Positions 1 to 49,165 of a DNA stretch of 49,165 nucleotides are shown piece after piece (within the stretch, counting starts at the first letter, position 1; every line of letters begins with the position of its first letter). Source of the stretch: Planctomycetota bacterium (lineage in GTDB: Bacteria; Planctomycetota; Planctomycetia; Pirellulales; Pirellulaceae); assembly GCA_029259935.1 (NCBI GenBank), contig JAJDEH010000103.1, positions 1 through 49,165 of the forward strand. Reading direction: 5' to 3'. The notes beneath the pieces are model-generated. The model was not told the origin of the DNA, did not search any database, and saw only the letters and a program-made list of their open reading frames with translations. A program made the translations under genes and the position numbers.

Positions 1-201
1 GCCCCATGTGGATGCCTTGAACTGGCTCTTGAGATAGTAGACCAGCGCCTCGGATTCGTAGCCGCTAACCGTGATCGTCATGATCAGCCGGCTGGCAATT
101 TGCAGATAGAAATTGCGTAGGTGCGACCAGAACGTCGCGATGATCGTTCCCAGTGCCGCTCCGCCGGCAAACAGCCATCCCGTTCCGATAGACTCCAACA
201 T
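1..201 (-). CDS. N-terminus of a membrane-anchored protein, possibly a BCS1-like AAA ATPase (partial)
   Basis: Only the first 67 codons are inside the window; the frame is open to the left edge. The peptide has a hydrophobic glycine/alanine segment at residues 6-18 followed by SHLRNFYLQIASRLIMTITV and a conserved-looking stretch with YESEALVYYLKSQF. One N-terminal membrane span followed by a region resembling RRHYMITLEV and then a Y-x-W/L-x-x-L stretch is the layout of the BCS1 N-terminal domain, and bacterial BCS1-type AAA proteins are known. The AAA module that would prove this lies outside the window. I chose ATG at 201 because it places the hydrophobic segment near the N-terminus; the frame stays open upstream of it and I see no clear ribosome binding site. 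It is divergent from the sigma factor gene at 453. The family assignment is tentative. Confidence 0.4.
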   Translation of the reverse strand, partial: MLESIGTGWLFAGGAALGTIIATFWSHLRNFYLQIASRLIMTITVSGYESEALVYYLKSQFKASTWG

Positions 202-452
202 TGCTTTGATCCAAAATACGATTGAGAAAATGGCATTGCCAAGACGACGTTGCCTGGCGCTACCAGTGCCTGGCGTCAATTGCCGCGAGGGATGCACTCT
301 GTGACACGCGAAGGGTATGCAAGGTTCTATCCCATTTTTAAAAAAACGCGGATTACCAACCGGCACGCGATCCAGCCGTCGAATGCCCGCTGCTTCCGAC
401 ACGGGCAAGGCGCAGGCTGTCGTAAACCTCATGGTTAAGTCATAATGGCCTT

Positions 453-1085
453 ATGTGGCCTGAAGCGGACAAAACGCAACAGTTGCTGAACGATGCCAAG
501 GAGGGCAACGCCGACGCAATCAATCTTCTGATGGACCGCCATCGAAACGCCTTGCGGCGAATGGTCCAAATGCGATTGGACCAGCGGATCCAACGACGCA
601 TCGATGTGAGCGATGTCGTGCAAGACGTTTTGATCGAAGCCAATCGGCGACTGGACGACTACCTCAACAATCCCGCCATGACGTTCCACTTGTGGCTGCG
701 GCACATCGCCAAGGATCGGATTATCGACGCGCATCGACGCCACCGGGTTAGCGCCAAGCGAAGTGTCGATCGTGAACAGCCGCTTGTCGCCCCGGCCGGC
801 ATGGATCGCTCAACGATGGAATTGGCCGCGCATGTTTGTGACCGAGAACTAACGCCGTCCACCGCCGCGACCCAAAAGGAATTGGCCCGCCGTGTCGAGC
901 AATCGGTCAGCCAAATGGGTGACCAGGACGCCGAGATCATTATCATGCGGCACTACGAGCAACTCACCAATCAAGAGGTGGCCGAAGCACTGGGCCTGTC
1001 CGAGCCAGCGGCCAGCATGCGTTACCTGCGCGCGGTCCGCCGCCTCAGATCCTTGCTCGATGATGTGACGTCGCAGAACGAATAG
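453..1085 (+). CDS. ECF RNA polymerase sigma factor, planctomycete type
   Basis: A 210-residue sigma-70 family protein. Region 2 spans about residues 18-95: the helix with DVSDVVQDVLIEANRR and the promoter-melting stretch with FHLWLRHIAKDRIIDAHRR. Region 4 spans about 150-205 with a helix-turn-helix containing LTNQEVAEALGLSEPAASMR. The long linker (about 95-145) and the DVVQ/R-L-x-x-Y pattern match the planctomycete-specific ECF group known from Rhodopirellula. Such factors direct RNA polymerase to a small regulon. No anti-sigma gene is adjacent; the left neighbour is divergent and the right neighbour (flotillin) convergent, so its partner is not visible here. The ATG has no strong ribosome binding site, but no better start exists in frame. 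Confidence 0.9.
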   Translation: MWPEADKTQQLLNDAKEGNADAINLLMDRHRNALRRMVQMRLDQRIQRRIDVSDVVQDVLIEANRRLDDYLNNPAMTFHLWLRHIAKDRIIDAHRRHRVSAKRSVDREQPLVAPAGMDRSTMELAAHVCDRELTPSTAATQKELARRVEQSVSQMGDQDAEIIIMRHYEQLTNQEVAEALGLSEPAASMRYLRAVRRLRSLLDDVTSQNE

Positions 1086-1117
1086 TGCGGGCCACTTCTC
1101 TTGGTGCCAAGGAACCG

Positions 1118-2770
1118 CTAAGTCTCACCGATGCTGCCATCAGTGGGGCGTGTTCGGGGTGTCGAGGGAATGGACGGAGCCGTCTCGGAGTTTTTCGAGT
1201 CGCTGACAGCCACATCATCGGGCATCAGCTTAATCAGTGACTCGGGCAGTTCGATCCCGCCAATGTCCTTCATGACCTGCATCATCGGAGGCAGCGTCTT
1301 GGCCATGCCGCTGATGAAGTCGGCGGTGTTGGTGCGGCCATTCTGTCCGCCACCGTTCTCCCAAACGACGATCTTATCGAACTTGATGTTCGAGATCGCC
1401 TTCGACGAGGCTTCGGCCAGATTGTCCAGATGCTCCAGCATCAACATTTGGAAAGCTTCCTTGGCACTGCCGCACGCCGTGACGATCTCCTGCAGACCCT
1501 GTCCCTTCTTAGCCAGAATTTCAAATTGACCGCGAGCTTCCGCGTCCAATCTGGCAAAGATCGCGTCGGCATCGGCCTGGGCGTCGATCCGTTTTCGTTC
1601 GGCTTCCGCTTCCGCTTCGACGATGGTTTTCGCTTTTTCCGCCTTGGCCGGTGCTTCCAAGTGAGCGCGTTGTTCGGCTTCGACCCGATCGGCTTCTGCT
1701 AGGGCGGCTTTGGCCATGGCGTGGTTTTGGACCTCAAGTACGGCCGCTTCAGCTTGGCGTTTCTTACTTTCTCCAAGTTGATACGCTTCCGCTTGGCGGA
1801 CGGCCAGTTCGGCTTTCGACCCCGCGATGCGAGCTTGCGCTTGGTTTTCGCCATCGATCGCTTCAGCATCGGCACTGGACATCGAAATACGCATATCGCG
1901 CTCGCGGTTCTTCACTTCGGCGTCCCGCTCGAAGGCGGCCTCTTGCTCGCCGACCGTTTGTTCTTTTTCGAGTTCGGCGATTCGGACGGCTTGTTCGCGT
2001 TCCGCGTGACGCGTTCCGATGGCTTGTTCTTTTCGAGCGCCCGCGACTTGGACCACTTTGTCACGCTCCGCGCCAGCGACGCGAATTTCACCCATCCGTA
2101 GGTTGTCGGCTACGTCGCCACGCGCTTTTTGCACGGCCTCTGACGCGGCCTTTTGGCCGATAGCGTCAATGTAGCCTGATTCGTCGGTGATGTCGGTGAT
2201 GTTGACGTTGATCAGTTGCAAACCGATCTTGTTCAGTTCGGGCTCGAGCGAGTGTTGAATGTGTTCCAGGAAGGTATCGCGGTCGCGGTTGATTTCCTCG
2301 ATGCCCATCGAAGCCAACACTTGGCGCAATTGCCCAAAAATGATTTCTTCGGCTTGTTTGCGAATCTCTTGAATCGAAAGACCAAGCAAACGAATGGCCG
2401 CTTGCTGCATGACTGCCGGCTTGGTATCAATCGCGACAGTAAAAACACTCGGTACATTCACACGAATGTTTTCGCTCGACAAGGCACCCCGCAGCGGAAC
2501 CTCGATTTGTATCGGTTCGAGACTGAGATATTGATAATCCTGCAATAGCGGAATCACAAAAGCCGCACCGCCATGGATACATCGCGACGACTGGCCCGAA
2601 CTGGTGCGACCATAAATCACCAACACGCGGTTGCTGGGGCAGCGTTTGTATTGCTTGCTGACGAGAAGCACAAACCCGACTAGCATGACCACGCCCAGAA
2701 AGACGGCCACTCCGGTGATCAGCCCGGTACTGTTCTCATCCAAAAAACTCGCCAAAAGGTAACTATTCAT
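1118..2770 (-). CDS. Flotillin-family SPFH membrane protein
   Basis: About 550 residues. An N-terminal membrane span (about residues 16-39) is followed by an SPFH/band-7 domain (about 45-205, starting at NRVLVIYGR and containing VNVNITDITDE-like strands), then a long Ala/Glu-rich coiled coil (about 210-430, many REQAVRIAELEKEQ-type heptads) and a short C-terminal oligomerisation region. This is the flotillin architecture: a scaffold of membrane microdomains. The start at 2770 is preferred over an upstream in-frame codon at 2836 because GGGAG lies 8 nt before it and the upstream 22 residues do not look conserved. The nfeD-like gene ends 69 nt upstream on the same strand; nfeD-flotillin pairs are a known conserved arrangement (yuaF-yuaG in Bacillus). 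Confidence 0.92.
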   Translation of the reverse strand: MNSYLLASFLDENSTGLITGVAVFLGVVMLVGFVLLVSKQYKRCPSNRVLVIYGRTSSGQSSRCIHGGAAFVIPLLQDYQYLSLEPIQIEVPLRGALSSENIRVNVPSVFTVAIDTKPAVMQQAAIRLLGLSIQEIRKQAEEIIFGQLRQVLASMGIEEINRDRDTFLEHIQHSLEPELNKIGLQLINVNITDITDESGYIDAIGQKAASEAVQKARGDVADNLRMGEIRVAGAERDKVVQVAGARKEQAIGTRHAEREQAVRIAELEKEQTVGEQEAAFERDAEVKNRERDMRISMSSADAEAIDGENQAQARIAGSKAELAVRQAEAYQLGESKKRQAEAAVLEVQNHAMAKAALAEADRVEAEQRAHLEAPAKAEKAKTIVEAEAEAERKRIDAQADADAIFARLDAEARGQFEILAKKGQGLQEIVTACGSAKEAFQMLMLEHLDNLAEASSKAISNIKFDKIVVWENGGGQNGRTNTADFISGMAKTLPPMMQVMKDIGGIELPESLIKLMPDDVAVSDSKNSETAPSIPSTPRTRPTDGSIGET

Positions 2771-2839
2771 CAAGGTTGCTCCCACGAAGTTGAATGCTTG
2801 GAGTTGTGATGCGCCGGCAAAACCACCATGGCACACCGC

Positions 2840-3460
2840 CTAGGCATGGGCCGTTTCCATGACTTCCTTGGCGGGAACAACTTCCAAAGTATTAGGGCCA
2901 ACGACACCAGTTACCACCACGGTTGAACCAGTCGGCAATTTCGTTCCCGCAGCGGTCTTGGCTTCATATTCCATCAGTCGATCTTGAACTTTGAGTTGAA
3001 CCTTGCCAGACGACTCGTTGTTCGCCGGAATGGGCACGTAGACGGTGGCCGACTTGCCGATCGTGTTTCGAATGCGGATGGTCCCGTCTTGGCCCAAATT
3101 CTTCAATGTCTGCATGATCCAATGTACGACGAACATAGCGGCCGCACCGCCGGCGATCGACAACACCAATTGCAAAGACAGAGTTAAGTCGGCCGATTCC
3201 GCGATCAATCCGGATAATCCGAAAAACGTGCATGCCGCGACTAATGTGCGAAACGAAATGATGCCGAACATCCAATTCGAATCGTAATGGGTATCGACGA
3301 TATCGTCGGCCACCGACGCATCGAAATCGATATCCACGTCGTCGGGCATATCCATATCCAAGTCAAGTCCGTCGCCACCCAAGCCGATCAGGGTCAAGGC
3401 GAGTTGGAGAAGGAGAATTGCCCCGCCCACCGCCGCACAAATCAAAAAAATGGTAGTCAT
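2840..3460 (-). CDS. NfeD/YuaF-like membrane protein with C-terminal OB-fold domain
   Basis: A 206-residue protein. A first membrane span at about residues 4-27 is followed by a very acidic linker (about 29-56, DLDMDMPDDVDIDFD), then two spans (about 64-83 and 92-113) and a soluble C-terminal domain (about 125-200) with the beta-rich pattern of the NfeD OB-fold, for example GKSATVYVPIP and TVVVTGVVGPNTLEVVP. Such proteins are encoded next to flotillins and help their assembly in the membrane. The start at 3460 is supported by AGGAGG 9 nt upstream; an in-frame codon at 3529 is less likely. It is the first gene of a two-gene unit with the flotillin. The acidic linker could bind cations, which is inference. 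Confidence 0.85.
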   Translation of the reverse strand: MTTIFLICAAVGGAILLLQLALTLIGLGGDGLDLDMDMPDDVDIDFDASVADDIVDTHYDSNWMFGIISFRTLVAACTFFGLSGLIAESADLTLSLQLVLSIAGGAAAMFVVHWIMQTLKNLGQDGTIRIRNTIGKSATVYVPIPANNESSGKVQLKVQDRLMEYEAKTAAGTKLPTGSTVVVTGVVGPNTLEVVPAKEVMETAHA

Positions 3461-3915
3461 TAGGTAGATCCTCCTAAGGCCGAACGACCCGGTTTGTAAC
3501 TGTGCTGGTATTCGTCGGATTCGTCCCAATCTTGGACACTTGGTTTGGCAATCCCACTTAAGGCCGGATTCCGCAACGCTTTCGAGGGGCTACCATTTCT
3601 TACCACGTGCGCAAGGGTGTTGGGTGTCGAGCGAATAACTCATCAGGATTTTCGAGCTTGATGAGATTCACGGTGAGGTGCTCCGCCTGCCAAATTGGCA
3701 AGCATCCGCCGAGACCTTGAAACAAACGCACGCCCCGGCACCAAAGCCGGAAGTGGTTATTAGACAGGGAGATTTGAATCAAGACACTCCGAAAATTCGG
3801 AAATTCCGGAATTTGGCGCGGGAAATGCAACAGGTGTCAGCAACGGATCGCAATTGATTCAAAACGCGGGTCCTCGTAAAAGTCGTTGGAACGAGGGCGG
3901 TGAAGGAAGAAAACT
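3461..3915. other. Divergent intergenic region between nfeD-like and site-2 protease genes
   Basis: This 455-nt stretch separates two divergent genes and should contain both promoters. I found no repeat or RNA structure that I could defend. A 76-codon open frame on the minus strand (3600-3830) has a composition unlike the neighbouring proteins and no ribosome binding site, so I do not call it. The plus-strand gene has GAAGGAAG about 6 nt before its start at 3916. Confidence 0.5.
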
Positions 3916-4866
3916 ATGAATAACAAATGGTCTTGGAAGATCGGACAATACTCCGGCATACCCGTTTATTTACACTGGACGTTTTTCTTCGTCCCGGCGG
4001 TGGTCGCCTTTATGACGCTGAGCAATGGTGACGGATTGACCGGGGCACTCAAGTCGGTCGCCTTTGTGTTGGCGATCTTCGGCTGCGTGGTGCTGCACGA
4101 ATTTGGCCATGCTTTGATGGCTCGTCGGTTCGGAGTTGGCACGCGTGATATTACGCTTTACCCAATTGGCGGCGTCGCCCGGCTGGATCGAATTCCCGAA
4201 CGGCCTTCGCACGAGTTGCTGGTCGCGCTGGCCGGTCCCGCCGTGAATGTCGTGATTGCCCTGGCTTTGTTCGTGGGCATGGTGGTGGCAGGCGGATTGG
4301 GACAACCCATCCTGCAACTGACTGAGGATTCGTTCTTGGTCAAACTGATGGTCGTCAACGTGGCACTGATTGTGTTTAACATGCTGCCCGCCTTTCCCAT
4401 GGACGGCGGCCGCGTGTTGAGATCGATCTTGGCGATGAACATGAATTATGTGCGAGCGACGGACATCGCCGCTCGGATTGGGCAAGTGTGCGCCGTTCTG
4501 TTAGGTATCGTCGGTCTGTTTGTGTTTCCCAACCCAATGTTGATCTTTATCGGAGCCTTCGTTTTCTTCGCGGCTCGTGCGGAAGCGTATCAAGCCCGAA
4601 CTCGCCATGCTCAGAATCCGTTCCAATCTAGCCATGGTCCCACGCCGAGCACGGTGCAGCCCGCGCAATCTTTTCAGTATCAAGCTTTGCGGGCGGAATC
4701 GAGATTAGCGAATGTCGTCGATGCTCTGGTACTCAGCCCGCAACAGTCGTTTCCCGTGATGGAGGGGGCGAGCTTTGTCGGCATGCTTTGGAAAGGCGAC
4801 GTCTTGAAAGCGATGGCCGGCGGCTTAGGGCACTTGCAAGTCGCCGATGTGATGCAGCCCCGTTGA
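3916..4866 (+). CDS. Site-2 protease (peptidase family M50) with a short CBS-like tail
   Basis: A 316-residue intramembrane zinc metalloprotease. The HExxH motif is HEFGH at residues 61-65, and the second metal-ligand motif is NMLPAFPMDGGRVLR with Asp163. Four or more hydrophobic segments surround them (about 19-36, 45-62, 101-125, 143-160, 181-215). This matches the Rip3/SpoIVFB-type site-2 proteases, which cleave membrane-bound regulators such as anti-sigma factors. The C-terminal part (about 255-316) looks like one CBS unit (SFPVMEGASFVGMLWKGDVL) and stops at VADVMQPR, where a second CBS unit would normally start. The ribosome binding site is good. It sits near an ECF sigma factor and flotillin, which fits membrane stress signalling, but no substrate is encoded beside it. 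Confidence 0.9.
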   Translation: MNNKWSWKIGQYSGIPVYLHWTFFFVPAVVAFMTLSNGDGLTGALKSVAFVLAIFGCVVLHEFGHALMARRFGVGTRDITLYPIGGVARLDRIPERPSHELLVALAGPAVNVVIALALFVGMVVAGGLGQPILQLTEDSFLVKLMVVNVALIVFNMLPAFPMDGGRVLRSILAMNMNYVRATDIAARIGQVCAVLLGIVGLFVFPNPMLIFIGAFVFFAARAEAYQARTRHAQNPFQSSHGPTPSTVQPAQSFQYQALRAESRLANVVDALVLSPQQSFPVMEGASFVGMLWKGDVLKAMAGGLGHLQVADVMQPR

Positions 4867-4872
4867 CCGCGA

Positions 4873-7008
4873 CTATTTCGGTTCGTATTCAATTCCCAAT
4901 TGCTGGAAGATAAAGGCCAACACGTCCACCTGTTGCGCGATTCGTTCGCTCAAGGGAGTGCCGCCGCCGTGACCGGCGTCGTCGGTCGTCCTCAGCAAAA
5001 TGGGAGCGTCGCTAGAATTGGCCGCCTGCAAACGGGCGGTCATTTTGCGTGAATGCATCGGATCAACGCGGGGGTCGTTGGCACCCGTTAAGAACATCGT
5101 GGCCGGATACGCCCGGCCGTCGGCCACATTGTGGTAGGGCGAGTAGGCGTGCATCGCTCGGAACTGGCCAGCGTCTTTCACGGTACCAAATTCGGGAATG
5201 TTGAACGCGCCGTTAGGAGATAACTCGACGCGCAGCATGTCGTAAATGCCCACGTGCGAAACAACGGCCTTCATCAGGTCGGGATGCTGCGTCATCACGG
5301 CTCCCATTAACAAGCCGCCGTTGCTGCCACCTTCAATGACCAATTGATCGGAACGGGTGTAGCCCCGCCGAATCAGATGTTCCAGCACGGCGGTAAAATC
5401 GTCGAACACGTTCTGTTTGTTTTCGAGATTTCCCTGGCGATGCCACTGCCGGCCATACTCGCCGCCACCTCTTAGATTGGCCACGACATACAACATTCCC
5501 TGGTCGAGCGCGACGCGGCGGATAGGGCTGAACCGAGGTTCGATGTTGATGCCGTAACCGCCGTATCCAGTCACCAGACAAGGCCGCGGTTCGCTGGCTT
5601 TGGCACTCTTGGGAAGAATAATATTCAGTGGCACTTGTGTGCCATCCTTTGATTTGGCGAACTCGCGGACCACCTGGTAGTCATCAAACCCAATCGAGGA
5701 CTTATCGGCCAAACGACTCTTCGTCGTCGTGCCCTCGTCCGGGTCAAAGGCGTACCAGGCGTTGGCCTCGATAAAGGAACCGTTTTGGAGCAGAATTTGA
5801 TTGTCGCGGTAGGTGGTCAAACCGCCCACGGAACTGACGTCAAGTTGGTCGGGCCCAGGCATTGGTCGTCCATCCAGAGTGAACACTCGCACCTGCGACG
5901 GTCCGCCAAGTTGATAGGTGACGTAGAGGCGGTCCGCCGTCGGCAGCACCGTGGGAGCGGACCAGAAACTGGTCACAATCGTGTCGTCACTTTCCTCGAC
6001 GATCACGTCAGCGTTGGAAACGTCCAGCGAGGAGATCGGCAGACGGAGGATCTTTCCTCGGGGCGCGCCATCGCGGGACACAAGGTACAGATCGTCTCGG
6101 GGGCCGAAAGCAGCTTGCACGTGACCGTCGTCGAACTGGGTGAATTGCCGCCACTGACCATCCGGCGCGCGGACGAAATGCGCGAACTCACCTCCGTCGC
6201 CGTTTTGCACCGTGACCAGCATTCGCTCCGCCGTTTGGTCCGCGGTCACCTTGATTTCCGCAATGCGAGGCAGTTGCTTACCCAGTTCATAGCGGTCATC
6301 CTCGGTGGCAGTGCCCAGGCGATGATAGAACAGTTGTTGAAAGAAATTCATATCCTCGGGCGGACGTTCCGTTCCGCGCGGATAGCGGGTGTAGAACACG
6401 CCCACTTCGCCCGCCGCCCATGCCAAATCGCCTCCCGCCGTGCCGCCGTTCACGCGGGGAATGCTTTCAAAAACCGGCTCGCCCGTCTTGGTATCGTAAA
6501 AGTGAACGTCGCCCGACTCCGTGCCGGCTTTCGATAAGGAAACCGCCACCCATCGTCCGCTCGGTGACGGAACAAACCAATCGATGGAGGTTGTTCCTTC
6601 AGGATCGAGCACATTGGGATCGACCAGGATTTCGTCAAGCGATGCGGTACATATAACCAAAAACGGCTGTTGCTTGGGGGGCTGCCGTTTCATGGCGAAC
6701 AGCCGATTCCCCCGATAGGCGGTGGCCCAGTAGCTTTCCGCCGCGTCACTCATGATCTCGACAACTCGCTCGGTGATCGCGTCCACGTGGGGTAGCCGGT
6801 CGAGCCGGTCGCGGGCGAAACGGTTCTGTGCGTCGCTCCAATTCTTCACCTTGGGGTTCGACCAATCCTCCAGCCAGCGGTAAGACTCGGCCACGTCAAC
6901 GCCGTGATGCGAATCCGTGACGACGATTTTTTCAGTTTCGGGGACTTGCGCGGCGGTCATGGAAACTCCGGCGAGGAAGAATGTCAGGCAGTTCGAAATG
7001 GACTTCAT
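4873..7008 (-). CDS. Secreted prolyl oligopeptidase (peptidase family S9A)
   Basis: A 711-residue serine peptidase that cleaves short peptides after proline. The start at 7008 gives a typical signal peptide (MKSISNCLTFFLAGVSMTAA), so it probably acts in the periplasm; an open frame extends 24 codons further upstream but would bury this signal. The N-terminal HHGVDVAESYRWLED is the family hallmark that opens the beta-propeller, which spans about residues 70-440. The catalytic triad is intact: Ser562 in GGSNGG, Asp645 in NDPRVD, and His680 in AGHGGG, at almost the same spacing as in the mammalian enzyme. It is convergent with the site-2 protease gene with a 6-nt gap, and divergent from the gene at 7222. 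Confidence 0.95.
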   Translation of the reverse strand: MKSISNCLTFFLAGVSMTAAQVPETEKIVVTDSHHGVDVAESYRWLEDWSNPKVKNWSDAQNRFARDRLDRLPHVDAITERVVEIMSDAAESYWATAYRGNRLFAMKRQPPKQQPFLVICTASLDEILVDPNVLDPEGTTSIDWFVPSPSGRWVAVSLSKAGTESGDVHFYDTKTGEPVFESIPRVNGGTAGGDLAWAAGEVGVFYTRYPRGTERPPEDMNFFQQLFYHRLGTATEDDRYELGKQLPRIAEIKVTADQTAERMLVTVQNGDGGEFAHFVRAPDGQWRQFTQFDDGHVQAAFGPRDDLYLVSRDGAPRGKILRLPISSLDVSNADVIVEESDDTIVTSFWSAPTVLPTADRLYVTYQLGGPSQVRVFTLDGRPMPGPDQLDVSSVGGLTTYRDNQILLQNGSFIEANAWYAFDPDEGTTTKSRLADKSSIGFDDYQVVREFAKSKDGTQVPLNIILPKSAKASEPRPCLVTGYGGYGINIEPRFSPIRRVALDQGMLYVVANLRGGGEYGRQWHRQGNLENKQNVFDDFTAVLEHLIRRGYTRSDQLVIEGGSNGGLLMGAVMTQHPDLMKAVVSHVGIYDMLRVELSPNGAFNIPEFGTVKDAGQFRAMHAYSPYHNVADGRAYPATMFLTGANDPRVDPMHSRKMTARLQAANSSDAPILLRTTDDAGHGGGTPLSERIAQQVDVLAFIFQQLGIEYEPK

Positions 7009-7221
7009 GGCGTGGCGTCTAGTGGTTAGGAATCTGGAAATCCTGGGCCCGATTAAACACAGTAGATTCAAATATTCCAATTCAAAAACTCAGATCTTAC
7101 CATGCACCCGCGCATTTACATTGAAATTCAGACATTTTGTCTGTAAACTGGATCGAACCGCCTGCCACGGAGTGTGGAGGCGAAATCGCCGATTGGCCCC
7201 TTGTCAGCGTAGGGCGCGACC

Positions 7222-8163
7222 ATGTTCTCAAATTTGCTCTTTTCAAGGTTCTCAAATTTGCTCTTTTCAAGGTTTTCAAATTCGCTCGTTTCAAGATTAC
7301 TCGCCTGCATCGTGTTGGGGCAAGTCTTGCTGTCGGGCGGAATGGCAGGCGCTCAAGACAAAACCGACACCGGTTCTAGCGAAGAGCAAAAGAAACGCTG
7401 GTTGGCTTTTTATTCCGAAGAAGCGGCCGATTACCGCTTTCTGTTGCAAGGCGGCGACGAGCAAGAATTAAAGTTCATGGCGGAACCGATTTTCACGTTT
7501 ACCAATCCCGTTCGGCGCGGTGAGCAGCACGGGGCCGCTTACGTGTGGACCAAGAGCGGGCGGCCGGAGGTGTTCGGTGCCATCTGGTCGTCGGTGCGGA
7601 TCGAGGATCGGAACCAGCGAAACGTCTGCCACGAGTTTATTTCGTTGTCGGCCCTTCCCGTGATTTCGAAGCACGCGCCGCAAGTTGGTCGTCGCGGCCC
7701 GGTACCCGGTTGGACGGCCGGAGAAGCTGGAATTCGGATGAAACCGATTCCCGACGCGCCGAAGCCGTCCAAGGTGGCAAGTCTCAGACTGACGCAAATG
7801 AGGCGGCTGGCTCGTGAATTCAAGGCCACGATTCGCCCGGATAAGGTTGAGCAACAGGATTCGCTACGACTGCTCGCACAACCCTTGTATCGCTACAGTG
7901 CCGACGACAACGACATTTTGGATGGGGCTATCTTCACATTTGTCATGGGCACCGATCCGGAACTCATCCTGCTGATCGAAGCCGTGAAGGCGGGAGACAA
8001 GTATCAATGGCAGTTCGCCGCGGCACGCTTTACCAACCAACCGATGCAGCTTGACTACAAACGGGCGAAGGTCTGGGAGTGTGACTTTGCAAAACCCTAC
8101 GTCGGCGACCAGCCCTACTTCTTGTACTGGGGCGTCTCGGTTCGCGACAGCATCATGAAGTAG
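7222..8163 (+). CDS. Exported protein of unknown function with octapeptide repeats at its N-terminus
   Basis: A 313-residue protein that I do not recognise. It starts with three near-identical octapeptides (FSNLLFSR, FSNLLFSR, FSNSLVSR) that run directly into a hydrophobic stretch (LLACIVLGQVLLSGGMAGAQ), so the repeat forms the front of an unusual signal peptide with a cleavage site likely near AGAQ. The mature part is mixed alpha/beta with many aromatic residues; the last 50 residues (KYQWQFAAARF, FLYWGVSVRDS) look like a beta-sandwich edge. AGGG lies 7 nt before the ATG. A later start, after the repeats, would still leave a shorter signal peptide. It is divergent from the prolyl oligopeptidase and upstream of dapL. 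Confidence 0.75.
   Translation: MFSNLLFSRFSNLLFSRFSNSLVSRLLACIVLGQVLLSGGMAGAQDKTDTGSSEEQKKRWLAFYSEEAADYRFLLQGGDEQELKFMAEPIFTFTNPVRRGEQHGAAYVWTKSGRPEVFGAIWSSVRIEDRNQRNVCHEFISLSALPVISKHAPQVGRRGPVPGWTAGEAGIRMKPIPDAPKPSKVASLRLTQMRRLAREFKATIRPDKVEQQDSLRLLAQPLYRYSADDNDILDGAIFTFVMGTDPELILLIEAVKAGDKYQWQFAAARFTNQPMQLDYKRAKVWECDFAKPYVGDQPYFLYWGVSVRDSIMK
7225..7296 (+). repeat. Three tandem copies of a 24-bp unit
   Basis: Copies lie at 7225-7248, 7249-7272 and 7273-7296, immediately after the start codon of the exported protein. Copies 1 and 2 are identical; copy 3 differs at a few positions. Each copy is 24 bp, so gain or loss of a copy keeps the reading frame. Confidence 0.9.
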
Positions 8164-8261
8164 CGAACCATCTTTCCCCGCGGTCCACACCTAGTGCAAA
8201 GTCGCCACGGTTGTGATAATTTCAAACGCTGTTTTTGAAATTTGCGACTGCGGAGTGACTC

Positions 8262-9503
8262 ATGGCTCGAATTAATGACCATTTCCTAAAACTTCAGGCA
8301 GGATACCTGTTCCCCGAAATTGGGCGCCGTGTGGCGGAGTTCTCGGCGAAAACGGAGAATCAAACCCCGGAGATCATTCGGCTGGGCATCGGCGACGTCA
8401 CCGAGCCCTTACCTCCGGCAATCGTCCAAGCCATGCATGAGGCGGTCGACGAACTGGCCCATCGAGACACTTTTCAGGGTTATGGGCCCGACCAGGGTTA
8501 CAGTTTTCTGCGCGATCCGATCGTCCAGCATGATTACAAGGCTCGCGGTGTCGACATCTCGGCGGACGAGATCTTCATTTCGGACGGGTCGAAGTGCGAT
8601 ACCGGCAACATCCTGGACATTTTCGGACCGGACAACACGATCGCCATAACCGATCCGGTCTATCCCGTTTACGTGGACACCAATGTCATGGCCGGCAACA
8701 CCGGATCGGCCGACGACCAAGGGCGTTACGGCGGGTTGGTCTATGTCCCAGTCACCGAGGAAAACAACTTCATCCCGGCCGTCCCGGACTCAAAGGTCGA
8801 CTTGATCTATTTGTGCTATCCCAACAATCCGACCGGCACGGTTGTTTCGCGCGAGACTTTGAAGCGTTGGGTCGACTATGCCCGCGATCAGAACGCCGTC
8901 ATCCTTTACGACGCAGCCTATCACGAATACATCACCGATCCCAACATCGCACATTCGATTTTTGAAATCGAAGGGGCCCGCGACGTGGCGATCGAGTTTC
9001 GCAGCTTCAGCAAAAACGCGGGGTTCACCGGTGTGCGCTGCGCTTACACGGTCGTGCCCAAGCAGTTGCTGGGCAAAACGGCCGACGGAAAGACCACCGA
9101 GATCCACTCGCTGTGGGCTCGCCGCCAAAGCACCAAGTTCAACGGCGCGTCGTATGTGGTTCAAAAGGGGGCGGCGGCTGTCTACACCGAGGCGGGAAGA
9201 AAACAAGTTCGCGGCTTGATCGACTTCTACATGAAGAACGCCGAACTGCTGCGCCAGGGGGTGGAGCAAATCGGCATCACCGTTCACGGCGGCGTTAACG
9301 CGCCGTACGTTTGGCTCAAGACTCCCGGCGGCCAAACCAGTTGGCAGTTCTTCGACGAGTTGCTCGACAAGGCACATCTGGTCGGCACGCCTGGCAGCGG
9401 TTTCGGCGCATGCGGCGAAGGTTATTTTCGGCTGAGCGCGTTCAATAGCCGGGAAAACGTCGAAGAAGCCGTTCGCCGGTTGACGACGCTTCACGGAGCA
9501 TGA
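8262..9503 (+). CDS. dapL: LL-diaminopimelate aminotransferase
   Basis: A 413-residue PLP-dependent class I aminotransferase that converts tetrahydrodipicolinate directly to LL-diaminopimelate in lysine and peptidoglycan-precursor synthesis. The N-terminus is diagnostic: [20 protein letters not shown] and [14 protein letters not shown]. The PLP lysine is Lys251 in [14 protein letters not shown], and other substrate-site motifs are [18 protein letters not shown] and YDAAYHEY. Length is that of the family (about 410). The ribosome binding site GGAG lies 7 nt before the ATG. No other lysine gene is adjacent, so it appears to be a single-gene unit. Plants, Chlamydiae and several other bacteria use this one-step route. 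Confidence 0.97.
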
Positions 9504-9510
9504 CCCAAGA

Positions 9511-10368
9511 CTAGCCGCGCGCGGGAAATCGGGCCACGACGCCGCCGGCGAGTTTCCTACTGTCGGCCGTGGTCAGGCTTAGCGGTTTCGCGCGCACTCC
9601 CGCCTGGCAGTGCCCAAAGACGGCGTCCGCCAAACAGGCCTCCAGTTCCGCCGGGCCGAAGCCGGGCGTGTGGCAAGTGAGCAACAGGAGTGTGCGGCGG
9701 TCGCGGGTTAGTTCCGCGCAAGCCGACAGCAGCGGCATGAGATGGTCGCTTAGCTTCCAGACTTCGCCTTTCGGACCATGTCCATAGCTGGGGGGATCGA
9801 GAATGACGCCGTCGTATTGGTTGCCACGCTTCAATTCGCGGCGAACAAATTTCGTGGCGTCTTCATTGATCCAACGAATCGGCGCGTCGCTCAAACCAGA
9901 TTGTTCGACATTTCGGCGGGCCCAACTAACAACGTTCCGCGCCGCGTCGACGTGCACCACCTCCGCGCCGGCCGAAGCAGCCGCCAGCGTCGAGCCTCCC
10001 GTATAGGCGAACAGGTTGAGAATCTTCAGTTTCCGCCCCGCCCGCTGAACTTGCTTCGTCAACCATTCCCAGTTGTCGGCCTGTTCGGGGAAAACCCCAA
10101 CGTGGCCAAAATCGGTGGCCCGCAATTCGAAATCACCGATGGCATGGGAAATTGCCCACGCCTTCGGCAACGCCGTTCGCAACTTCCACTTCCCGCTCGT
10201 CGCGCTGGTTCGGCTGAATTGTGCGTCCGCCTGTTTCCAAGCCGAAGGGTCTGTACGCGGAAAGTCTTCGGCGGCCGGCGAAGGGCGGTCTAGCACGAAC
10301 TGGCCAAATCGTTCCAGCTTGCGGCCGTCGCCGAAATCGAGCAGTTCGTATTGATTCGAGTCAAACAT
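9511..10368 (-). CDS. Class I SAM-dependent methyltransferase, RlmI/RlmK-like
   Basis: A 285-residue methyltransferase. The SAM-binding glycine-rich motif is LNLFAYTGGSTLAAA (about 117-131), followed by the acidic motif VVHVDAARNVVSWARRN. The catalytic-region motif is VILDPPSYGHGPKGEVW. This order and these motifs match the COG1092 family, which contains the 23S rRNA cytosine-5 methyltransferase RlmI and relatives. It lacks the N-terminal PUA domain of RlmI, so the RNA target is uncertain. It is convergent with dapL (7-nt gap) and divergent from the gene at 10559. Confidence 0.85.
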   Translation of the reverse strand: MFDSNQYELLDFGDGRKLERFGQFVLDRPSPAAEDFPRTDPSAWKQADAQFSRTSATSGKWKLRTALPKAWAISHAIGDFELRATDFGHVGVFPEQADNWEWLTKQVQRAGRKLKILNLFAYTGGSTLAAASAGAEVVHVDAARNVVSWARRNVEQSGLSDAPIRWINEDATKFVRRELKRGNQYDGVILDPPSYGHGPKGEVWKLSDHLMPLLSACAELTRDRRTLLLLTCHTPGFGPAELEACLADAVFGHCQAGVRAKPLSLTTADSRKLAGGVVARFPARG

Positions 10369-10558
10369 GGCCGGTCAAATATCGCAAATTTGTTCCACTT
10401 TAGGGTATCATGTGCGCGGCGAATTCCACACCACCTGAATTTGCATGGGCAAGTGGGGGCGATCTGCTGTTTGGGGCCCCTCGATGTGTCTTTCACTGGC
10501 CAACCGTGGAATGCCAAGCATCGGTGGAAAGTTCATCACTCTAGCGGAGGAAATCAAA

Positions 10559-11671
10559 ATGCCGTGGTACAACGATCTTCGCCCTAGCGACGACACAGGA
10601 AAAGAAACACACGCCCTGCTTTTTCCGGACATGAGTGCGGACGAAAAAAAGCGAACGATTAGCAGTCTGTTGGCGCTGCGCGCGGCGATTCACAATGAGA
10701 TTGCCCCCAAGCTCAGTGACGAGAATCTTGTCTTCGCGACATGGAACCTCAAGGAATTCGGGCATCTCAAGGACCGGCTGCCGGAATCGTACTTCTACAT
10801 TGCCGAAATCATCAATGCCTTCGACATCGTGGCCATCCAGGAAGTTAAGACGTCACTGGTCGACTTGGGAATCATCATGCGTCTGCTGGGCAGTAACTGG
10901 GCGTACATGATTGCCGATATTACGGAAGGCACCGACGGCAATTCAGAACGGTTTGCCTATCTCTATGACACGCGCCGAATTCAGCTCTCGGGGCTCGCCG
11001 GAGAAATCGTGCTGTGGGACGAAATCACCCAGGGCTCGGCCATCAAGCAGTTGAAGAGAACTCCCTTCATGACCGGATTCCGTGCCGGCTGGAAAGTCTT
11101 CGCCGTCATTAACTTGCACCTGCAACCCGGCGATGACGACGACGATAAGGCGAAGCGCAAGGAAGAAGTGCGGTTGTTATTGAAGGCGATTCGGCACAAA
11201 CTCGACAAAAAACGTTTCTGGACTGAGAACCTGCTGATTGTCGGCGATACGAATCTGTACAAGGAAGACGCCGACATCGTGCAACTGTTCAGCGACGAGG
11301 GGTTCACCGAAATCGACGACCTCGCTGGCGTGAACACCAACGTCTCCGACTCGCAGATTTATGATCGGCTGTTCTTTCACGAGACGGAATACTTCAAGAT
11401 TGCCGACTTTGCTGGCGTACCGACTGGCGGCGTGTTCAAGATGTTCGATCACGTTTTCCAAGATGGCGACGTGCAGCAGTATCACCAAGTCATGCTCGAG
11501 CAAAAAAACGATCCCAGCACGTTGACCAACGACGACAAGTTCCTGAAATATTTTCGGAACCATTGGCGACGAGGCCAAATGTCGGATCACAATCCTGTAT
11601 GGATGCAACTGCGGATCGACTCGACCAATGACTTTCTGAACGAAAAGCTGACGAGTCTCAACGCGCAATGA
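10559..11671 (+). CDS. Endonuclease/exonuclease/phosphatase-fold protein
   Basis: A 370-residue metal-dependent hydrolase of the EEP superfamily (DNase I, exonuclease III and phosphodiesterase relatives). Family motifs are FATWNLKEFG (Asn63), VAIQEVK (metal ligand Glu95), INLHLQPG, LLIVGDTNL (Asp230, Asn232), and RGQMSDHNPVWMQL (Asp343, His344). An Asp-rich loop (PGDDDDDKAK, about 184-193) is unusual. I moved the start from an in-frame ATG at 10445 to 10559 because GCGGAGG lies 8 nt before it. There is no signal peptide, so it is probably cytoplasmic. The substrate cannot be told from the sequence. The upstream 190 nt form a divergent promoter region shared with the methyltransferase. Confidence 0.85.
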   Translation: MPWYNDLRPSDDTGKETHALLFPDMSADEKKRTISSLLALRAAIHNEIAPKLSDENLVFATWNLKEFGHLKDRLPESYFYIAEIINAFDIVAIQEVKTSLVDLGIIMRLLGSNWAYMIADITEGTDGNSERFAYLYDTRRIQLSGLAGEIVLWDEITQGSAIKQLKRTPFMTGFRAGWKVFAVINLHLQPGDDDDDKAKRKEEVRLLLKAIRHKLDKKRFWTENLLIVGDTNLYKEDADIVQLFSDEGFTEIDDLAGVNTNVSDSQIYDRLFFHETEYFKIADFAGVPTGGVFKMFDHVFQDGDVQQYHQVMLEQKNDPSTLTNDDKFLKYFRNHWRRGQMSDHNPVWMQLRIDSTNDFLNEKLTSLNAQ

Positions 11672-11721
11672 CCAAAACCTGGCGATGAAAGGCGCGGATA
11701 ATCGGCGATAGAAGCAAACGA

Positions 11722-14700
11722 TCAGTTTTCGTTAGTTGCTGGCGGATCGGGAGTCGTAGGTTTTCCGTTGAGCATCTGGTCCGCTTCGCGGTGGAGGATT
11801 TTGACGATGGCTGAGTTCACCCAGGTTTGGCTACCAGCCGTGTTGATTAATCGTAATCTCGACTCCAGCGGGCTCACCTCAGTATTGCCGCCACGCATCC
11901 TTTCAGTTGCCAGGTTGAACAAGCGGGTGGCTTGGTCCGAATCGCCGAGCTGTTTGCGTGCCATCGCCATCAACAATATGTCGGCGGCGGCGGTTGGGTC
12001 GGAATCGTTACCGAGCAATTGAATGACCGTGTCAAAGTCACCGCGACGGAATGCGATTAAGGTACTGAGGCCGGGTTGGCCTCCAATGCGGGAGCCTAGG
12101 AATGCGTTGATTCGAGCAGTGTTGACGCCTTCAAGACGCTCGGCGAGGTCGTCCACATATTCCTTGCCGCGCGGCACCAGCAGCAGCGTTCGCACAAAGA
12201 AATTGCTGGCAGGACTGCCAGTAAGCGAAAGAAGGTGTCGGCTGGCCTCTTCGTAGCCATCGTGATTCTTTGAAAGCAATTGGGCCAGTCCCAAGGCTTC
12301 CATAAGCGCCGGTCTGCTGGCGAAGAGTCCTGTTCCGAAGCCGCGACGCCCAGGCGGCTGGCGCGGCAGTTGCTGGATGGCCAGATCCAGGTCGATTGCC
12401 GCTTCTTCCCAACGGCCCAAATGTGCCAAAGTGTTCGCACGATCGGCATGAACGTTGGTTGCATCATTGGCTAGGGCCGCGTCAAAGTCGGCCAGCGCCT
12501 CGTCATGCCGATCTTGTTTCGCCAGCAATCGGCCGCGGCGCAAATATAGGTCGCCATCGTTTGGCTCGGCTGGGATCAATCGGTTCAAATGCCACATCGC
12601 GGCATGGCTGTCATCCGTCTTTTGAACTTGCAGCCGATGCCAAGCGGCGTGCATGGGCGAACGAATCAAGCGGTCTCGCAGATTGTCGATCGAGGCTTTC
12701 CACTCTTGTTGTAGTTGGCTCGACGAAAGCGTCTCGATATTGCCCAGTTGATTGACGCGGCGACCACTGAGGACTTGCGTCATCCGTTGCACTTGGTCGA
12801 CGGGACGATCTTCGGAAGACAAGTCATGAACGATGATCTGCTGTCCGTCTTGGAGTAGGAATCGGTCGGCGGCCGCGCTCCACATTCCGCCAACGGGTCC
12901 ACCACGAGTTCTTGACGACTGTCCCTTCAGCAACGCCGACAGCGGCTGTCCGGTCGCCACTTCCCAAACTCGGATAGATGCTCCCGCTTGGGTAATGACT
13001 CGGTCGCCTTCCTCGCTAAAACTAGCACGGATTAGCTGGGGGCCGTCCACATGGGGGTGCAAGGTGCGCACCAACTGTCCGCGCTGGGGGTCCCAGATTC
13101 GCACAACATTGTCCAAGCAAGTTGTCATCAGATACCGTCCCTCGGCATCAAATCTGGCATTGGTGACTCCCTGCTCGTGCTGCAACGAAAATCTCGTTCC
13201 GTTATCAAGGTGGTGAACGACAACCGTCGGCGATAGTGTGGAGGGAGAAACCGAGCGGGTTCCACTGCCAGACGTGTAAATCGCCAAGCATTGGGTTACC
13301 GGATGAACGGTACTGAGCAATCTCCTTGATTCGCCATCCATCGCAAATGACAACGGTCCCGCCTGACGCTGGCTGGTAGCTGTATCCCAAAGCGACACCT
13401 CCATGCGATCCTCGAAATGAACCACCGTCATCAAACCGCGTCCAGCATCGTAAAATTTCAACTGCGAAACGGGACCCTGATGTTCGAGGGGTGGCCCCAT
13501 TGGTTCTCCCGTATCGGTATCCAGGAGAATCACCTGTCGGTTGGACGACGTCTCGTCTAGCTGAGCATATTGCCGTCCACTTGGGCTCCATTTGTCGATA
13601 GGGAAAAAACTCGCCCTAGGGCTCGCTCGCGATCTGGTCACAGTCACGTTGATGGCAGGACCCACCGATTCACTTGTTTCACAGTCCCAACGCTGCATCT
13701 GAAGGTTCCGCTTGGATTCTGAACCTGTACCAAGGCCAGGCGGTACGATGGGGTCGCCGTGGGCTGTGATTGCGTGCCGCCCGTCATCCGTGAACCGAGC
13801 TTGAATAAACTGAAGATCATTCGCGGGCTGGAAGGTCACCACCTTGCCTGATTCAAGGTCCCAGACCCGACACGATCCCATGTTGCGCGCCGACTCGCCG
13901 CGGCTATTGCCACGAATTCCACCGCGTTCCGCGAGGAGAATCCGACGGCCGTCACGGCTGAACGTTGCGGTCTGAGTCGACAGGAATAAACCCAACGGCG
14001 ATGGGGTGTCCAACACCAAGGGGCCGTGCGCCAGTTGGCCGGTGGTGGACTGCCAAACGCGAACTTCGCACTGCAAGATCCCCTTCGGCTGGCCGGCCTC
14101 GGTACTGTCTTTCATGTTTTCAACGGCAACAACGGTTACGATTAGTTGACCGTTCGGACTAATTTGAGCCGTTGCGTTCGGCCGCCTGTTCCGCGCCGGC
14201 GCGGGCGGCAGTGGAATTGTCACTTGAGAGAACTCGGGCCATCCGACCGGCCACACCCAAACGTTTCCTCCGGCGGCAACCAGCAGATGACTGCCGTCAC
14301 GACTGAAGGACGAGGCGGCAATCGAACCGATGTGTTTCAGCAACGGTGCCGCCGGAGTGCCCGAGAGGCTGTCCCAAACGCGAACCGAACCATCCACGCT
14401 GACCACTTTGACGTAACGGCCGTCCGGGGCGAACGCAACTTCTTGTACCACCGCCTCGTGCTCCAACGGCGGTGAAGCTGCTTCACCGGTCGATGCATAC
14501 CACAACTGGGGATCACCTTGACGGTTGATCGAAAGGACTCTCGTTCCGTCCGGGCTGAATTTGCAATTCGCGGCAGTGGTGCTGACGGGAATCCTCCTTC
14601 CCACCATCGCGCCACTGGCAATGTCCAGAAGAACGATGGCCCGATCCCGGAGGCACATCAACAACCGGTTATCAGGGCTAAACTGAATCGGCGCTGGGCC

Positions 14701-17124
14701 TTGGCCGGGCCGACTAACAGCCCCGGTTTGAACGGTAGCGTTATCTTGGAATTGCTGAATTCGCGTACCCGTTTCAACATCGTAAACGTTGACAAATCGA
14801 TCGCGAACCTGAGCCGCGACCAGGGTCCGGTCACCGCTAAAGCAACAAATCCAATTCGACTTGGCGGCACTTGGGGCGAACCCGAGTCCGGTCGGCGCTG
14901 GCGAGTCAAACAGGGTATTCGATTTTCCCGTCCGGGCGTTCCACAATTCACCGCGATAATTCCACTGTTGTGCCCGGCGGCCTATGGGAGTACCGGCGAG
15001 TTCGGACGACGCCGGATCGCCGGCCGACTCGCGTGTAATTAGCAACATGCATTGACGGCCGCTGGAGTAAGATCTGTAAATTTCGTGGGGATGTTCCAGT
15101 GGGGAACCAAGCGCTCGAGCATCCGCGACGGACCGCAATTCCAGACGATTCTCGGCCGGCTTGACCGGGTAAGTCTCGCGTTGTGCATCGTCTACATACT
15201 TGATGGATGTGAAGTAGGGCGCGACCGCGAGGGATCGGCCCGTCTTCCATTCCCACAAGTGGTGATGGGCTGGCGGATCGCCGGCGGAGCGCTGGGCTCC
15301 GGTCTCGAATGCCAATAGATGTTTGTCGCCGTGGACGAAAGTAACCTGCGTGACGGCCCCTTCGTGCTTCATGGAGGAGGCGGTGCGCACAATTGATCCG
15401 CTTTCCACGTCCCGAACGAGCACCGCCCCATCCTCGCAAGCCGTGGCGATCCACTTTCCATCCGTGCTAAAGCGGGCATCCAACACGGTCGAGTCATGAA
15501 AGAAGAGGTGCGTCGGCCGGGGGCACTGCCTCAGATCGGCGGCCAGCCGTCGCCGGTGATTGGCCTCGCGCCGAGGGTTGGCACGATCGTGCCCGAGCGC
15601 TTCGGCGTCGAGCAGCGCTGCCAACGTGATATCGCCGCGCGTTCGCTCGATGCCGGCCCGTGTCGCCAGTTGCTCGGCAACCTGAGCTTTGGCGACGTCG
15701 CGATATCGGTCGGCTTCCTGTTTGGCTTCTAAATATCGCTGAGCCTCGGCCTGCTTTTCCTCGGCCAAGATGTTCGCTCGATTCTTGGCCTGATCCGCGT
15801 CTTGAAGCGCCGTACGGGCGAAGGCTGCATCGCGCCGCGCTTGGACCATGCCGATCGTCGTTCCAACAATTCCGAGCAGAACGGCGGCCGCGATGGCGGT
15901 GCCCGCCGTCACCAGTCCTCGGTGACGACCCACGAACTTTCGCATCTGATAGACAATCGACGGCGGACATGCCTCGACCGCCTCGTCGTTCAAGAACCGT
16001 GTGATGTCGTTGGCCAAACCGTTGGCCGTCTCGTAACGCCGATTTCGCTCTTTCTCCAAGGCCTTCATCGTGATCCAGTCCAAGTCGCCACGCAGGAATT
16101 GGCCCAGCCGATTTGGTTCCGTGCCTCGCTGTTGAGCGATCTTTGCCAAGGCGTTACCCAACGTACTCAGCCGCGTTGACGGTTTGGGAGCTTCTTCCTC
16201 GCGAATTAGCCGCTGCATCTCAACATACGCCGTGCCACGCAATCGCTCCTCGTCCAGCGGCGTGCTGCCGGTGAGCAACTCGTACAGCAGCACTCCCAAC
16301 GAATAGATATCGCTGCGCGTATCGATATCCATGCGGCTCATTTGCGCCTGCTCGGGGCTCATGTAGGCCGGCGTTCCCACCATTTGGCCATAGGCGGTGA
16401 ACAGCGTCTTTTCGGTCAACTGATGGCTGATCGCCTTCGATACTCCAAAATCAATGATGACCGGCATCGGCCTGTTGTCGTGAAGCGTTACCATGACGTT
16501 CGTGGGTTTCAAATCGCGGTGAATGACGCCTTTCTGATGCGCGTGTTGGATCGCCCGGCAGACCAGCACAAACAGTTCGAGCCGCTCGCGGGTCGGCAGC
16601 TTGTTGCTGTCGCAGAACTCCGTAATCGAAACACCTTTGACCAATTCCATCACGAAATAGGGGCGGCCGCTTTCAGTGGCGCCGGCGTCCAGTACTTTGG
16701 CAATGTTCGGATGGTCCATCATCGCCAGGGCTTGGCGTTCGGCTTCAAAGCGAGCGATGACCTGCTTGGTGTCCATGCCCGGCTTGATGATCTTCAGCGC
16801 GACCTTTCGCCGCACGGGTTCAAGCTGTTCCGCCATGTAGACGACGCCGAAGCCGCCTTCTCCGATTTCCTGCAACAGCTTGTACGGCCCGATTTGCGTA
16901 CCGGGGCGTTCGGTGATGACGAGATCGTCGGACCTCTCGGCGTTGCCGTCAAGAATCCTGTCGCTCTGCTGATGGGCATCCAGCAGCTCTCGGACGCGTT
17001 GCCGAAGCGACTCGTCCTCTCCACACGCGTCGACAATGAACCCTTCCCATTGTCGCGGTTCGTAATACTCGACCGCCGCGTTGAAAATTTCCTTCGCGGT
17101 TCTTTTTTTGCGTGGCGTACTCAT
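11722..17124 (-). CDS. Giant membrane-bound Ser/Thr protein kinase with WD40 and TPR repeats
   Basis: A 1800-residue Hanks-type kinase. The kinase domain covers about residues 80-370: glycine loop GEGGFG (88-93), Lys111 in VALKII, Glu near 129, catalytic HRDLKPTN (202-209), DFG (225-227) and SPE (256-258), all intact. A membrane span follows at about 403-426, then a coiled coil (about 432-500) and a long region of WD40 repeats (about 540-1480; units with [20 protein letters not shown] and ending in V-R-V-W-D). TPR units follow at about 1525-1590. The kinase is predicted inside and the repeats outside the membrane. An ECF sigma gene lies 100 nt upstream on the same strand, an arrangement known in planctomycetes, where the kinase is thought to act on the sigma factor or its regulon. 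Confidence 0.93.
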
Positions 17125-17224
17125 CCCATTTTCCTTTTGCGTATGAGTCTATACCAAGCAATGCGAAATTCGCCGCGGCCAGTCTCAGTCAAATTGAAAA
17201 AATTAATTCGCCGTGGAACGAACC

Positions 17225-17779
17225 CTAACCCGCGATATGAGCCTTAAGGCAGGCTCGGACGTAAGACCAATGTCGATAAGCTGTTGCGCGGGACATGTCG
17301 AGCAACCGCCCGGCCTGTTCCACCGAGAATCCGCCAAAGACCACTAGCTTGACGAGTTCCGTACCCTCGGGCTCTTCCACCGCCAGCCGTTGTAATCCTT
17401 CGTCCAGCGCGACGATCTGATCTGGAGTGCCCGCGTTGACCAGATCCAGTTCGGAGAATTCCACTCGTGCCCAATCGCCGCCATGTTTTTGTGACTTCTG
17501 TCGGCGCGCCCGCTCGACGAGCAGTCGGCGCATTGCTTCGGCGGCGGCTGCGAAGAAGTGTCCACGGCCATCAAACCGAGCGGCACCCTCCGGCCCCAGT
17601 AAACGCAGGTACGCTTCATGGACCAGCGCGGTCGCCTGGAGAGTCTGGCCCGGTTTCTCGCGAGCGAGTTTCGTCGCGGCGAGTTTCCTTAATTCGCCGT
17701 AGACCAGCGGAAGAAGTTGGTCGGCAGAGCCACGATCACCGCGTTCGATCAGCGAGAGAATCTTCGTAACATCAGACAT
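17225..17779 (-). CDS. ECF RNA polymerase sigma factor linked to the kinase gene
   Basis: A 184-residue sigma factor. Region 2 covers about residues 20-85 (LVYGELRKLAATKLAREKPG, then ALVHEAYLRLL) and region 4 about 125-180, with a helix-turn-helix containing FSVEQAGRLLDMSRATAYR. The RKLAA and LVHEAYLRL motifs are typical of the ECF subfamily that is often encoded with Ser/Thr kinases in planctomycetes and acidobacteria. The start at 17779 (MSDVTKIL) matches the usual N-terminus; the longer open frame up to 17899 is not supported by a ribosome binding site. The kinase gene follows after 100 nt, so the two are probably cotranscribed. No anti-sigma factor is present; the kinase may replace it (inference). 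Confidence 0.9.
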   Translation of the reverse strand: MSDVTKILSLIERGDRGSADQLLPLVYGELRKLAATKLAREKPGQTLQATALVHEAYLRLLGPEGAARFDGRGHFFAAAAEAMRRLLVERARRQKSQKHGGDWARVEFSELDLVNAGTPDQIVALDEGLQRLAVEEPEGTELVKLVVFGGFSVEQAGRLLDMSRATAYRHWSYVRACLKAHIAG

Positions 17780-18176
17780 GAAGACCAAGATACCGCCGCG
17801 CGTGGCGTGATGCCATCTACGCAGGTTTACGCTCGATGCGGAAGCAAGCCGGGTGCCCAATATTCGCCCAGGATCGAATTCGCGGAGATAGATCCGCAAG
17901 CGAGTCCAGTGCCATCGTGGGGAAGGATGAGACTTAGACGACCATCAATTGGGTTCGTTTTGCCCGTGAAGCTTTGCCATCTTGACGCCTAAATAGGGTG
18001 CTAGCAAACACGGCAACCGACGAGATGAACTCCATCTCTGGCGGGGTACTTAAATCTGTGGATTCCGTCGTTCTGGGCAATCCGCCGAGGTCTGCCAGAG
18101 GCACTGAAACTCAAATTCCCCGTCAATTCGCAATTCTTCGGTGACGCGTTGATGGCACCCCTTCTGACCGGAACGA

Positions 18177-18204
18177 TTGAACTAATCGCGATTTTCGTTA
18201 CATA
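18177..18204 (+). promoter_or_regulatory. Candidate housekeeping promoter
   Basis: TTGAAC at 18177-18182 and TACATA at 18199-18204, separated by 16 nt, resemble the -35 and -10 boxes of a sigma-70 promoter. Transcription would start near 18211, just before the inverted repeat, and lead into the small gene at 18324. Planctomycete promoters are poorly defined, so this is a weak prediction. Confidence 0.3.
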
Positions 18205-18228
18205 CTAATTAATACACACATCAAGAAT

Positions 18229-18266
18229 GACCGACGGACCCCCGAATTTCGGAAGGTCCGTCGGCC
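18229..18266 (+). repeat. Inverted repeat in the leader of the 53-residue gene
   Basis: Left arm GACCGACGGACC (18229-18240) pairs with GGTCCGTCGGCC (18255-18266) at 11 of 12 positions, with a 14-nt loop that can itself pair (CCGAA with TTCGG). No T-run follows on either strand, so it does not look like an intrinsic terminator. It could be an operator or a structured 5' leader. Confidence 0.6.
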
Positions 18267-18323
18267 GATGGATAACTTCCATACACCTTGATTACCGTCC
18301 TCACTGAGTAATGACCGCCCGCC

Positions 18324-18485
18324 ATGACCGACCCCAAACAGCTCACCAATCTTCTGCAAGACATTGACGAACGTCAAAACCAAGTCCTGGACCAACTGGA
18401 CGAGCTAAGCGCCAAGGTCGAAAACCTCCTCAAGAAGTGGACGCGCAAGGGCAAAAAAGAGGGCGATCCGGCACAGGAGGGTTAG
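18324..18485 (+). CDS. Small 53-residue coiled-coil protein
   Basis: The frame encodes 53 residues starting MTDPKQLTNLLQDIDERQ and ending at TAG 18483-18485. Residues 5-38 form an amphipathic helix with leucine/isoleucine/valine at heptad positions (LTNLL, DIDERQNQVLDQLDELSAKV, NLLKKW), so a short coiled coil is likely; the tail is Lys/Gly-rich. Codon use is like the neighbours, with good third-position GC. The ribosome binding site is weak. A candidate promoter and a hairpin lie in the 150 nt upstream. It is convergent with the DUF1501 gene. I recall similar short proteins of unknown function in planctomycetes but cannot name a family. It has no membrane segment or signal peptide. Confidence 0.6.
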   Translation: MTDPKQLTNLLQDIDERQNQVLDQLDELSAKVENLLKKWTRKGKKEGDPAQEG

Positions 18486-18539
18486 TGGTCCGTCAGTCGG
18501 ATGGCGAGCTTCGGGACCGCTTCGGCCAGTTCGCCACCG

Positions 18540-19988
18540 CTAGGAGCAGATTTCCTTCACGACGCGAACTTTTTCAACGCCCGTCAGCCGTTCCCTGAAG
18601 CCGTGATGTTCGAAGTACAGTTCGTCGTTGTTCAATCCCAGTAGGTGCAGGATCGTGGCGTGCCAGTCGTTGACGCTGACACGGTTCTCGGCCGCCTGCC
18701 AGCCGATTTCGTCGGTCGCGCCATGGATCGTGCCGCCCTTGATACCGGCGCCGGCAAACCAGACCGAAAACCCCGTCGGGCCGTGGTCGCGACCGGCTTT
18801 GGCAGGATCGGTTCCCGGCCGCATTTGAGCAATCGGTAGGCGGCCGAATTCGCCGCCCCACACGACCAACACGTCGTCCATCAAGCCGCGTTGCTTTAGG
18901 TCGGTTAGCAATCCGCTGATCGGCTTGTCCGTCTCGGTGCAGATACTTCGTAGCGATGATCCGATGTTGCTGTGATTGTCCCACCGCTGGCCCGACGGGT
19001 AGACCTGCACGAAACGCACGCCACGTTCGACCAATCGCCGCGCCAACAAACATTGCCGGCCATAGGCATCCGTGGCCTTTTCGCCAATCCCGTATTCGCC
19101 AAGGGTTTGGGCGGTTTCGGTTGTCACATCCAGCGCGTCGCTGGCCGACAGTTGCATGCGGGCCGCCAACTCGTAGCTGGCGATGCGGGCGTCGAGCTGA
19201 AGTTGCCCGGGCCGCTTGTTGCGGTGGATGCGATCCAGCTTGCCCAGCAAGTCGCGGCTCAGCCGTTCGACTTCACTCGGCTCGGCGGTTTCCGGCTTGA
19301 GGTTCAAAATCGGCATGCCCTTGGAACGCATCCGAGTGCCTTGATAGAGCGGCGGAAGATAACCTGTTTGCCAGTTCTGCACATGATTCACCGGCAGCCG
19401 TCCCGTCGGTGAATCGAGTACGACATAGGCGGGCAGATTCTGATTGTCGGTACCCAGTCCGTAGGTGATCCACGCGCCCAACGTCGGCAAACCGGGCATC
19501 GTTTTGCCCGACTGGATTTTATAAATCGCCGGCTCGTGATTCTGATTCGTGTTAAACATCGACCGGACTAGCGCGATGTCGTCGACATGCTTGGCCAGAT
19601 GCGGCAGCAGTTCCGAAACCGGCATGCCACAACGGCCATGTTGATCGAACTTGAAGGGACTGCGCATCAAACCGCCCGCGGCGTCGGGCGACGACAGGTC
19701 CTTGGCAATGTCCTTGAGGATCGACTTGCCGTGGTTGCGATCGAGTTCGGGCTTGGGATCGAACAGGTCGACTTGCGACGGCCCGCCCTGCATCATCAGT
19801 TGAATGACCGCCTTGGCGCGAGGCTTGAAGTGGGCCGGTTTTCGAGTCAGATCGAACGACTTGGGGCGATGCTCGGCCGCCAGCAGTCCGGAACCGCCGT
19901 AGAGATCGCGGCTGAACAGCCACGCCAGCGCCGCGCCTTGCAGTCCGTTGGTAACACTTCCCAAAAATGAGCGTCTTGTTGAGGCCAT
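18540..19988 (-). CDS. DUF1501 protein with twin-arginine-like signal
   Basis: A 482-residue protein of the DUF1501 family, which has an alkaline-phosphatase/sulfatase-like fold. The N-terminus STRRSFLGSV followed by a hydrophobic stretch is a twin-arginine export signal. Family motifs include KAVIQLMMQGGPSQVDLFDPKP near the start, and VVWGGEFGRLP and GRDHGPTGFSVWFAGAGIKG in the C-terminal half, the last being the usual DUF1501 signature. The PSCyt1/DUF1549/DUF1553 gene lies 86 nt upstream on the same strand; this pair is one of the commonest operons in planctomycetes. Its biochemical role is not established; a link to polysaccharide breakdown has been suggested from gene neighbourhoods. Confidence 0.93.
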   Translation of the reverse strand: MASTRRSFLGSVTNGLQGAALAWLFSRDLYGGSGLLAAEHRPKSFDLTRKPAHFKPRAKAVIQLMMQGGPSQVDLFDPKPELDRNHGKSILKDIAKDLSSPDAAGGLMRSPFKFDQHGRCGMPVSELLPHLAKHVDDIALVRSMFNTNQNHEPAIYKIQSGKTMPGLPTLGAWITYGLGTDNQNLPAYVVLDSPTGRLPVNHVQNWQTGYLPPLYQGTRMRSKGMPILNLKPETAEPSEVERLSRDLLGKLDRIHRNKRPGQLQLDARIASYELAARMQLSASDALDVTTETAQTLGEYGIGEKATDAYGRQCLLARRLVERGVRFVQVYPSGQRWDNHSNIGSSLRSICTETDKPISGLLTDLKQRGLMDDVLVVWGGEFGRLPIAQMRPGTDPAKAGRDHGPTGFSVWFAGAGIKGGTIHGATDEIGWQAAENRVSVNDWHATILHLLGLNNDELYFEHHGFRERLTGVEKVRVVKEICS

Positions 19989-20074
19989 TTGCAATACTCT
20001 TTTTGCTCTTTGTGAGAATTACTCTTTGCGCGAACGATGGCGTGTGCCACATTAGCCACACATCGCCCCCACCA

Positions 20075-23011
20075 TCAATCGACAAACAAGAACTCGGCGG
20101 AATTCATCATGACGTGACAAAAGTTCGCCAGGGTCTTGGTCCCAGCGGCCGGTTCCGGATTCTTGTCGGCAGCTTTTGGGTCAACACGTTCCCACAGCTT
20201 CCGCAACTGTTCGACCGTCTCCAGTGCTTGTTGCTTTTCGTCCTGGTCGGGTGGGCGGCTTATGGCGATCTCAAAGATCCGTTCGACCTGCCGGCCGCGG
20301 TCGGTGGGAATTTCCGCTTCGACCCGCTTGGCGAATTCCAACGCCAAGTCGCGAACCATGCCGTTATTCAACAGATACAGCGACTGCGTGGCGACCGTCG
20401 AATTGGGCCGCGCGACACAATTCGGAATCATCTGCGGTAAATCGAATGTCTCCAGAATCGTGGGCAGTTCCTTGCGCCGCTGGCGAACATAGATCGTTCT
20501 CCGCCAGCCTTGTTCATTTCTGTTGGACGTTACCAGGCCGTCTGGCCGCACCGTGACCAGATCCGGCTTGCCAAACCGCGTTGAATCAAGTTGTCCGGCA
20601 ACCGATAACAAACTATCGCGGACCGCCTCGGCCTCCAGCCTTCGCAGTGGCATGCGGGACAGCCAGCGATTGTCCGGGTCGGCTTCTTCCGTTGCCGGTT
20701 GCACGCGCGATGCCTGGCGATAAGCGGAACTATTCATGATCTGCCGATGCAGCCACTTGAGGCTCCAATTCTCTTCGACCAAGGATGCGGCCAGCCAGTC
20801 CAGCAGTTCGGGGTGCGTCGGCGCGGTGCCCGTCTTGCCAAAGTTGCCCAGCGACTCGACGATCCCGCGGCCAAAGTGGTGATACCAAACACGATTCACC
20901 AACACGCGCGCCGTCAGCGGATGTTTGGGGTCGGTCAACCACTCGGCAAATGCCAATCGACGGCCGGTCGATCCCGGCCGCCGGGGCTCGATCTGGAAAG
21001 GCGTCTTTCCGTCACTCAACACCGACAGAACACCAGGGCCGATCAAGTCGCCGGGGTTCGTAAACTCGCCGCGCCGGAAGATCCAAGTCGGCGACGGTTC
21101 GCCGCGATCCCACAGGGCTCGAATCATTGGCTCGGGTGGAATCTTGCCTTTCAATTCCTTGGCCTGTTTGTCCGCCTGCTTCTTTAACTTGGCAAGCTCG
21201 GGATGCTTCTTGCCCAGGTCGGCGGCTGAAATTCTGAGCTGCTTTTCAAACTTCTCGGCCAGTTCCTGTTGCGCGTCGGTGCGCTTGTCGGTTGCCGTGT
21301 TGAGCATCGTTCGCACCTCGTCGCGAATGTCCTCGGGGATTTTCGCGATTTCGGCATCGACGAATTCGGTTCGCAACTCCGCTTCACGTTGGCGTAACTT
21401 GTCGTTGACGGCCGCAATCTGGTCTTGGACGACCTTTCGCTCGGCTTCCCATTGCTGGCGAATGTCGCTCGTCACATGTTTTAGGTAGCGGCGCGTCGGA
21501 TCCTTTTGTTTCGATTGGCCCGCCACCGAGGTCGGCTTGAGCCAATCGTAAACGTCGTAGGCTCCCTGAAACACGGCGACCAAGCGGTAATAGTCCCGCT
21601 GCGGAATGGGATCGTATTTGTGGGTGTGGCACTGAGCACACTTGAGCGTCAACCCCAGCACCGCGGAACCAAGCACCTCGACTTCGTCGGCCACGACCTC
21701 AAACCGTTCGTCCACGGTGTCCACGATGTCCGAGCCGGTTCCGTCGGGTGCCATGCGCAGGAATCCGGTCGCCACCAAGGCGTCCATCATCTCGGGCGTG
21801 ATCGCCTCGGCGGCTTCATAGTCATATAGCTCGTCGCCCGCTATTTGTTCCAGCAGGAATTGGTTGTACGGTTTGTCGTTGTTCAACGACCGGACCACAT
21901 AGTCGCGATACCGCCATGCATGCGACCGAATCGGATCGGCCGAGCGCTTCCCTTCCGAATCGGCGTAGCCGCACAAGTCGAGCCAATAACGTCCCCAACG
22001 TTCGCCGTAGGCGGGAGACTGCAAATAGAATTCGACCAGCTTCTCGTACCAGTCGTCTGACGGGTCCTGAACGAATCGTTGCACATCTTCCCAGTTGGGC
22101 GGAAGTCCGGTCAGATCGAAGGCAACACGTCGGATCAGCGTGAGCCTAGGCGCGGGCTCGTTGAAAGAGAGACGTTGTTCTTCAAGTTTCCGCAGCAGAA
22201 AACCGTCGAGGGGCCGGCGAACCCGCGCCGCCGACTTCACCATCGGAACCTTCGGCTTAACGGGCGTTTGAAATGCCCAAAACTGACGGTCTTCGTCGGA
22301 AACGAGCGGATCTGTTTCGGCGGTCTGGACATCAGGTTGAATGTCTAGTTTTTTGGCTCCCTGCTCGATCCATTTCGTAATCAGATCAATTTCCGACGGC
22401 TCCAAAGGGCGGACGCCCGCTCGAATCAGTTGCTTGGGCGGCGGCATATCTTTCGCCATCACGCGCTTCAGCAGCAAGCTGTCTTCCGGTTTGCCGGGAA
22501 CCACCGCCGGACCGGATTCTCCACCTTTGAGAATGGATTCGACGGTTCGCAGATCGAGCCCGCCTTCTTGATTGCGGCGGCCGTGACAAGTGACACAGCG
22601 GGTATAAAGGTAGGGCAGGACGTCGTGTTGAGTGACAACGCCGGCGGTCGCGGTTTTCGACGGCGCTCCAGCTTCCAGCCACTTTCGCAGCAAACCTTGC
22701 TCTGCCGTGGTGAGTGTCGGTTCATCCTCGGGCGGCATTTCGCCGTCCTCGACCATGGTCCACAACAGGCTTTCTTCCGGCGACGCGCCGACCAGCGCTT
22801 CCCCCGATTCGCCACCGCGCAGCAAGGTCTCCATGGTGGACAGGTCGAGGCCCCCTTTTCGTGCTTTGCCGTTATGGCACTTGCCGCACTTTTGGACGAG
22901 CATTGCCTGAACGCCGGACTCGAAATCAAGTTCGGTATCCGCAGCCTGCAAATTGACAATCGCGCAAAGAGATGCAAATGAAACGAGTAGCAAGGTGCGC
23001 GACAGCATCAT
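20075..23011 (-). CDS. Secreted PSCyt1-PSCyt1-DUF1549-DUF1553 protein
   Basis: A 978-residue exported protein. A signal peptide (about residues 1-24) is followed by two planctomycete cytochrome-C (PSCyt1) units, each with a haem-binding motif: CGKCH at 42-46 and CVTCH at 139-143. Each has the downstream methionine region of the family (GEMPPEDEP and KDMPPPKQL). DUF1549 covers about 270-480 (RRPLDGFLLRKLEEQ, YGERWGRYWLDLCGYADSEG, LKCAQCHTHKYDPIPQRDYY, which adds a third CxxCH). A charged coiled coil (about 515-640) leads to DUF1553 (about 680-950; LTARVLVNRVWYHHFGRGIV). It is the first gene of an operon with DUF1501. The c-type haem sites predict electron transfer in the periplasm; the substrate is unknown. 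Confidence 0.95.
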   Translation of the reverse strand: MMLSRTLLLVSFASLCAIVNLQAADTELDFESGVQAMLVQKCGKCHNGKARKGGLDLSTMETLLRGGESGEALVGASPEESLLWTMVEDGEMPPEDEPTLTTAEQGLLRKWLEAGAPSKTATAGVVTQHDVLPYLYTRCVTCHGRRNQEGGLDLRTVESILKGGESGPAVVPGKPEDSLLLKRVMAKDMPPPKQLIRAGVRPLEPSEIDLITKWIEQGAKKLDIQPDVQTAETDPLVSDEDRQFWAFQTPVKPKVPMVKSAARVRRPLDGFLLRKLEEQRLSFNEPAPRLTLIRRVAFDLTGLPPNWEDVQRFVQDPSDDWYEKLVEFYLQSPAYGERWGRYWLDLCGYADSEGKRSADPIRSHAWRYRDYVVRSLNNDKPYNQFLLEQIAGDELYDYEAAEAITPEMMDALVATGFLRMAPDGTGSDIVDTVDERFEVVADEVEVLGSAVLGLTLKCAQCHTHKYDPIPQRDYYRLVAVFQGAYDVYDWLKPTSVAGQSKQKDPTRRYLKHVTSDIRQQWEAERKVVQDQIAAVNDKLRQREAELRTEFVDAEIAKIPEDIRDEVRTMLNTATDKRTDAQQELAEKFEKQLRISAADLGKKHPELAKLKKQADKQAKELKGKIPPEPMIRALWDRGEPSPTWIFRRGEFTNPGDLIGPGVLSVLSDGKTPFQIEPRRPGSTGRRLAFAEWLTDPKHPLTARVLVNRVWYHHFGRGIVESLGNFGKTGTAPTHPELLDWLAASLVEENWSLKWLHRQIMNSSAYRQASRVQPATEEADPDNRWLSRMPLRRLEAEAVRDSLLSVAGQLDSTRFGKPDLVTVRPDGLVTSNRNEQGWRRTIYVRQRRKELPTILETFDLPQMIPNCVARPNSTVATQSLYLLNNGMVRDLALEFAKRVEAEIPTDRGRQVERIFEIAISRPPDQDEKQQALETVEQLRKLWERVDPKAADKNPEPAAGTKTLANFCHVMMNSAEFLFVD

Positions 23012-23583
23012 GGTGTGACCGTTGCGGAGGAAAAGGCGGGGATTGACGGATCGAGGGAAAGCTCCGTCAACAACTCACAATACTGACGCCCGAGGACGAA
23101 CGAGTCAAGCTATCGTCCCGTCCCGTTGGCTCGGTTTAGTTAGCTCCGGTCCGCGAGTTCATCCGCACCGAGTTCGATTCGCTGCCCCAACCCTCTTTCG
23201 ACCCGCGTGCAACTTCACCAGCCTGAAACGCAATTCAACCGGAGGTACGAAGGATCAATTCACAATTCATTGGCCTGCAAAAAACCTCCGGGACCCATTT
23301 CGCCCGTCCGTGCATTTGACGTGGATCTAGTTTCATCTCGCGGCGGCTTGGACGTGGCTGATGGTTCACCCCCTATTCGGGGAGGCTCGGGGTTAGGGAA
23401 TTGATGGGGCGGACGTGACTTTCCGCGATTTTCGGATGCTCTTTCTTGTTGGCTGGCAACGAGTTGCAGTTTTTTACCGCACTTACGGCTAGTGTGACGT
23501 AGTTTCTATTTAGGGTCTCTCCTAGTCGTGGAGATCCCGGAGTAGAGTGTTCACTCGGTCGGGGATGAAAAGGGCAAACTCCC
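23012..23583. other. Divergent intergenic region upstream of the Hpt gene
   Basis: This 572-nt stretch separates the PSCyt1 gene (minus) from the Hpt gene (plus) and should hold both promoters. Short open frames here have no ribosome binding site or recognisable content. An AAAGGG sequence about 9 nt before 23584 can serve the Hpt gene. I see no convincing repeat. Confidence 0.45.
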
Positions 23584-24093
23584 ATGACATCATCAGGGAA
23601 TATTGAAGCTGTCATTCAGCCAAGCCGGACTTGCGCCGGTCGTGGAGTCGAGTTCGACACCACGGTCGTCGATCGCGAGCCTCCGGCAACTCCCAACGAC
23701 TCCCCGCCACTGGACGCCGACGGTTTGCTGGAACGATGTTTGGGGAAGATAGAATTCGCTCAGAGCCTAATCGCCCAATTCCAATTGCAGTTTGACGGCG
23801 AGTTGGAAGCACTGGGCGAAAAAATTTCCGCCGCCGACGCTGAAGGTGTTCGCAGTCTGTCTCACCGTTTGAAGGGTACCACGGCGACGGTGTCCGCGCC
23901 GGCATTGCAAAAGACGTTGGCGGAATTAGAACGACTCGGTTCCCTGGGCCAGACCAGCGACATGCCGGACCATTTTGCGATCCTTTGTCAGCAATGGTCT
24001 CGCTTTTCAGACTACGTCGACACCTGCTTTCGCGAAGAAGGCCAAAACTCGGATTCAGGTTTCTCGGTACTCGATTCCGCAGATCGAGGGTGA
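23584..24093 (+). CDS. Free-standing histidine phosphotransfer (Hpt) protein
   Basis: A 169-residue protein. A disordered Pro/Thr-rich N-terminus (about 1-40) precedes an Hpt four-helix domain (about 42-155). The phosphorylated histidine is His94 in LSHRLKGTTATVSA, with the typical Lys97 and Gly98 after it. The first helix (LLERCLGKIEFAQSLIAQF) and the preceding LDADGL also fit the family. Hpt proteins carry phosphate from the receiver of a hybrid kinase to a response regulator. The response regulator gene starts 5 nt after its stop codon, so they are translated together. The hybrid kinase encoded at 26729 has no Hpt of its own, which makes it the natural donor (inference). Confidence 0.9.
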   Translation: MTSSGNIEAVIQPSRTCAGRGVEFDTTVVDREPPATPNDSPPLDADGLLERCLGKIEFAQSLIAQFQLQFDGELEALGEKISAADAEGVRSLSHRLKGTTATVSAPALQKTLAELERLGSLGQTSDMPDHFAILCQQWSRFSDYVDTCFREEGQNSDSGFSVLDSADRG

Positions 24094-24098
24094 AAATC

Positions 24099-25154
24099 AT
24101 GCGCGTGCTGATCGTGGAAGATGACAACATTGCAGCCGCCATGCTGCGGGAATGCTTGATCGACTTTGGCTTCGAAGTTTCGGTTGCCAACAATGGCGAG
24201 GAGGCGTTGGACTTAATCCGCACCGGCAAGTACCGTCTTGTCGTGTCCGATTGGGAAATGCCCGAAATGGACGGGGTCGAATTGTGCCGGCGCATTCGCC
24301 AACGGCAAGCCAGCGAGTACGTGTACATCATATTGCTGACGTCGCGCGGCGGAACACGAAACATCGTGACTGGATTGGACGCTGGTGCCGACGACTTCCT
24401 GACCAAGCCCTTTCAGCCGGCCGAGCTATGCGTCCGCTTGCGCGCGGCGGAGCGGGTGATTGCCTTGGAAAGCCGCGACCTGGTAATTTTTTGCATGGCC
24501 AAGCTGGCCGAGTCGCGCGACACCGATACGGGTCATCACCTGGAACGCATTCGCAATTACTCCCGCTTGGTGGCCGATCACTTGTCCAAGACGGATAAGT
24601 ACCGCGACGAAATTGACGGCGACTATGTGCAATTGATCTACGCCACAAGCCCACTGCACGACATCGGCAAAGTCGGCATACCCGACAAGGTTCTCTTGAA
24701 GCCCGGCAAGCTAACGCCCGAAGAATTCGAGATCATGAAGCAGCACACGGTGATTGGAGCGGAGACCTTGGACGCCACGGCGCGTGTGCGACCCGACGCC
24801 ACTTTCCTGAAGATGGCTCGAGATATCGCCTGGTATCATCACGAAAAATTCGATGGCAGCGGGTATCCTCACGGTCTGGCCGGAGAACACATTCCCTTGT
24901 GCGCGCGGATCGTGGCCTTGCCTGATGTTTACGACGCGCTCACCACCAAAAGAGTCTACAAGCCAGCCTATACGCACGAACACGCCAGGGAAATCATTGT
25001 GGCGGGCCGAGGCCGGCACTTTGACCCGGACGCGGTCGACGCCTTTTTGGCGTTGGAAAGCGAATTCCAAGCACTGCACCGGCAACTCAGTGCCACGACG
25101 CCGACGAAAATGGAATCTGAACCCGAGGTCGATTGCGAGCTTTTGGAAGTCTAA
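24099..25154 (+). CDS. Response regulator with HD-GYP c-di-GMP phosphodiesterase domain
   Basis: A 351-residue protein. The receiver domain (about 1-120) has the acidic pocket EDD (7-9), the phosphorylated Asp51 in VVSDWEMPEMDG and Lys103 in LTKPF. The HD-GYP domain (about 130-330) has LHDIGKVGIPD (His187, Asp188), KQHTVIGAE, WYHHEKFDGSGYPHGL (about 245-260) and RIVALPDVYDALTTKR. These are the motifs of active enzymes that hydrolyse cyclic di-GMP. The start at 24099 is set by GAGGG 8-9 nt upstream; the frame runs further upstream but overlaps the Hpt gene. It is cotranscribed with the Hpt gene, so phosphorylation through Hpt probably controls c-di-GMP hydrolysis. Confidence 0.95.
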   Translation: MRVLIVEDDNIAAAMLRECLIDFGFEVSVANNGEEALDLIRTGKYRLVVSDWEMPEMDGVELCRRIRQRQASEYVYIILLTSRGGTRNIVTGLDAGADDFLTKPFQPAELCVRLRAAERVIALESRDLVIFCMAKLAESRDTDTGHHLERIRNYSRLVADHLSKTDKYRDEIDGDYVQLIYATSPLHDIGKVGIPDKVLLKPGKLTPEEFEIMKQHTVIGAETLDATARVRPDATFLKMARDIAWYHHEKFDGSGYPHGLAGEHIPLCARIVALPDVYDALTTKRVYKPAYTHEHAREIIVAGRGRHFDPDAVDAFLALESEFQALHRQLSATTPTKMESEPEVDCELLEV

Positions 25155-25186
25155 GTCGGTCCAGAATCAGTCGGCACCAAGGGCGG

Positions 25187-26209
25187 CTAACTCTTGGTAA
25201 TCTCCAAAAAGAGGATATTCTGATTCTCCTCCGCGAATACGGTGATGTCCTTGATGTCTGCCTGTGGAATCTCGTCTGTCAGTTGCATCATTTCCGTTCG
25301 CGTCCGGTAGATCAAGCTCCAGTCCATGTAGATTTCCATGTACCCAATATCGCGAATGTTGGGTAGGAAATTAGCCACCAAGACCCGGCCCTGGGGACGC
25401 AGCATTTCAAACATCTTTTTCACCAGCCGGGTGCCCGCCGCCTCGCCCAGATAATCAAACAACCCCAACGAGTAGACGTAATCAAAGCTGCCCAACGATA
25501 AGGAATCGGTAAGCAGTCCGCGGATACTGGCCTGGACGGTTTCGATCCCAAAGCAACCGTAGGCACGTTCCACTTCCTCGACACTCAATGGGTCCGAATC
25601 CAACGCGACGAACCTTCCCAACTGACGGCGTTTGACCGCCGCCGACAGGCTTGCTTCGCGCAGGTGGCCGGCGGCGAGCGAAAGGACATGGGGCAGGCGA
25701 GTTTTCTCGGCAAGCCAGTCCAACCGGTTGGCGATGAAACCTCGCCTCGATAGCACTCCTTCCGGCGCGGGTGCGACGGTGGTGTAGTCGAAAATTCGTT
25801 GCCCGCGCGGCGTCGCCGGTGGAGGCGACCACAGTTCTTCACGGCCATAGATATAGTCCATCATGACGGCGTCGCCCGCGTAACCCCGCGGTTTGCTGAA
25901 GGCCCGATAGGTAAACGGATCTTCGTGGAGTAAATGCGTAAGTGGATGCCGCCGGCAGCCGGCGACCGTTTCCTTCCACCTGCTCTCGCTGCAGTTCATT
26001 TTCTGATTGCGTAACGAGAGGATCAGTTGATCCATTGCGGAATGAAACTGCCGATCGTCGACGTGCTCCTGCGACAGCCTCTGATAGACGGATTCCAACA
26101 GACCCGCGACGTCATCAGGAGTGAGAGGTTGAATTCTACTATTGGAATCCGTGCGGTGGTTTTTCCAAGGCCGCCGATCGCGGGAAGAGTAATTGGAAAC
26201 CGTAGACAT
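25187..26209 (-). CDS. SAM-dependent methyltransferase related to PhcB-type signal synthases
   Basis: A 340-residue class I methyltransferase. An N-terminal helical region (about 28-100) is followed by the characteristic FSKPRGYAGDAVMMDYIYG (about 104-122), then a Rossmann-fold domain: motif I VLSLAAGHLREA (175-186), acidic motif FVALDSDPLSV (about 200-210), DYVYSLGLFDYLGE (about 243-256) and the late strand GRVLVANFLPN. The RGYAGD motif before the methyltransferase domain is, to my knowledge, shared with proteins annotated as 3-hydroxypalmitate methyl ester synthases, the Ralstonia PhcB group, that make a quorum signal. The catalytic specificity cannot be read from sequence. It is convergent with the HD-GYP gene and divergent from the hybrid kinase, across a palindrome-rich region. 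Confidence 0.75.
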   Translation of the reverse strand: MSTVSNYSSRDRRPWKNHRTDSNSRIQPLTPDDVAGLLESVYQRLSQEHVDDRQFHSAMDQLILSLRNQKMNCSESRWKETVAGCRRHPLTHLLHEDPFTYRAFSKPRGYAGDAVMMDYIYGREELWSPPPATPRGQRIFDYTTVAPAPEGVLSRRGFIANRLDWLAEKTRLPHVLSLAAGHLREASLSAAVKRRQLGRFVALDSDPLSVEEVERAYGCFGIETVQASIRGLLTDSLSLGSFDYVYSLGLFDYLGEAAGTRLVKKMFEMLRPQGRVLVANFLPNIRDIGYMEIYMDWSLIYRTRTEMMQLTDEIPQADIKDITVFAEENQNILFLEITKS

Positions 26210-26728
26210 GATGCCCTTCGGAGGTAGTGCGTGCTCCGCTCCCCTGGGGCATTTGCAAATGAAAAGGACGGATTGGCGTCATAAGCCCCGCTCTGACGTC
26301 AATCCGGGATTCCCTGATGGGTACGCACTATGCCAGAATCACTTCGCGTTGTCAAATCTTTGATCGCAGGCCACTTTCAGGACGCCCAAATCGCGCGATT
26401 AGGCTGTGTTTTCAGGCATGAAGTCGCGAGCATCTCCCCCAGGAATCCCCTCGCAATCGACACAAGCGCCAGCTCTCATGAGGGGTGGTCGCCCCACCGA
26501 TGGGCGAGAAAATCCGAATATTTTGTGCACCCATTAGAACCACTACTCTTTGGATAAATAAATCCCCAATGAGGGCAGAATGCTAGAATTGGAAAGAGAA
26601 TAGTAGGGCTTTCGCACTAGTATTTGCCGGGCAGTGAGAATCCGATCCGTGGCAATCCCGGATATCGCAAAGCCAACTTCGTGAGTTGACCATTACTAAA
26701 TGTTCGCGGCGACTTAAGCGTTATCCAT
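26210..26728. other. Divergent control region between methyltransferase and hybrid kinase genes
   Basis: This 519-nt stretch separates the divergent methyltransferase and giant kinase genes. The half next to the methyltransferase holds several inverted repeats (listed separately). A 75-codon open frame at 26330-26557 lacks a ribosome binding site and is not called. The kinase ATG at 26729 has no clear ribosome binding site. Confidence 0.5.
26225..26330. promoter_or_regulatory. Cluster of nested inverted repeats, candidate operators
   Basis: Four dyad elements lie within 106 bp. Inner pair: CGGATTGGCGTCA (26269-26281) with TGACGTCAATCCG (26294-26306), 12 of 13 positions paired, 12-nt loop. 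Outer pair: TAGTGCGTGC (26225-26234) with GTACGCACTA (26321-26330), 9 of 10 paired. Between the outer-left and inner-left arms are CCCCTGGGG (26241-26249) and a perfect 12-bp palindrome CATTTGCAAATG (26250-26261). No T-run follows the inner stem, so a terminator is unlikely. The position, 16-120 nt upstream of the methyltransferase start, suits repressor or activator sites, or a structured 5' leader. Confidence 0.55.
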
Positions 26729-29700
26729 ATGGGATCTTCAATCAACGATAACTTGTCAAGTGAAAGAGCGCCTCCAGATCCGGGTCTGGAGCGGGCCTTT
26801 GGCGAACGATTTGTCGCCGACCAACTTCTGGCCGAAGCCAACGGCGTGGAGACCTGGCGGTGTACGGACTTACAAACGGATACAGCGGTCGCTCTCAAGA
26901 CCGCAAGCGTGAAAGGAGTTTCGCCAAGCCTTCTGACACGCGTTGAGCGTGAAGCCGATTTGCTTTGTCGCATCAAAGACACCTCTCTCGCGCCGATGAT
27001 TGAATGGGGGCATGAAGGTGATCAGTTGTACGTCGCGCGCGCCTTTGTGTCGGGCACGCCCTTGGAAAAATTACTCAAGGAGTCGTCGCTGACGCTGCTG
27101 GATTCGTTGGTCCTTGGCTCGGACATTTTGAAGGCTCTCAAGATCGCACATGACCAAGGAATCCTGCATGGTGCGATCCGCCCGCATAATGTGATCGTTG
27201 GAAGATCCGCCTCGCGCGGCGCGGCGCTAATCAACACGGGCCTCTTTCAAAATCAACTGTTCGACGTCTGGAACTGGGTCCATCAGAGCGGTGCCGCGCT
27301 CTATTTGTCACCGGAACAGGCGGGCGCTTTGGATTGTGAAGTGTCGGTCGCTTCGGATCTCTACTCGACCGGCTTGTTGCTGTTTGAATGCATTGCCGGG
27401 CATCCCCCGTTCGAGAGCGACGACTTTGGCGGATTGCTTTTGGAACACATGACAGCTCAGATCCCCGATCTGCGCGGCGGCCGCTACCATGTACCGCGGG
27501 TGGTGAACGAAATTGTTCAGCGGCTGTTGCGCAAGGATCCGCGTGACCGCTACCAATCGGCCGACGCGGTGATCGTTGATCTGGAAGCGGTGGCCGGAGC
27601 ACTGCGCGAGGGAGACTTGGAGCCCCGCATCGTTGTAGGATCCCACGATCGCCGAACCACGCTGACCGAACCGGCCTTCGTCAGTCGCGACGATGAACTC
27701 AAGGAACTTGAAAAGCATGTTCGCCGGGCAGGGCACGGGCGCGGCGAAATGATCCTTCTGGAATGCGATTCGGGCGGAGGCAAGTCGCGGATTCTTGACG
27801 AATTGGCCTTGCGGGCCGCGCGCGACGGTGTGCGCATTTTGCGAGGACAGGGCGTGCATCAGGTTGGCCAAACGCCGTTTCAAATCTTGGACGGTGTCAG
27901 TCGAGGTTTCGCGTCGGCGGCCAAGCGAGATTCAACCTTTGCCGAGGACGTCTGGTCGCGTTTGGGACCGCATCGGGAATCCGCCATGTCGGTGTTGCCC
28001 GCCGCGGCCGAGTCGTTGGACTGGAAATCGGAAGACACTGTCGGCCCCGAGCAGTTTGGAGAAACTCGAAGCATCATCGCATTGGTGCACTTTCTCGAGG
28101 CACTGGGATCGAAATCGCGTCCGGCGGTGGTTCTGTTGGACGATTGCCAATGGGCCGATGAACTTACCATCAAGCTGGCCGTGCATTGGAACCGGCGTCG
28201 CGCCGATCCCGATCAAGAGCCATGCTACGTCGCGCTCGTCGCGGCCTTTCGCTCGGAGGAAGTGGGAGACGATCATCTACTCCGCCAAATCGAAAGCCCG
28301 CTGCACTTGCGGCTTTCTCCCTTACGAGGAGAAGAGCTGCGCCGGATGCTGGAGTCGATGGCCGGTCCCTTGCCATCGGAAGCGGTCGACATCATCGGGC
28401 GTCTATCGGAAGGAAACCCCTTCATGGCATCGGCCATGTTGCGGGGAATGGTCGAGTCGGGCGCGCTAGTCTCGGACGCGGACGGATGGCAGATTGAACC
28501 GCGGGCGATGGCGGATGTGCGAAGTTCGAGCCATGCCGGCGCTCTATTGTCTCGGCGGATTGACCTGCTGCCCCCCGCGACGATTCAGTTGCTCGGCGCG
28601 GGAGCCGTGCTGGGCAAGGAATTCGATCTGGACTTGGCCGCGACGTTGACATCGCATTCCGTCAGCGACGCAATTTCCGCCTTGGAGGACGCGCGTCGCC
28701 AGCGGGTCGTATGGCTACGTCCTGACGGGATGCGATGTGCGTTCGTCCACGATAAGATCCGCGCGGCACTGCTTGAGCGGCTTAGTGTCGAAGACCGGCA
28801 AGATCTGCATAGAATCGCCGCGATTGAATTGAGCCGGCAGGAAAAGAAGCCCATCTACGATCTGGCCTATCACTTTGACGCCGCCGGTGAACACAAACTG
28901 GCGCTCGGCTGTGCGATCGTCGCGGCCGAGGAAGCGCGCTCGCTATACTCCCTCGAAATCGCGGAACAGTTCTATCGGATCGCCGCCAAGGGCATCAGCG
29001 AGTGCGACGATGAAACGGGCTATCGCGTGGTCGAAGGGCTTGGGGATGTCTTGCTGCTGCGTGGCCGCTACGACGAAGCCGAAGGCCTGTTTCAACAAGC
29101 AAGCGCGCTGGCGGACGGCAAATTCGCGCAGGCGGAAATCAAAGGCAAGCTCGGCGAGTTATCGTTCAAGCGGGGCGAAATGGAAGCCGCGGCGGTGACC
29201 TTCGAAGAGGCGCTGCGACTGTTGGGTCAGCATGTTCCCCGATCGCTGGTGGTCTGCACGGTGTTTCTGTTGTGGGAGGTTTTCCGCCAGGCCGCGCATA
29301 CCGCGCTGCCGCGTTGTTTCGTGGGGCGAAGGAAGGCCAAACCGAACGAAACCCAGTTGCTGGTGCTGCGACTGTTGAGCCGGTTGGCACACGCCTACTG
29401 GTTTGTGCGTGGCAAGGCGCGAGTCTTTTGGTCGCATTTGGTGGGGCTCAATTTGGCGGAACTCTATGAGCCGACTCCGGAACTGGCGCAAGCCTATTCC
29501 GAACATGCGCCAGGAATGACATTGATCGGCTATTTCAGCCGAGGAATCACCTACGCAAAGAAGTCGTTGGAAATACGCAAATCGTTGGGCGATGTCTGGG
29601 GCCAAGGCCAATCGTTACATTATCACAGTGTCGTGCTTTACACGGCTTCTCGTTTTCGCGAATGCATCGACGTTGGACGCGAAGCGGTACGGCTGTTGGA

Positions 29701-32700
29701 ACGGACCGGCGACTTCTGGGAAGTTCACATTGCCCACTATCAGATCGCGGCGTCCCAGTATCGGCTGGGTGATTTGCAGGCGGCGCGGGAAGAGGCTGAA
29801 TGGATCCATCGTTCGGGAATTTTGTTAGGGGATCACCAGGCCTCGGGAATCAGCCTTGATGTTTGGGCGCGCGCCGACCCAGCCAACATTCCTCCCGCCA
29901 TTTTGGAAACCGAGATTCAACGGGTGCGCCACGACGCGCAAGGCACGGGACAAGTGTTGCTGGGGGAAGGCGCGCGTTTGGTGGCCGCGGGAGAACTTGA
30001 GCGCGCCGAAGCCGTCTTTCGGCGAGCCATCGCGGTCGCCCGGCAAGCCCATGTGTGGAACACTTACATTTCCCCCAATCTAGCTTGGTTGGCGACGACG
30101 CTGCGAATCGCGGCTGAGTCGCGGGTTTCCTATGGATGGAAATACCAGCGTCTTATGTTGCGCCGCGCGAAATCGGTCGCCCGCCACGCGCTTCGCGAGA
30201 CGTTTCGGTTTCCCAACGAATTGCCGCACGCCTTACGTGAATATGCGGCGATTCTCGCCATGCTCGGCCAAACCCGTCAAGCGCGCCGCCTATTTCGAAA
30301 GAGCCTTACGGCTGCCAGGCGACAAGAGGCCGCCTATGAATATCTTCTCACGTGGCAACTGCGCAATCGGGTGGGCCGGGCCCTTGGTTGGCCGGAGGCG
30401 GATCGGCCGCCCACAATCGATGAAACGAAGCTGCTAGAACAATTGGTTTTGCCGAAGCAAGACGCGACTCCGGAAGACGCAAGGCCCGTTACTTTGTCCT
30501 TGGCGGATCGCTTCGACGTCGTGCTGGACGCTGGCCGGCGAATCGCCTCCGCGCTTTCCGCGCCCGCGATCCTTTCTCAAGTGCGGGAAGCCGCCTTGCG
30601 TTTGCTGCGCGGAGAACAGTGTCTATTGCTGGAGGTCAACCCGGACGCCGAGACGGAGTTGCGACTTTTCAATGGCGAACCCAACGTGGAGTTCAGCGAA
30701 ACGAAAGCCCGGCGGGCCATCACGGCGCGACGATCGGTTGCCTTTTCGAGCGATCTTTCCGGCGACGAAGACGCCGGGGACGAAACAACGCTCGCCGAAG
30801 AAAAATCCACGCTGTGCGCGCCCATCTTCGTGCGCGGGCGAATCTGGGCCTGCATTTATGTCGTGCATGGCAGCGTGGAGGGCCTGTTCGGCGCGGACGA
30901 AGAACGAGTCGCGGATTTCATCACGACCATCGCGGGCGGTGCCTTGGAAAACGCCGATGGGTTCACGCGCCTCGAGCAACTCAACGCGACCTTGGAGCAA
31001 CGCGTCGCCAATCGAACCGAGGCCGCGGAATCGCGTGCCCGAGAACTGGCGCGCTCGAATCAGGAACTTGAGCGAATCGCCGTGGAACTCAAGCAAACTG
31101 AAGAAGAGCGGTGCATCGCCATGGAAGAGGCGGAAGCCGCCAACCGCGCCAAAAGCCAATTCTTAGCGGCCATGAGCCACGAAATTCGCACACCGATGAA
31201 CGGAATTATCGGATTCACGGAATTAGCGTTGACGACCATGCTTTCGTCGCAGCAAAAGGGTTATCTGAATATCGTCAAGCATTCCGCCGACGAACTTCTG
31301 CGGTTGTTGAACGACATCCTGGACTTCTCCAAGATCGAAGCCGGCAAACTTGAGCTGGAGGCAATCGATTTTGATCTGCGAGAGACACTGGGCGACGCGA
31401 TGCAGGCCTTCGCCGTGCCGGCGTCAGCGAAGGGGTTGGAATTGATGTTCCGGGTCGATGCAAACGTACCTTCCAACGTGAACGGCGATCCAGGTCGGCT
31501 ACGCCAGATTCTGTCCAACTTGATTGGCAATGCCATAAAGTTCACCGAGCGCGGGGAAATACTTGTTGATGTCGGCTTCAAGGGATCGGACACCGAATTG
31601 ATTCATTTCGCTGTGCATGATACCGGAATCGGCATCCCCCCCGACAAACAGCAGCGAATCTTTGAGTCGTTTTCCCAGGCCGATAGCTCGACGACACGCC
31701 GCTTCGGCGGAACGGGCCTGGGCCTGGCCATTTCATCGCAACTCGTAAAGATAATGCAGGGCGAAATCTGGGTGGAAAGTGAAATGGATCAAGGCAGCAC
31801 TTTCCACTTCACGGCACGACTGGAAGCGTCACCGCAACACGCCGCGCCGCCGCTGGGACTTCTTGGTGAATGCGAAGAATTCACGGCGTTGGTCGTCGAC
31901 GACAACGAGACGAGCCGGATGATTCTCTCCGATTTATTGGAAGATCAGGGGATCAGCGTCCAAGCCGTGGATGGGGCGCAAGCTCTGTGTCTGACGAAGG
32001 AGTGGGATGTTGCGGGCGTGGATCTTGTGTTGCTGGACGCGGGAATCACGACCGTGAACGCCATTGAATTGGCTGAGGAACTGCTCTCGGCGGACCTGAC
32101 CACCAGCCAGCTCATTACACTGTTGCCGTCCGCTCAACCGGACCTCTCCACGCAATGTCAGGAGACCGGGATCCAACAATGCTTGATCAAACCGGCCAAG
32201 CACTCGGACCTGTTCGAGGCCGCGCGCGCCGCGTTACGACAGACCAAGGAGGGGAAGCAGACGAATGAGGAAAAGGAAGTCGTGAGAGTCAAAGAGTCGA
32301 AAGAGCCCAAGAAACTCGGCAACGATCAATGGTCAACCCCGGCAAGCCGTTCGCTGCGCGTGCTGTTGGCTGAAGACGGTCCCATCAATCAGCAAGTGGT
32401 TACAGGCTTGCTGCAATTGCGCGGACATCACGTGGAAGTCGTCGATACGGGCCTGCGAGCCGTCGAGGCGCATCGAGATCAAGCCTTTGACATCATCCTG
32501 ATGGATGTTGAAATGCCACACATGGATGGTATGGAAGCCACGGCGAAGATTCGCCTTCGAGAGCAGGAAACCGGAAGCCATATCCCCATTGTTGGCCTTT
32601 CCGCTCATGCCATGGCGGGCTTTCGCGATCAGTGCCTGGAGGCCGGAATGGATGACTTCATCTCCAAGCCGGTTCAGCCAGACGAACTGTTCAACGCCGT

Positions 32701-32773
32701 GGAGTGCATTCCGCAAAGACTCGCCGAATCGTTGCCCGAAAATCTCGAGGCTTCGGCGAGTTGCATGGAGTAA
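26729..32773 (+). CDS. Giant hybrid sensor: pseudokinase-AAA-TPR-GAF-histidine kinase-receiver-receiver
   Basis: A 2014-residue cytoplasmic protein. Order: a Hanks-type kinase fold (about 25-290) whose catalytic motifs are lost (HGAIRPHN at 147-154 in place of HRDxKxxN; NTG at 169-171 in place of DFG); an AAA ATPase with Walker A SGGGKS (Lys352) and Walker [12 protein letters not shown]; helical TPR-like repeats (about 690-1230); a GAF domain (about 1257-1407); a coiled coil; HisKA with His1484 in [12 protein letters not shown]; HATPase with [18 protein letters not shown] and GGTGLGLAI; receiver 1 (Asp1770, Lys1821); receiver 2 (Asp1926 in LMDVEMP). The order resembles cyanobacterial and other Ser/Thr-His hybrid kinases. 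It has no Hpt; one is encoded at 23584. No membrane span or signal peptide is clear. Confidence 0.92.
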
Positions 32774-32820
32774 CCGATCACGAGCGCTTCTCGCGTGGAA
32801 TCGCAAACCTGAACGCGGCC

Positions 32821-34095
32821 TCAATATTTCAGTGTCAGTCCCACGTTGAGGGCGTCGGCCGAAACTGTGTTCGTGACCGTTCCGCCAGCGGGAATTGGTC
32901 CGGTGACGGAGTTCTGGAAGCCGTGAATGTAGGCGGCCGTCATGCTGACGTTGCGAGTCAACAGAAATGATACGCCCGTCGACACGACATGCTCAATGAT
33001 CAGCGGCGAAGCAACATTGAAAAACGATTCCGCGTTTTTGATCGGATTCTGCTGGAAGGTATACCCCAGTCGCAGGTAGAGGCATTCCGAGACTTTGTAT
33101 TGGGCACCGGTTGAAACTGAAAAAATGCTGCTCCAGTCCAGCCCGTCCAATGCCCCATTGATAAACACCGCCGCGTCGCCGAAGCCGTCCGTGGCGTCGT
33201 AGTTGATATAGCGAACGTCGGTGGCGAAAATCCAGTTCTTCCGCCCCGAATAGGCGGCACCCAGCGAGACGATCATCGGATAGTCGACGTCTAGTTTCGA
33301 CACTCGCGTCGCGCCGCCGGCTCCTTCGGTAAAGAAGCGAAAGTCCTCAAACCACTGCGGACTTTTGATCGATGCGCCCAAGTGCAATCCGTTGTCATTG
33401 ATGTAGTAAATACCTGCCTGCACACCGCCGCCAAAATGCCAGCGAGTCCCACGTCCCGACGTAAACCCGACACCAGCAACCGGTGGAGCGGTGAACAGCG
33501 GATCGAGGGCGATGCGGGCCAACGTCATGGTGGGGGCAATTCCGATGGAAAGGTTTTCGGTGATCGCATAGGAAATCGTCGGCGCGATTTGTACGAATTC
33601 GGCCTCCGAGTAAATGCGCCCCAGCCCTCCAAAACCCACCTGCGGAAACAAGATCGGATTGTTCGTGCCCGCCGGAGAGCTACCCGGGTAGTTCACCTTG
33701 AAGCCAGCGATGCCATACATGCCCAAGCCAAGGGTCCATCGCGAACCGGGAGTCTTGTGGACCCAGCCCACCGTGGGAATGGGCGTGACGCCAGGCTCAC
33801 CGCGGTCGGTTCCGCTGAACGCTCCCACCGTCGACGAAATCTCTTCCGTTGGCAACAGCAACTCCATGCCGAACGTAATTTCAGAGGAGGCCAAACCACT
33901 GATCGACGCGGGGTTCCAATGCAGCGCGCCCGCAGCGTCGATCGGCGCGGCGGTCGATGCGCCACCCATCGAGCGGTTGACGGGGCCAACGCCCGTTAAC
34001 ACAACTCCACCCGCGGCAAACAGGTTTTGGGCAAGAACGCAGGAAAGCAGAATTAGAGCAGTGAGACAAGATCGGTGGAGATATTTGGTGCGCAT
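32821..34095 (-). CDS. FadL/OMPP1-type outer membrane channel
   Basis: A 424-residue outer membrane beta-barrel. A signal peptide (MRTKYLHRSCLTALILLSCV...) ends near FAAGG. The mature N-terminus has the FadL/TodX signature: GVVLTGVGPVNRSMGGASTA followed by DAAGALHWNPASISGL, the plug region that contains the NPA motif. The rest alternates beta strands with loops and ends in a typical barrel strand, ALNVGLTLKY, with a C-terminal aromatic residue. FadL proteins import long-chain fatty acids and other hydrophobic compounds across the outer membrane. The start at 34095 gives a sensible signal peptide; an open frame extends to 34266 but adds an unlikely N-terminus. It is convergent with the hybrid kinase gene (47 nt between stops). 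Confidence 0.9.
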   Translation of the reverse strand: MRTKYLHRSCLTALILLSCVLAQNLFAAGGVVLTGVGPVNRSMGGASTAAPIDAAGALHWNPASISGLASSEITFGMELLLPTEEISSTVGAFSGTDRGEPGVTPIPTVGWVHKTPGSRWTLGLGMYGIAGFKVNYPGSSPAGTNNPILFPQVGFGGLGRIYSEAEFVQIAPTISYAITENLSIGIAPTMTLARIALDPLFTAPPVAGVGFTSGRGTRWHFGGGVQAGIYYINDNGLHLGASIKSPQWFEDFRFFTEGAGGATRVSKLDVDYPMIVSLGAAYSGRKNWIFATDVRYINYDATDGFGDAAVFINGALDGLDWSSIFSVSTGAQYKVSECLYLRLGYTFQQNPIKNAESFFNVASPLIIEHVVSTGVSFLLTRNVSMTAAYIHGFQNSVTGPIPAGGTVTNTVSADALNVGLTLKY

Positions 34096-34377
34096 TGGGC
34101 GGTCCGTCGCCGTGAAGCGTTTAGATAAGGCAGTTAGTAAAATGGTACGTGAACACCTGTGCCGTTTTATCGACGTCCGATACTGCGGGAAATCACTATT
34201 GCAAAAGTCATTCGCGATGTAACGATTAGGCGGAGTTTGCCGATTAGGGGCGAGCTGGCGGCACACACAAAGCGCGTAAGTCCGAGAGTCCGGCTCGGTT
34301 TGCTACACTGCGGTTATTGGACCTCGCCCCGAGCCTTTCGAACGATGCGCGATTCGGTCTCTTGGTGGTAGTTAATC

Positions 34378-35817
34378 ATGTTGCGACCCAAAACCTCACT
34401 AGAAGACGCAATGCTGAAGCTGCATAAGGCAGCTTGCCCTGATTGCAGTGCAACGACGGCACGCTATGTGAGCCAGAGGGAATCTCGCGCCGTCGGCCGC
34501 GTCTCACACGTTGTTTGCACTGAATGCAATGCCAGCTATGTCACGCGGTCTTGGTCCATCGCGAATACAGCCGTCCTGCTGCTTGCTCTGGCGACCTTGG
34601 GCTACGGTGGTTGGTGGTATGTAAACGGTGATCAACCCCGTATCGCCGTCGTGATGTTGGCCATCGGCCTAGTGCAGTTGGCGGTAGCCCGGTTCGTCTT
34701 GCTAGGGCGGAACAGATCGACTCCCGTGGAGGTCGTACCTGATGACGTTGGCGAGGCGTCGCCAAGATTGCGGAAGTGGCTAGACGAAAAAAAATCGGCG
34801 GGGCGCCAGGTTGGACGCGCGTTACTTCGCTTGGCCGGTGTTGGATTCTGGGCAGTGGGCGGACTGATGGGGTTGCTGGGCGGGGTCATTTTCTTCAGTC
34901 ATTCGCCGCTGGGAAACGGTCCGATCGGTGGAGGCGGGTTCCTGCTTTTTGCTCTGGTGTCCGTCGTAGTTGGGATCGGCTTGCACGGCCTGGGACGCAG
35001 CCTCGCGGCTCCGACAGCAGCCGAGGTCTTGCGTGCCGACCGGCGGCGCCCGGTCTTGCTATTGCGATCATTCGCCGACGACCACGCCCTGCTGCCTACC
35101 GGAAACCAAATAGAGCAAATGGTGAATCCGTCCCGTTCCTTCAACACGCTGGAAGAATCGGCAGCCGACGTGTTTGCCGCCGTGGGGCCGGTCGTCGCGG
35201 TCGGTCGGCCTGGCGAGAAGCTACCGCCCAGCGGCGCGGCCCGCGTCTGGCTGAGCGACGAGCAGTGGCAGGCGTATGTTCTGGACATGCTGGAATGGTC
35301 TCAACGCGTCATCATGATACTCGGCAGCCCGCTCCAGCATCCGGGCCTTGAGTGGGAAATCAAGCAGGTGTTCCGTTTGCTGGCCCCGCAAAAATTGTTG
35401 TTGGTGATTCCACCGCATCTCGGCGAAGAAACCGTGCGTTCACGTTGGCAGCAGTACGTCTCGCTGGCTCACGGTCGCATGCCGCCCTACCAGGAAGGAG
35501 TCGTGCTGATTCGCTACGCCCATGATTTTTCGACTTTCGTTTCGCGGATCGAGGGCCTTCGCCGCAAGGACAGCCAAACCCAACATCGGCAACTAACAAC
35601 CGCGCTGGCCCACGCCCGCGACTGGATCGAGTCGCCGGGGACGTTTCGCGTGCGGTGCGCCGAAGGGAGCCCTCAAGAACTGAACTTCGAGGAATTCACG
35701 CAGGCCAGTCGCGCGGCCAATAATCGGCCACGCGTGTGCCCTAATTGCAATATGGTACTCTCCGTGGAGGAAGCCCGCGGCATGCACTGTCCGGTCTGCC
35801 AACAGCAACTCAACTAG
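34378..35817 (+). CDS. Membrane protein with two zinc ribbons and an LRSF/TIR-like cytoplasmic domain
   Basis: A 479-residue protein of no named family that I can place. It has an N-terminal zinc ribbon (C20xxC23 and C47xxC50), four membrane spans (about 62-80, 88-109, 154-173, 182-205), a soluble alpha/beta domain (about 220-410) and a C-terminal zinc ribbon (C454xxC457 and C471xxC474). The soluble domain starts RRPVLLLRSFADD and contains GPVVAVGRPGEKLPPSGAAR, MLEWSQRVIMILGSP, PGLEWEIKQVF and PQKLLLVIPP. That alternation of hydrophobic strands and helices resembles TIR-like or toxin-type Rossmann folds seen in other membrane proteins with an R-S-F motif. The start could also be 34411. It stands alone; its stop codon is the first base triplet of a tandem repeat. 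Confidence 0.75.
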   Translation: MLRPKTSLEDAMLKLHKAACPDCSATTARYVSQRESRAVGRVSHVVCTECNASYVTRSWSIANTAVLLLALATLGYGGWWYVNGDQPRIAVVMLAIGLVQLAVARFVLLGRNRSTPVEVVPDDVGEASPRLRKWLDEKKSAGRQVGRALLRLAGVGFWAVGGLMGLLGGVIFFSHSPLGNGPIGGGGFLLFALVSVVVGIGLHGLGRSLAAPTAAEVLRADRRRPVLLLRSFADDHALLPTGNQIEQMVNPSRSFNTLEESAADVFAAVGPVVAVGRPGEKLPPSGAARVWLSDEQWQAYVLDMLEWSQRVIMILGSPLQHPGLEWEIKQVFRLLAPQKLLLVIPPHLGEETVRSRWQQYVSLAHGRMPPYQEGVVLIRYAHDFSTFVSRIEGLRRKDSQTQHRQLTTALAHARDWIESPGTFRVRCAEGSPQELNFEEFTQASRAANNRPRVCPNCNMVLSVEEARGMHCPVCQQQLN

Positions 35818-35870
35818 AGAACGTCGTTTAGAGAACGTCGTTTAGAGAACGTCATCTAGAGAGCGTCGTT
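35815..35870. repeat. Four tandem copies of a 14-bp unit between convergent stop codons
   Basis: Unit TAGAGAACGTCGTT occurs at 35815-35828 and 35829-35842 exactly, at 35843-35856 with its last three bases changed, and at 35857-35870 with one change. The first TAG is the stop of the zinc-ribbon gene, and the last TT are part of the stop codon of the convergent sulfatase gene. No spacers separate the copies, so it is not a CRISPR array. Confidence 0.92.
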
Positions 35871-37308
35871 ACGGAATGACGCGGCTCATCTGCTTCGCAA
35901 GGCGATCCGCGATTGCGTTGAATCGCTTGTCTTCAATCACGTTGGTGGTTTCGTTGGGATCCGCTTGATGGTCGTACAACTCACGGGCCAGCAAGCGACC
36001 GTCTTTGGGATCGCGCCATTCCGTGTAGCGGAACCGATCGGTTCGCATCGAGTAACCCATCGCGTCCATCTTCGGCCCGTAATAGGCTGGTCGCGGATGT
36101 TGAGTGAAGGCCGCCGCCTTGACACTCGCCCGCGGGTCCTTCAACACGGGAACCAGACTCACGCCCTCAAGCTCTTTTGTTTGCGGTAATCCCGCCAACT
36201 CCGAGACGGTGGGATAAAGATCTAGCAGTTCGGCCAATGCGTTCGTCTTGGCTCCGGCCGAGGTGTTGTCGGGTGTGGCAATGATCAACGGCACGCGGGC
36301 GTCGAGTTCAAAGTTGGACGTCTTGGCCCATAACGAGTGCTCACCAAGATGAAATCCATGGTCCGACCAAAAAACAATCAGCGTGGTGTCGCTTAGTTTC
36401 TGCCGCTCAAGTTCATGCAGCACTCTGCCGACTTGCGCATCGAGATAACTGATCGCGGCCAGATAGCCGTGCCGCATCTCTAGCACGGACTGATCGGAAA
36501 GGGTTCGCGCCGGATCGCCGAGAATTTCGCGACTATTGTGCCAGGCAATCCGTGGCGCGGCGCGCGGCCAATCAGGATTGCTTGGCGACGAGATTTTCTC
36601 GCGGGGATACAGATCCCAGTATCGTTTGGGCGCGTTGAATGGTGAATGCGGCTTCCAAAAACCGACGGCCAGAAAGAACGGTTCACCGGCTCGTTTACGC
36701 TGGCGAATCGCCTCGACCGCCAACTTCGCCACGCGGCCATCGTAGTAGGCTTCGTCCGGAACATCACGACATTCGCACTTGCGATCCTCCACCAGATTGT
36801 GCGGCAGTTCGCCTTCGACTTGCGGTTTGTCGTCTCCATGCGTGGCAAAGTGCATCACCGCGGGCACGCTCCACGAGTCGGGATCGCCCTTTATCTCGGT
36901 GCGCCAATTGTGAAAGATCTTGCCGATATTTTGAGTGAAGTAGCCCTGCTGCTTGAAGTGCTGTGGCAACGTGACCACCTTGGGCATTTCGTCGCGAAAG
37001 TGCTTCCTTAAATTCCACAGTTGCAGGCTGTCGGGCCGCCGACCAGTCAGCAACGAGGCACGAGATGGGTTGCAAAGCGCTTGCTGACAATAAGCTCGCT
37101 GAAACATCACGCCGCGCGCCGCCAGGCGATCAATGTTCGGCGTCTTCACCAGGGGATGGCCGTAACATCCCAAGTCACACCGCAGGTCGTCCGCCGCGAT
37201 AAACAGCACATTCATCCGCTCACCCGCACGGACTAAACCCAAACCAAGGTGGCCAAGTGCCGCGACAAATACGGCTAGAAACATTGAGAGTTGGGCCCGT
37301 CGTTTCAC
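35869..37308 (-). CDS. Secreted sulfatase, iduronate-2-sulfatase-like
   Basis: A 479-residue type I sulfatase that hydrolyses sulfate esters, probably of sulfated polysaccharides. The formylglycine site is CNPSR (79-83) followed by ASLLTGRRP; other metal and substrate residues are ADD (39-41), KPHSPF and WSDHGFHLGEHSLWAK. These motifs resemble iduronate-2-sulfatase and choline-sulfatase-like members. I chose a GTG start at 37308 because AGGAGA lies 6 nt before it and the product begins MKRRAQLSMFLAVFVAALG, a normal signal peptide. ATG codons at 37329 and 37284 are less well placed. Sulfatases are very numerous in marine planctomycetes. Maturation needs a formylglycine-generating or anaerobic enzyme encoded elsewhere. 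It is convergent with the zinc-ribbon membrane protein gene. Confidence 0.93.
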   Translation of the reverse strand: MKRRAQLSMFLAVFVAALGHLGLGLVRAGERMNVLFIAADDLRCDLGCYGHPLVKTPNIDRLAARGVMFQRAYCQQALCNPSRASLLTGRRPDSLQLWNLRKHFRDEMPKVVTLPQHFKQQGYFTQNIGKIFHNWRTEIKGDPDSWSVPAVMHFATHGDDKPQVEGELPHNLVEDRKCECRDVPDEAYYDGRVAKLAVEAIRQRKRAGEPFFLAVGFWKPHSPFNAPKRYWDLYPREKISSPSNPDWPRAAPRIAWHNSREILGDPARTLSDQSVLEMRHGYLAAISYLDAQVGRVLHELERQKLSDTTLIVFWSDHGFHLGEHSLWAKTSNFELDARVPLIIATPDNTSAGAKTNALAELLDLYPTVSELAGLPQTKELEGVSLVPVLKDPRASVKAAAFTQHPRPAYYGPKMDAMGYSMRTDRFRYTEWRDPKDGRLLARELYDHQADPNETTNVIEDKRFNAIADRLAKQMSRVIP

Positions 37309-37693
37309 GATAGATCTCCTCGAAAACATCTTCAACGATAGTGGCGACGAATGCGGCAAATTCTGGGTTGTCTGCAACGGCGTTGCCTACAACTTCGGTC
37401 GGAGAGTTGTGAAAGCAGAACATATCTGCCACCCGCGCCGCTATCAAGTTATCGCTGCCAGGTCAGGACGTGCCAAGATGAGTGCGACTGAATGTCACAG
37501 GACACGTGCGAATAGGCGCGCTCCGATGAGCCACAAGAAAATGATAGACACCCTTGACGCCCCTCCGCCATTCCTAATCAGTACAAATTCCGCGCCAAAC
37601 TCCGATTTTACTCGGAAGCTGTCCCACGGCACGCACTTTGCGTTTCCCTGCTGGTGATTACTTAGCCACCCAAAAAACGAAAGGGGGTGCGGC
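37309..37693. other. Divergent intergenic region
   Basis: This 385-nt stretch separates the minus-strand sulfatase and the plus-strand TPR gene. Short open frames are present but have no ribosome binding site. I see no repeat or structured element that I would defend. Confidence 0.4.
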
Positions 37694-38767
37694 ATGTTTC
37701 AGGGACTGAATAAAAATGTGTGGATCACGGAAACGCTGAATTGGTTGTTCTTGGTTACGGTCGTGGCAATGCTCTCGCTGCTGTTCAGTCGTATCGCGGA
37801 AGGAGGCATGCCGCAGGCCGACCTTCCGCCCGGGACGCTGCCGCCGATCAACGCCGCTCCCTTGCAACCGATAACCGATCCCGTCCCCTCGCCAACGCCA
37901 CCGATTCGCAACGATCTTGAAATGGTGTCGGATTTGTGGAAGACGATCGAGCTTCATCGCAGCGGGGCCACCGAGGAAGCGATCACCGGTTGGCGTCAAA
38001 TGACACTACCCAACAAGACCGAAATTTGGCGACAAGTCGCGTTGGCCGCCGCCCATCTAAGACTGGGCCAAACGGGTGAAGCCGGCGAACTGATTGAATG
38101 GATGGAGCAGAACCAACCAGGAAACGCGTTGGTCCACTACTACAAAGGAATCTTGCTGCTAACAGAAGCCAAGAATGCCCCCGAGTGGTACGATGCCGTC
38201 GAAACAAAAACTCGCTTTGTCTCCTACACGCCGAACCGGGCGACCAGTGTCAGTTCGCTTTACCAATTGGCGGCCATCCATGAATTGGAAGAGGCGATCG
38301 AATTGGCCGGCGGAGTGAATGGGCAACAGCGTCTGTTGCCACTCGTCATGTTCGCCAGTCTTCGAACCGTCGAGCCCGTGGGGACGGGGACGGTGTTTGT
38401 TTCCGCGGTCCAGGCTCCGCCCATTCGGCCGTTGTACGATACGCCCATGCCGTTGACTCCGCCCACCGTCGGCGACTTGCTAACGGCGATCGGAGCCGAC
38501 AACTTCGCGGGCAAAGCCCACAACATGTTGGGACCGCTGTATCTGGAACGAGGATCGCTACAACAGGCGGAAGAACACATGGACGCGGCCGTGGATGCGG
38601 GCCTCAATGTTCTGAATGGCTACGAAGACTTGGCCGAAGGCTATGAATCGCGCGGGCAACACACCGATGCCTTCCGCGCGAATCTCAAGGACATGGCGCA
38701 TGGAGGCGGACTCATCCAGCCAGGACGTAACGCATTCGATAGTCTGCGTAAGTGGTTGGAGGATTAG
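37694..38767 (+). CDS. Membrane-anchored TPR protein
   Basis: A 357-residue protein. A single membrane span (about residues 15-33, LNWLFLVTVVAMLSLLF) follows a short cytoplasmic N-terminus, then a Pro-rich linker (about 43-75, repeated PP and PI units) and a helical domain. TPR-like helices include WRQVALAAAHLRLGQTGEA (about 115-133), ALVHYYKGILLLTEAKN (about 145-160) and a clear unit near 277-335 (AHNMLGPLYLERGSLQQAEEH, then YEDLAEGYESRGQHTDAFR). AAGGGGGTG before the ATG is a strong ribosome binding site. TPR proteins of this type assemble complexes on the periplasmic side. No partner is apparent; the downstream gene is 498 nt away. Confidence 0.75.
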   Translation: MFQGLNKNVWITETLNWLFLVTVVAMLSLLFSRIAEGGMPQADLPPGTLPPINAAPLQPITDPVPSPTPPIRNDLEMVSDLWKTIELHRSGATEEAITGWRQMTLPNKTEIWRQVALAAAHLRLGQTGEAGELIEWMEQNQPGNALVHYYKGILLLTEAKNAPEWYDAVETKTRFVSYTPNRATSVSSLYQLAAIHELEEAIELAGGVNGQQRLLPLVMFASLRTVEPVGTGTVFVSAVQAPPIRPLYDTPMPLTPPTVGDLLTAIGADNFAGKAHNMLGPLYLERGSLQQAEEHMDAAVDAGLNVLNGYEDLAEGYESRGQHTDAFRANLKDMAHGGGLIQPGRNAFDSLRKWLED

Positions 38768-39265
38768 CTTGATGGCTTAGCCAAACAAGTTGTTCACTCT
38801 CCGTTGCAACGTGTTCGGCTAAGCGGCGAGCGGCGAGAACCGGATCAGCCTTCGCTTCGGTCACGAAAAGGGCCCAGCGATCAGGCAATCGCGGTTCTCG
38901 CTGCTGATGTGGCCTCTCTGGCCTCATCCGGGCAGAGATTTTTCCAAAGCCGTCTTCGCATGGCTGCACGACAGCACTGGCACACGACAGCACGGGCAAG
39001 GGTGCAGTTTCTTCAAGCAGGCGGTCGGCCTGGCAAATCGCGACCAAAAAACGAAGAAGATTGCCGTGCCGATCGCTGGTGGAAAAGGTAGAATATCTGC
39101 TGCCAAGTTTTTTGGGCGAAAACCGACCCATGGCCGATACTACTTGTTGATTCGGACTTTACCTCGGCCTCGCCGCTTTTTACAAAGAACGCTTCCTCGG
39201 AATTGAATGCCAAAAACAACGGCCTTGCACCTTAAGAACCGCCAATACGGACAATGGAGTTTTGC
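38768..39265. other. Intergenic region between TPR protein and DUF1501 genes
   Basis: This 498-nt stretch lies between two plus-strand genes. It contains a small direct repeat CACGACAGCAC near 38970-38995. A 139-codon open frame on the minus strand overlaps the end of the TPR gene and has no recognisable content. The promoter of the DUF1501 gene is expected near 39200; GGAG is placed 6 nt before its start. Confidence 0.4.
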
Positions 39266-40669
39266 ATGAATGATTTCCAAATGAACCGGCGACAAGCCAT
39301 GATCGTGGGCGGCTTGGGCGCGATGAGCCTCGGCATGCCGGGAGCGGTGATTGGCAGTGACGAACTCGACGCCCAAGGCAACGCCATGGCCTCGGAGAAG
39401 TCTTGTATCTTCGTGCTACTTTGCGGCGGTCCAAGCCACGTGGATACGTGGGACATGAAACCCAACGCGCCGGCGTCCATTCGCGGACCGTACCAGCCGA
39501 TCGCCACCAAAGTGCCGGGGATGCGCATCAATGAGATGCACACGCGGTTGGCGAAGTTGACCGACCAATTCACGCTCATCAACTCCATGACGCATCCGGG
39601 TGGCATCAGCAATCACTTCGACGCGATGCACAACCTGCTCAGTGGCCAATCGGTGAAACGCGTGCAGCAGGGCGTTCCCGATGACCAGCCTTACCTTGGT
39701 TCGTTTGTCGCCAAGCATAAGCCCAGCAAACGCAACATCGTTTCCAACGCTTGGCTCATCAAATGCGTTGGACGCCCCGTCTTTTGCGCGCCGAACATCG
39801 GCATCGGCGGTTACCTCGGCTCGGCCTACGCGCCGGTGTTCGTGGGGTCGGCCCAAAACCATCCCGCGATGGACGACTTTACACCGCCGGGCATTTACGA
39901 CCTTGGGGACGAGAAAGCCTTCGCCCGGCGCAAGAGTTTGCTCGGCCGCATCGAGTCCAGCAAACTGGCCAACGACCCGCGTGGCAAGGATTGGACGGAC
40001 CTGCGCGCGAAGGCCTACGAAGCGATGACGCGCCCCGAAGGTCGGCAAGCGTTTGACCTGAAGCGCGAGCCAACGAAAGTTCGCGAACGTTATGGCCGCC
40101 ATCCGCTCGGGCAAAATCTGTTGCTTGCGCGGCGCATGGTGGAATCCGGCGTGCGGTTCGTCACCGTCAACGGCTGGACCGGACAGGCGACGCATGACAA
40201 GGCGGGCCCGCCTAGTAGTAGCTGGGACATGCACGGCGGAAACATGGGCATGGGCAATGCCTTCGGTGACGGCTCGTACGGCATGGGATTCTGCCTGCCG
40301 CGAATGGATCAGGCGGTCGCTGGACTGCTTTCCGATCTCAAGGAGCGCGGCATGATGGAGAACACGCTGGTCGTTGTGATGGGTGAGTTTGGTCGCACTC
40401 CAAAAATCTTGACGCAAGAACCACCCGGCCGTCAGCACTGGCCCAAGTGTTTCTCCGCCATCATGGCCGGCTGCGGCATTCGCGGTGGGGCGGTCTATGG
40501 CAAGTCCGATAAGCACGCCGCCTATGTCACGAGCAACCCAGTCCGCCCCGAGGAAATGGCCGCCACGATCTATCACGCGCTCGACATACCGCTCAACGAG
40601 CCGCAGAACAACAGCGGCATTTTGCGTCCCATCACCACGGGCAAACCGTTGATGGAATTGTTTGGGTAA
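39266..40669 (+). CDS. DUF1501 protein, possibly sulfatase-linked
   Basis: A 467-residue DUF1501 protein. The N-terminus MNDFQMNRRQAMIVGGLGAM is a twin-arginine-type signal. Fold motifs include SCIFVLLCGGPSHVDTWDMKP, VRFVTVNGW, MENTLVVVMGEFGRTPKI and GRQHWPKCFSAIMAGCGIRG, which is the C-terminal family signature. GGAG 6 nt before 39266 decides the start over an ATG at 39254 that overlaps that site. A sulfatase gene follows on the same strand with its start about 140 nt downstream, so the two may form a unit. The paralogue at 18540 pairs instead with a PSCyt1/DUF1549/DUF1553 protein. Confidence 0.92.
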   Translation: MNDFQMNRRQAMIVGGLGAMSLGMPGAVIGSDELDAQGNAMASEKSCIFVLLCGGPSHVDTWDMKPNAPASIRGPYQPIATKVPGMRINEMHTRLAKLTDQFTLINSMTHPGGISNHFDAMHNLLSGQSVKRVQQGVPDDQPYLGSFVAKHKPSKRNIVSNAWLIKCVGRPVFCAPNIGIGGYLGSAYAPVFVGSAQNHPAMDDFTPPGIYDLGDEKAFARRKSLLGRIESSKLANDPRGKDWTDLRAKAYEAMTRPEGRQAFDLKREPTKVRERYGRHPLGQNLLLARRMVESGVRFVTVNGWTGQATHDKAGPPSSSWDMHGGNMGMGNAFGDGSYGMGFCLPRMDQAVAGLLSDLKERGMMENTLVVVMGEFGRTPKILTQEPPGRQHWPKCFSAIMAGCGIRGGAVYGKSDKHAAYVTSNPVRPEEMAATIYHALDIPLNEPQNNSGILRPITTGKPLMELFG

Positions 40670-40808
40670 ACCCGATACGAGGTGCGTGCCTAGATTTCCA
40701 TGTTCGTGCCGAAGCCAACCTTGTAACTCAGTTTGGTTGGAATTCGACATCCAACACCGCGCCATCACATACACCAATTCGATGGTGCCAAGAAAGTGTT
40801 CGACATCA

Positions 40809-42368
40809 ATGTCGCCGACGCCTAGAGCTGCAATCTTGTTTCTTATCATTGGGTCCGCCCTATTTTCGTTGGGTCATGCCAAAACCGTTGTTGCGGATGC
40901 GAATCGCGATCGACCTAACATCGTGGTCATCCTCGCGGACGATCTTGGCTATGGCGATGTCTCGTGCTACGGCGCGAAGGCGCTGCGCACGCCGCACATC
41001 GACCGGCTGGCGGCCGAGGGCCAAAGATTCACCAGCGGATATTGTTCCGCTTCGACCTGCACACCGACGCGATATTCGTTTTTGACCGGAACGTATGCCT
41101 TTCGGCAAAAAGGCACGGGCATCGCGGCTCCGAACAATCCAGCCATCATCCAGCCCGGCACGGAGACCGTGGCTTCGATTCTTCAGCGCGCCGGTTACAG
41201 GACGGCCGTCGTTGGCAAATGGCATTTGGGTCTTGGCGGTGAAGGCGGACCCAACTGGAATGGCGAATTGAATCCCGGTCCGCTCGAAATTGGCTTTGAC
41301 CATTGTTATTTGCTGCCGACAACTAACGATCGAGTCCCTCAGGTTTACGTGCGGAACCATCGAGTCTTGAACCTTGATCCCAAGGATCCCTTGTGGGTCG
41401 GCACGAAGAAGCCCGACGACGACCATCCCACCGGCATCACGCACCGCGATACGCTGAAGATGGACTGGTCTCACGGTCACAACGGCACCCTCCATAACGG
41501 CATCAGCCGCATCGGTTTTTACACGGGCGGGCACGCGGCTCGCTTCCGTGACGAGGACTTGGCCGACGAGTGGGTTAAGCAGTCGGTGCGCTGGATCGAC
41601 CAAAACAAAGACCAGCCATTTTTCCTCTTTTTTTCGTCCCATGACCTGCATGTACCGCGGATGCCGCACGAGCGTTTCCACGGCAAAACGCCGCTCGGAT
41701 TTCGGGGCGACGCCATCGTGCAACTCGACTGGTGCGTCGGCCAATTGCTCGACGCGCTGGAGCGTAACGAACTCACCAAGAACACACTGGTCGTATTTTG
41801 CTCCGACAACGGACCCGTCCTCGACGACGGCTACAAAGACGGCGCGGTGGAAAAACTTGGCGATCATAAACCGGCCGGTCCGTACAGCGGCGGAAAATAC
41901 AGCGTTTTTGAAGGCGGCACGCGCACCCCCTTCATTACCCGCTGGCCCGGACGCATCCCGCCGGGAGTGTCCGATGAAGTCGTCTGCACGATCGATTTCG
42001 CGGCCAGTTTGGCGGCGTTGATCGGTGCCGACCTTCCGCCCGACTCCTGTCTCGACAGCTTCAACGTGTTGAGCGCCTTGCTGGGACAGGACAACGCCAA
42101 CGGCCGTGATCACTTGATTCAACAAGACAATGGGAACCGTGGAAACTTTGGCCTGCGCGTCGGCGACTGGAAGTTGCAACGCGGATCGTCCCGCCGCGGG
42201 AAAGGCAAACAAGCCAAACAAACCAAACCGCGAGAGCGGCTGTTCAACCTGGCCGTCGATCCTGGCGAGAAGAACAATGTCGCTGAAGAACATCCCGACG
42301 TCGCGCGTCGATTGGCCGGCCAACTGGACAAGCTGATCCAAGAGGGTCGCAGCAGAAAAGGCAGCTAA
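40809..42368 (+). CDS. Secreted arylsulfatase-like sulfatase
   Basis: A 519-residue sulfatase. The signal peptide covers about residues 1-28. The formylglycine site is CTPTR at 84-88 followed by YSFLTG; the Thr in third place after the proline is a common variant. Other active-site motifs are LADDLGYGD (42-50), VVGKWHLG, FFLFFSSHDLHVPR and VVFCSDNGPVLDDG. The C-terminus has a basic stretch (SSRRGKGKQAKQTKPRERL). The start at 40809 gives the best signal peptide; 40782 is in frame but adds nine residues, and the frame stays open back to 40662. No ribosome binding site is strong for either. It probably acts on a sulfated polysaccharide, but the exact substrate cannot be read. Confidence 0.9.
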   Translation: MSPTPRAAILFLIIGSALFSLGHAKTVVADANRDRPNIVVILADDLGYGDVSCYGAKALRTPHIDRLAAEGQRFTSGYCSASTCTPTRYSFLTGTYAFRQKGTGIAAPNNPAIIQPGTETVASILQRAGYRTAVVGKWHLGLGGEGGPNWNGELNPGPLEIGFDHCYLLPTTNDRVPQVYVRNHRVLNLDPKDPLWVGTKKPDDDHPTGITHRDTLKMDWSHGHNGTLHNGISRIGFYTGGHAARFRDEDLADEWVKQSVRWIDQNKDQPFFLFFSSHDLHVPRMPHERFHGKTPLGFRGDAIVQLDWCVGQLLDALERNELTKNTLVVFCSDNGPVLDDGYKDGAVEKLGDHKPAGPYSGGKYSVFEGGTRTPFITRWPGRIPPGVSDEVVCTIDFAASLAALIGADLPPDSCLDSFNVLSALLGQDNANGRDHLIQQDNGNRGNFGLRVGDWKLQRGSSRRGKGKQAKQTKPRERLFNLAVDPGEKNNVAEEHPDVARRLAGQLDKLIQEGRSRKGS

Positions 42369-42418
42369 CCGTGTGGTTTCGAGTCCTTGAAAACAGATAA
42401 CGAATCCTCGCCCAGGCG

Positions 42419-43765
42419 CTACTTCTGATTGTCCGCCGCCTTCCGCTGGCGACGATACTTTTCTTCATATTTTTTCCACAAGCGCTTGTGACGATCGGAA
42501 AGATCGATCTCGCGCCCGCCAACATAAGCCCGTTCAATTTGCGTCGCGGTTTCCAATGGATCGCCGTCGGCGATAAACAGCGTGGCGTCCTTGCCCGCTT
42601 CCAGCGAACCGACCCGGTCGGCCACGCCGAAGACTTGGGCCGGATACAGTGTGATCGCCTTCAATGCCTCTTCGGGCGGCAAGCCGAACGCGACGGCCGT
42701 TGCCGCGTGGTAAGGCAAGTTTCGCACGTTCGACGCGCCGAAACGTCCCGTTCCCGCAATACAAAACGGAATACCCGCCGCGCGCAACCGGTCGGGCAAC
42801 GTGTAGGGGGCATCGTAGTCGTCGGCTCGTCGCCGTGGCAATCGATAAGTACCCGTCACGATCACCGGCACCGAGTGTTTCTTCAGCAGCGGAGCGCACA
42901 GCACGGCGTCGTAACCGCCGGCAATGATCAGCTTGACGTTTTGCTTACTGGCGAAGGCAATCGCGGCTTGAATTTGTTGCACTTCATTGGCCATCACGAT
43001 GATCGGAAGTTCGCGATCAAGAACTGGCAACATCGCTTCCAATCGCAGGTCGACCTGTTGGCCGTTTTTCGCGCTTCTCGCTTTCTGATACGCGCGAGCA
43101 TTGTCAAAGACCTTTCGCAATCGGTCGAGGGATTCGTCGCGATCCTTTCGCTGTTGGTCGGGCGACTTCTTTTCGTCCCAGTCCATCGCCGGCAGCATCC
43201 GCGGCCACTCGATGTGCAGGCCGACATCCGCCTTCAACGTCAAGTCTTCAAAAGTCCAACCGTCAAGCTGCAACACGGACGAGCGTCCTGAAATCAGGCC
43301 GCCGTTGGGCGCGGTCAGCGCCAGCAACACGCCGTTGCTGCGAGTCACGGGAATCAACTCGCTGTCGGGGTTCACCGAAACGTTGGCTTTGACGTTGGGG
43401 TTAATCCGGCCGCTCTCCTGATAATCGCGAGTCGCTCGAACGGCATTGATTTCGACGAGCCCAATATTGGAAAGCCCATCGAACAATCCTGGATAGATGT
43501 GCTTTCCTTTGGCGTCCAACTTAATGGCATCTTTGGGTACGGCCACATCATCGCTCGCGCCAACCGCCACGATCTTTCCCGCCGCGAACACCAACGTGCC
43601 CGACGCGATGGCAGGTCCGCTGACCGGATGAATCGTCCCGCCAACCAACGCCACGGGCGTTTGCTGAGTCGCACCGGGAACTTCGGGAAAAGCAAAGGCC
43701 GCTTGAACCGAAACAGCAATGAACATCGCGACCGCGAGCGGCGAAAATCTTGAAAGCATCATCAT
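42419..43765 (-). CDS. Amidohydrolase-superfamily protein lacking metal ligands
   Basis: A 448-residue exported protein with a signal peptide (about 1-26). The fold markers of imidazolonepropionase-like amidohydrolases are present: VALVGGTIHPVSGPAI at the start, GKHIYPGLFDGLSNIGLV where PGLID-H-x-H normally stands, and the end motif EALKAITLYPAQVFGVADRVGSLEAGKDATLFI. The HxH pair is replaced by LSN, and the usual late Asp (GTDS) is GTGRF; the other metal histidines are also not obvious. It is therefore probably not a hydrolase of the usual type. Similar metal-less relatives are known. It is convergent with the sulfatase gene. Three ATG codons lie at its start and no ribosome binding site is clear. 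Confidence 0.85.
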   Translation of the reverse strand: MMMLSRFSPLAVAMFIAVSVQAAFAFPEVPGATQQTPVALVGGTIHPVSGPAIASGTLVFAAGKIVAVGASDDVAVPKDAIKLDAKGKHIYPGLFDGLSNIGLVEINAVRATRDYQESGRINPNVKANVSVNPDSELIPVTRSNGVLLALTAPNGGLISGRSSVLQLDGWTFEDLTLKADVGLHIEWPRMLPAMDWDEKKSPDQQRKDRDESLDRLRKVFDNARAYQKARSAKNGQQVDLRLEAMLPVLDRELPIIVMANEVQQIQAAIAFASKQNVKLIIAGGYDAVLCAPLLKKHSVPVIVTGTYRLPRRRADDYDAPYTLPDRLRAAGIPFCIAGTGRFGASNVRNLPYHAATAVAFGLPPEEALKAITLYPAQVFGVADRVGSLEAGKDATLFIADGDPLETATQIERAYVGGREIDLSDRHKRLWKKYEEKYRRQRKAADNQK

Positions 43766-44430
43766 GGTTTACAAAAACTGGTTTTCATTGATTTGCGAAC
43801 TGGCATATCCACGCTCACGCGAGTGTGGAGCTTGGGCGAACAATCGATTCATTCTTAGACAGTGCGAATGCCCATCCCTTCATTCTACCCGCCGCGACAG
43901 CAACGCGGCTAGCTTTCGAAAACCACGGCAATTGTGGGATTTTTGGCGACTTTTTTTCGTGCCCAACCCAATCCGCACTTCACTTTGCCATCGTGGCGCT
44001 CGAAGCGGTTGCGATTGCAAACTTGGCTGTTCAAAGCGGCGCACTTCAAAATGTGTAACATACAAGCAACCACTAAAATCTTCTGATCCCTTCGCTGTCG
44101 CCACGCCCTAACAGAAACCGGCATCACGAGTTAGTACCAACGCGTCGCTGGCTTCGCCCACTGAAACGCTGAGAAAACCGTTGCAGTTTTGCAACCATTT
44201 CAAAATGGGCAATACGGTGTTTTTCTAAAGGTGTTTGTCTAGCAGCCTGTTGAAAAAATCGAACCTAGAGAGGTTGGCTGGGGTTGAGCGTAGCGAACTC
44301 CCCGTAGATCGCGTTCTGGGGGCTCACTTTCGTTCGACCCCAGCCACCCAAATCCGTTTTTCAACAGGTTGCTCGAGGTGTTTGTCCACGGGTGATTGTC
44401 TGGGCCCCCATTTTGGGTCGCGGCGAATTG
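43766..44430. other. Intergenic region with a MITE-like element
   Basis: This 665-nt stretch separates the amidohydrolase-like and DUF1570 genes, both on the minus strand. The part from 44229 to 44386 is a MITE-like element with flanking direct repeats. The rest has only short open frames with no ribosome binding site; a small hairpin CCACGCT/AGTGTGG lies at 43809-43828, 44 nt upstream of the amidohydrolase start. Confidence 0.5.
44229..44386. mobile_element. Palindromic MITE-like element with 11-bp flanking direct repeats
   Basis: The 11-bp sequence AGGTGTTTGTC occurs at 44229-44239 and again at 44376-44386. The 136 bp between them begins with AGCAGCCTGTTGAAAAA (44241-44257) and ends with its near-perfect reverse complement TTTTTCAACAGGTTGCT (44357-44373), 16 of 17 matching. 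Inside are further complementary arms (about 44273-44305 and 44315-44348) containing GGCTGGGG and CCCCAGCC, so the whole element can fold on itself. It has no gene. Terminal inverted repeats inside a target-site-like duplication are the marks of a non-autonomous transposable element. Direct repeats of 10-13 bp are typical of IS4-family elements, but the family is not proven. Confidence 0.8.
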
Positions 44431-45867
44431 TTAATTTCCATTCAGCCACTTCTGACGATAACGGACGGCAAGCGCCCGATTCTGGAACTGCTTGACGTCC
44501 GTCAGCGCGCGGCCCCTCTTGTCCGCCGGCACTTTGGCCAAGCTTTCCGCCTGCCAGCGCTGGGCGTTGGCCGAAGTATGAAAGAGGTTGGCTTCGCGCG
44601 CGACCCGGCGGCCGTCCGGATACGAGATGGTCACGACGAAATGCGGCCGCGCTGCGAAGGGAGACTTATAGGGCAGCCGCTGGAGATGTTTCACTTGCCG
44701 GCGTTCCAACGCAACCAAGTCGTCTCCAAAATGCTTCTTGAACAGTGTCAGATTTTCTGAAACGAGCCCGGAGCCCACGGTTGCCAAGTAACCCTGCAAC
44801 GGCCCCAGGCGACTCATTCGTAAAACATACGCGTTAAAGTCGGCGCGGTGGTTCTTGGCCAAAAAGTGAGTCAGCGACCAGGCCGAAGCGTAGCCGGTCG
44901 ATGTTAGCCGCGCGGCCATCACCGTTTGCTGGATTGTCTTGCCGTCCAGACCGTTCGCGGATTTGCCCTGCAGATACTCCTCGAGTTCATACATCCGCAA
45001 ATCGTTCACCTGCCCCGCGCCTTTCCACGTCAAGCGTTCACCGAACGAGGTGGGGGCGAAGTACTCGGCCAGCCCTTCGGCCAGCCACATCGGCCACACG
45101 GACAGCCGTTGTTGTACGCCGATGTTGTGCAGAATCTGGTGGGCCCCTTCGTGGGCAATCGTCGAGATCTTTTGCCCGACGGCAACTTCCGGGCTGACCG
45201 CCGTCAGCCGAGCTTCTTCGTACAGCACGACTTGGTTCGACAACACGTCGTAGTAAGCGACAACACCGGCGGGCATTCTTCGATGTTTTTGAAATTCCGC
45301 TTCGGTGCGAAACATGATCACGACCAACGGCACTTCGGGCGGGTGCGTTTTGATCTTCTGAGCCGAGGCGTGCAGTTCGACGCCGCGATACATGTTCCTC
45401 ATGATGCGGCTGGTCGTTTTGGCGAATCCATCGGTCGTGTTGTAGACAAACAAATAACGGCCGCTGGGCATGAACATGAAGTTCTCAAAACTCTCGGACA
45501 GGCCAGATTTGATTTCGTCCTTCGAGGACGGTTTAAACGCTCGCTCGGTATCCGGGGCCGCATCTTTCGAACGCGCGACGAGACGGCCATCGGGCAACAT
45601 CACGATTCGATGCTCGCCGACTTCCACGTGAATCTTGGCCACGACCGGTTTCCCATCGTTGTCGTTGGTCGTCACACGTCGCCCCGCGCCGACACGCAAC
45701 GGACCGGCGGGAATGTCGAACCCTAACTGACGCGGATTGATGGCCGGGGCCGCCGGTTCCGCGCAACAAACGGAGAGGCCGGTTAGCGCGGCGCACAGGG
45801 CTACCAGCGACATCAACCGTCGACGGTTGGCGGCGCGAAGATTTAAGATACCGTCGTCGTGCGGCAC
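44431..45867 (-). CDS. DUF1570 metalloprotease-like exported protein
   Basis: A 478-residue exported protein. The GTG start at 45867 is chosen because GAGG lies 8 nt before it and the product begins with a normal signal peptide (basic NRRR, then LMSLVALCAALTGLSVCC). An open frame extends to 46143, and an ATG lies at 45813. The gluzincin-like motif is HEGAH (239-243), with a third ligand candidate Glu264 in WLAEGLAEYF. This matches the DUF1570 family, common in planctomycetes and predicted to be zinc peptidases. Substrate and targets are unknown. The next gene downstream is separated by the MITE-like element, which lies 45 nt after the stop. Confidence 0.8.
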   Translation of the reverse strand: MPHDDGILNLRAANRRRLMSLVALCAALTGLSVCCAEPAAPAINPRQLGFDIPAGPLRVGAGRRVTTNDNDGKPVVAKIHVEVGEHRIVMLPDGRLVARSKDAAPDTERAFKPSSKDEIKSGLSESFENFMFMPSGRYLFVYNTTDGFAKTTSRIMRNMYRGVELHASAQKIKTHPPEVPLVVIMFRTEAEFQKHRRMPAGVVAYYDVLSNQVVLYEEARLTAVSPEVAVGQKISTIAHEGAHQILHNIGVQQRLSVWPMWLAEGLAEYFAPTSFGERLTWKGAGQVNDLRMYELEEYLQGKSANGLDGKTIQQTVMAARLTSTGYASAWSLTHFLAKNHRADFNAYVLRMSRLGPLQGYLATVGSGLVSENLTLFKKHFGDDLVALERRQVKHLQRLPYKSPFAARPHFVVTISYPDGRRVAREANLFHTSANAQRWQAESLAKVPADKRGRALTDVKQFQNRALAVRYRQKWLNGN

Positions 45868-46317
45868 GGGATTTTCCTCAACTCTGTTTCCGTTACGATT
45901 CCATTCCAACGATCGCGCTGCCTCGGCCAAGCGGGGCAGTCGCGACTGCTTGCCAACGGGCGGTGACATCCAAGATGATTCTTGTATTTTTGTCAAAGCT
46001 TGATTTTGGGAAGTGGCAGGCGAATTCATCCTTGTGACAAAGGACAAGACACGCGCCGAACGGCCATCGCTGCCGGTGGTGTCGTTATCTTTTACACAAC
46101 GAACGCCACGCATTCCCGGTAAGTTCATTTTACCGGACTCCACCCGCCAATTCCAGTTATTGGAAGTCTAGGCTGTTTTGCCCAGTAATCGTAAGCGTTC
46201 GGCGGAAAAAGCCGTCCGATCGAATGGACCGAAGAGGCGACAAACGACCCGGTCGCCTGGCACCGCTTTGCTTGATCGGCGGGTTGAGTGCGTGGCTGTC
46301 GCGATCAACGGGTTTTT

Positions 46318-47283
46318 TTACCACCACACGCGCAGGCCGAAGAGCGGTCCTTCGAGCTTGATGGGGCCGATCTTGCGGTAGTCATAACCGCTGAAGACTT
46401 CAAACCGATTAAGAATCACACCGACCGACACGCTGCCGTGAAACATTTCCGCATCGCCCACGCGTCCGTAGTCGACCTCGCCGGATAAGATGATCGGCTG
46501 GACTGGAAAGTAGTCGACCTTGACGGTTGCGTTGAGTCCGGCGTCACTCATGGAACGGCTGTCGAACCAGTTGATACCAGCCCCGATTCGCCACAGCATG
46601 TGCTCCAGTTCGATCGCGCGAAACATCAAATTGACGTCGCCCACATGCAAGTTGTCTTGAACGCCCGGCCCGAGATTCTCGGTATAGTAGTTCCACTGCG
46701 AGTCGATTCCAAAGCCGCGCGGTCCTTCGTGCAAGATGCCCGCCGACCAGCGATCGATCGCGTCGAAGTCGCTGCCATATTCGAATTGAACGCGAGTGGA
46801 ATACTGCTGGTGAGCCGCGCCTAGGTTTTCCCAGGTCAGCATGTATCCATCGATGCCATGGGCGTAGGGAAACTCGGCGAAGTAGCTGCCCGGGATGAAC
46901 TCTTCGTGGACGGGCGGGGCGGGATAGGGGCCGGACGAGGGCAGTCGTTCAACGCCTGGGTACGGTTCTAAATGGTCGCAACTTGCGTCGTAGTAGTGAT
47001 GTTCCACGACGGTGGTGGAGTCATCCGATCCATTGACGGCGGCATTGAAGATCCCAGAAATGACGCCGCCAAGAATTGATCCGAGGATACTGTCGTCATC
47101 GTCGTCATGATCATCGTGATGGTGATGATGCTTCTTGGATTTCTTCGGCTTCTCAGGTTTGTCTTGCCGGACCTCACTTCGAATTTCGTCGAACTGGCCC
47201 GCTTGAGTGGAAACCGCCAGCAGGATGCTCAACAAGCAGGCGAAACTGCCCGCCAGTCTCGAGTGAGAAAATACGCTGTTCAT
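46318..47283 (-). CDS. Exported His/Asp-rich protein, copy 1 of a tandem pair
   Basis: A 321-residue protein of unknown function. A signal peptide (about 1-28, ending TQAG) is followed by a charged segment (KPEKPKKSKK then HHHHHDDHDDDDD, about 43-65) and a short Gly-rich hydrophobic helix (ILGSILGGVISGIF). The C-terminal 230 residues are rich in aromatic and alternating hydrophobic residues (YMLTWENLG, FGIDSQWNYYTENLG, VKVDYFPVQPIILSGEVDYG) and end in FGLRVWW, which suggests an outer membrane or beta-barrel-like domain. The His/Asp run probably binds metal ions. It is 321 residues versus 328 in its paralogue at 47422. The start follows the paralogue; an open frame extends 14 codons further. 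Confidence 0.75.
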   Translation of the reverse strand: MNSVFSHSRLAGSFACLLSILLAVSTQAGQFDEIRSEVRQDKPEKPKKSKKHHHHHDDHDDDDDSILGSILGGVISGIFNAAVNGSDDSTTVVEHHYYDASCDHLEPYPGVERLPSSGPYPAPPVHEEFIPGSYFAEFPYAHGIDGYMLTWENLGAAHQQYSTRVQFEYGSDFDAIDRWSAGILHEGPRGFGIDSQWNYYTENLGPGVQDNLHVGDVNLMFRAIELEHMLWRIGAGINWFDSRSMSDAGLNATVKVDYFPVQPIILSGEVDYGRVGDAEMFHGSVSVGVILNRFEVFSGYDYRKIGPIKLEGPLFGLRVWW

Positions 47284-47421
47284 GACACACGTCCATGTGT
47301 TAAGGAAAGTCTGAACAGCCACCACGCCCTTGAAAAATTGGTTCGGTCGAAGCGAACGCTAGCGGCAGCCTGAAAGTCTGTCAATTCCGCTTTGTTGGTG
47401 GCTGGCACAATCATGTTTCTT
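47284..47421. repeat. Leader of copy 1, duplicated upstream of copy 2
   Basis: The 110 nt or so upstream of the copy 1 start closely match the nucleotides upstream of copy 2 (48409-48520), including an ACACA-TGTGT stem just before each ATG and the segment CGAAGCGAACGCTAGCGGCA. Promoter and leader were therefore duplicated with the gene. Confidence 0.8.
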
Positions 47422-48408
47422 CTACCACCACACGCGTAGCCCGAAGAGCGGTCCTTCGAGTTTTACGGGCCCTATCTTGCGGTAGTCGTAACCGCTGAAG
47501 ACTTCGAAGCGGTTGAGAATCACGCCGACTGATACGCTGCCGTGAAACATTTCCGCGTCGCCCACGCGTCCGTAATCGACCTCGCCGGATAAGATGATCG
47601 GCTGGACTGGAAAGTAGTCGACCTTGACGGTGGCGTTGAGTCCGGCGTCACTCACGGAACGGCTGTCGAACCAGTTGATACCGGCCCCGATTCGCCACAG
47701 CATGTGCTCCAGTTCGATCGCGCGAAACACCAGATTGACGTCGCCCACATGCAAGTTGTCTTGCAGGCCGAGCGGCAGTTGTTCCGTGTAGTAATCCCAT
47801 TGGCTATCAATCCCGAATCCGAGCGGCCCTTCGCGAAGGACGCTCGCCGACCATCGATCGATCGAGTCGAAGTCGCTACCATACTCGAACTGAATCCGCC
47901 CACCGGAGTGTTGATGAGGCGTCGCGCCAATCTGATCCCACTTCAATAGATATCCATCCATGCCATCGGCATAGGGAAATTCGGCGAAAACCGTTCTTTC
48001 AAAGACCGGCCGACTGGTCCGTTCCACCGGATAAAATTCGGTCGGCGGCAACCGATCCAGTCCCGACGAATCTGAATACGGTTGTAGGTGGGCGGTACTG
48101 CCATCGTAGTAATCACGTTCAGCAAATGTACCGGGACTCATCGAGCCGGTGAACATGCCCGAGATTAAATCTCCGATAACGATCCCGATCATCGTGCCGA
48201 AACCGTTGTCGTCATGATCATCGTCATCATGGCAGTGATCATGGTAGTTCTTTGACTCCTCGTTCTTCGTTGTTTTCTCGGCATCCGGCTGCCGAACTTC
48301 GCTTCGAATCTTGTCGAACTGGCCCGCTTGAGCGGAGGCCGCCAGCAGGATGCTCAACAAGCATCCGCAACTGCCCACCAGTCTCAAGTGAGAAAGTACG
48401 CTGTTCAT
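47422..48408 (-). CDS. Exported His/Asp-rich protein, copy 2 of a tandem pair
   Basis: A 328-residue paralogue of the protein encoded at 46318. The C-terminal half is nearly identical, ending in the same FGLRVWW, and includes the same VKVDYFPVQPIILSGEVDYG stretch. The N-terminal linker differs: the metal-binding run is NYHDHCHDDDDHDDNG rather than a pure His/Asp block, and the central region is rewritten. The signal peptide ends near SAQAG. The difference between a conserved C-terminal domain and a diverged N-terminal linker points to recent duplication with relaxed constraint on the linker, or gene conversion of the C-terminal part. Its function is unknown. Confidence 0.75.
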   Translation of the reverse strand: MNSVLSHLRLVGSCGCLLSILLAASAQAGQFDKIRSEVRQPDAEKTTKNEESKNYHDHCHDDDDHDDNGFGTMIGIVIGDLISGMFTGSMSPGTFAERDYYDGSTAHLQPYSDSSGLDRLPPTEFYPVERTSRPVFERTVFAEFPYADGMDGYLLKWDQIGATPHQHSGGRIQFEYGSDFDSIDRWSASVLREGPLGFGIDSQWDYYTEQLPLGLQDNLHVGDVNLVFRAIELEHMLWRIGAGINWFDSRSVSDAGLNATVKVDYFPVQPIILSGEVDYGRVGDAEMFHGSVSVGVILNRFEVFSGYDYRKIGPVKLEGPLFGLRVWW

Positions 48409-48831
48409 GACACACGTCCATGTGTTAAGGAAAGTCTGAACAGCCACCACACCCTTGTTAAATTGGTCCGGTCGAAGCGAACGCTAGCGGCAGCCCAAAA
48501 ATCCGTCAATTCCGCTTTGTCCGTGGCAGGTGCATGCCGATTCGACCGCTGCCACACTTTATTACGGGACCGTGGGCGGGAGAGTTCGTTCGTTGCGGCG
48601 GCAGTGCCAGAGTGGTGCGACTGCCCGGAGATCGTGGTTGCCGGAACGTCGTCGCTTCGCTCCTTGGTCCGGCCTACGCACTCTTCCACAGGCGGCTAGT
48701 ATTTTTTCAGGACTTAGTTTTCGCGTGGGTGGTGGGTGGCTGGGGTCGAGCGAAGCGAGCCCCCAGGATTCGCACTGGGGGCTAACGTTGTTCGACCTCA
48801 GCCACCCAGCCGAAAACCAATCCGCGACGTA
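48409..48831. other. Upstream region of copy 2 with a palindromic repeat
   Basis: This 423-nt stretch contains the duplicated leader (48409-48520) and a long inverted repeat at 48734-48807. The rest (about 48521-48733) has only short open frames that I cannot support. The minus-strand gene at 48832 ends right after the inverted repeat. Confidence 0.5.
48734..48807. repeat. Long inverted repeat related to the MITE-like element
   Basis: Two 33-nt arms (48734-48766 and 48775-48807) pair with about seven mismatches around an 8-nt loop. Arm sequences begin GGGTGGCTGGGGTCGAGCG and end CTCAGCCACCC. The same GGCTGGGGT-CGA core and a CCCCCAG loop-proximal sequence occur in the inner arms of the element at 44240-44375, so the two are related. 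The CTGTTGAAAAA terminal repeats are absent here. There is no T-run for a terminator, but it could act as one after the 3' end of the gene at 48832. Confidence 0.75.
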
Positions 48832-49165
48832 CTAGACGCGCTGAAACACCGAACCGAACTGCCGTGGGTTGGGCAGCTCGGCGGCGGTGAACTGGCGGCC
48901 GTTGATCAATTCGGAAATATCGACGAAGGCGGAGTTCTTTTCGCTCGATTCGTAGGCGGCCATGAGTACTGCCATGGTGTCCCAAGCCATCAGTGGGCCG
49001 GATTGCGGCGCGCGGTCGGGTTGTAGCGCGCATTCGACGGCGTCGTTCATTTCGTTGACGTAGCCGTGGGCGTGGAATTGGTTGGGCCGGGGAAAGCTGG
49101 TCCCTTGGGGCGTGGGCAGCTTTTCTCGAAACAGCAAATTGCCGGCCGCTTGAGCGCTGGGCATG
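48832..49165 (-). CDS. C-terminal end of a Gfo/Idh/MocA-type oxidoreductase (partial)
   Basis: The frame enters from the right edge and ends at TAG 48832-48834; about 110 residues are visible. The sequence YVNEMNDAVECALQPDRAPQSGPLMAWDTMAVLMAAYESSEKN is the typical end of Gfo/Idh/MocA proteins, in which a helix with VLMAAYxSSxxN precedes the last strand. These proteins use NAD(P) to oxidise or reduce sugars and related compounds, but the NAD-binding domain is outside the window. The upstream boundary is therefore open and the start given by the window edge is artificial. The substrate cannot be inferred. Confidence 0.65.
   Translation of the reverse strand, partial: MPSAQAAGNLLFREKLPTPQGTSFPRPNQFHAHGYVNEMNDAVECALQPDRAPQSGPLMAWDTMAVLMAAYESSEKNSAFVDISELINGRQFTAAELPNPRQFGSVFQRV

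Follow-up and report, generated by a model that had tools for sequence, protein, structure and literature searches.

Why do a phosphotransfer protein, a second-messenger regulator, a methyltransferase, a giant histidine kinase and a fatty-acid channel stand side by side in the genome of a Planctomycetota bacterium? The window, i.e. the whole stretch of DNA analysed, is 49,165 nucleotides long, and the five genes occupy positions 23,584 to 34,095. Together they look like a bacterial communication circuit, in which a methylated fatty signal would be made, would re-enter the cell and, through the giant kinase, would lower a second messenger. Planctomycetes alternate between attached and swimming cells, and this decision is often under the control of c-di-GMP.

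Five genes and their phosphate-carrying residues

The reading of open reading frames and a Pfam scan confirmed that the five genes and the domains claimed for them in the initial annotation are real. The first gene (23584..24093, + strand) encodes a free histidine phosphotransfer (Hpt) protein of 169 aa (PF01627, E 2.7e-9). The second (24099..25154, +) begins 5 nt past the Hpt stop, as had been described, and encodes a receiver-HD-GYP response regulator of 351 aa, a predicted c-di-GMP phosphodiesterase (PF00072, 2.5e-29; PF13487, 6.1e-30). The third (25187..26209, −) encodes a SAM-dependent methyltransferase of 340 aa, the predicted signal synthase. It carries the RGYAGD motif of its family (type A), and its PF13649 match (3.7e-6) is one bit over the cut-off. 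The giant hybrid kinase (26729..32773, +) has 2014 aa, with HisKA, HATPase_c, two receiver stretches and no Hpt match in Pfam. The gene of a FadL/OmpP1-type outer-membrane channel (32821..34095, −; PF03349, E 1.3e-23) adjoins it. The longest open reading frame of the channel spans 32821-34266; the ATG at 34095, where the initial annotation had ended the gene, gives a signal-peptide-like beginning by eye, and the PF03349 match spans residues 93-479, i.e. over the barrel. Judged by strand, there are four transcription units (Hpt with HD-GYP, methyltransferase, kinase, FadL) and not a single operon.

The N-terminal region of the kinase had been overlooked. It contains a degenerate protein-kinase-like domain (residues 43-279, Pkinase match 6.7e-18), an AAA ATPase (AAA_16, residues 317-483, 2.1e-18), a TPR region (residues ~770-1206) and a GAF domain (residues 1277-1407), and it is followed by HisKA-HATPase (residues 1474-1699), REC1 (residues ~1722-1840) and REC2 (residues 1878-1992). 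HGA and NTG stand where HRD and DFG are expected, and the active-type residues are absent from this copy. The HRD Asp is found in 15/66 and the DFG Asp in 35/66 planctomycete copies; the myxococcal figures are 20/23 and 22/23. Kinase frames below 1600 aa (L011, L049, L071, L176, L178, L224 and the second frame of L192) were excluded from the residue counts, the kinase tree, the hydropathy and per-domain tests and the locus-content counts. A simple hydropathy scan gave no TM-like segment in the window kinase. For the kinase family a cytosolic location is unsure because 49 of the 89 kinases have between one and three segments that the same scan flagged as hydrophobic.

All four phosphate-carrying residues of the four-step phosphorelay that had been suggested are present and conserved. 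The phosphate-carrying His1484 of the kinase is kept in 66/66 planctomycete copies and Asp1926 of REC2 in all 63 copies having this domain. His94 of the Hpt protein, the phospho-accepting residue in HRLKGT, occurs in 45/45 linked homologues, as does the Gly four residues further, and the receiver Asp of the HD-GYP protein occurs in 47/48. The output domain is also intact, with the His-Asp and Gly-Tyr-Pro residues in 48/48 linked homologues and the Asp of HHExxDG in 45/48. The closest solved chain of the HD-GYP protein is 4r8z, 'Cyclic di-GMP phosphodiesterase' (1.5e-51). A 3'3'-cGAMP phosphodiesterase is also among its relatives, which counts against the c-di-GMP explanation.

Conservation of the gene set

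The initial annotation had named loss of the neighbourhood in related genomes as grounds for giving up its idea. The neighbourhood is kept. In a set of 146 genomes from one planctomycete order, a strong match to the giant kinase occurs in 36, with the weak kinase genomes G015, G020 and G123 excluded. A methyltransferase gene lies within 10 kb of the kinase gene in 33 of the 36, directly adjoining it in 32 and 8.5 kb away in G011; the types present, described below, are A (6 genomes), B (19), C (6) and D (2). An HD-GYP gene is within 10 kb in at least 29 of the 36, a lower bound taken from the first 38 near-full matches. Type A, B or C occurs in 35 genomes, and 33 of these belong to the kinase genomes (hypergeometric 7e-27, ancestry uncorrected). 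Type B was counted from matches better than 1e-90, and 19 further genomes with weak matches (1.9e-40 to 1.1e-26) were taken to hold other methyltransferases. For FadL, 19 of 29 genomes are kinase genomes (1.3e-7, ancestry uncorrected, same 146 genomes) and 10 are without a strong kinase match. The type A gene is on a different contig from the kinase in two of the eight type A genomes of the order. The recurrence of the gene grouping far exceeds chance.

The planctomycete kinase entries, 66 in number, are loci and not genomes (G087 contributes two). All five parts stand at one locus in 30 of them, and Roseimaritima sediminicola JC651 (L008), Rhodopirellula maiorica SM1 (L012) and strain CA13 (L007) are carriers of all five genes. 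Thirteen of the 66 (the window, L002-L004, L006-L009, L012-L015 and L017) came from the methyltransferase search and hold this gene by construction; without them the methyltransferase is present in 44/53 and the full set in 25/53. A FadL-type gene of either subfamily is found in 35/66. No FadL gene was seen in 31/66 and no methyltransferase in 9/66 of the stretches read, some of which stop at contig ends. In Myxococcota, where 20 of 44 matches were fetched, only the kinase-methyltransferase pair was found (12 of the 20 loci read), and no linked Hpt or HD-GYP gene appeared in these 20. For one further match set, 24 of 30 matches were read.

The genes could be neighbours through ancestry alone and serve separate pathways. 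The separate transcription units of the window agree with this, and shared ancestry inflates the counts above. However, the set is kept though gene order varies, the FadL gene adjoining the Hpt gene, adjoining the kinase gene or sitting between the methyltransferase and HD-GYP genes. The methyltransferase type has changed at least five times on the kinase tree in the same slot, and the kinase-methyltransferase pair is retained in a second phylum. This explanation is very improbable.

The methyltransferase slot and the proposed circuit

Judged by sequence, the window methyltransferase is distantly homologous to the one encoded in phcBSRQ-like operons, which were identified by gene order and not by name (hhalign 99.8%, 30% over 240 columns; BLASTP 74 bits, 29%). 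Among the matches listed, 15 of 120 relatives carry a JGI name for a 3-hydroxy fatty acid methyl ester-making enzyme. The structural neighbours of its model (pLDDT 91.8) are generic methyltransferases, with 3ocj, a 'possible exported protein' of Bordetella parapertussis, as best fold match; no solved structure was close by sequence (best E 0.0014). The PhcS/PhcR/PhcQ operon context is absent from the window, where HD-GYP, the giant kinase and FadL are the neighbours. When plasmids were searched with the window enzyme, 140 records were returned, 125 of them from Rhizobium, and Ralstonia was absent from the genera listed. Of the 80 loci that the methyltransferase search gave, 63 lie outside planctomycetes, and 58 of these 63 are without the giant kinase in the stretch read. 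Therefore, the methyltransferase family also works elsewhere. Stieleriacine-type N-acyl tyrosine methylation was considered and dropped, being tied to other genes in the excerpt of PMC12479983.

Four types hold the slot. Types A and B are PhcB-related subfamilies and related to each other (hhalign 99.8%). Type D (PF12147) is tentatively allied; it was defined after inspecting two loci, with Pfam run on one of them (L157). Type C is a carboxyl methyltransferase unrelated to A (hhalign 0.2%) and fused to a thioesterase-like domain. The model of a type C protein resembles both LCM-type methyltransferases and a hot-dog 'probable thioesterase'; of 8 copies scanned, 2 have a thioesterase-like part that scores above the Pfam cut-off. 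Two kinases without a methyltransferase stand after a reducing polyketide synthase (PKS) of the order KS-AT-DH-ER-KR-ACP-TE. On the kinase tree, the window copy groups with a Schlesneria locus (L006) and L189 (local support 92), and the per-domain test gave no sign that the divergence of any one kinase domain follows the type of methyltransferase. A first reading of the methyltransferase as an accessory, taken from a strict type A search (8/146 genomes), was dropped, since divergent types fill the same slot. Because different enzymes, or in two loci a reducing PKS, occupy the slot, a methylated acyl product is suggested. An acyl-ester-type signal agrees with the presence in this position of a PKS or of an LCM-type carboxyl methyltransferase that carries a thioesterase-like domain.

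The many other contexts of type A would also suit the sensing of a foreign or environmental hydrophobic compound, which would enter through FadL and be detoxified or modified by the methyltransferase, with no communication between cells. FadL channels import monoaromatic hydrocarbons as well (PMC7728783). However, thioesterase-like-methyltransferase fusions, or the PKS of two loci, build rather than degrade, and the window enzyme is homologous to phcB-like genes. This explanation is unlikely. Another possibility is that the methyltransferase adapts the kinase by methylating a carboxyl on it or on a partner, like CheR on chemoreceptors, with FadL importing an external lipid. Leucine carboxyl methyltransferase 1 has a protein as its substrate. 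The human enzyme is one of the LCM enzymes (titles of 3iei and 3o7w), a phcB-like homologue has a weak CheR match (E 0.005), and the methyltransferase gene is close to the kinase gene (median gap 360 bp, 73 loci). On the other hand, the thioesterase-like domain of type C and the fatty-chain-type synthase before two kinases suit a small acyl product, and PhcB, the nearest characterised homologue, is termed an autoinducer synthase in the excerpt of PMC6989110. Adaptation of the kinase is quite unlikely.

The locus probably encodes a circuit that answers a lipid signal of the cell's own making and has c-di-GMP as its end point. The single lipid-signal circuit of the initial annotation gains from the conserved module, the PhcB-type homology, the conserved residues and the slot refilling, but the kinase architecture and the gene order are unlike those of phcBSRQ-like operons. 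In the circuit that we propose, the methyltransferase would methylate the carboxyl of a fatty-acid-derived molecule to give a PhcB-like methyl ester. The ester would leave the cell and, together with ester from kin, re-enter via the FadL channel. The giant, apparently cytosolic kinase would detect it by its N-terminal part (pseudokinase, AAA/TPR or GAF), and its autophosphorylation at His1484 would be altered. Phosphate would then pass to Asp1926 of REC2, to His94 of Hpt and to the receiver Asp of the HD-GYP protein, whose HD-GYP domain would hydrolyse c-di-GMP and so move the cell from an attached to a free-living state or back. The module yields clear predictions on the molecule and the relay.

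It is quite possible, if not yet probable, that Planctomycetota and Myxococcota share a large class of lipid communication systems that has gone undescribed. Its receptor would be an apparently cytosolic pseudokinase/kinase-AAA-TPR-GAF histidine kinase, its partner slot would take interchangeable acyl-ester makers giving lineage-specific lipid dialects, and the c-di-GMP output would be the same in planctomycetes. The candidate makers are PhcB-like methyltransferases, thioesterase-like-carboxyl-methyltransferase fusions and reducing PKS. No planctomycete lipid cell-to-cell signal system was among the literature matches listed. If the proposal is true, a large kinase family would gain a ligand class, and PhcB-type signalling would be extended beyond the bacteria now used to study it.

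Comparison with known signalling systems

RpfF has a crotonase fold, and no member of the crotonase family, as an RpfF-type synthase would be, was found among the 27 window proteins scanned; the proposed synthase here is a methyltransferase (or PKS). As described in the excerpt of PMC4504480, Rpf/DSF (RpfF, RpfC, RpfG) joins a fatty-acid-type signal, a hybrid kinase and a phosphorelay to a receiver-HD-GYP protein degrading c-di-GMP. The window module also has a receiver-HD-GYP response regulator. However, its kinase is gigantic and without a TM-like segment, whereas the RpfC input is five TM helices (PMC4504480). Moreover, Hpt is a separate protein here but fused in the RpfC-type kinase, and the window module includes a FadL channel.

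PhcBSRQ of Ralstonia and relatives shares a homologous methyltransferase (motifs KPxGYAGD, GLFDYL and W-x-LIYR) whose gene adjoins a histidine kinase gene. On the other hand, the phcB-like proteins have 462-501 aa with an additional N-terminal region, the partner kinases are of other architecture than the giant kinase, and neither an HD-GYP domain nor a giant kinase was matched in the phcB-like loci, for two of which the neighbours were scanned with Pfam. The dual Ser/Thr-His kinases (cyanobacterial cbSTKIII, HstK) likewise combine an N-terminal protein-kinase domain, GAF and a C-terminal histidine kinase in a single protein, as outlined in the excerpt of PMC2176072. In the giant kinase, however, AAA and TPR lie between, two receivers come after, and most planctomycete copies have a degenerate protein-kinase domain. 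The relay of PA1396, an orphan Hpt and PA1397 is similar in that its RpfC-like kinase has no Hpt of its own and relies on an orphan Hpt protein (PMC4504480), but its output is a DNA-binding regulator. A FadL-type channel admits a long-chain acyl signal in the uptake of long-chain AHL; there the signal is an AHL, and the excerpt of PMC9938287 reports no clustering of FadL with a sensor. The window module is most likely an Rpf-like logic built from other parts.

Composition and linkage of the five-part module

The initial annotation had described five genes at 23584..34095, encoding a free Hpt protein, a receiver-HD-GYP protein, an RGYAGD methyltransferase, a 2014-aa hybrid kinase and a FadL-type channel. 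ORF and domain scans confirmed all five with their domains at this position. Ahead of HisKA-HATPase and the two receivers (REC1 and REC2), the domain scan also revealed an overlooked N-terminal part of the giant kinase: it begins with a protein-kinase-like domain, continues with an AAA_16 ATPase and TPRs, and ends in GAF. The HRD and DFG aspartates are missing from the window kinase in the kinase alignment. PSCyt/PSD1, DUF1501 and sulfatase genes border the module on either side (18540-23011; 35869-42368). A minus-strand gene at 11722-17124 encodes 1800 residues that combine a protein kinase domain with WD40-type repeats, and it is adjoined by an ECF sigma factor gene (17225-17899, minus strand).

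The methyltransferase neighbourhood was searched with profile A1, built from the window enzyme and 17 relatives, and the best 80 of 243 genome-contig relatives were analysed. Seventeen of the 80 loci are labelled Planctomycetota. In the stretches read, 14 of these 17 contain the giant kinase, whole or in large part, counting L049, where the edge of the stretch truncates it; Hpt and receiver-HD-GYP are both present in 13. The 4.6-kb contig L005 combines Hpt and HD-GYP with part of a FadL gene and, at most, a kinase fragment, two loci (L015 and L017) carry giant kinase and methyltransferase only, and two (L001 and L010) carry the methyltransferase without other module parts. The kinase-methyltransferase pair was found in 5 of the 63 non-planctomycete loci, all five labelled with Myxococcota genera or family, and no giant kinase was found in the stretches read of the remaining 58. 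On a Nitrospinota-labelled contig (L025:6180-7701), the methyltransferase adjoins an HD-GYP domain gene (49% identical), with no giant-kinase match.

Linkage was then assessed in whole genomes of two planctomycete orders. Among 146 genomes around G001 (the genome of L003), the giant kinase was matched in 39 at E ≤1e-30, 36 strongly (6.6e-262 or better, except one at 6e-248) and three weakly. Receiver-HD-GYP was matched at 1e-60 in 72 genomes, several with a second paralogue. FadL reached 1e-20 in 29 genomes, 19 of them among the strong kinase genomes. HD-GYP lies less than 10 kb from the kinase on the same contig in at least 29 of the 36 strong kinase genomes, and on a different contig in G102, G061, G046 and G055. 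A methyltransferase of one of four types, A (the window type) to D, lies within 10 kb of the kinase in 33 of the 36 (A 6, B 19, C 6, D 2). It directly adjoins the kinase in 32 of these; in G011 it is 8.5 kb away, beyond FadL, Hpt and HD-GYP. Type A lies on a separate contig from the kinase in two further kinase genomes (G025 and G042), and G074 is the only strong kinase genome in which no methyltransferase was found. Kinase genomes make up 33 of the 35 genomes with a type A-C methyltransferase (hypergeometric 7e-27, uncorrected for ancestry). In the second order, sampled as 120 genomes around G004, which contains Schlesneria locus L006, the kinase was matched at 1e-100 in 27, and a methyltransferase adjoins it in 19 of the 24 long matches read (L006, L189-L208, L229-L231).

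Altogether, the 66 planctomycete kinase loci contain methyltransferase in 57, HD-GYP in 47, Hpt in 44 and FadL of either subfamily in 35. All five parts occur in 30 of the 66. The lack of a conserved neighbourhood, which the initial annotation had named as refuting its reading, was not seen. Gene order differs among loci and the set of parts is retained. It is nearly certain that the five parts form a conserved module. Nine other HD-GYP homologue loci of the first order (L183, L188, L232-L238; 11-20 kb each) showed no methyltransferase, FadL or giant kinase. In seven (L183, L188, L232-L235, L238), the neighbour of the homologue is an Hpt-matching protein of 931-1358 aa, and these pairs are apparently separate relays. 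The best FadL match (61%; L184:8805-10378) lies next to the gene for an Hpt-matching protein of 1134 aa, in a genome (G136) with no kinase match. Among the literature matches listed, as judged by titles and abstract openings from a collection covering few subscription journals, the module was undescribed.

Occupants of the methyltransferase slot

Type A was found in 8 of the 146 genomes; its model (pLDDT 92) matches generic methyltransferases. Type B is a 22-30% identical methyltransferase at the position of type A in the fetched loci, and the two are related (hhalign 99.8%). Its profile A4 strongly matches 20 of 146 genomes, adjoining the kinase in 19; the twentieth, G075, has a partial match on an HD-GYP-bearing contig and no kinase match. 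A further 19 genomes are matched only weakly. Type C proteins are 457-541 aa long, contain an LCM carboxyl methyltransferase domain (PF04072) and are unrelated to type A by profile (hhalign 0.2%). They occur in 7 of 146 genomes and adjoin the kinase in six; no kinase match was obtained in the remaining one, G124. Type D adjoins the kinase in L157 (PF12147) and L185.

A thioesterase-like PF09500 or PF14539 match was found in 7 of the 8 type C copies scanned (E 1.7e-6 to 0.013; only 2 of 8 pass the curated cut-off), the exception being L160. The model of the type C protein P0121, labelled Aeoliella mucimassa (pLDDT 86), matches ML2640, Rv0731c and human LCMT1 in structure comparison, and separately 1sh8, titled probable thioesterase (TM 0.73-0.75 of 1sh8). 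We infer that such a thioesterase-carboxyl methyltransferase fusion suits conversion of an acyl thioester to a methyl ester. Five second-order kinase loci without methyltransferase include two with a reducing type I polyketide synthase (KS-AT-DH-ER-KR-ACP-thioesterase) directly upstream of the kinase (L191:11876-19312, minus strand; L193:587-8098, plus strand). L193 additionally has a thioester-reductase-like NAD_binding_4 gene downstream of the kinase.

A FastTree phylogeny of 89 kinases was computed on the TPR-GAF-HK part, with 73 rows typed by methyltransferase. At least five type changes are needed, and type C falls in two separate clades; placements are partly unsure, with eleven open forks and several long branches joining one another. 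Tracking of type with kinase is expected of linked genes and is in itself no evidence of matching; such evidence comes from the different enzymes that have come to fill a single slot. Divergence of the individual kinase domains showed no relation to methyltransferase type, and no candidate sensing part stood out.

Relay residues and myxococcal kinases

In the alignment, the phosphate-accepting His of the kinase is present in 66/66 planctomycete and 23/23 myxococcal copies. The REC2 Asp is retained in all 63 planctomycete copies having the domain and the REC1 Asp in 51/55. REC2 would be the likelier phosphate donor, because the acidic-pocket residue of REC1 is Asp in only 16/55. The Hpt His is found in 45/45 homologues. 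The HD-GYP protein retains its receiver Asp in 47/48, the HD and GYP residues in 48/48 and one further Asp in 45/48. The window kinase has no TM-like segment in a simple hydropathy scan; a cytosolic placing would still be a guess, because 49 of 89 kinases show one to three such segments.

The giant kinase was also matched in 40 of 146 genomes of the phylum of L047 (Archangium). Among the 20 loci fetched of these 40, type A adjoins the kinase in 12, no methyltransferase match was found in 8 (L221-L228), and none has an HD-GYP or Hpt match. Neither receiver is present in the 23 aligned myxococcal copies. At L221, two genes with receiver-like starts lie right downstream of the methyltransferase-less kinase.

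Comparison with PhcB and other known systems

The PhcB comparison covered the order to which L055 (labelled Nitrosomonadales) belongs, which we take to be GTDB Burkholderiales, represented by 399 genomes. The type A profile A3 matched 12 of them at 1e-6. In eight loci (L242-L249), the matching proteins are 462-501 aa; a histidine-kinase-domain gene directly adjoins in six (L242-L246, L249), followed by a receiver-kinase gene in L242, L245 and L246, and there is no kinase match at L247 and L248. The L242 and L246 proteins carry a long extra N-terminal region, which has no Pfam match at E 0.1. By Pfam, the gene order of L242 and L246 is methyltransferase, kinase, receiver-kinase and receiver protein, the same as given for the phcBSRQ operon in the available text of PMC6989110. 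The L242-L249 enzymes were classed as phcB-like because of this order, and names were not used. The type A profile matches them at 99.8% and that of type B at 99.6%. The PhcB likeness reported initially stands as homology to the methyltransferase of phcBSRQ-like operons.

The signal-circuit interpretation of the initial annotation, in which a fatty-acid-derived signal controls c-di-GMP through the kinase and Hpt, is strengthened but not proven. The methyltransferase product is probably the signal of the kinase, and the balance tips slightly towards an acyl methyl ester. Such a signal would be made by a PhcB-type route and may enter through the FadL channel, an uptake demonstrated for long-chain AHLs in rhizobia in the available part of PMC9938287. 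The output would be an Rpf-type HD-GYP response, for which the accessible text of PMC4504480 provides the precedent used in the favoured model.
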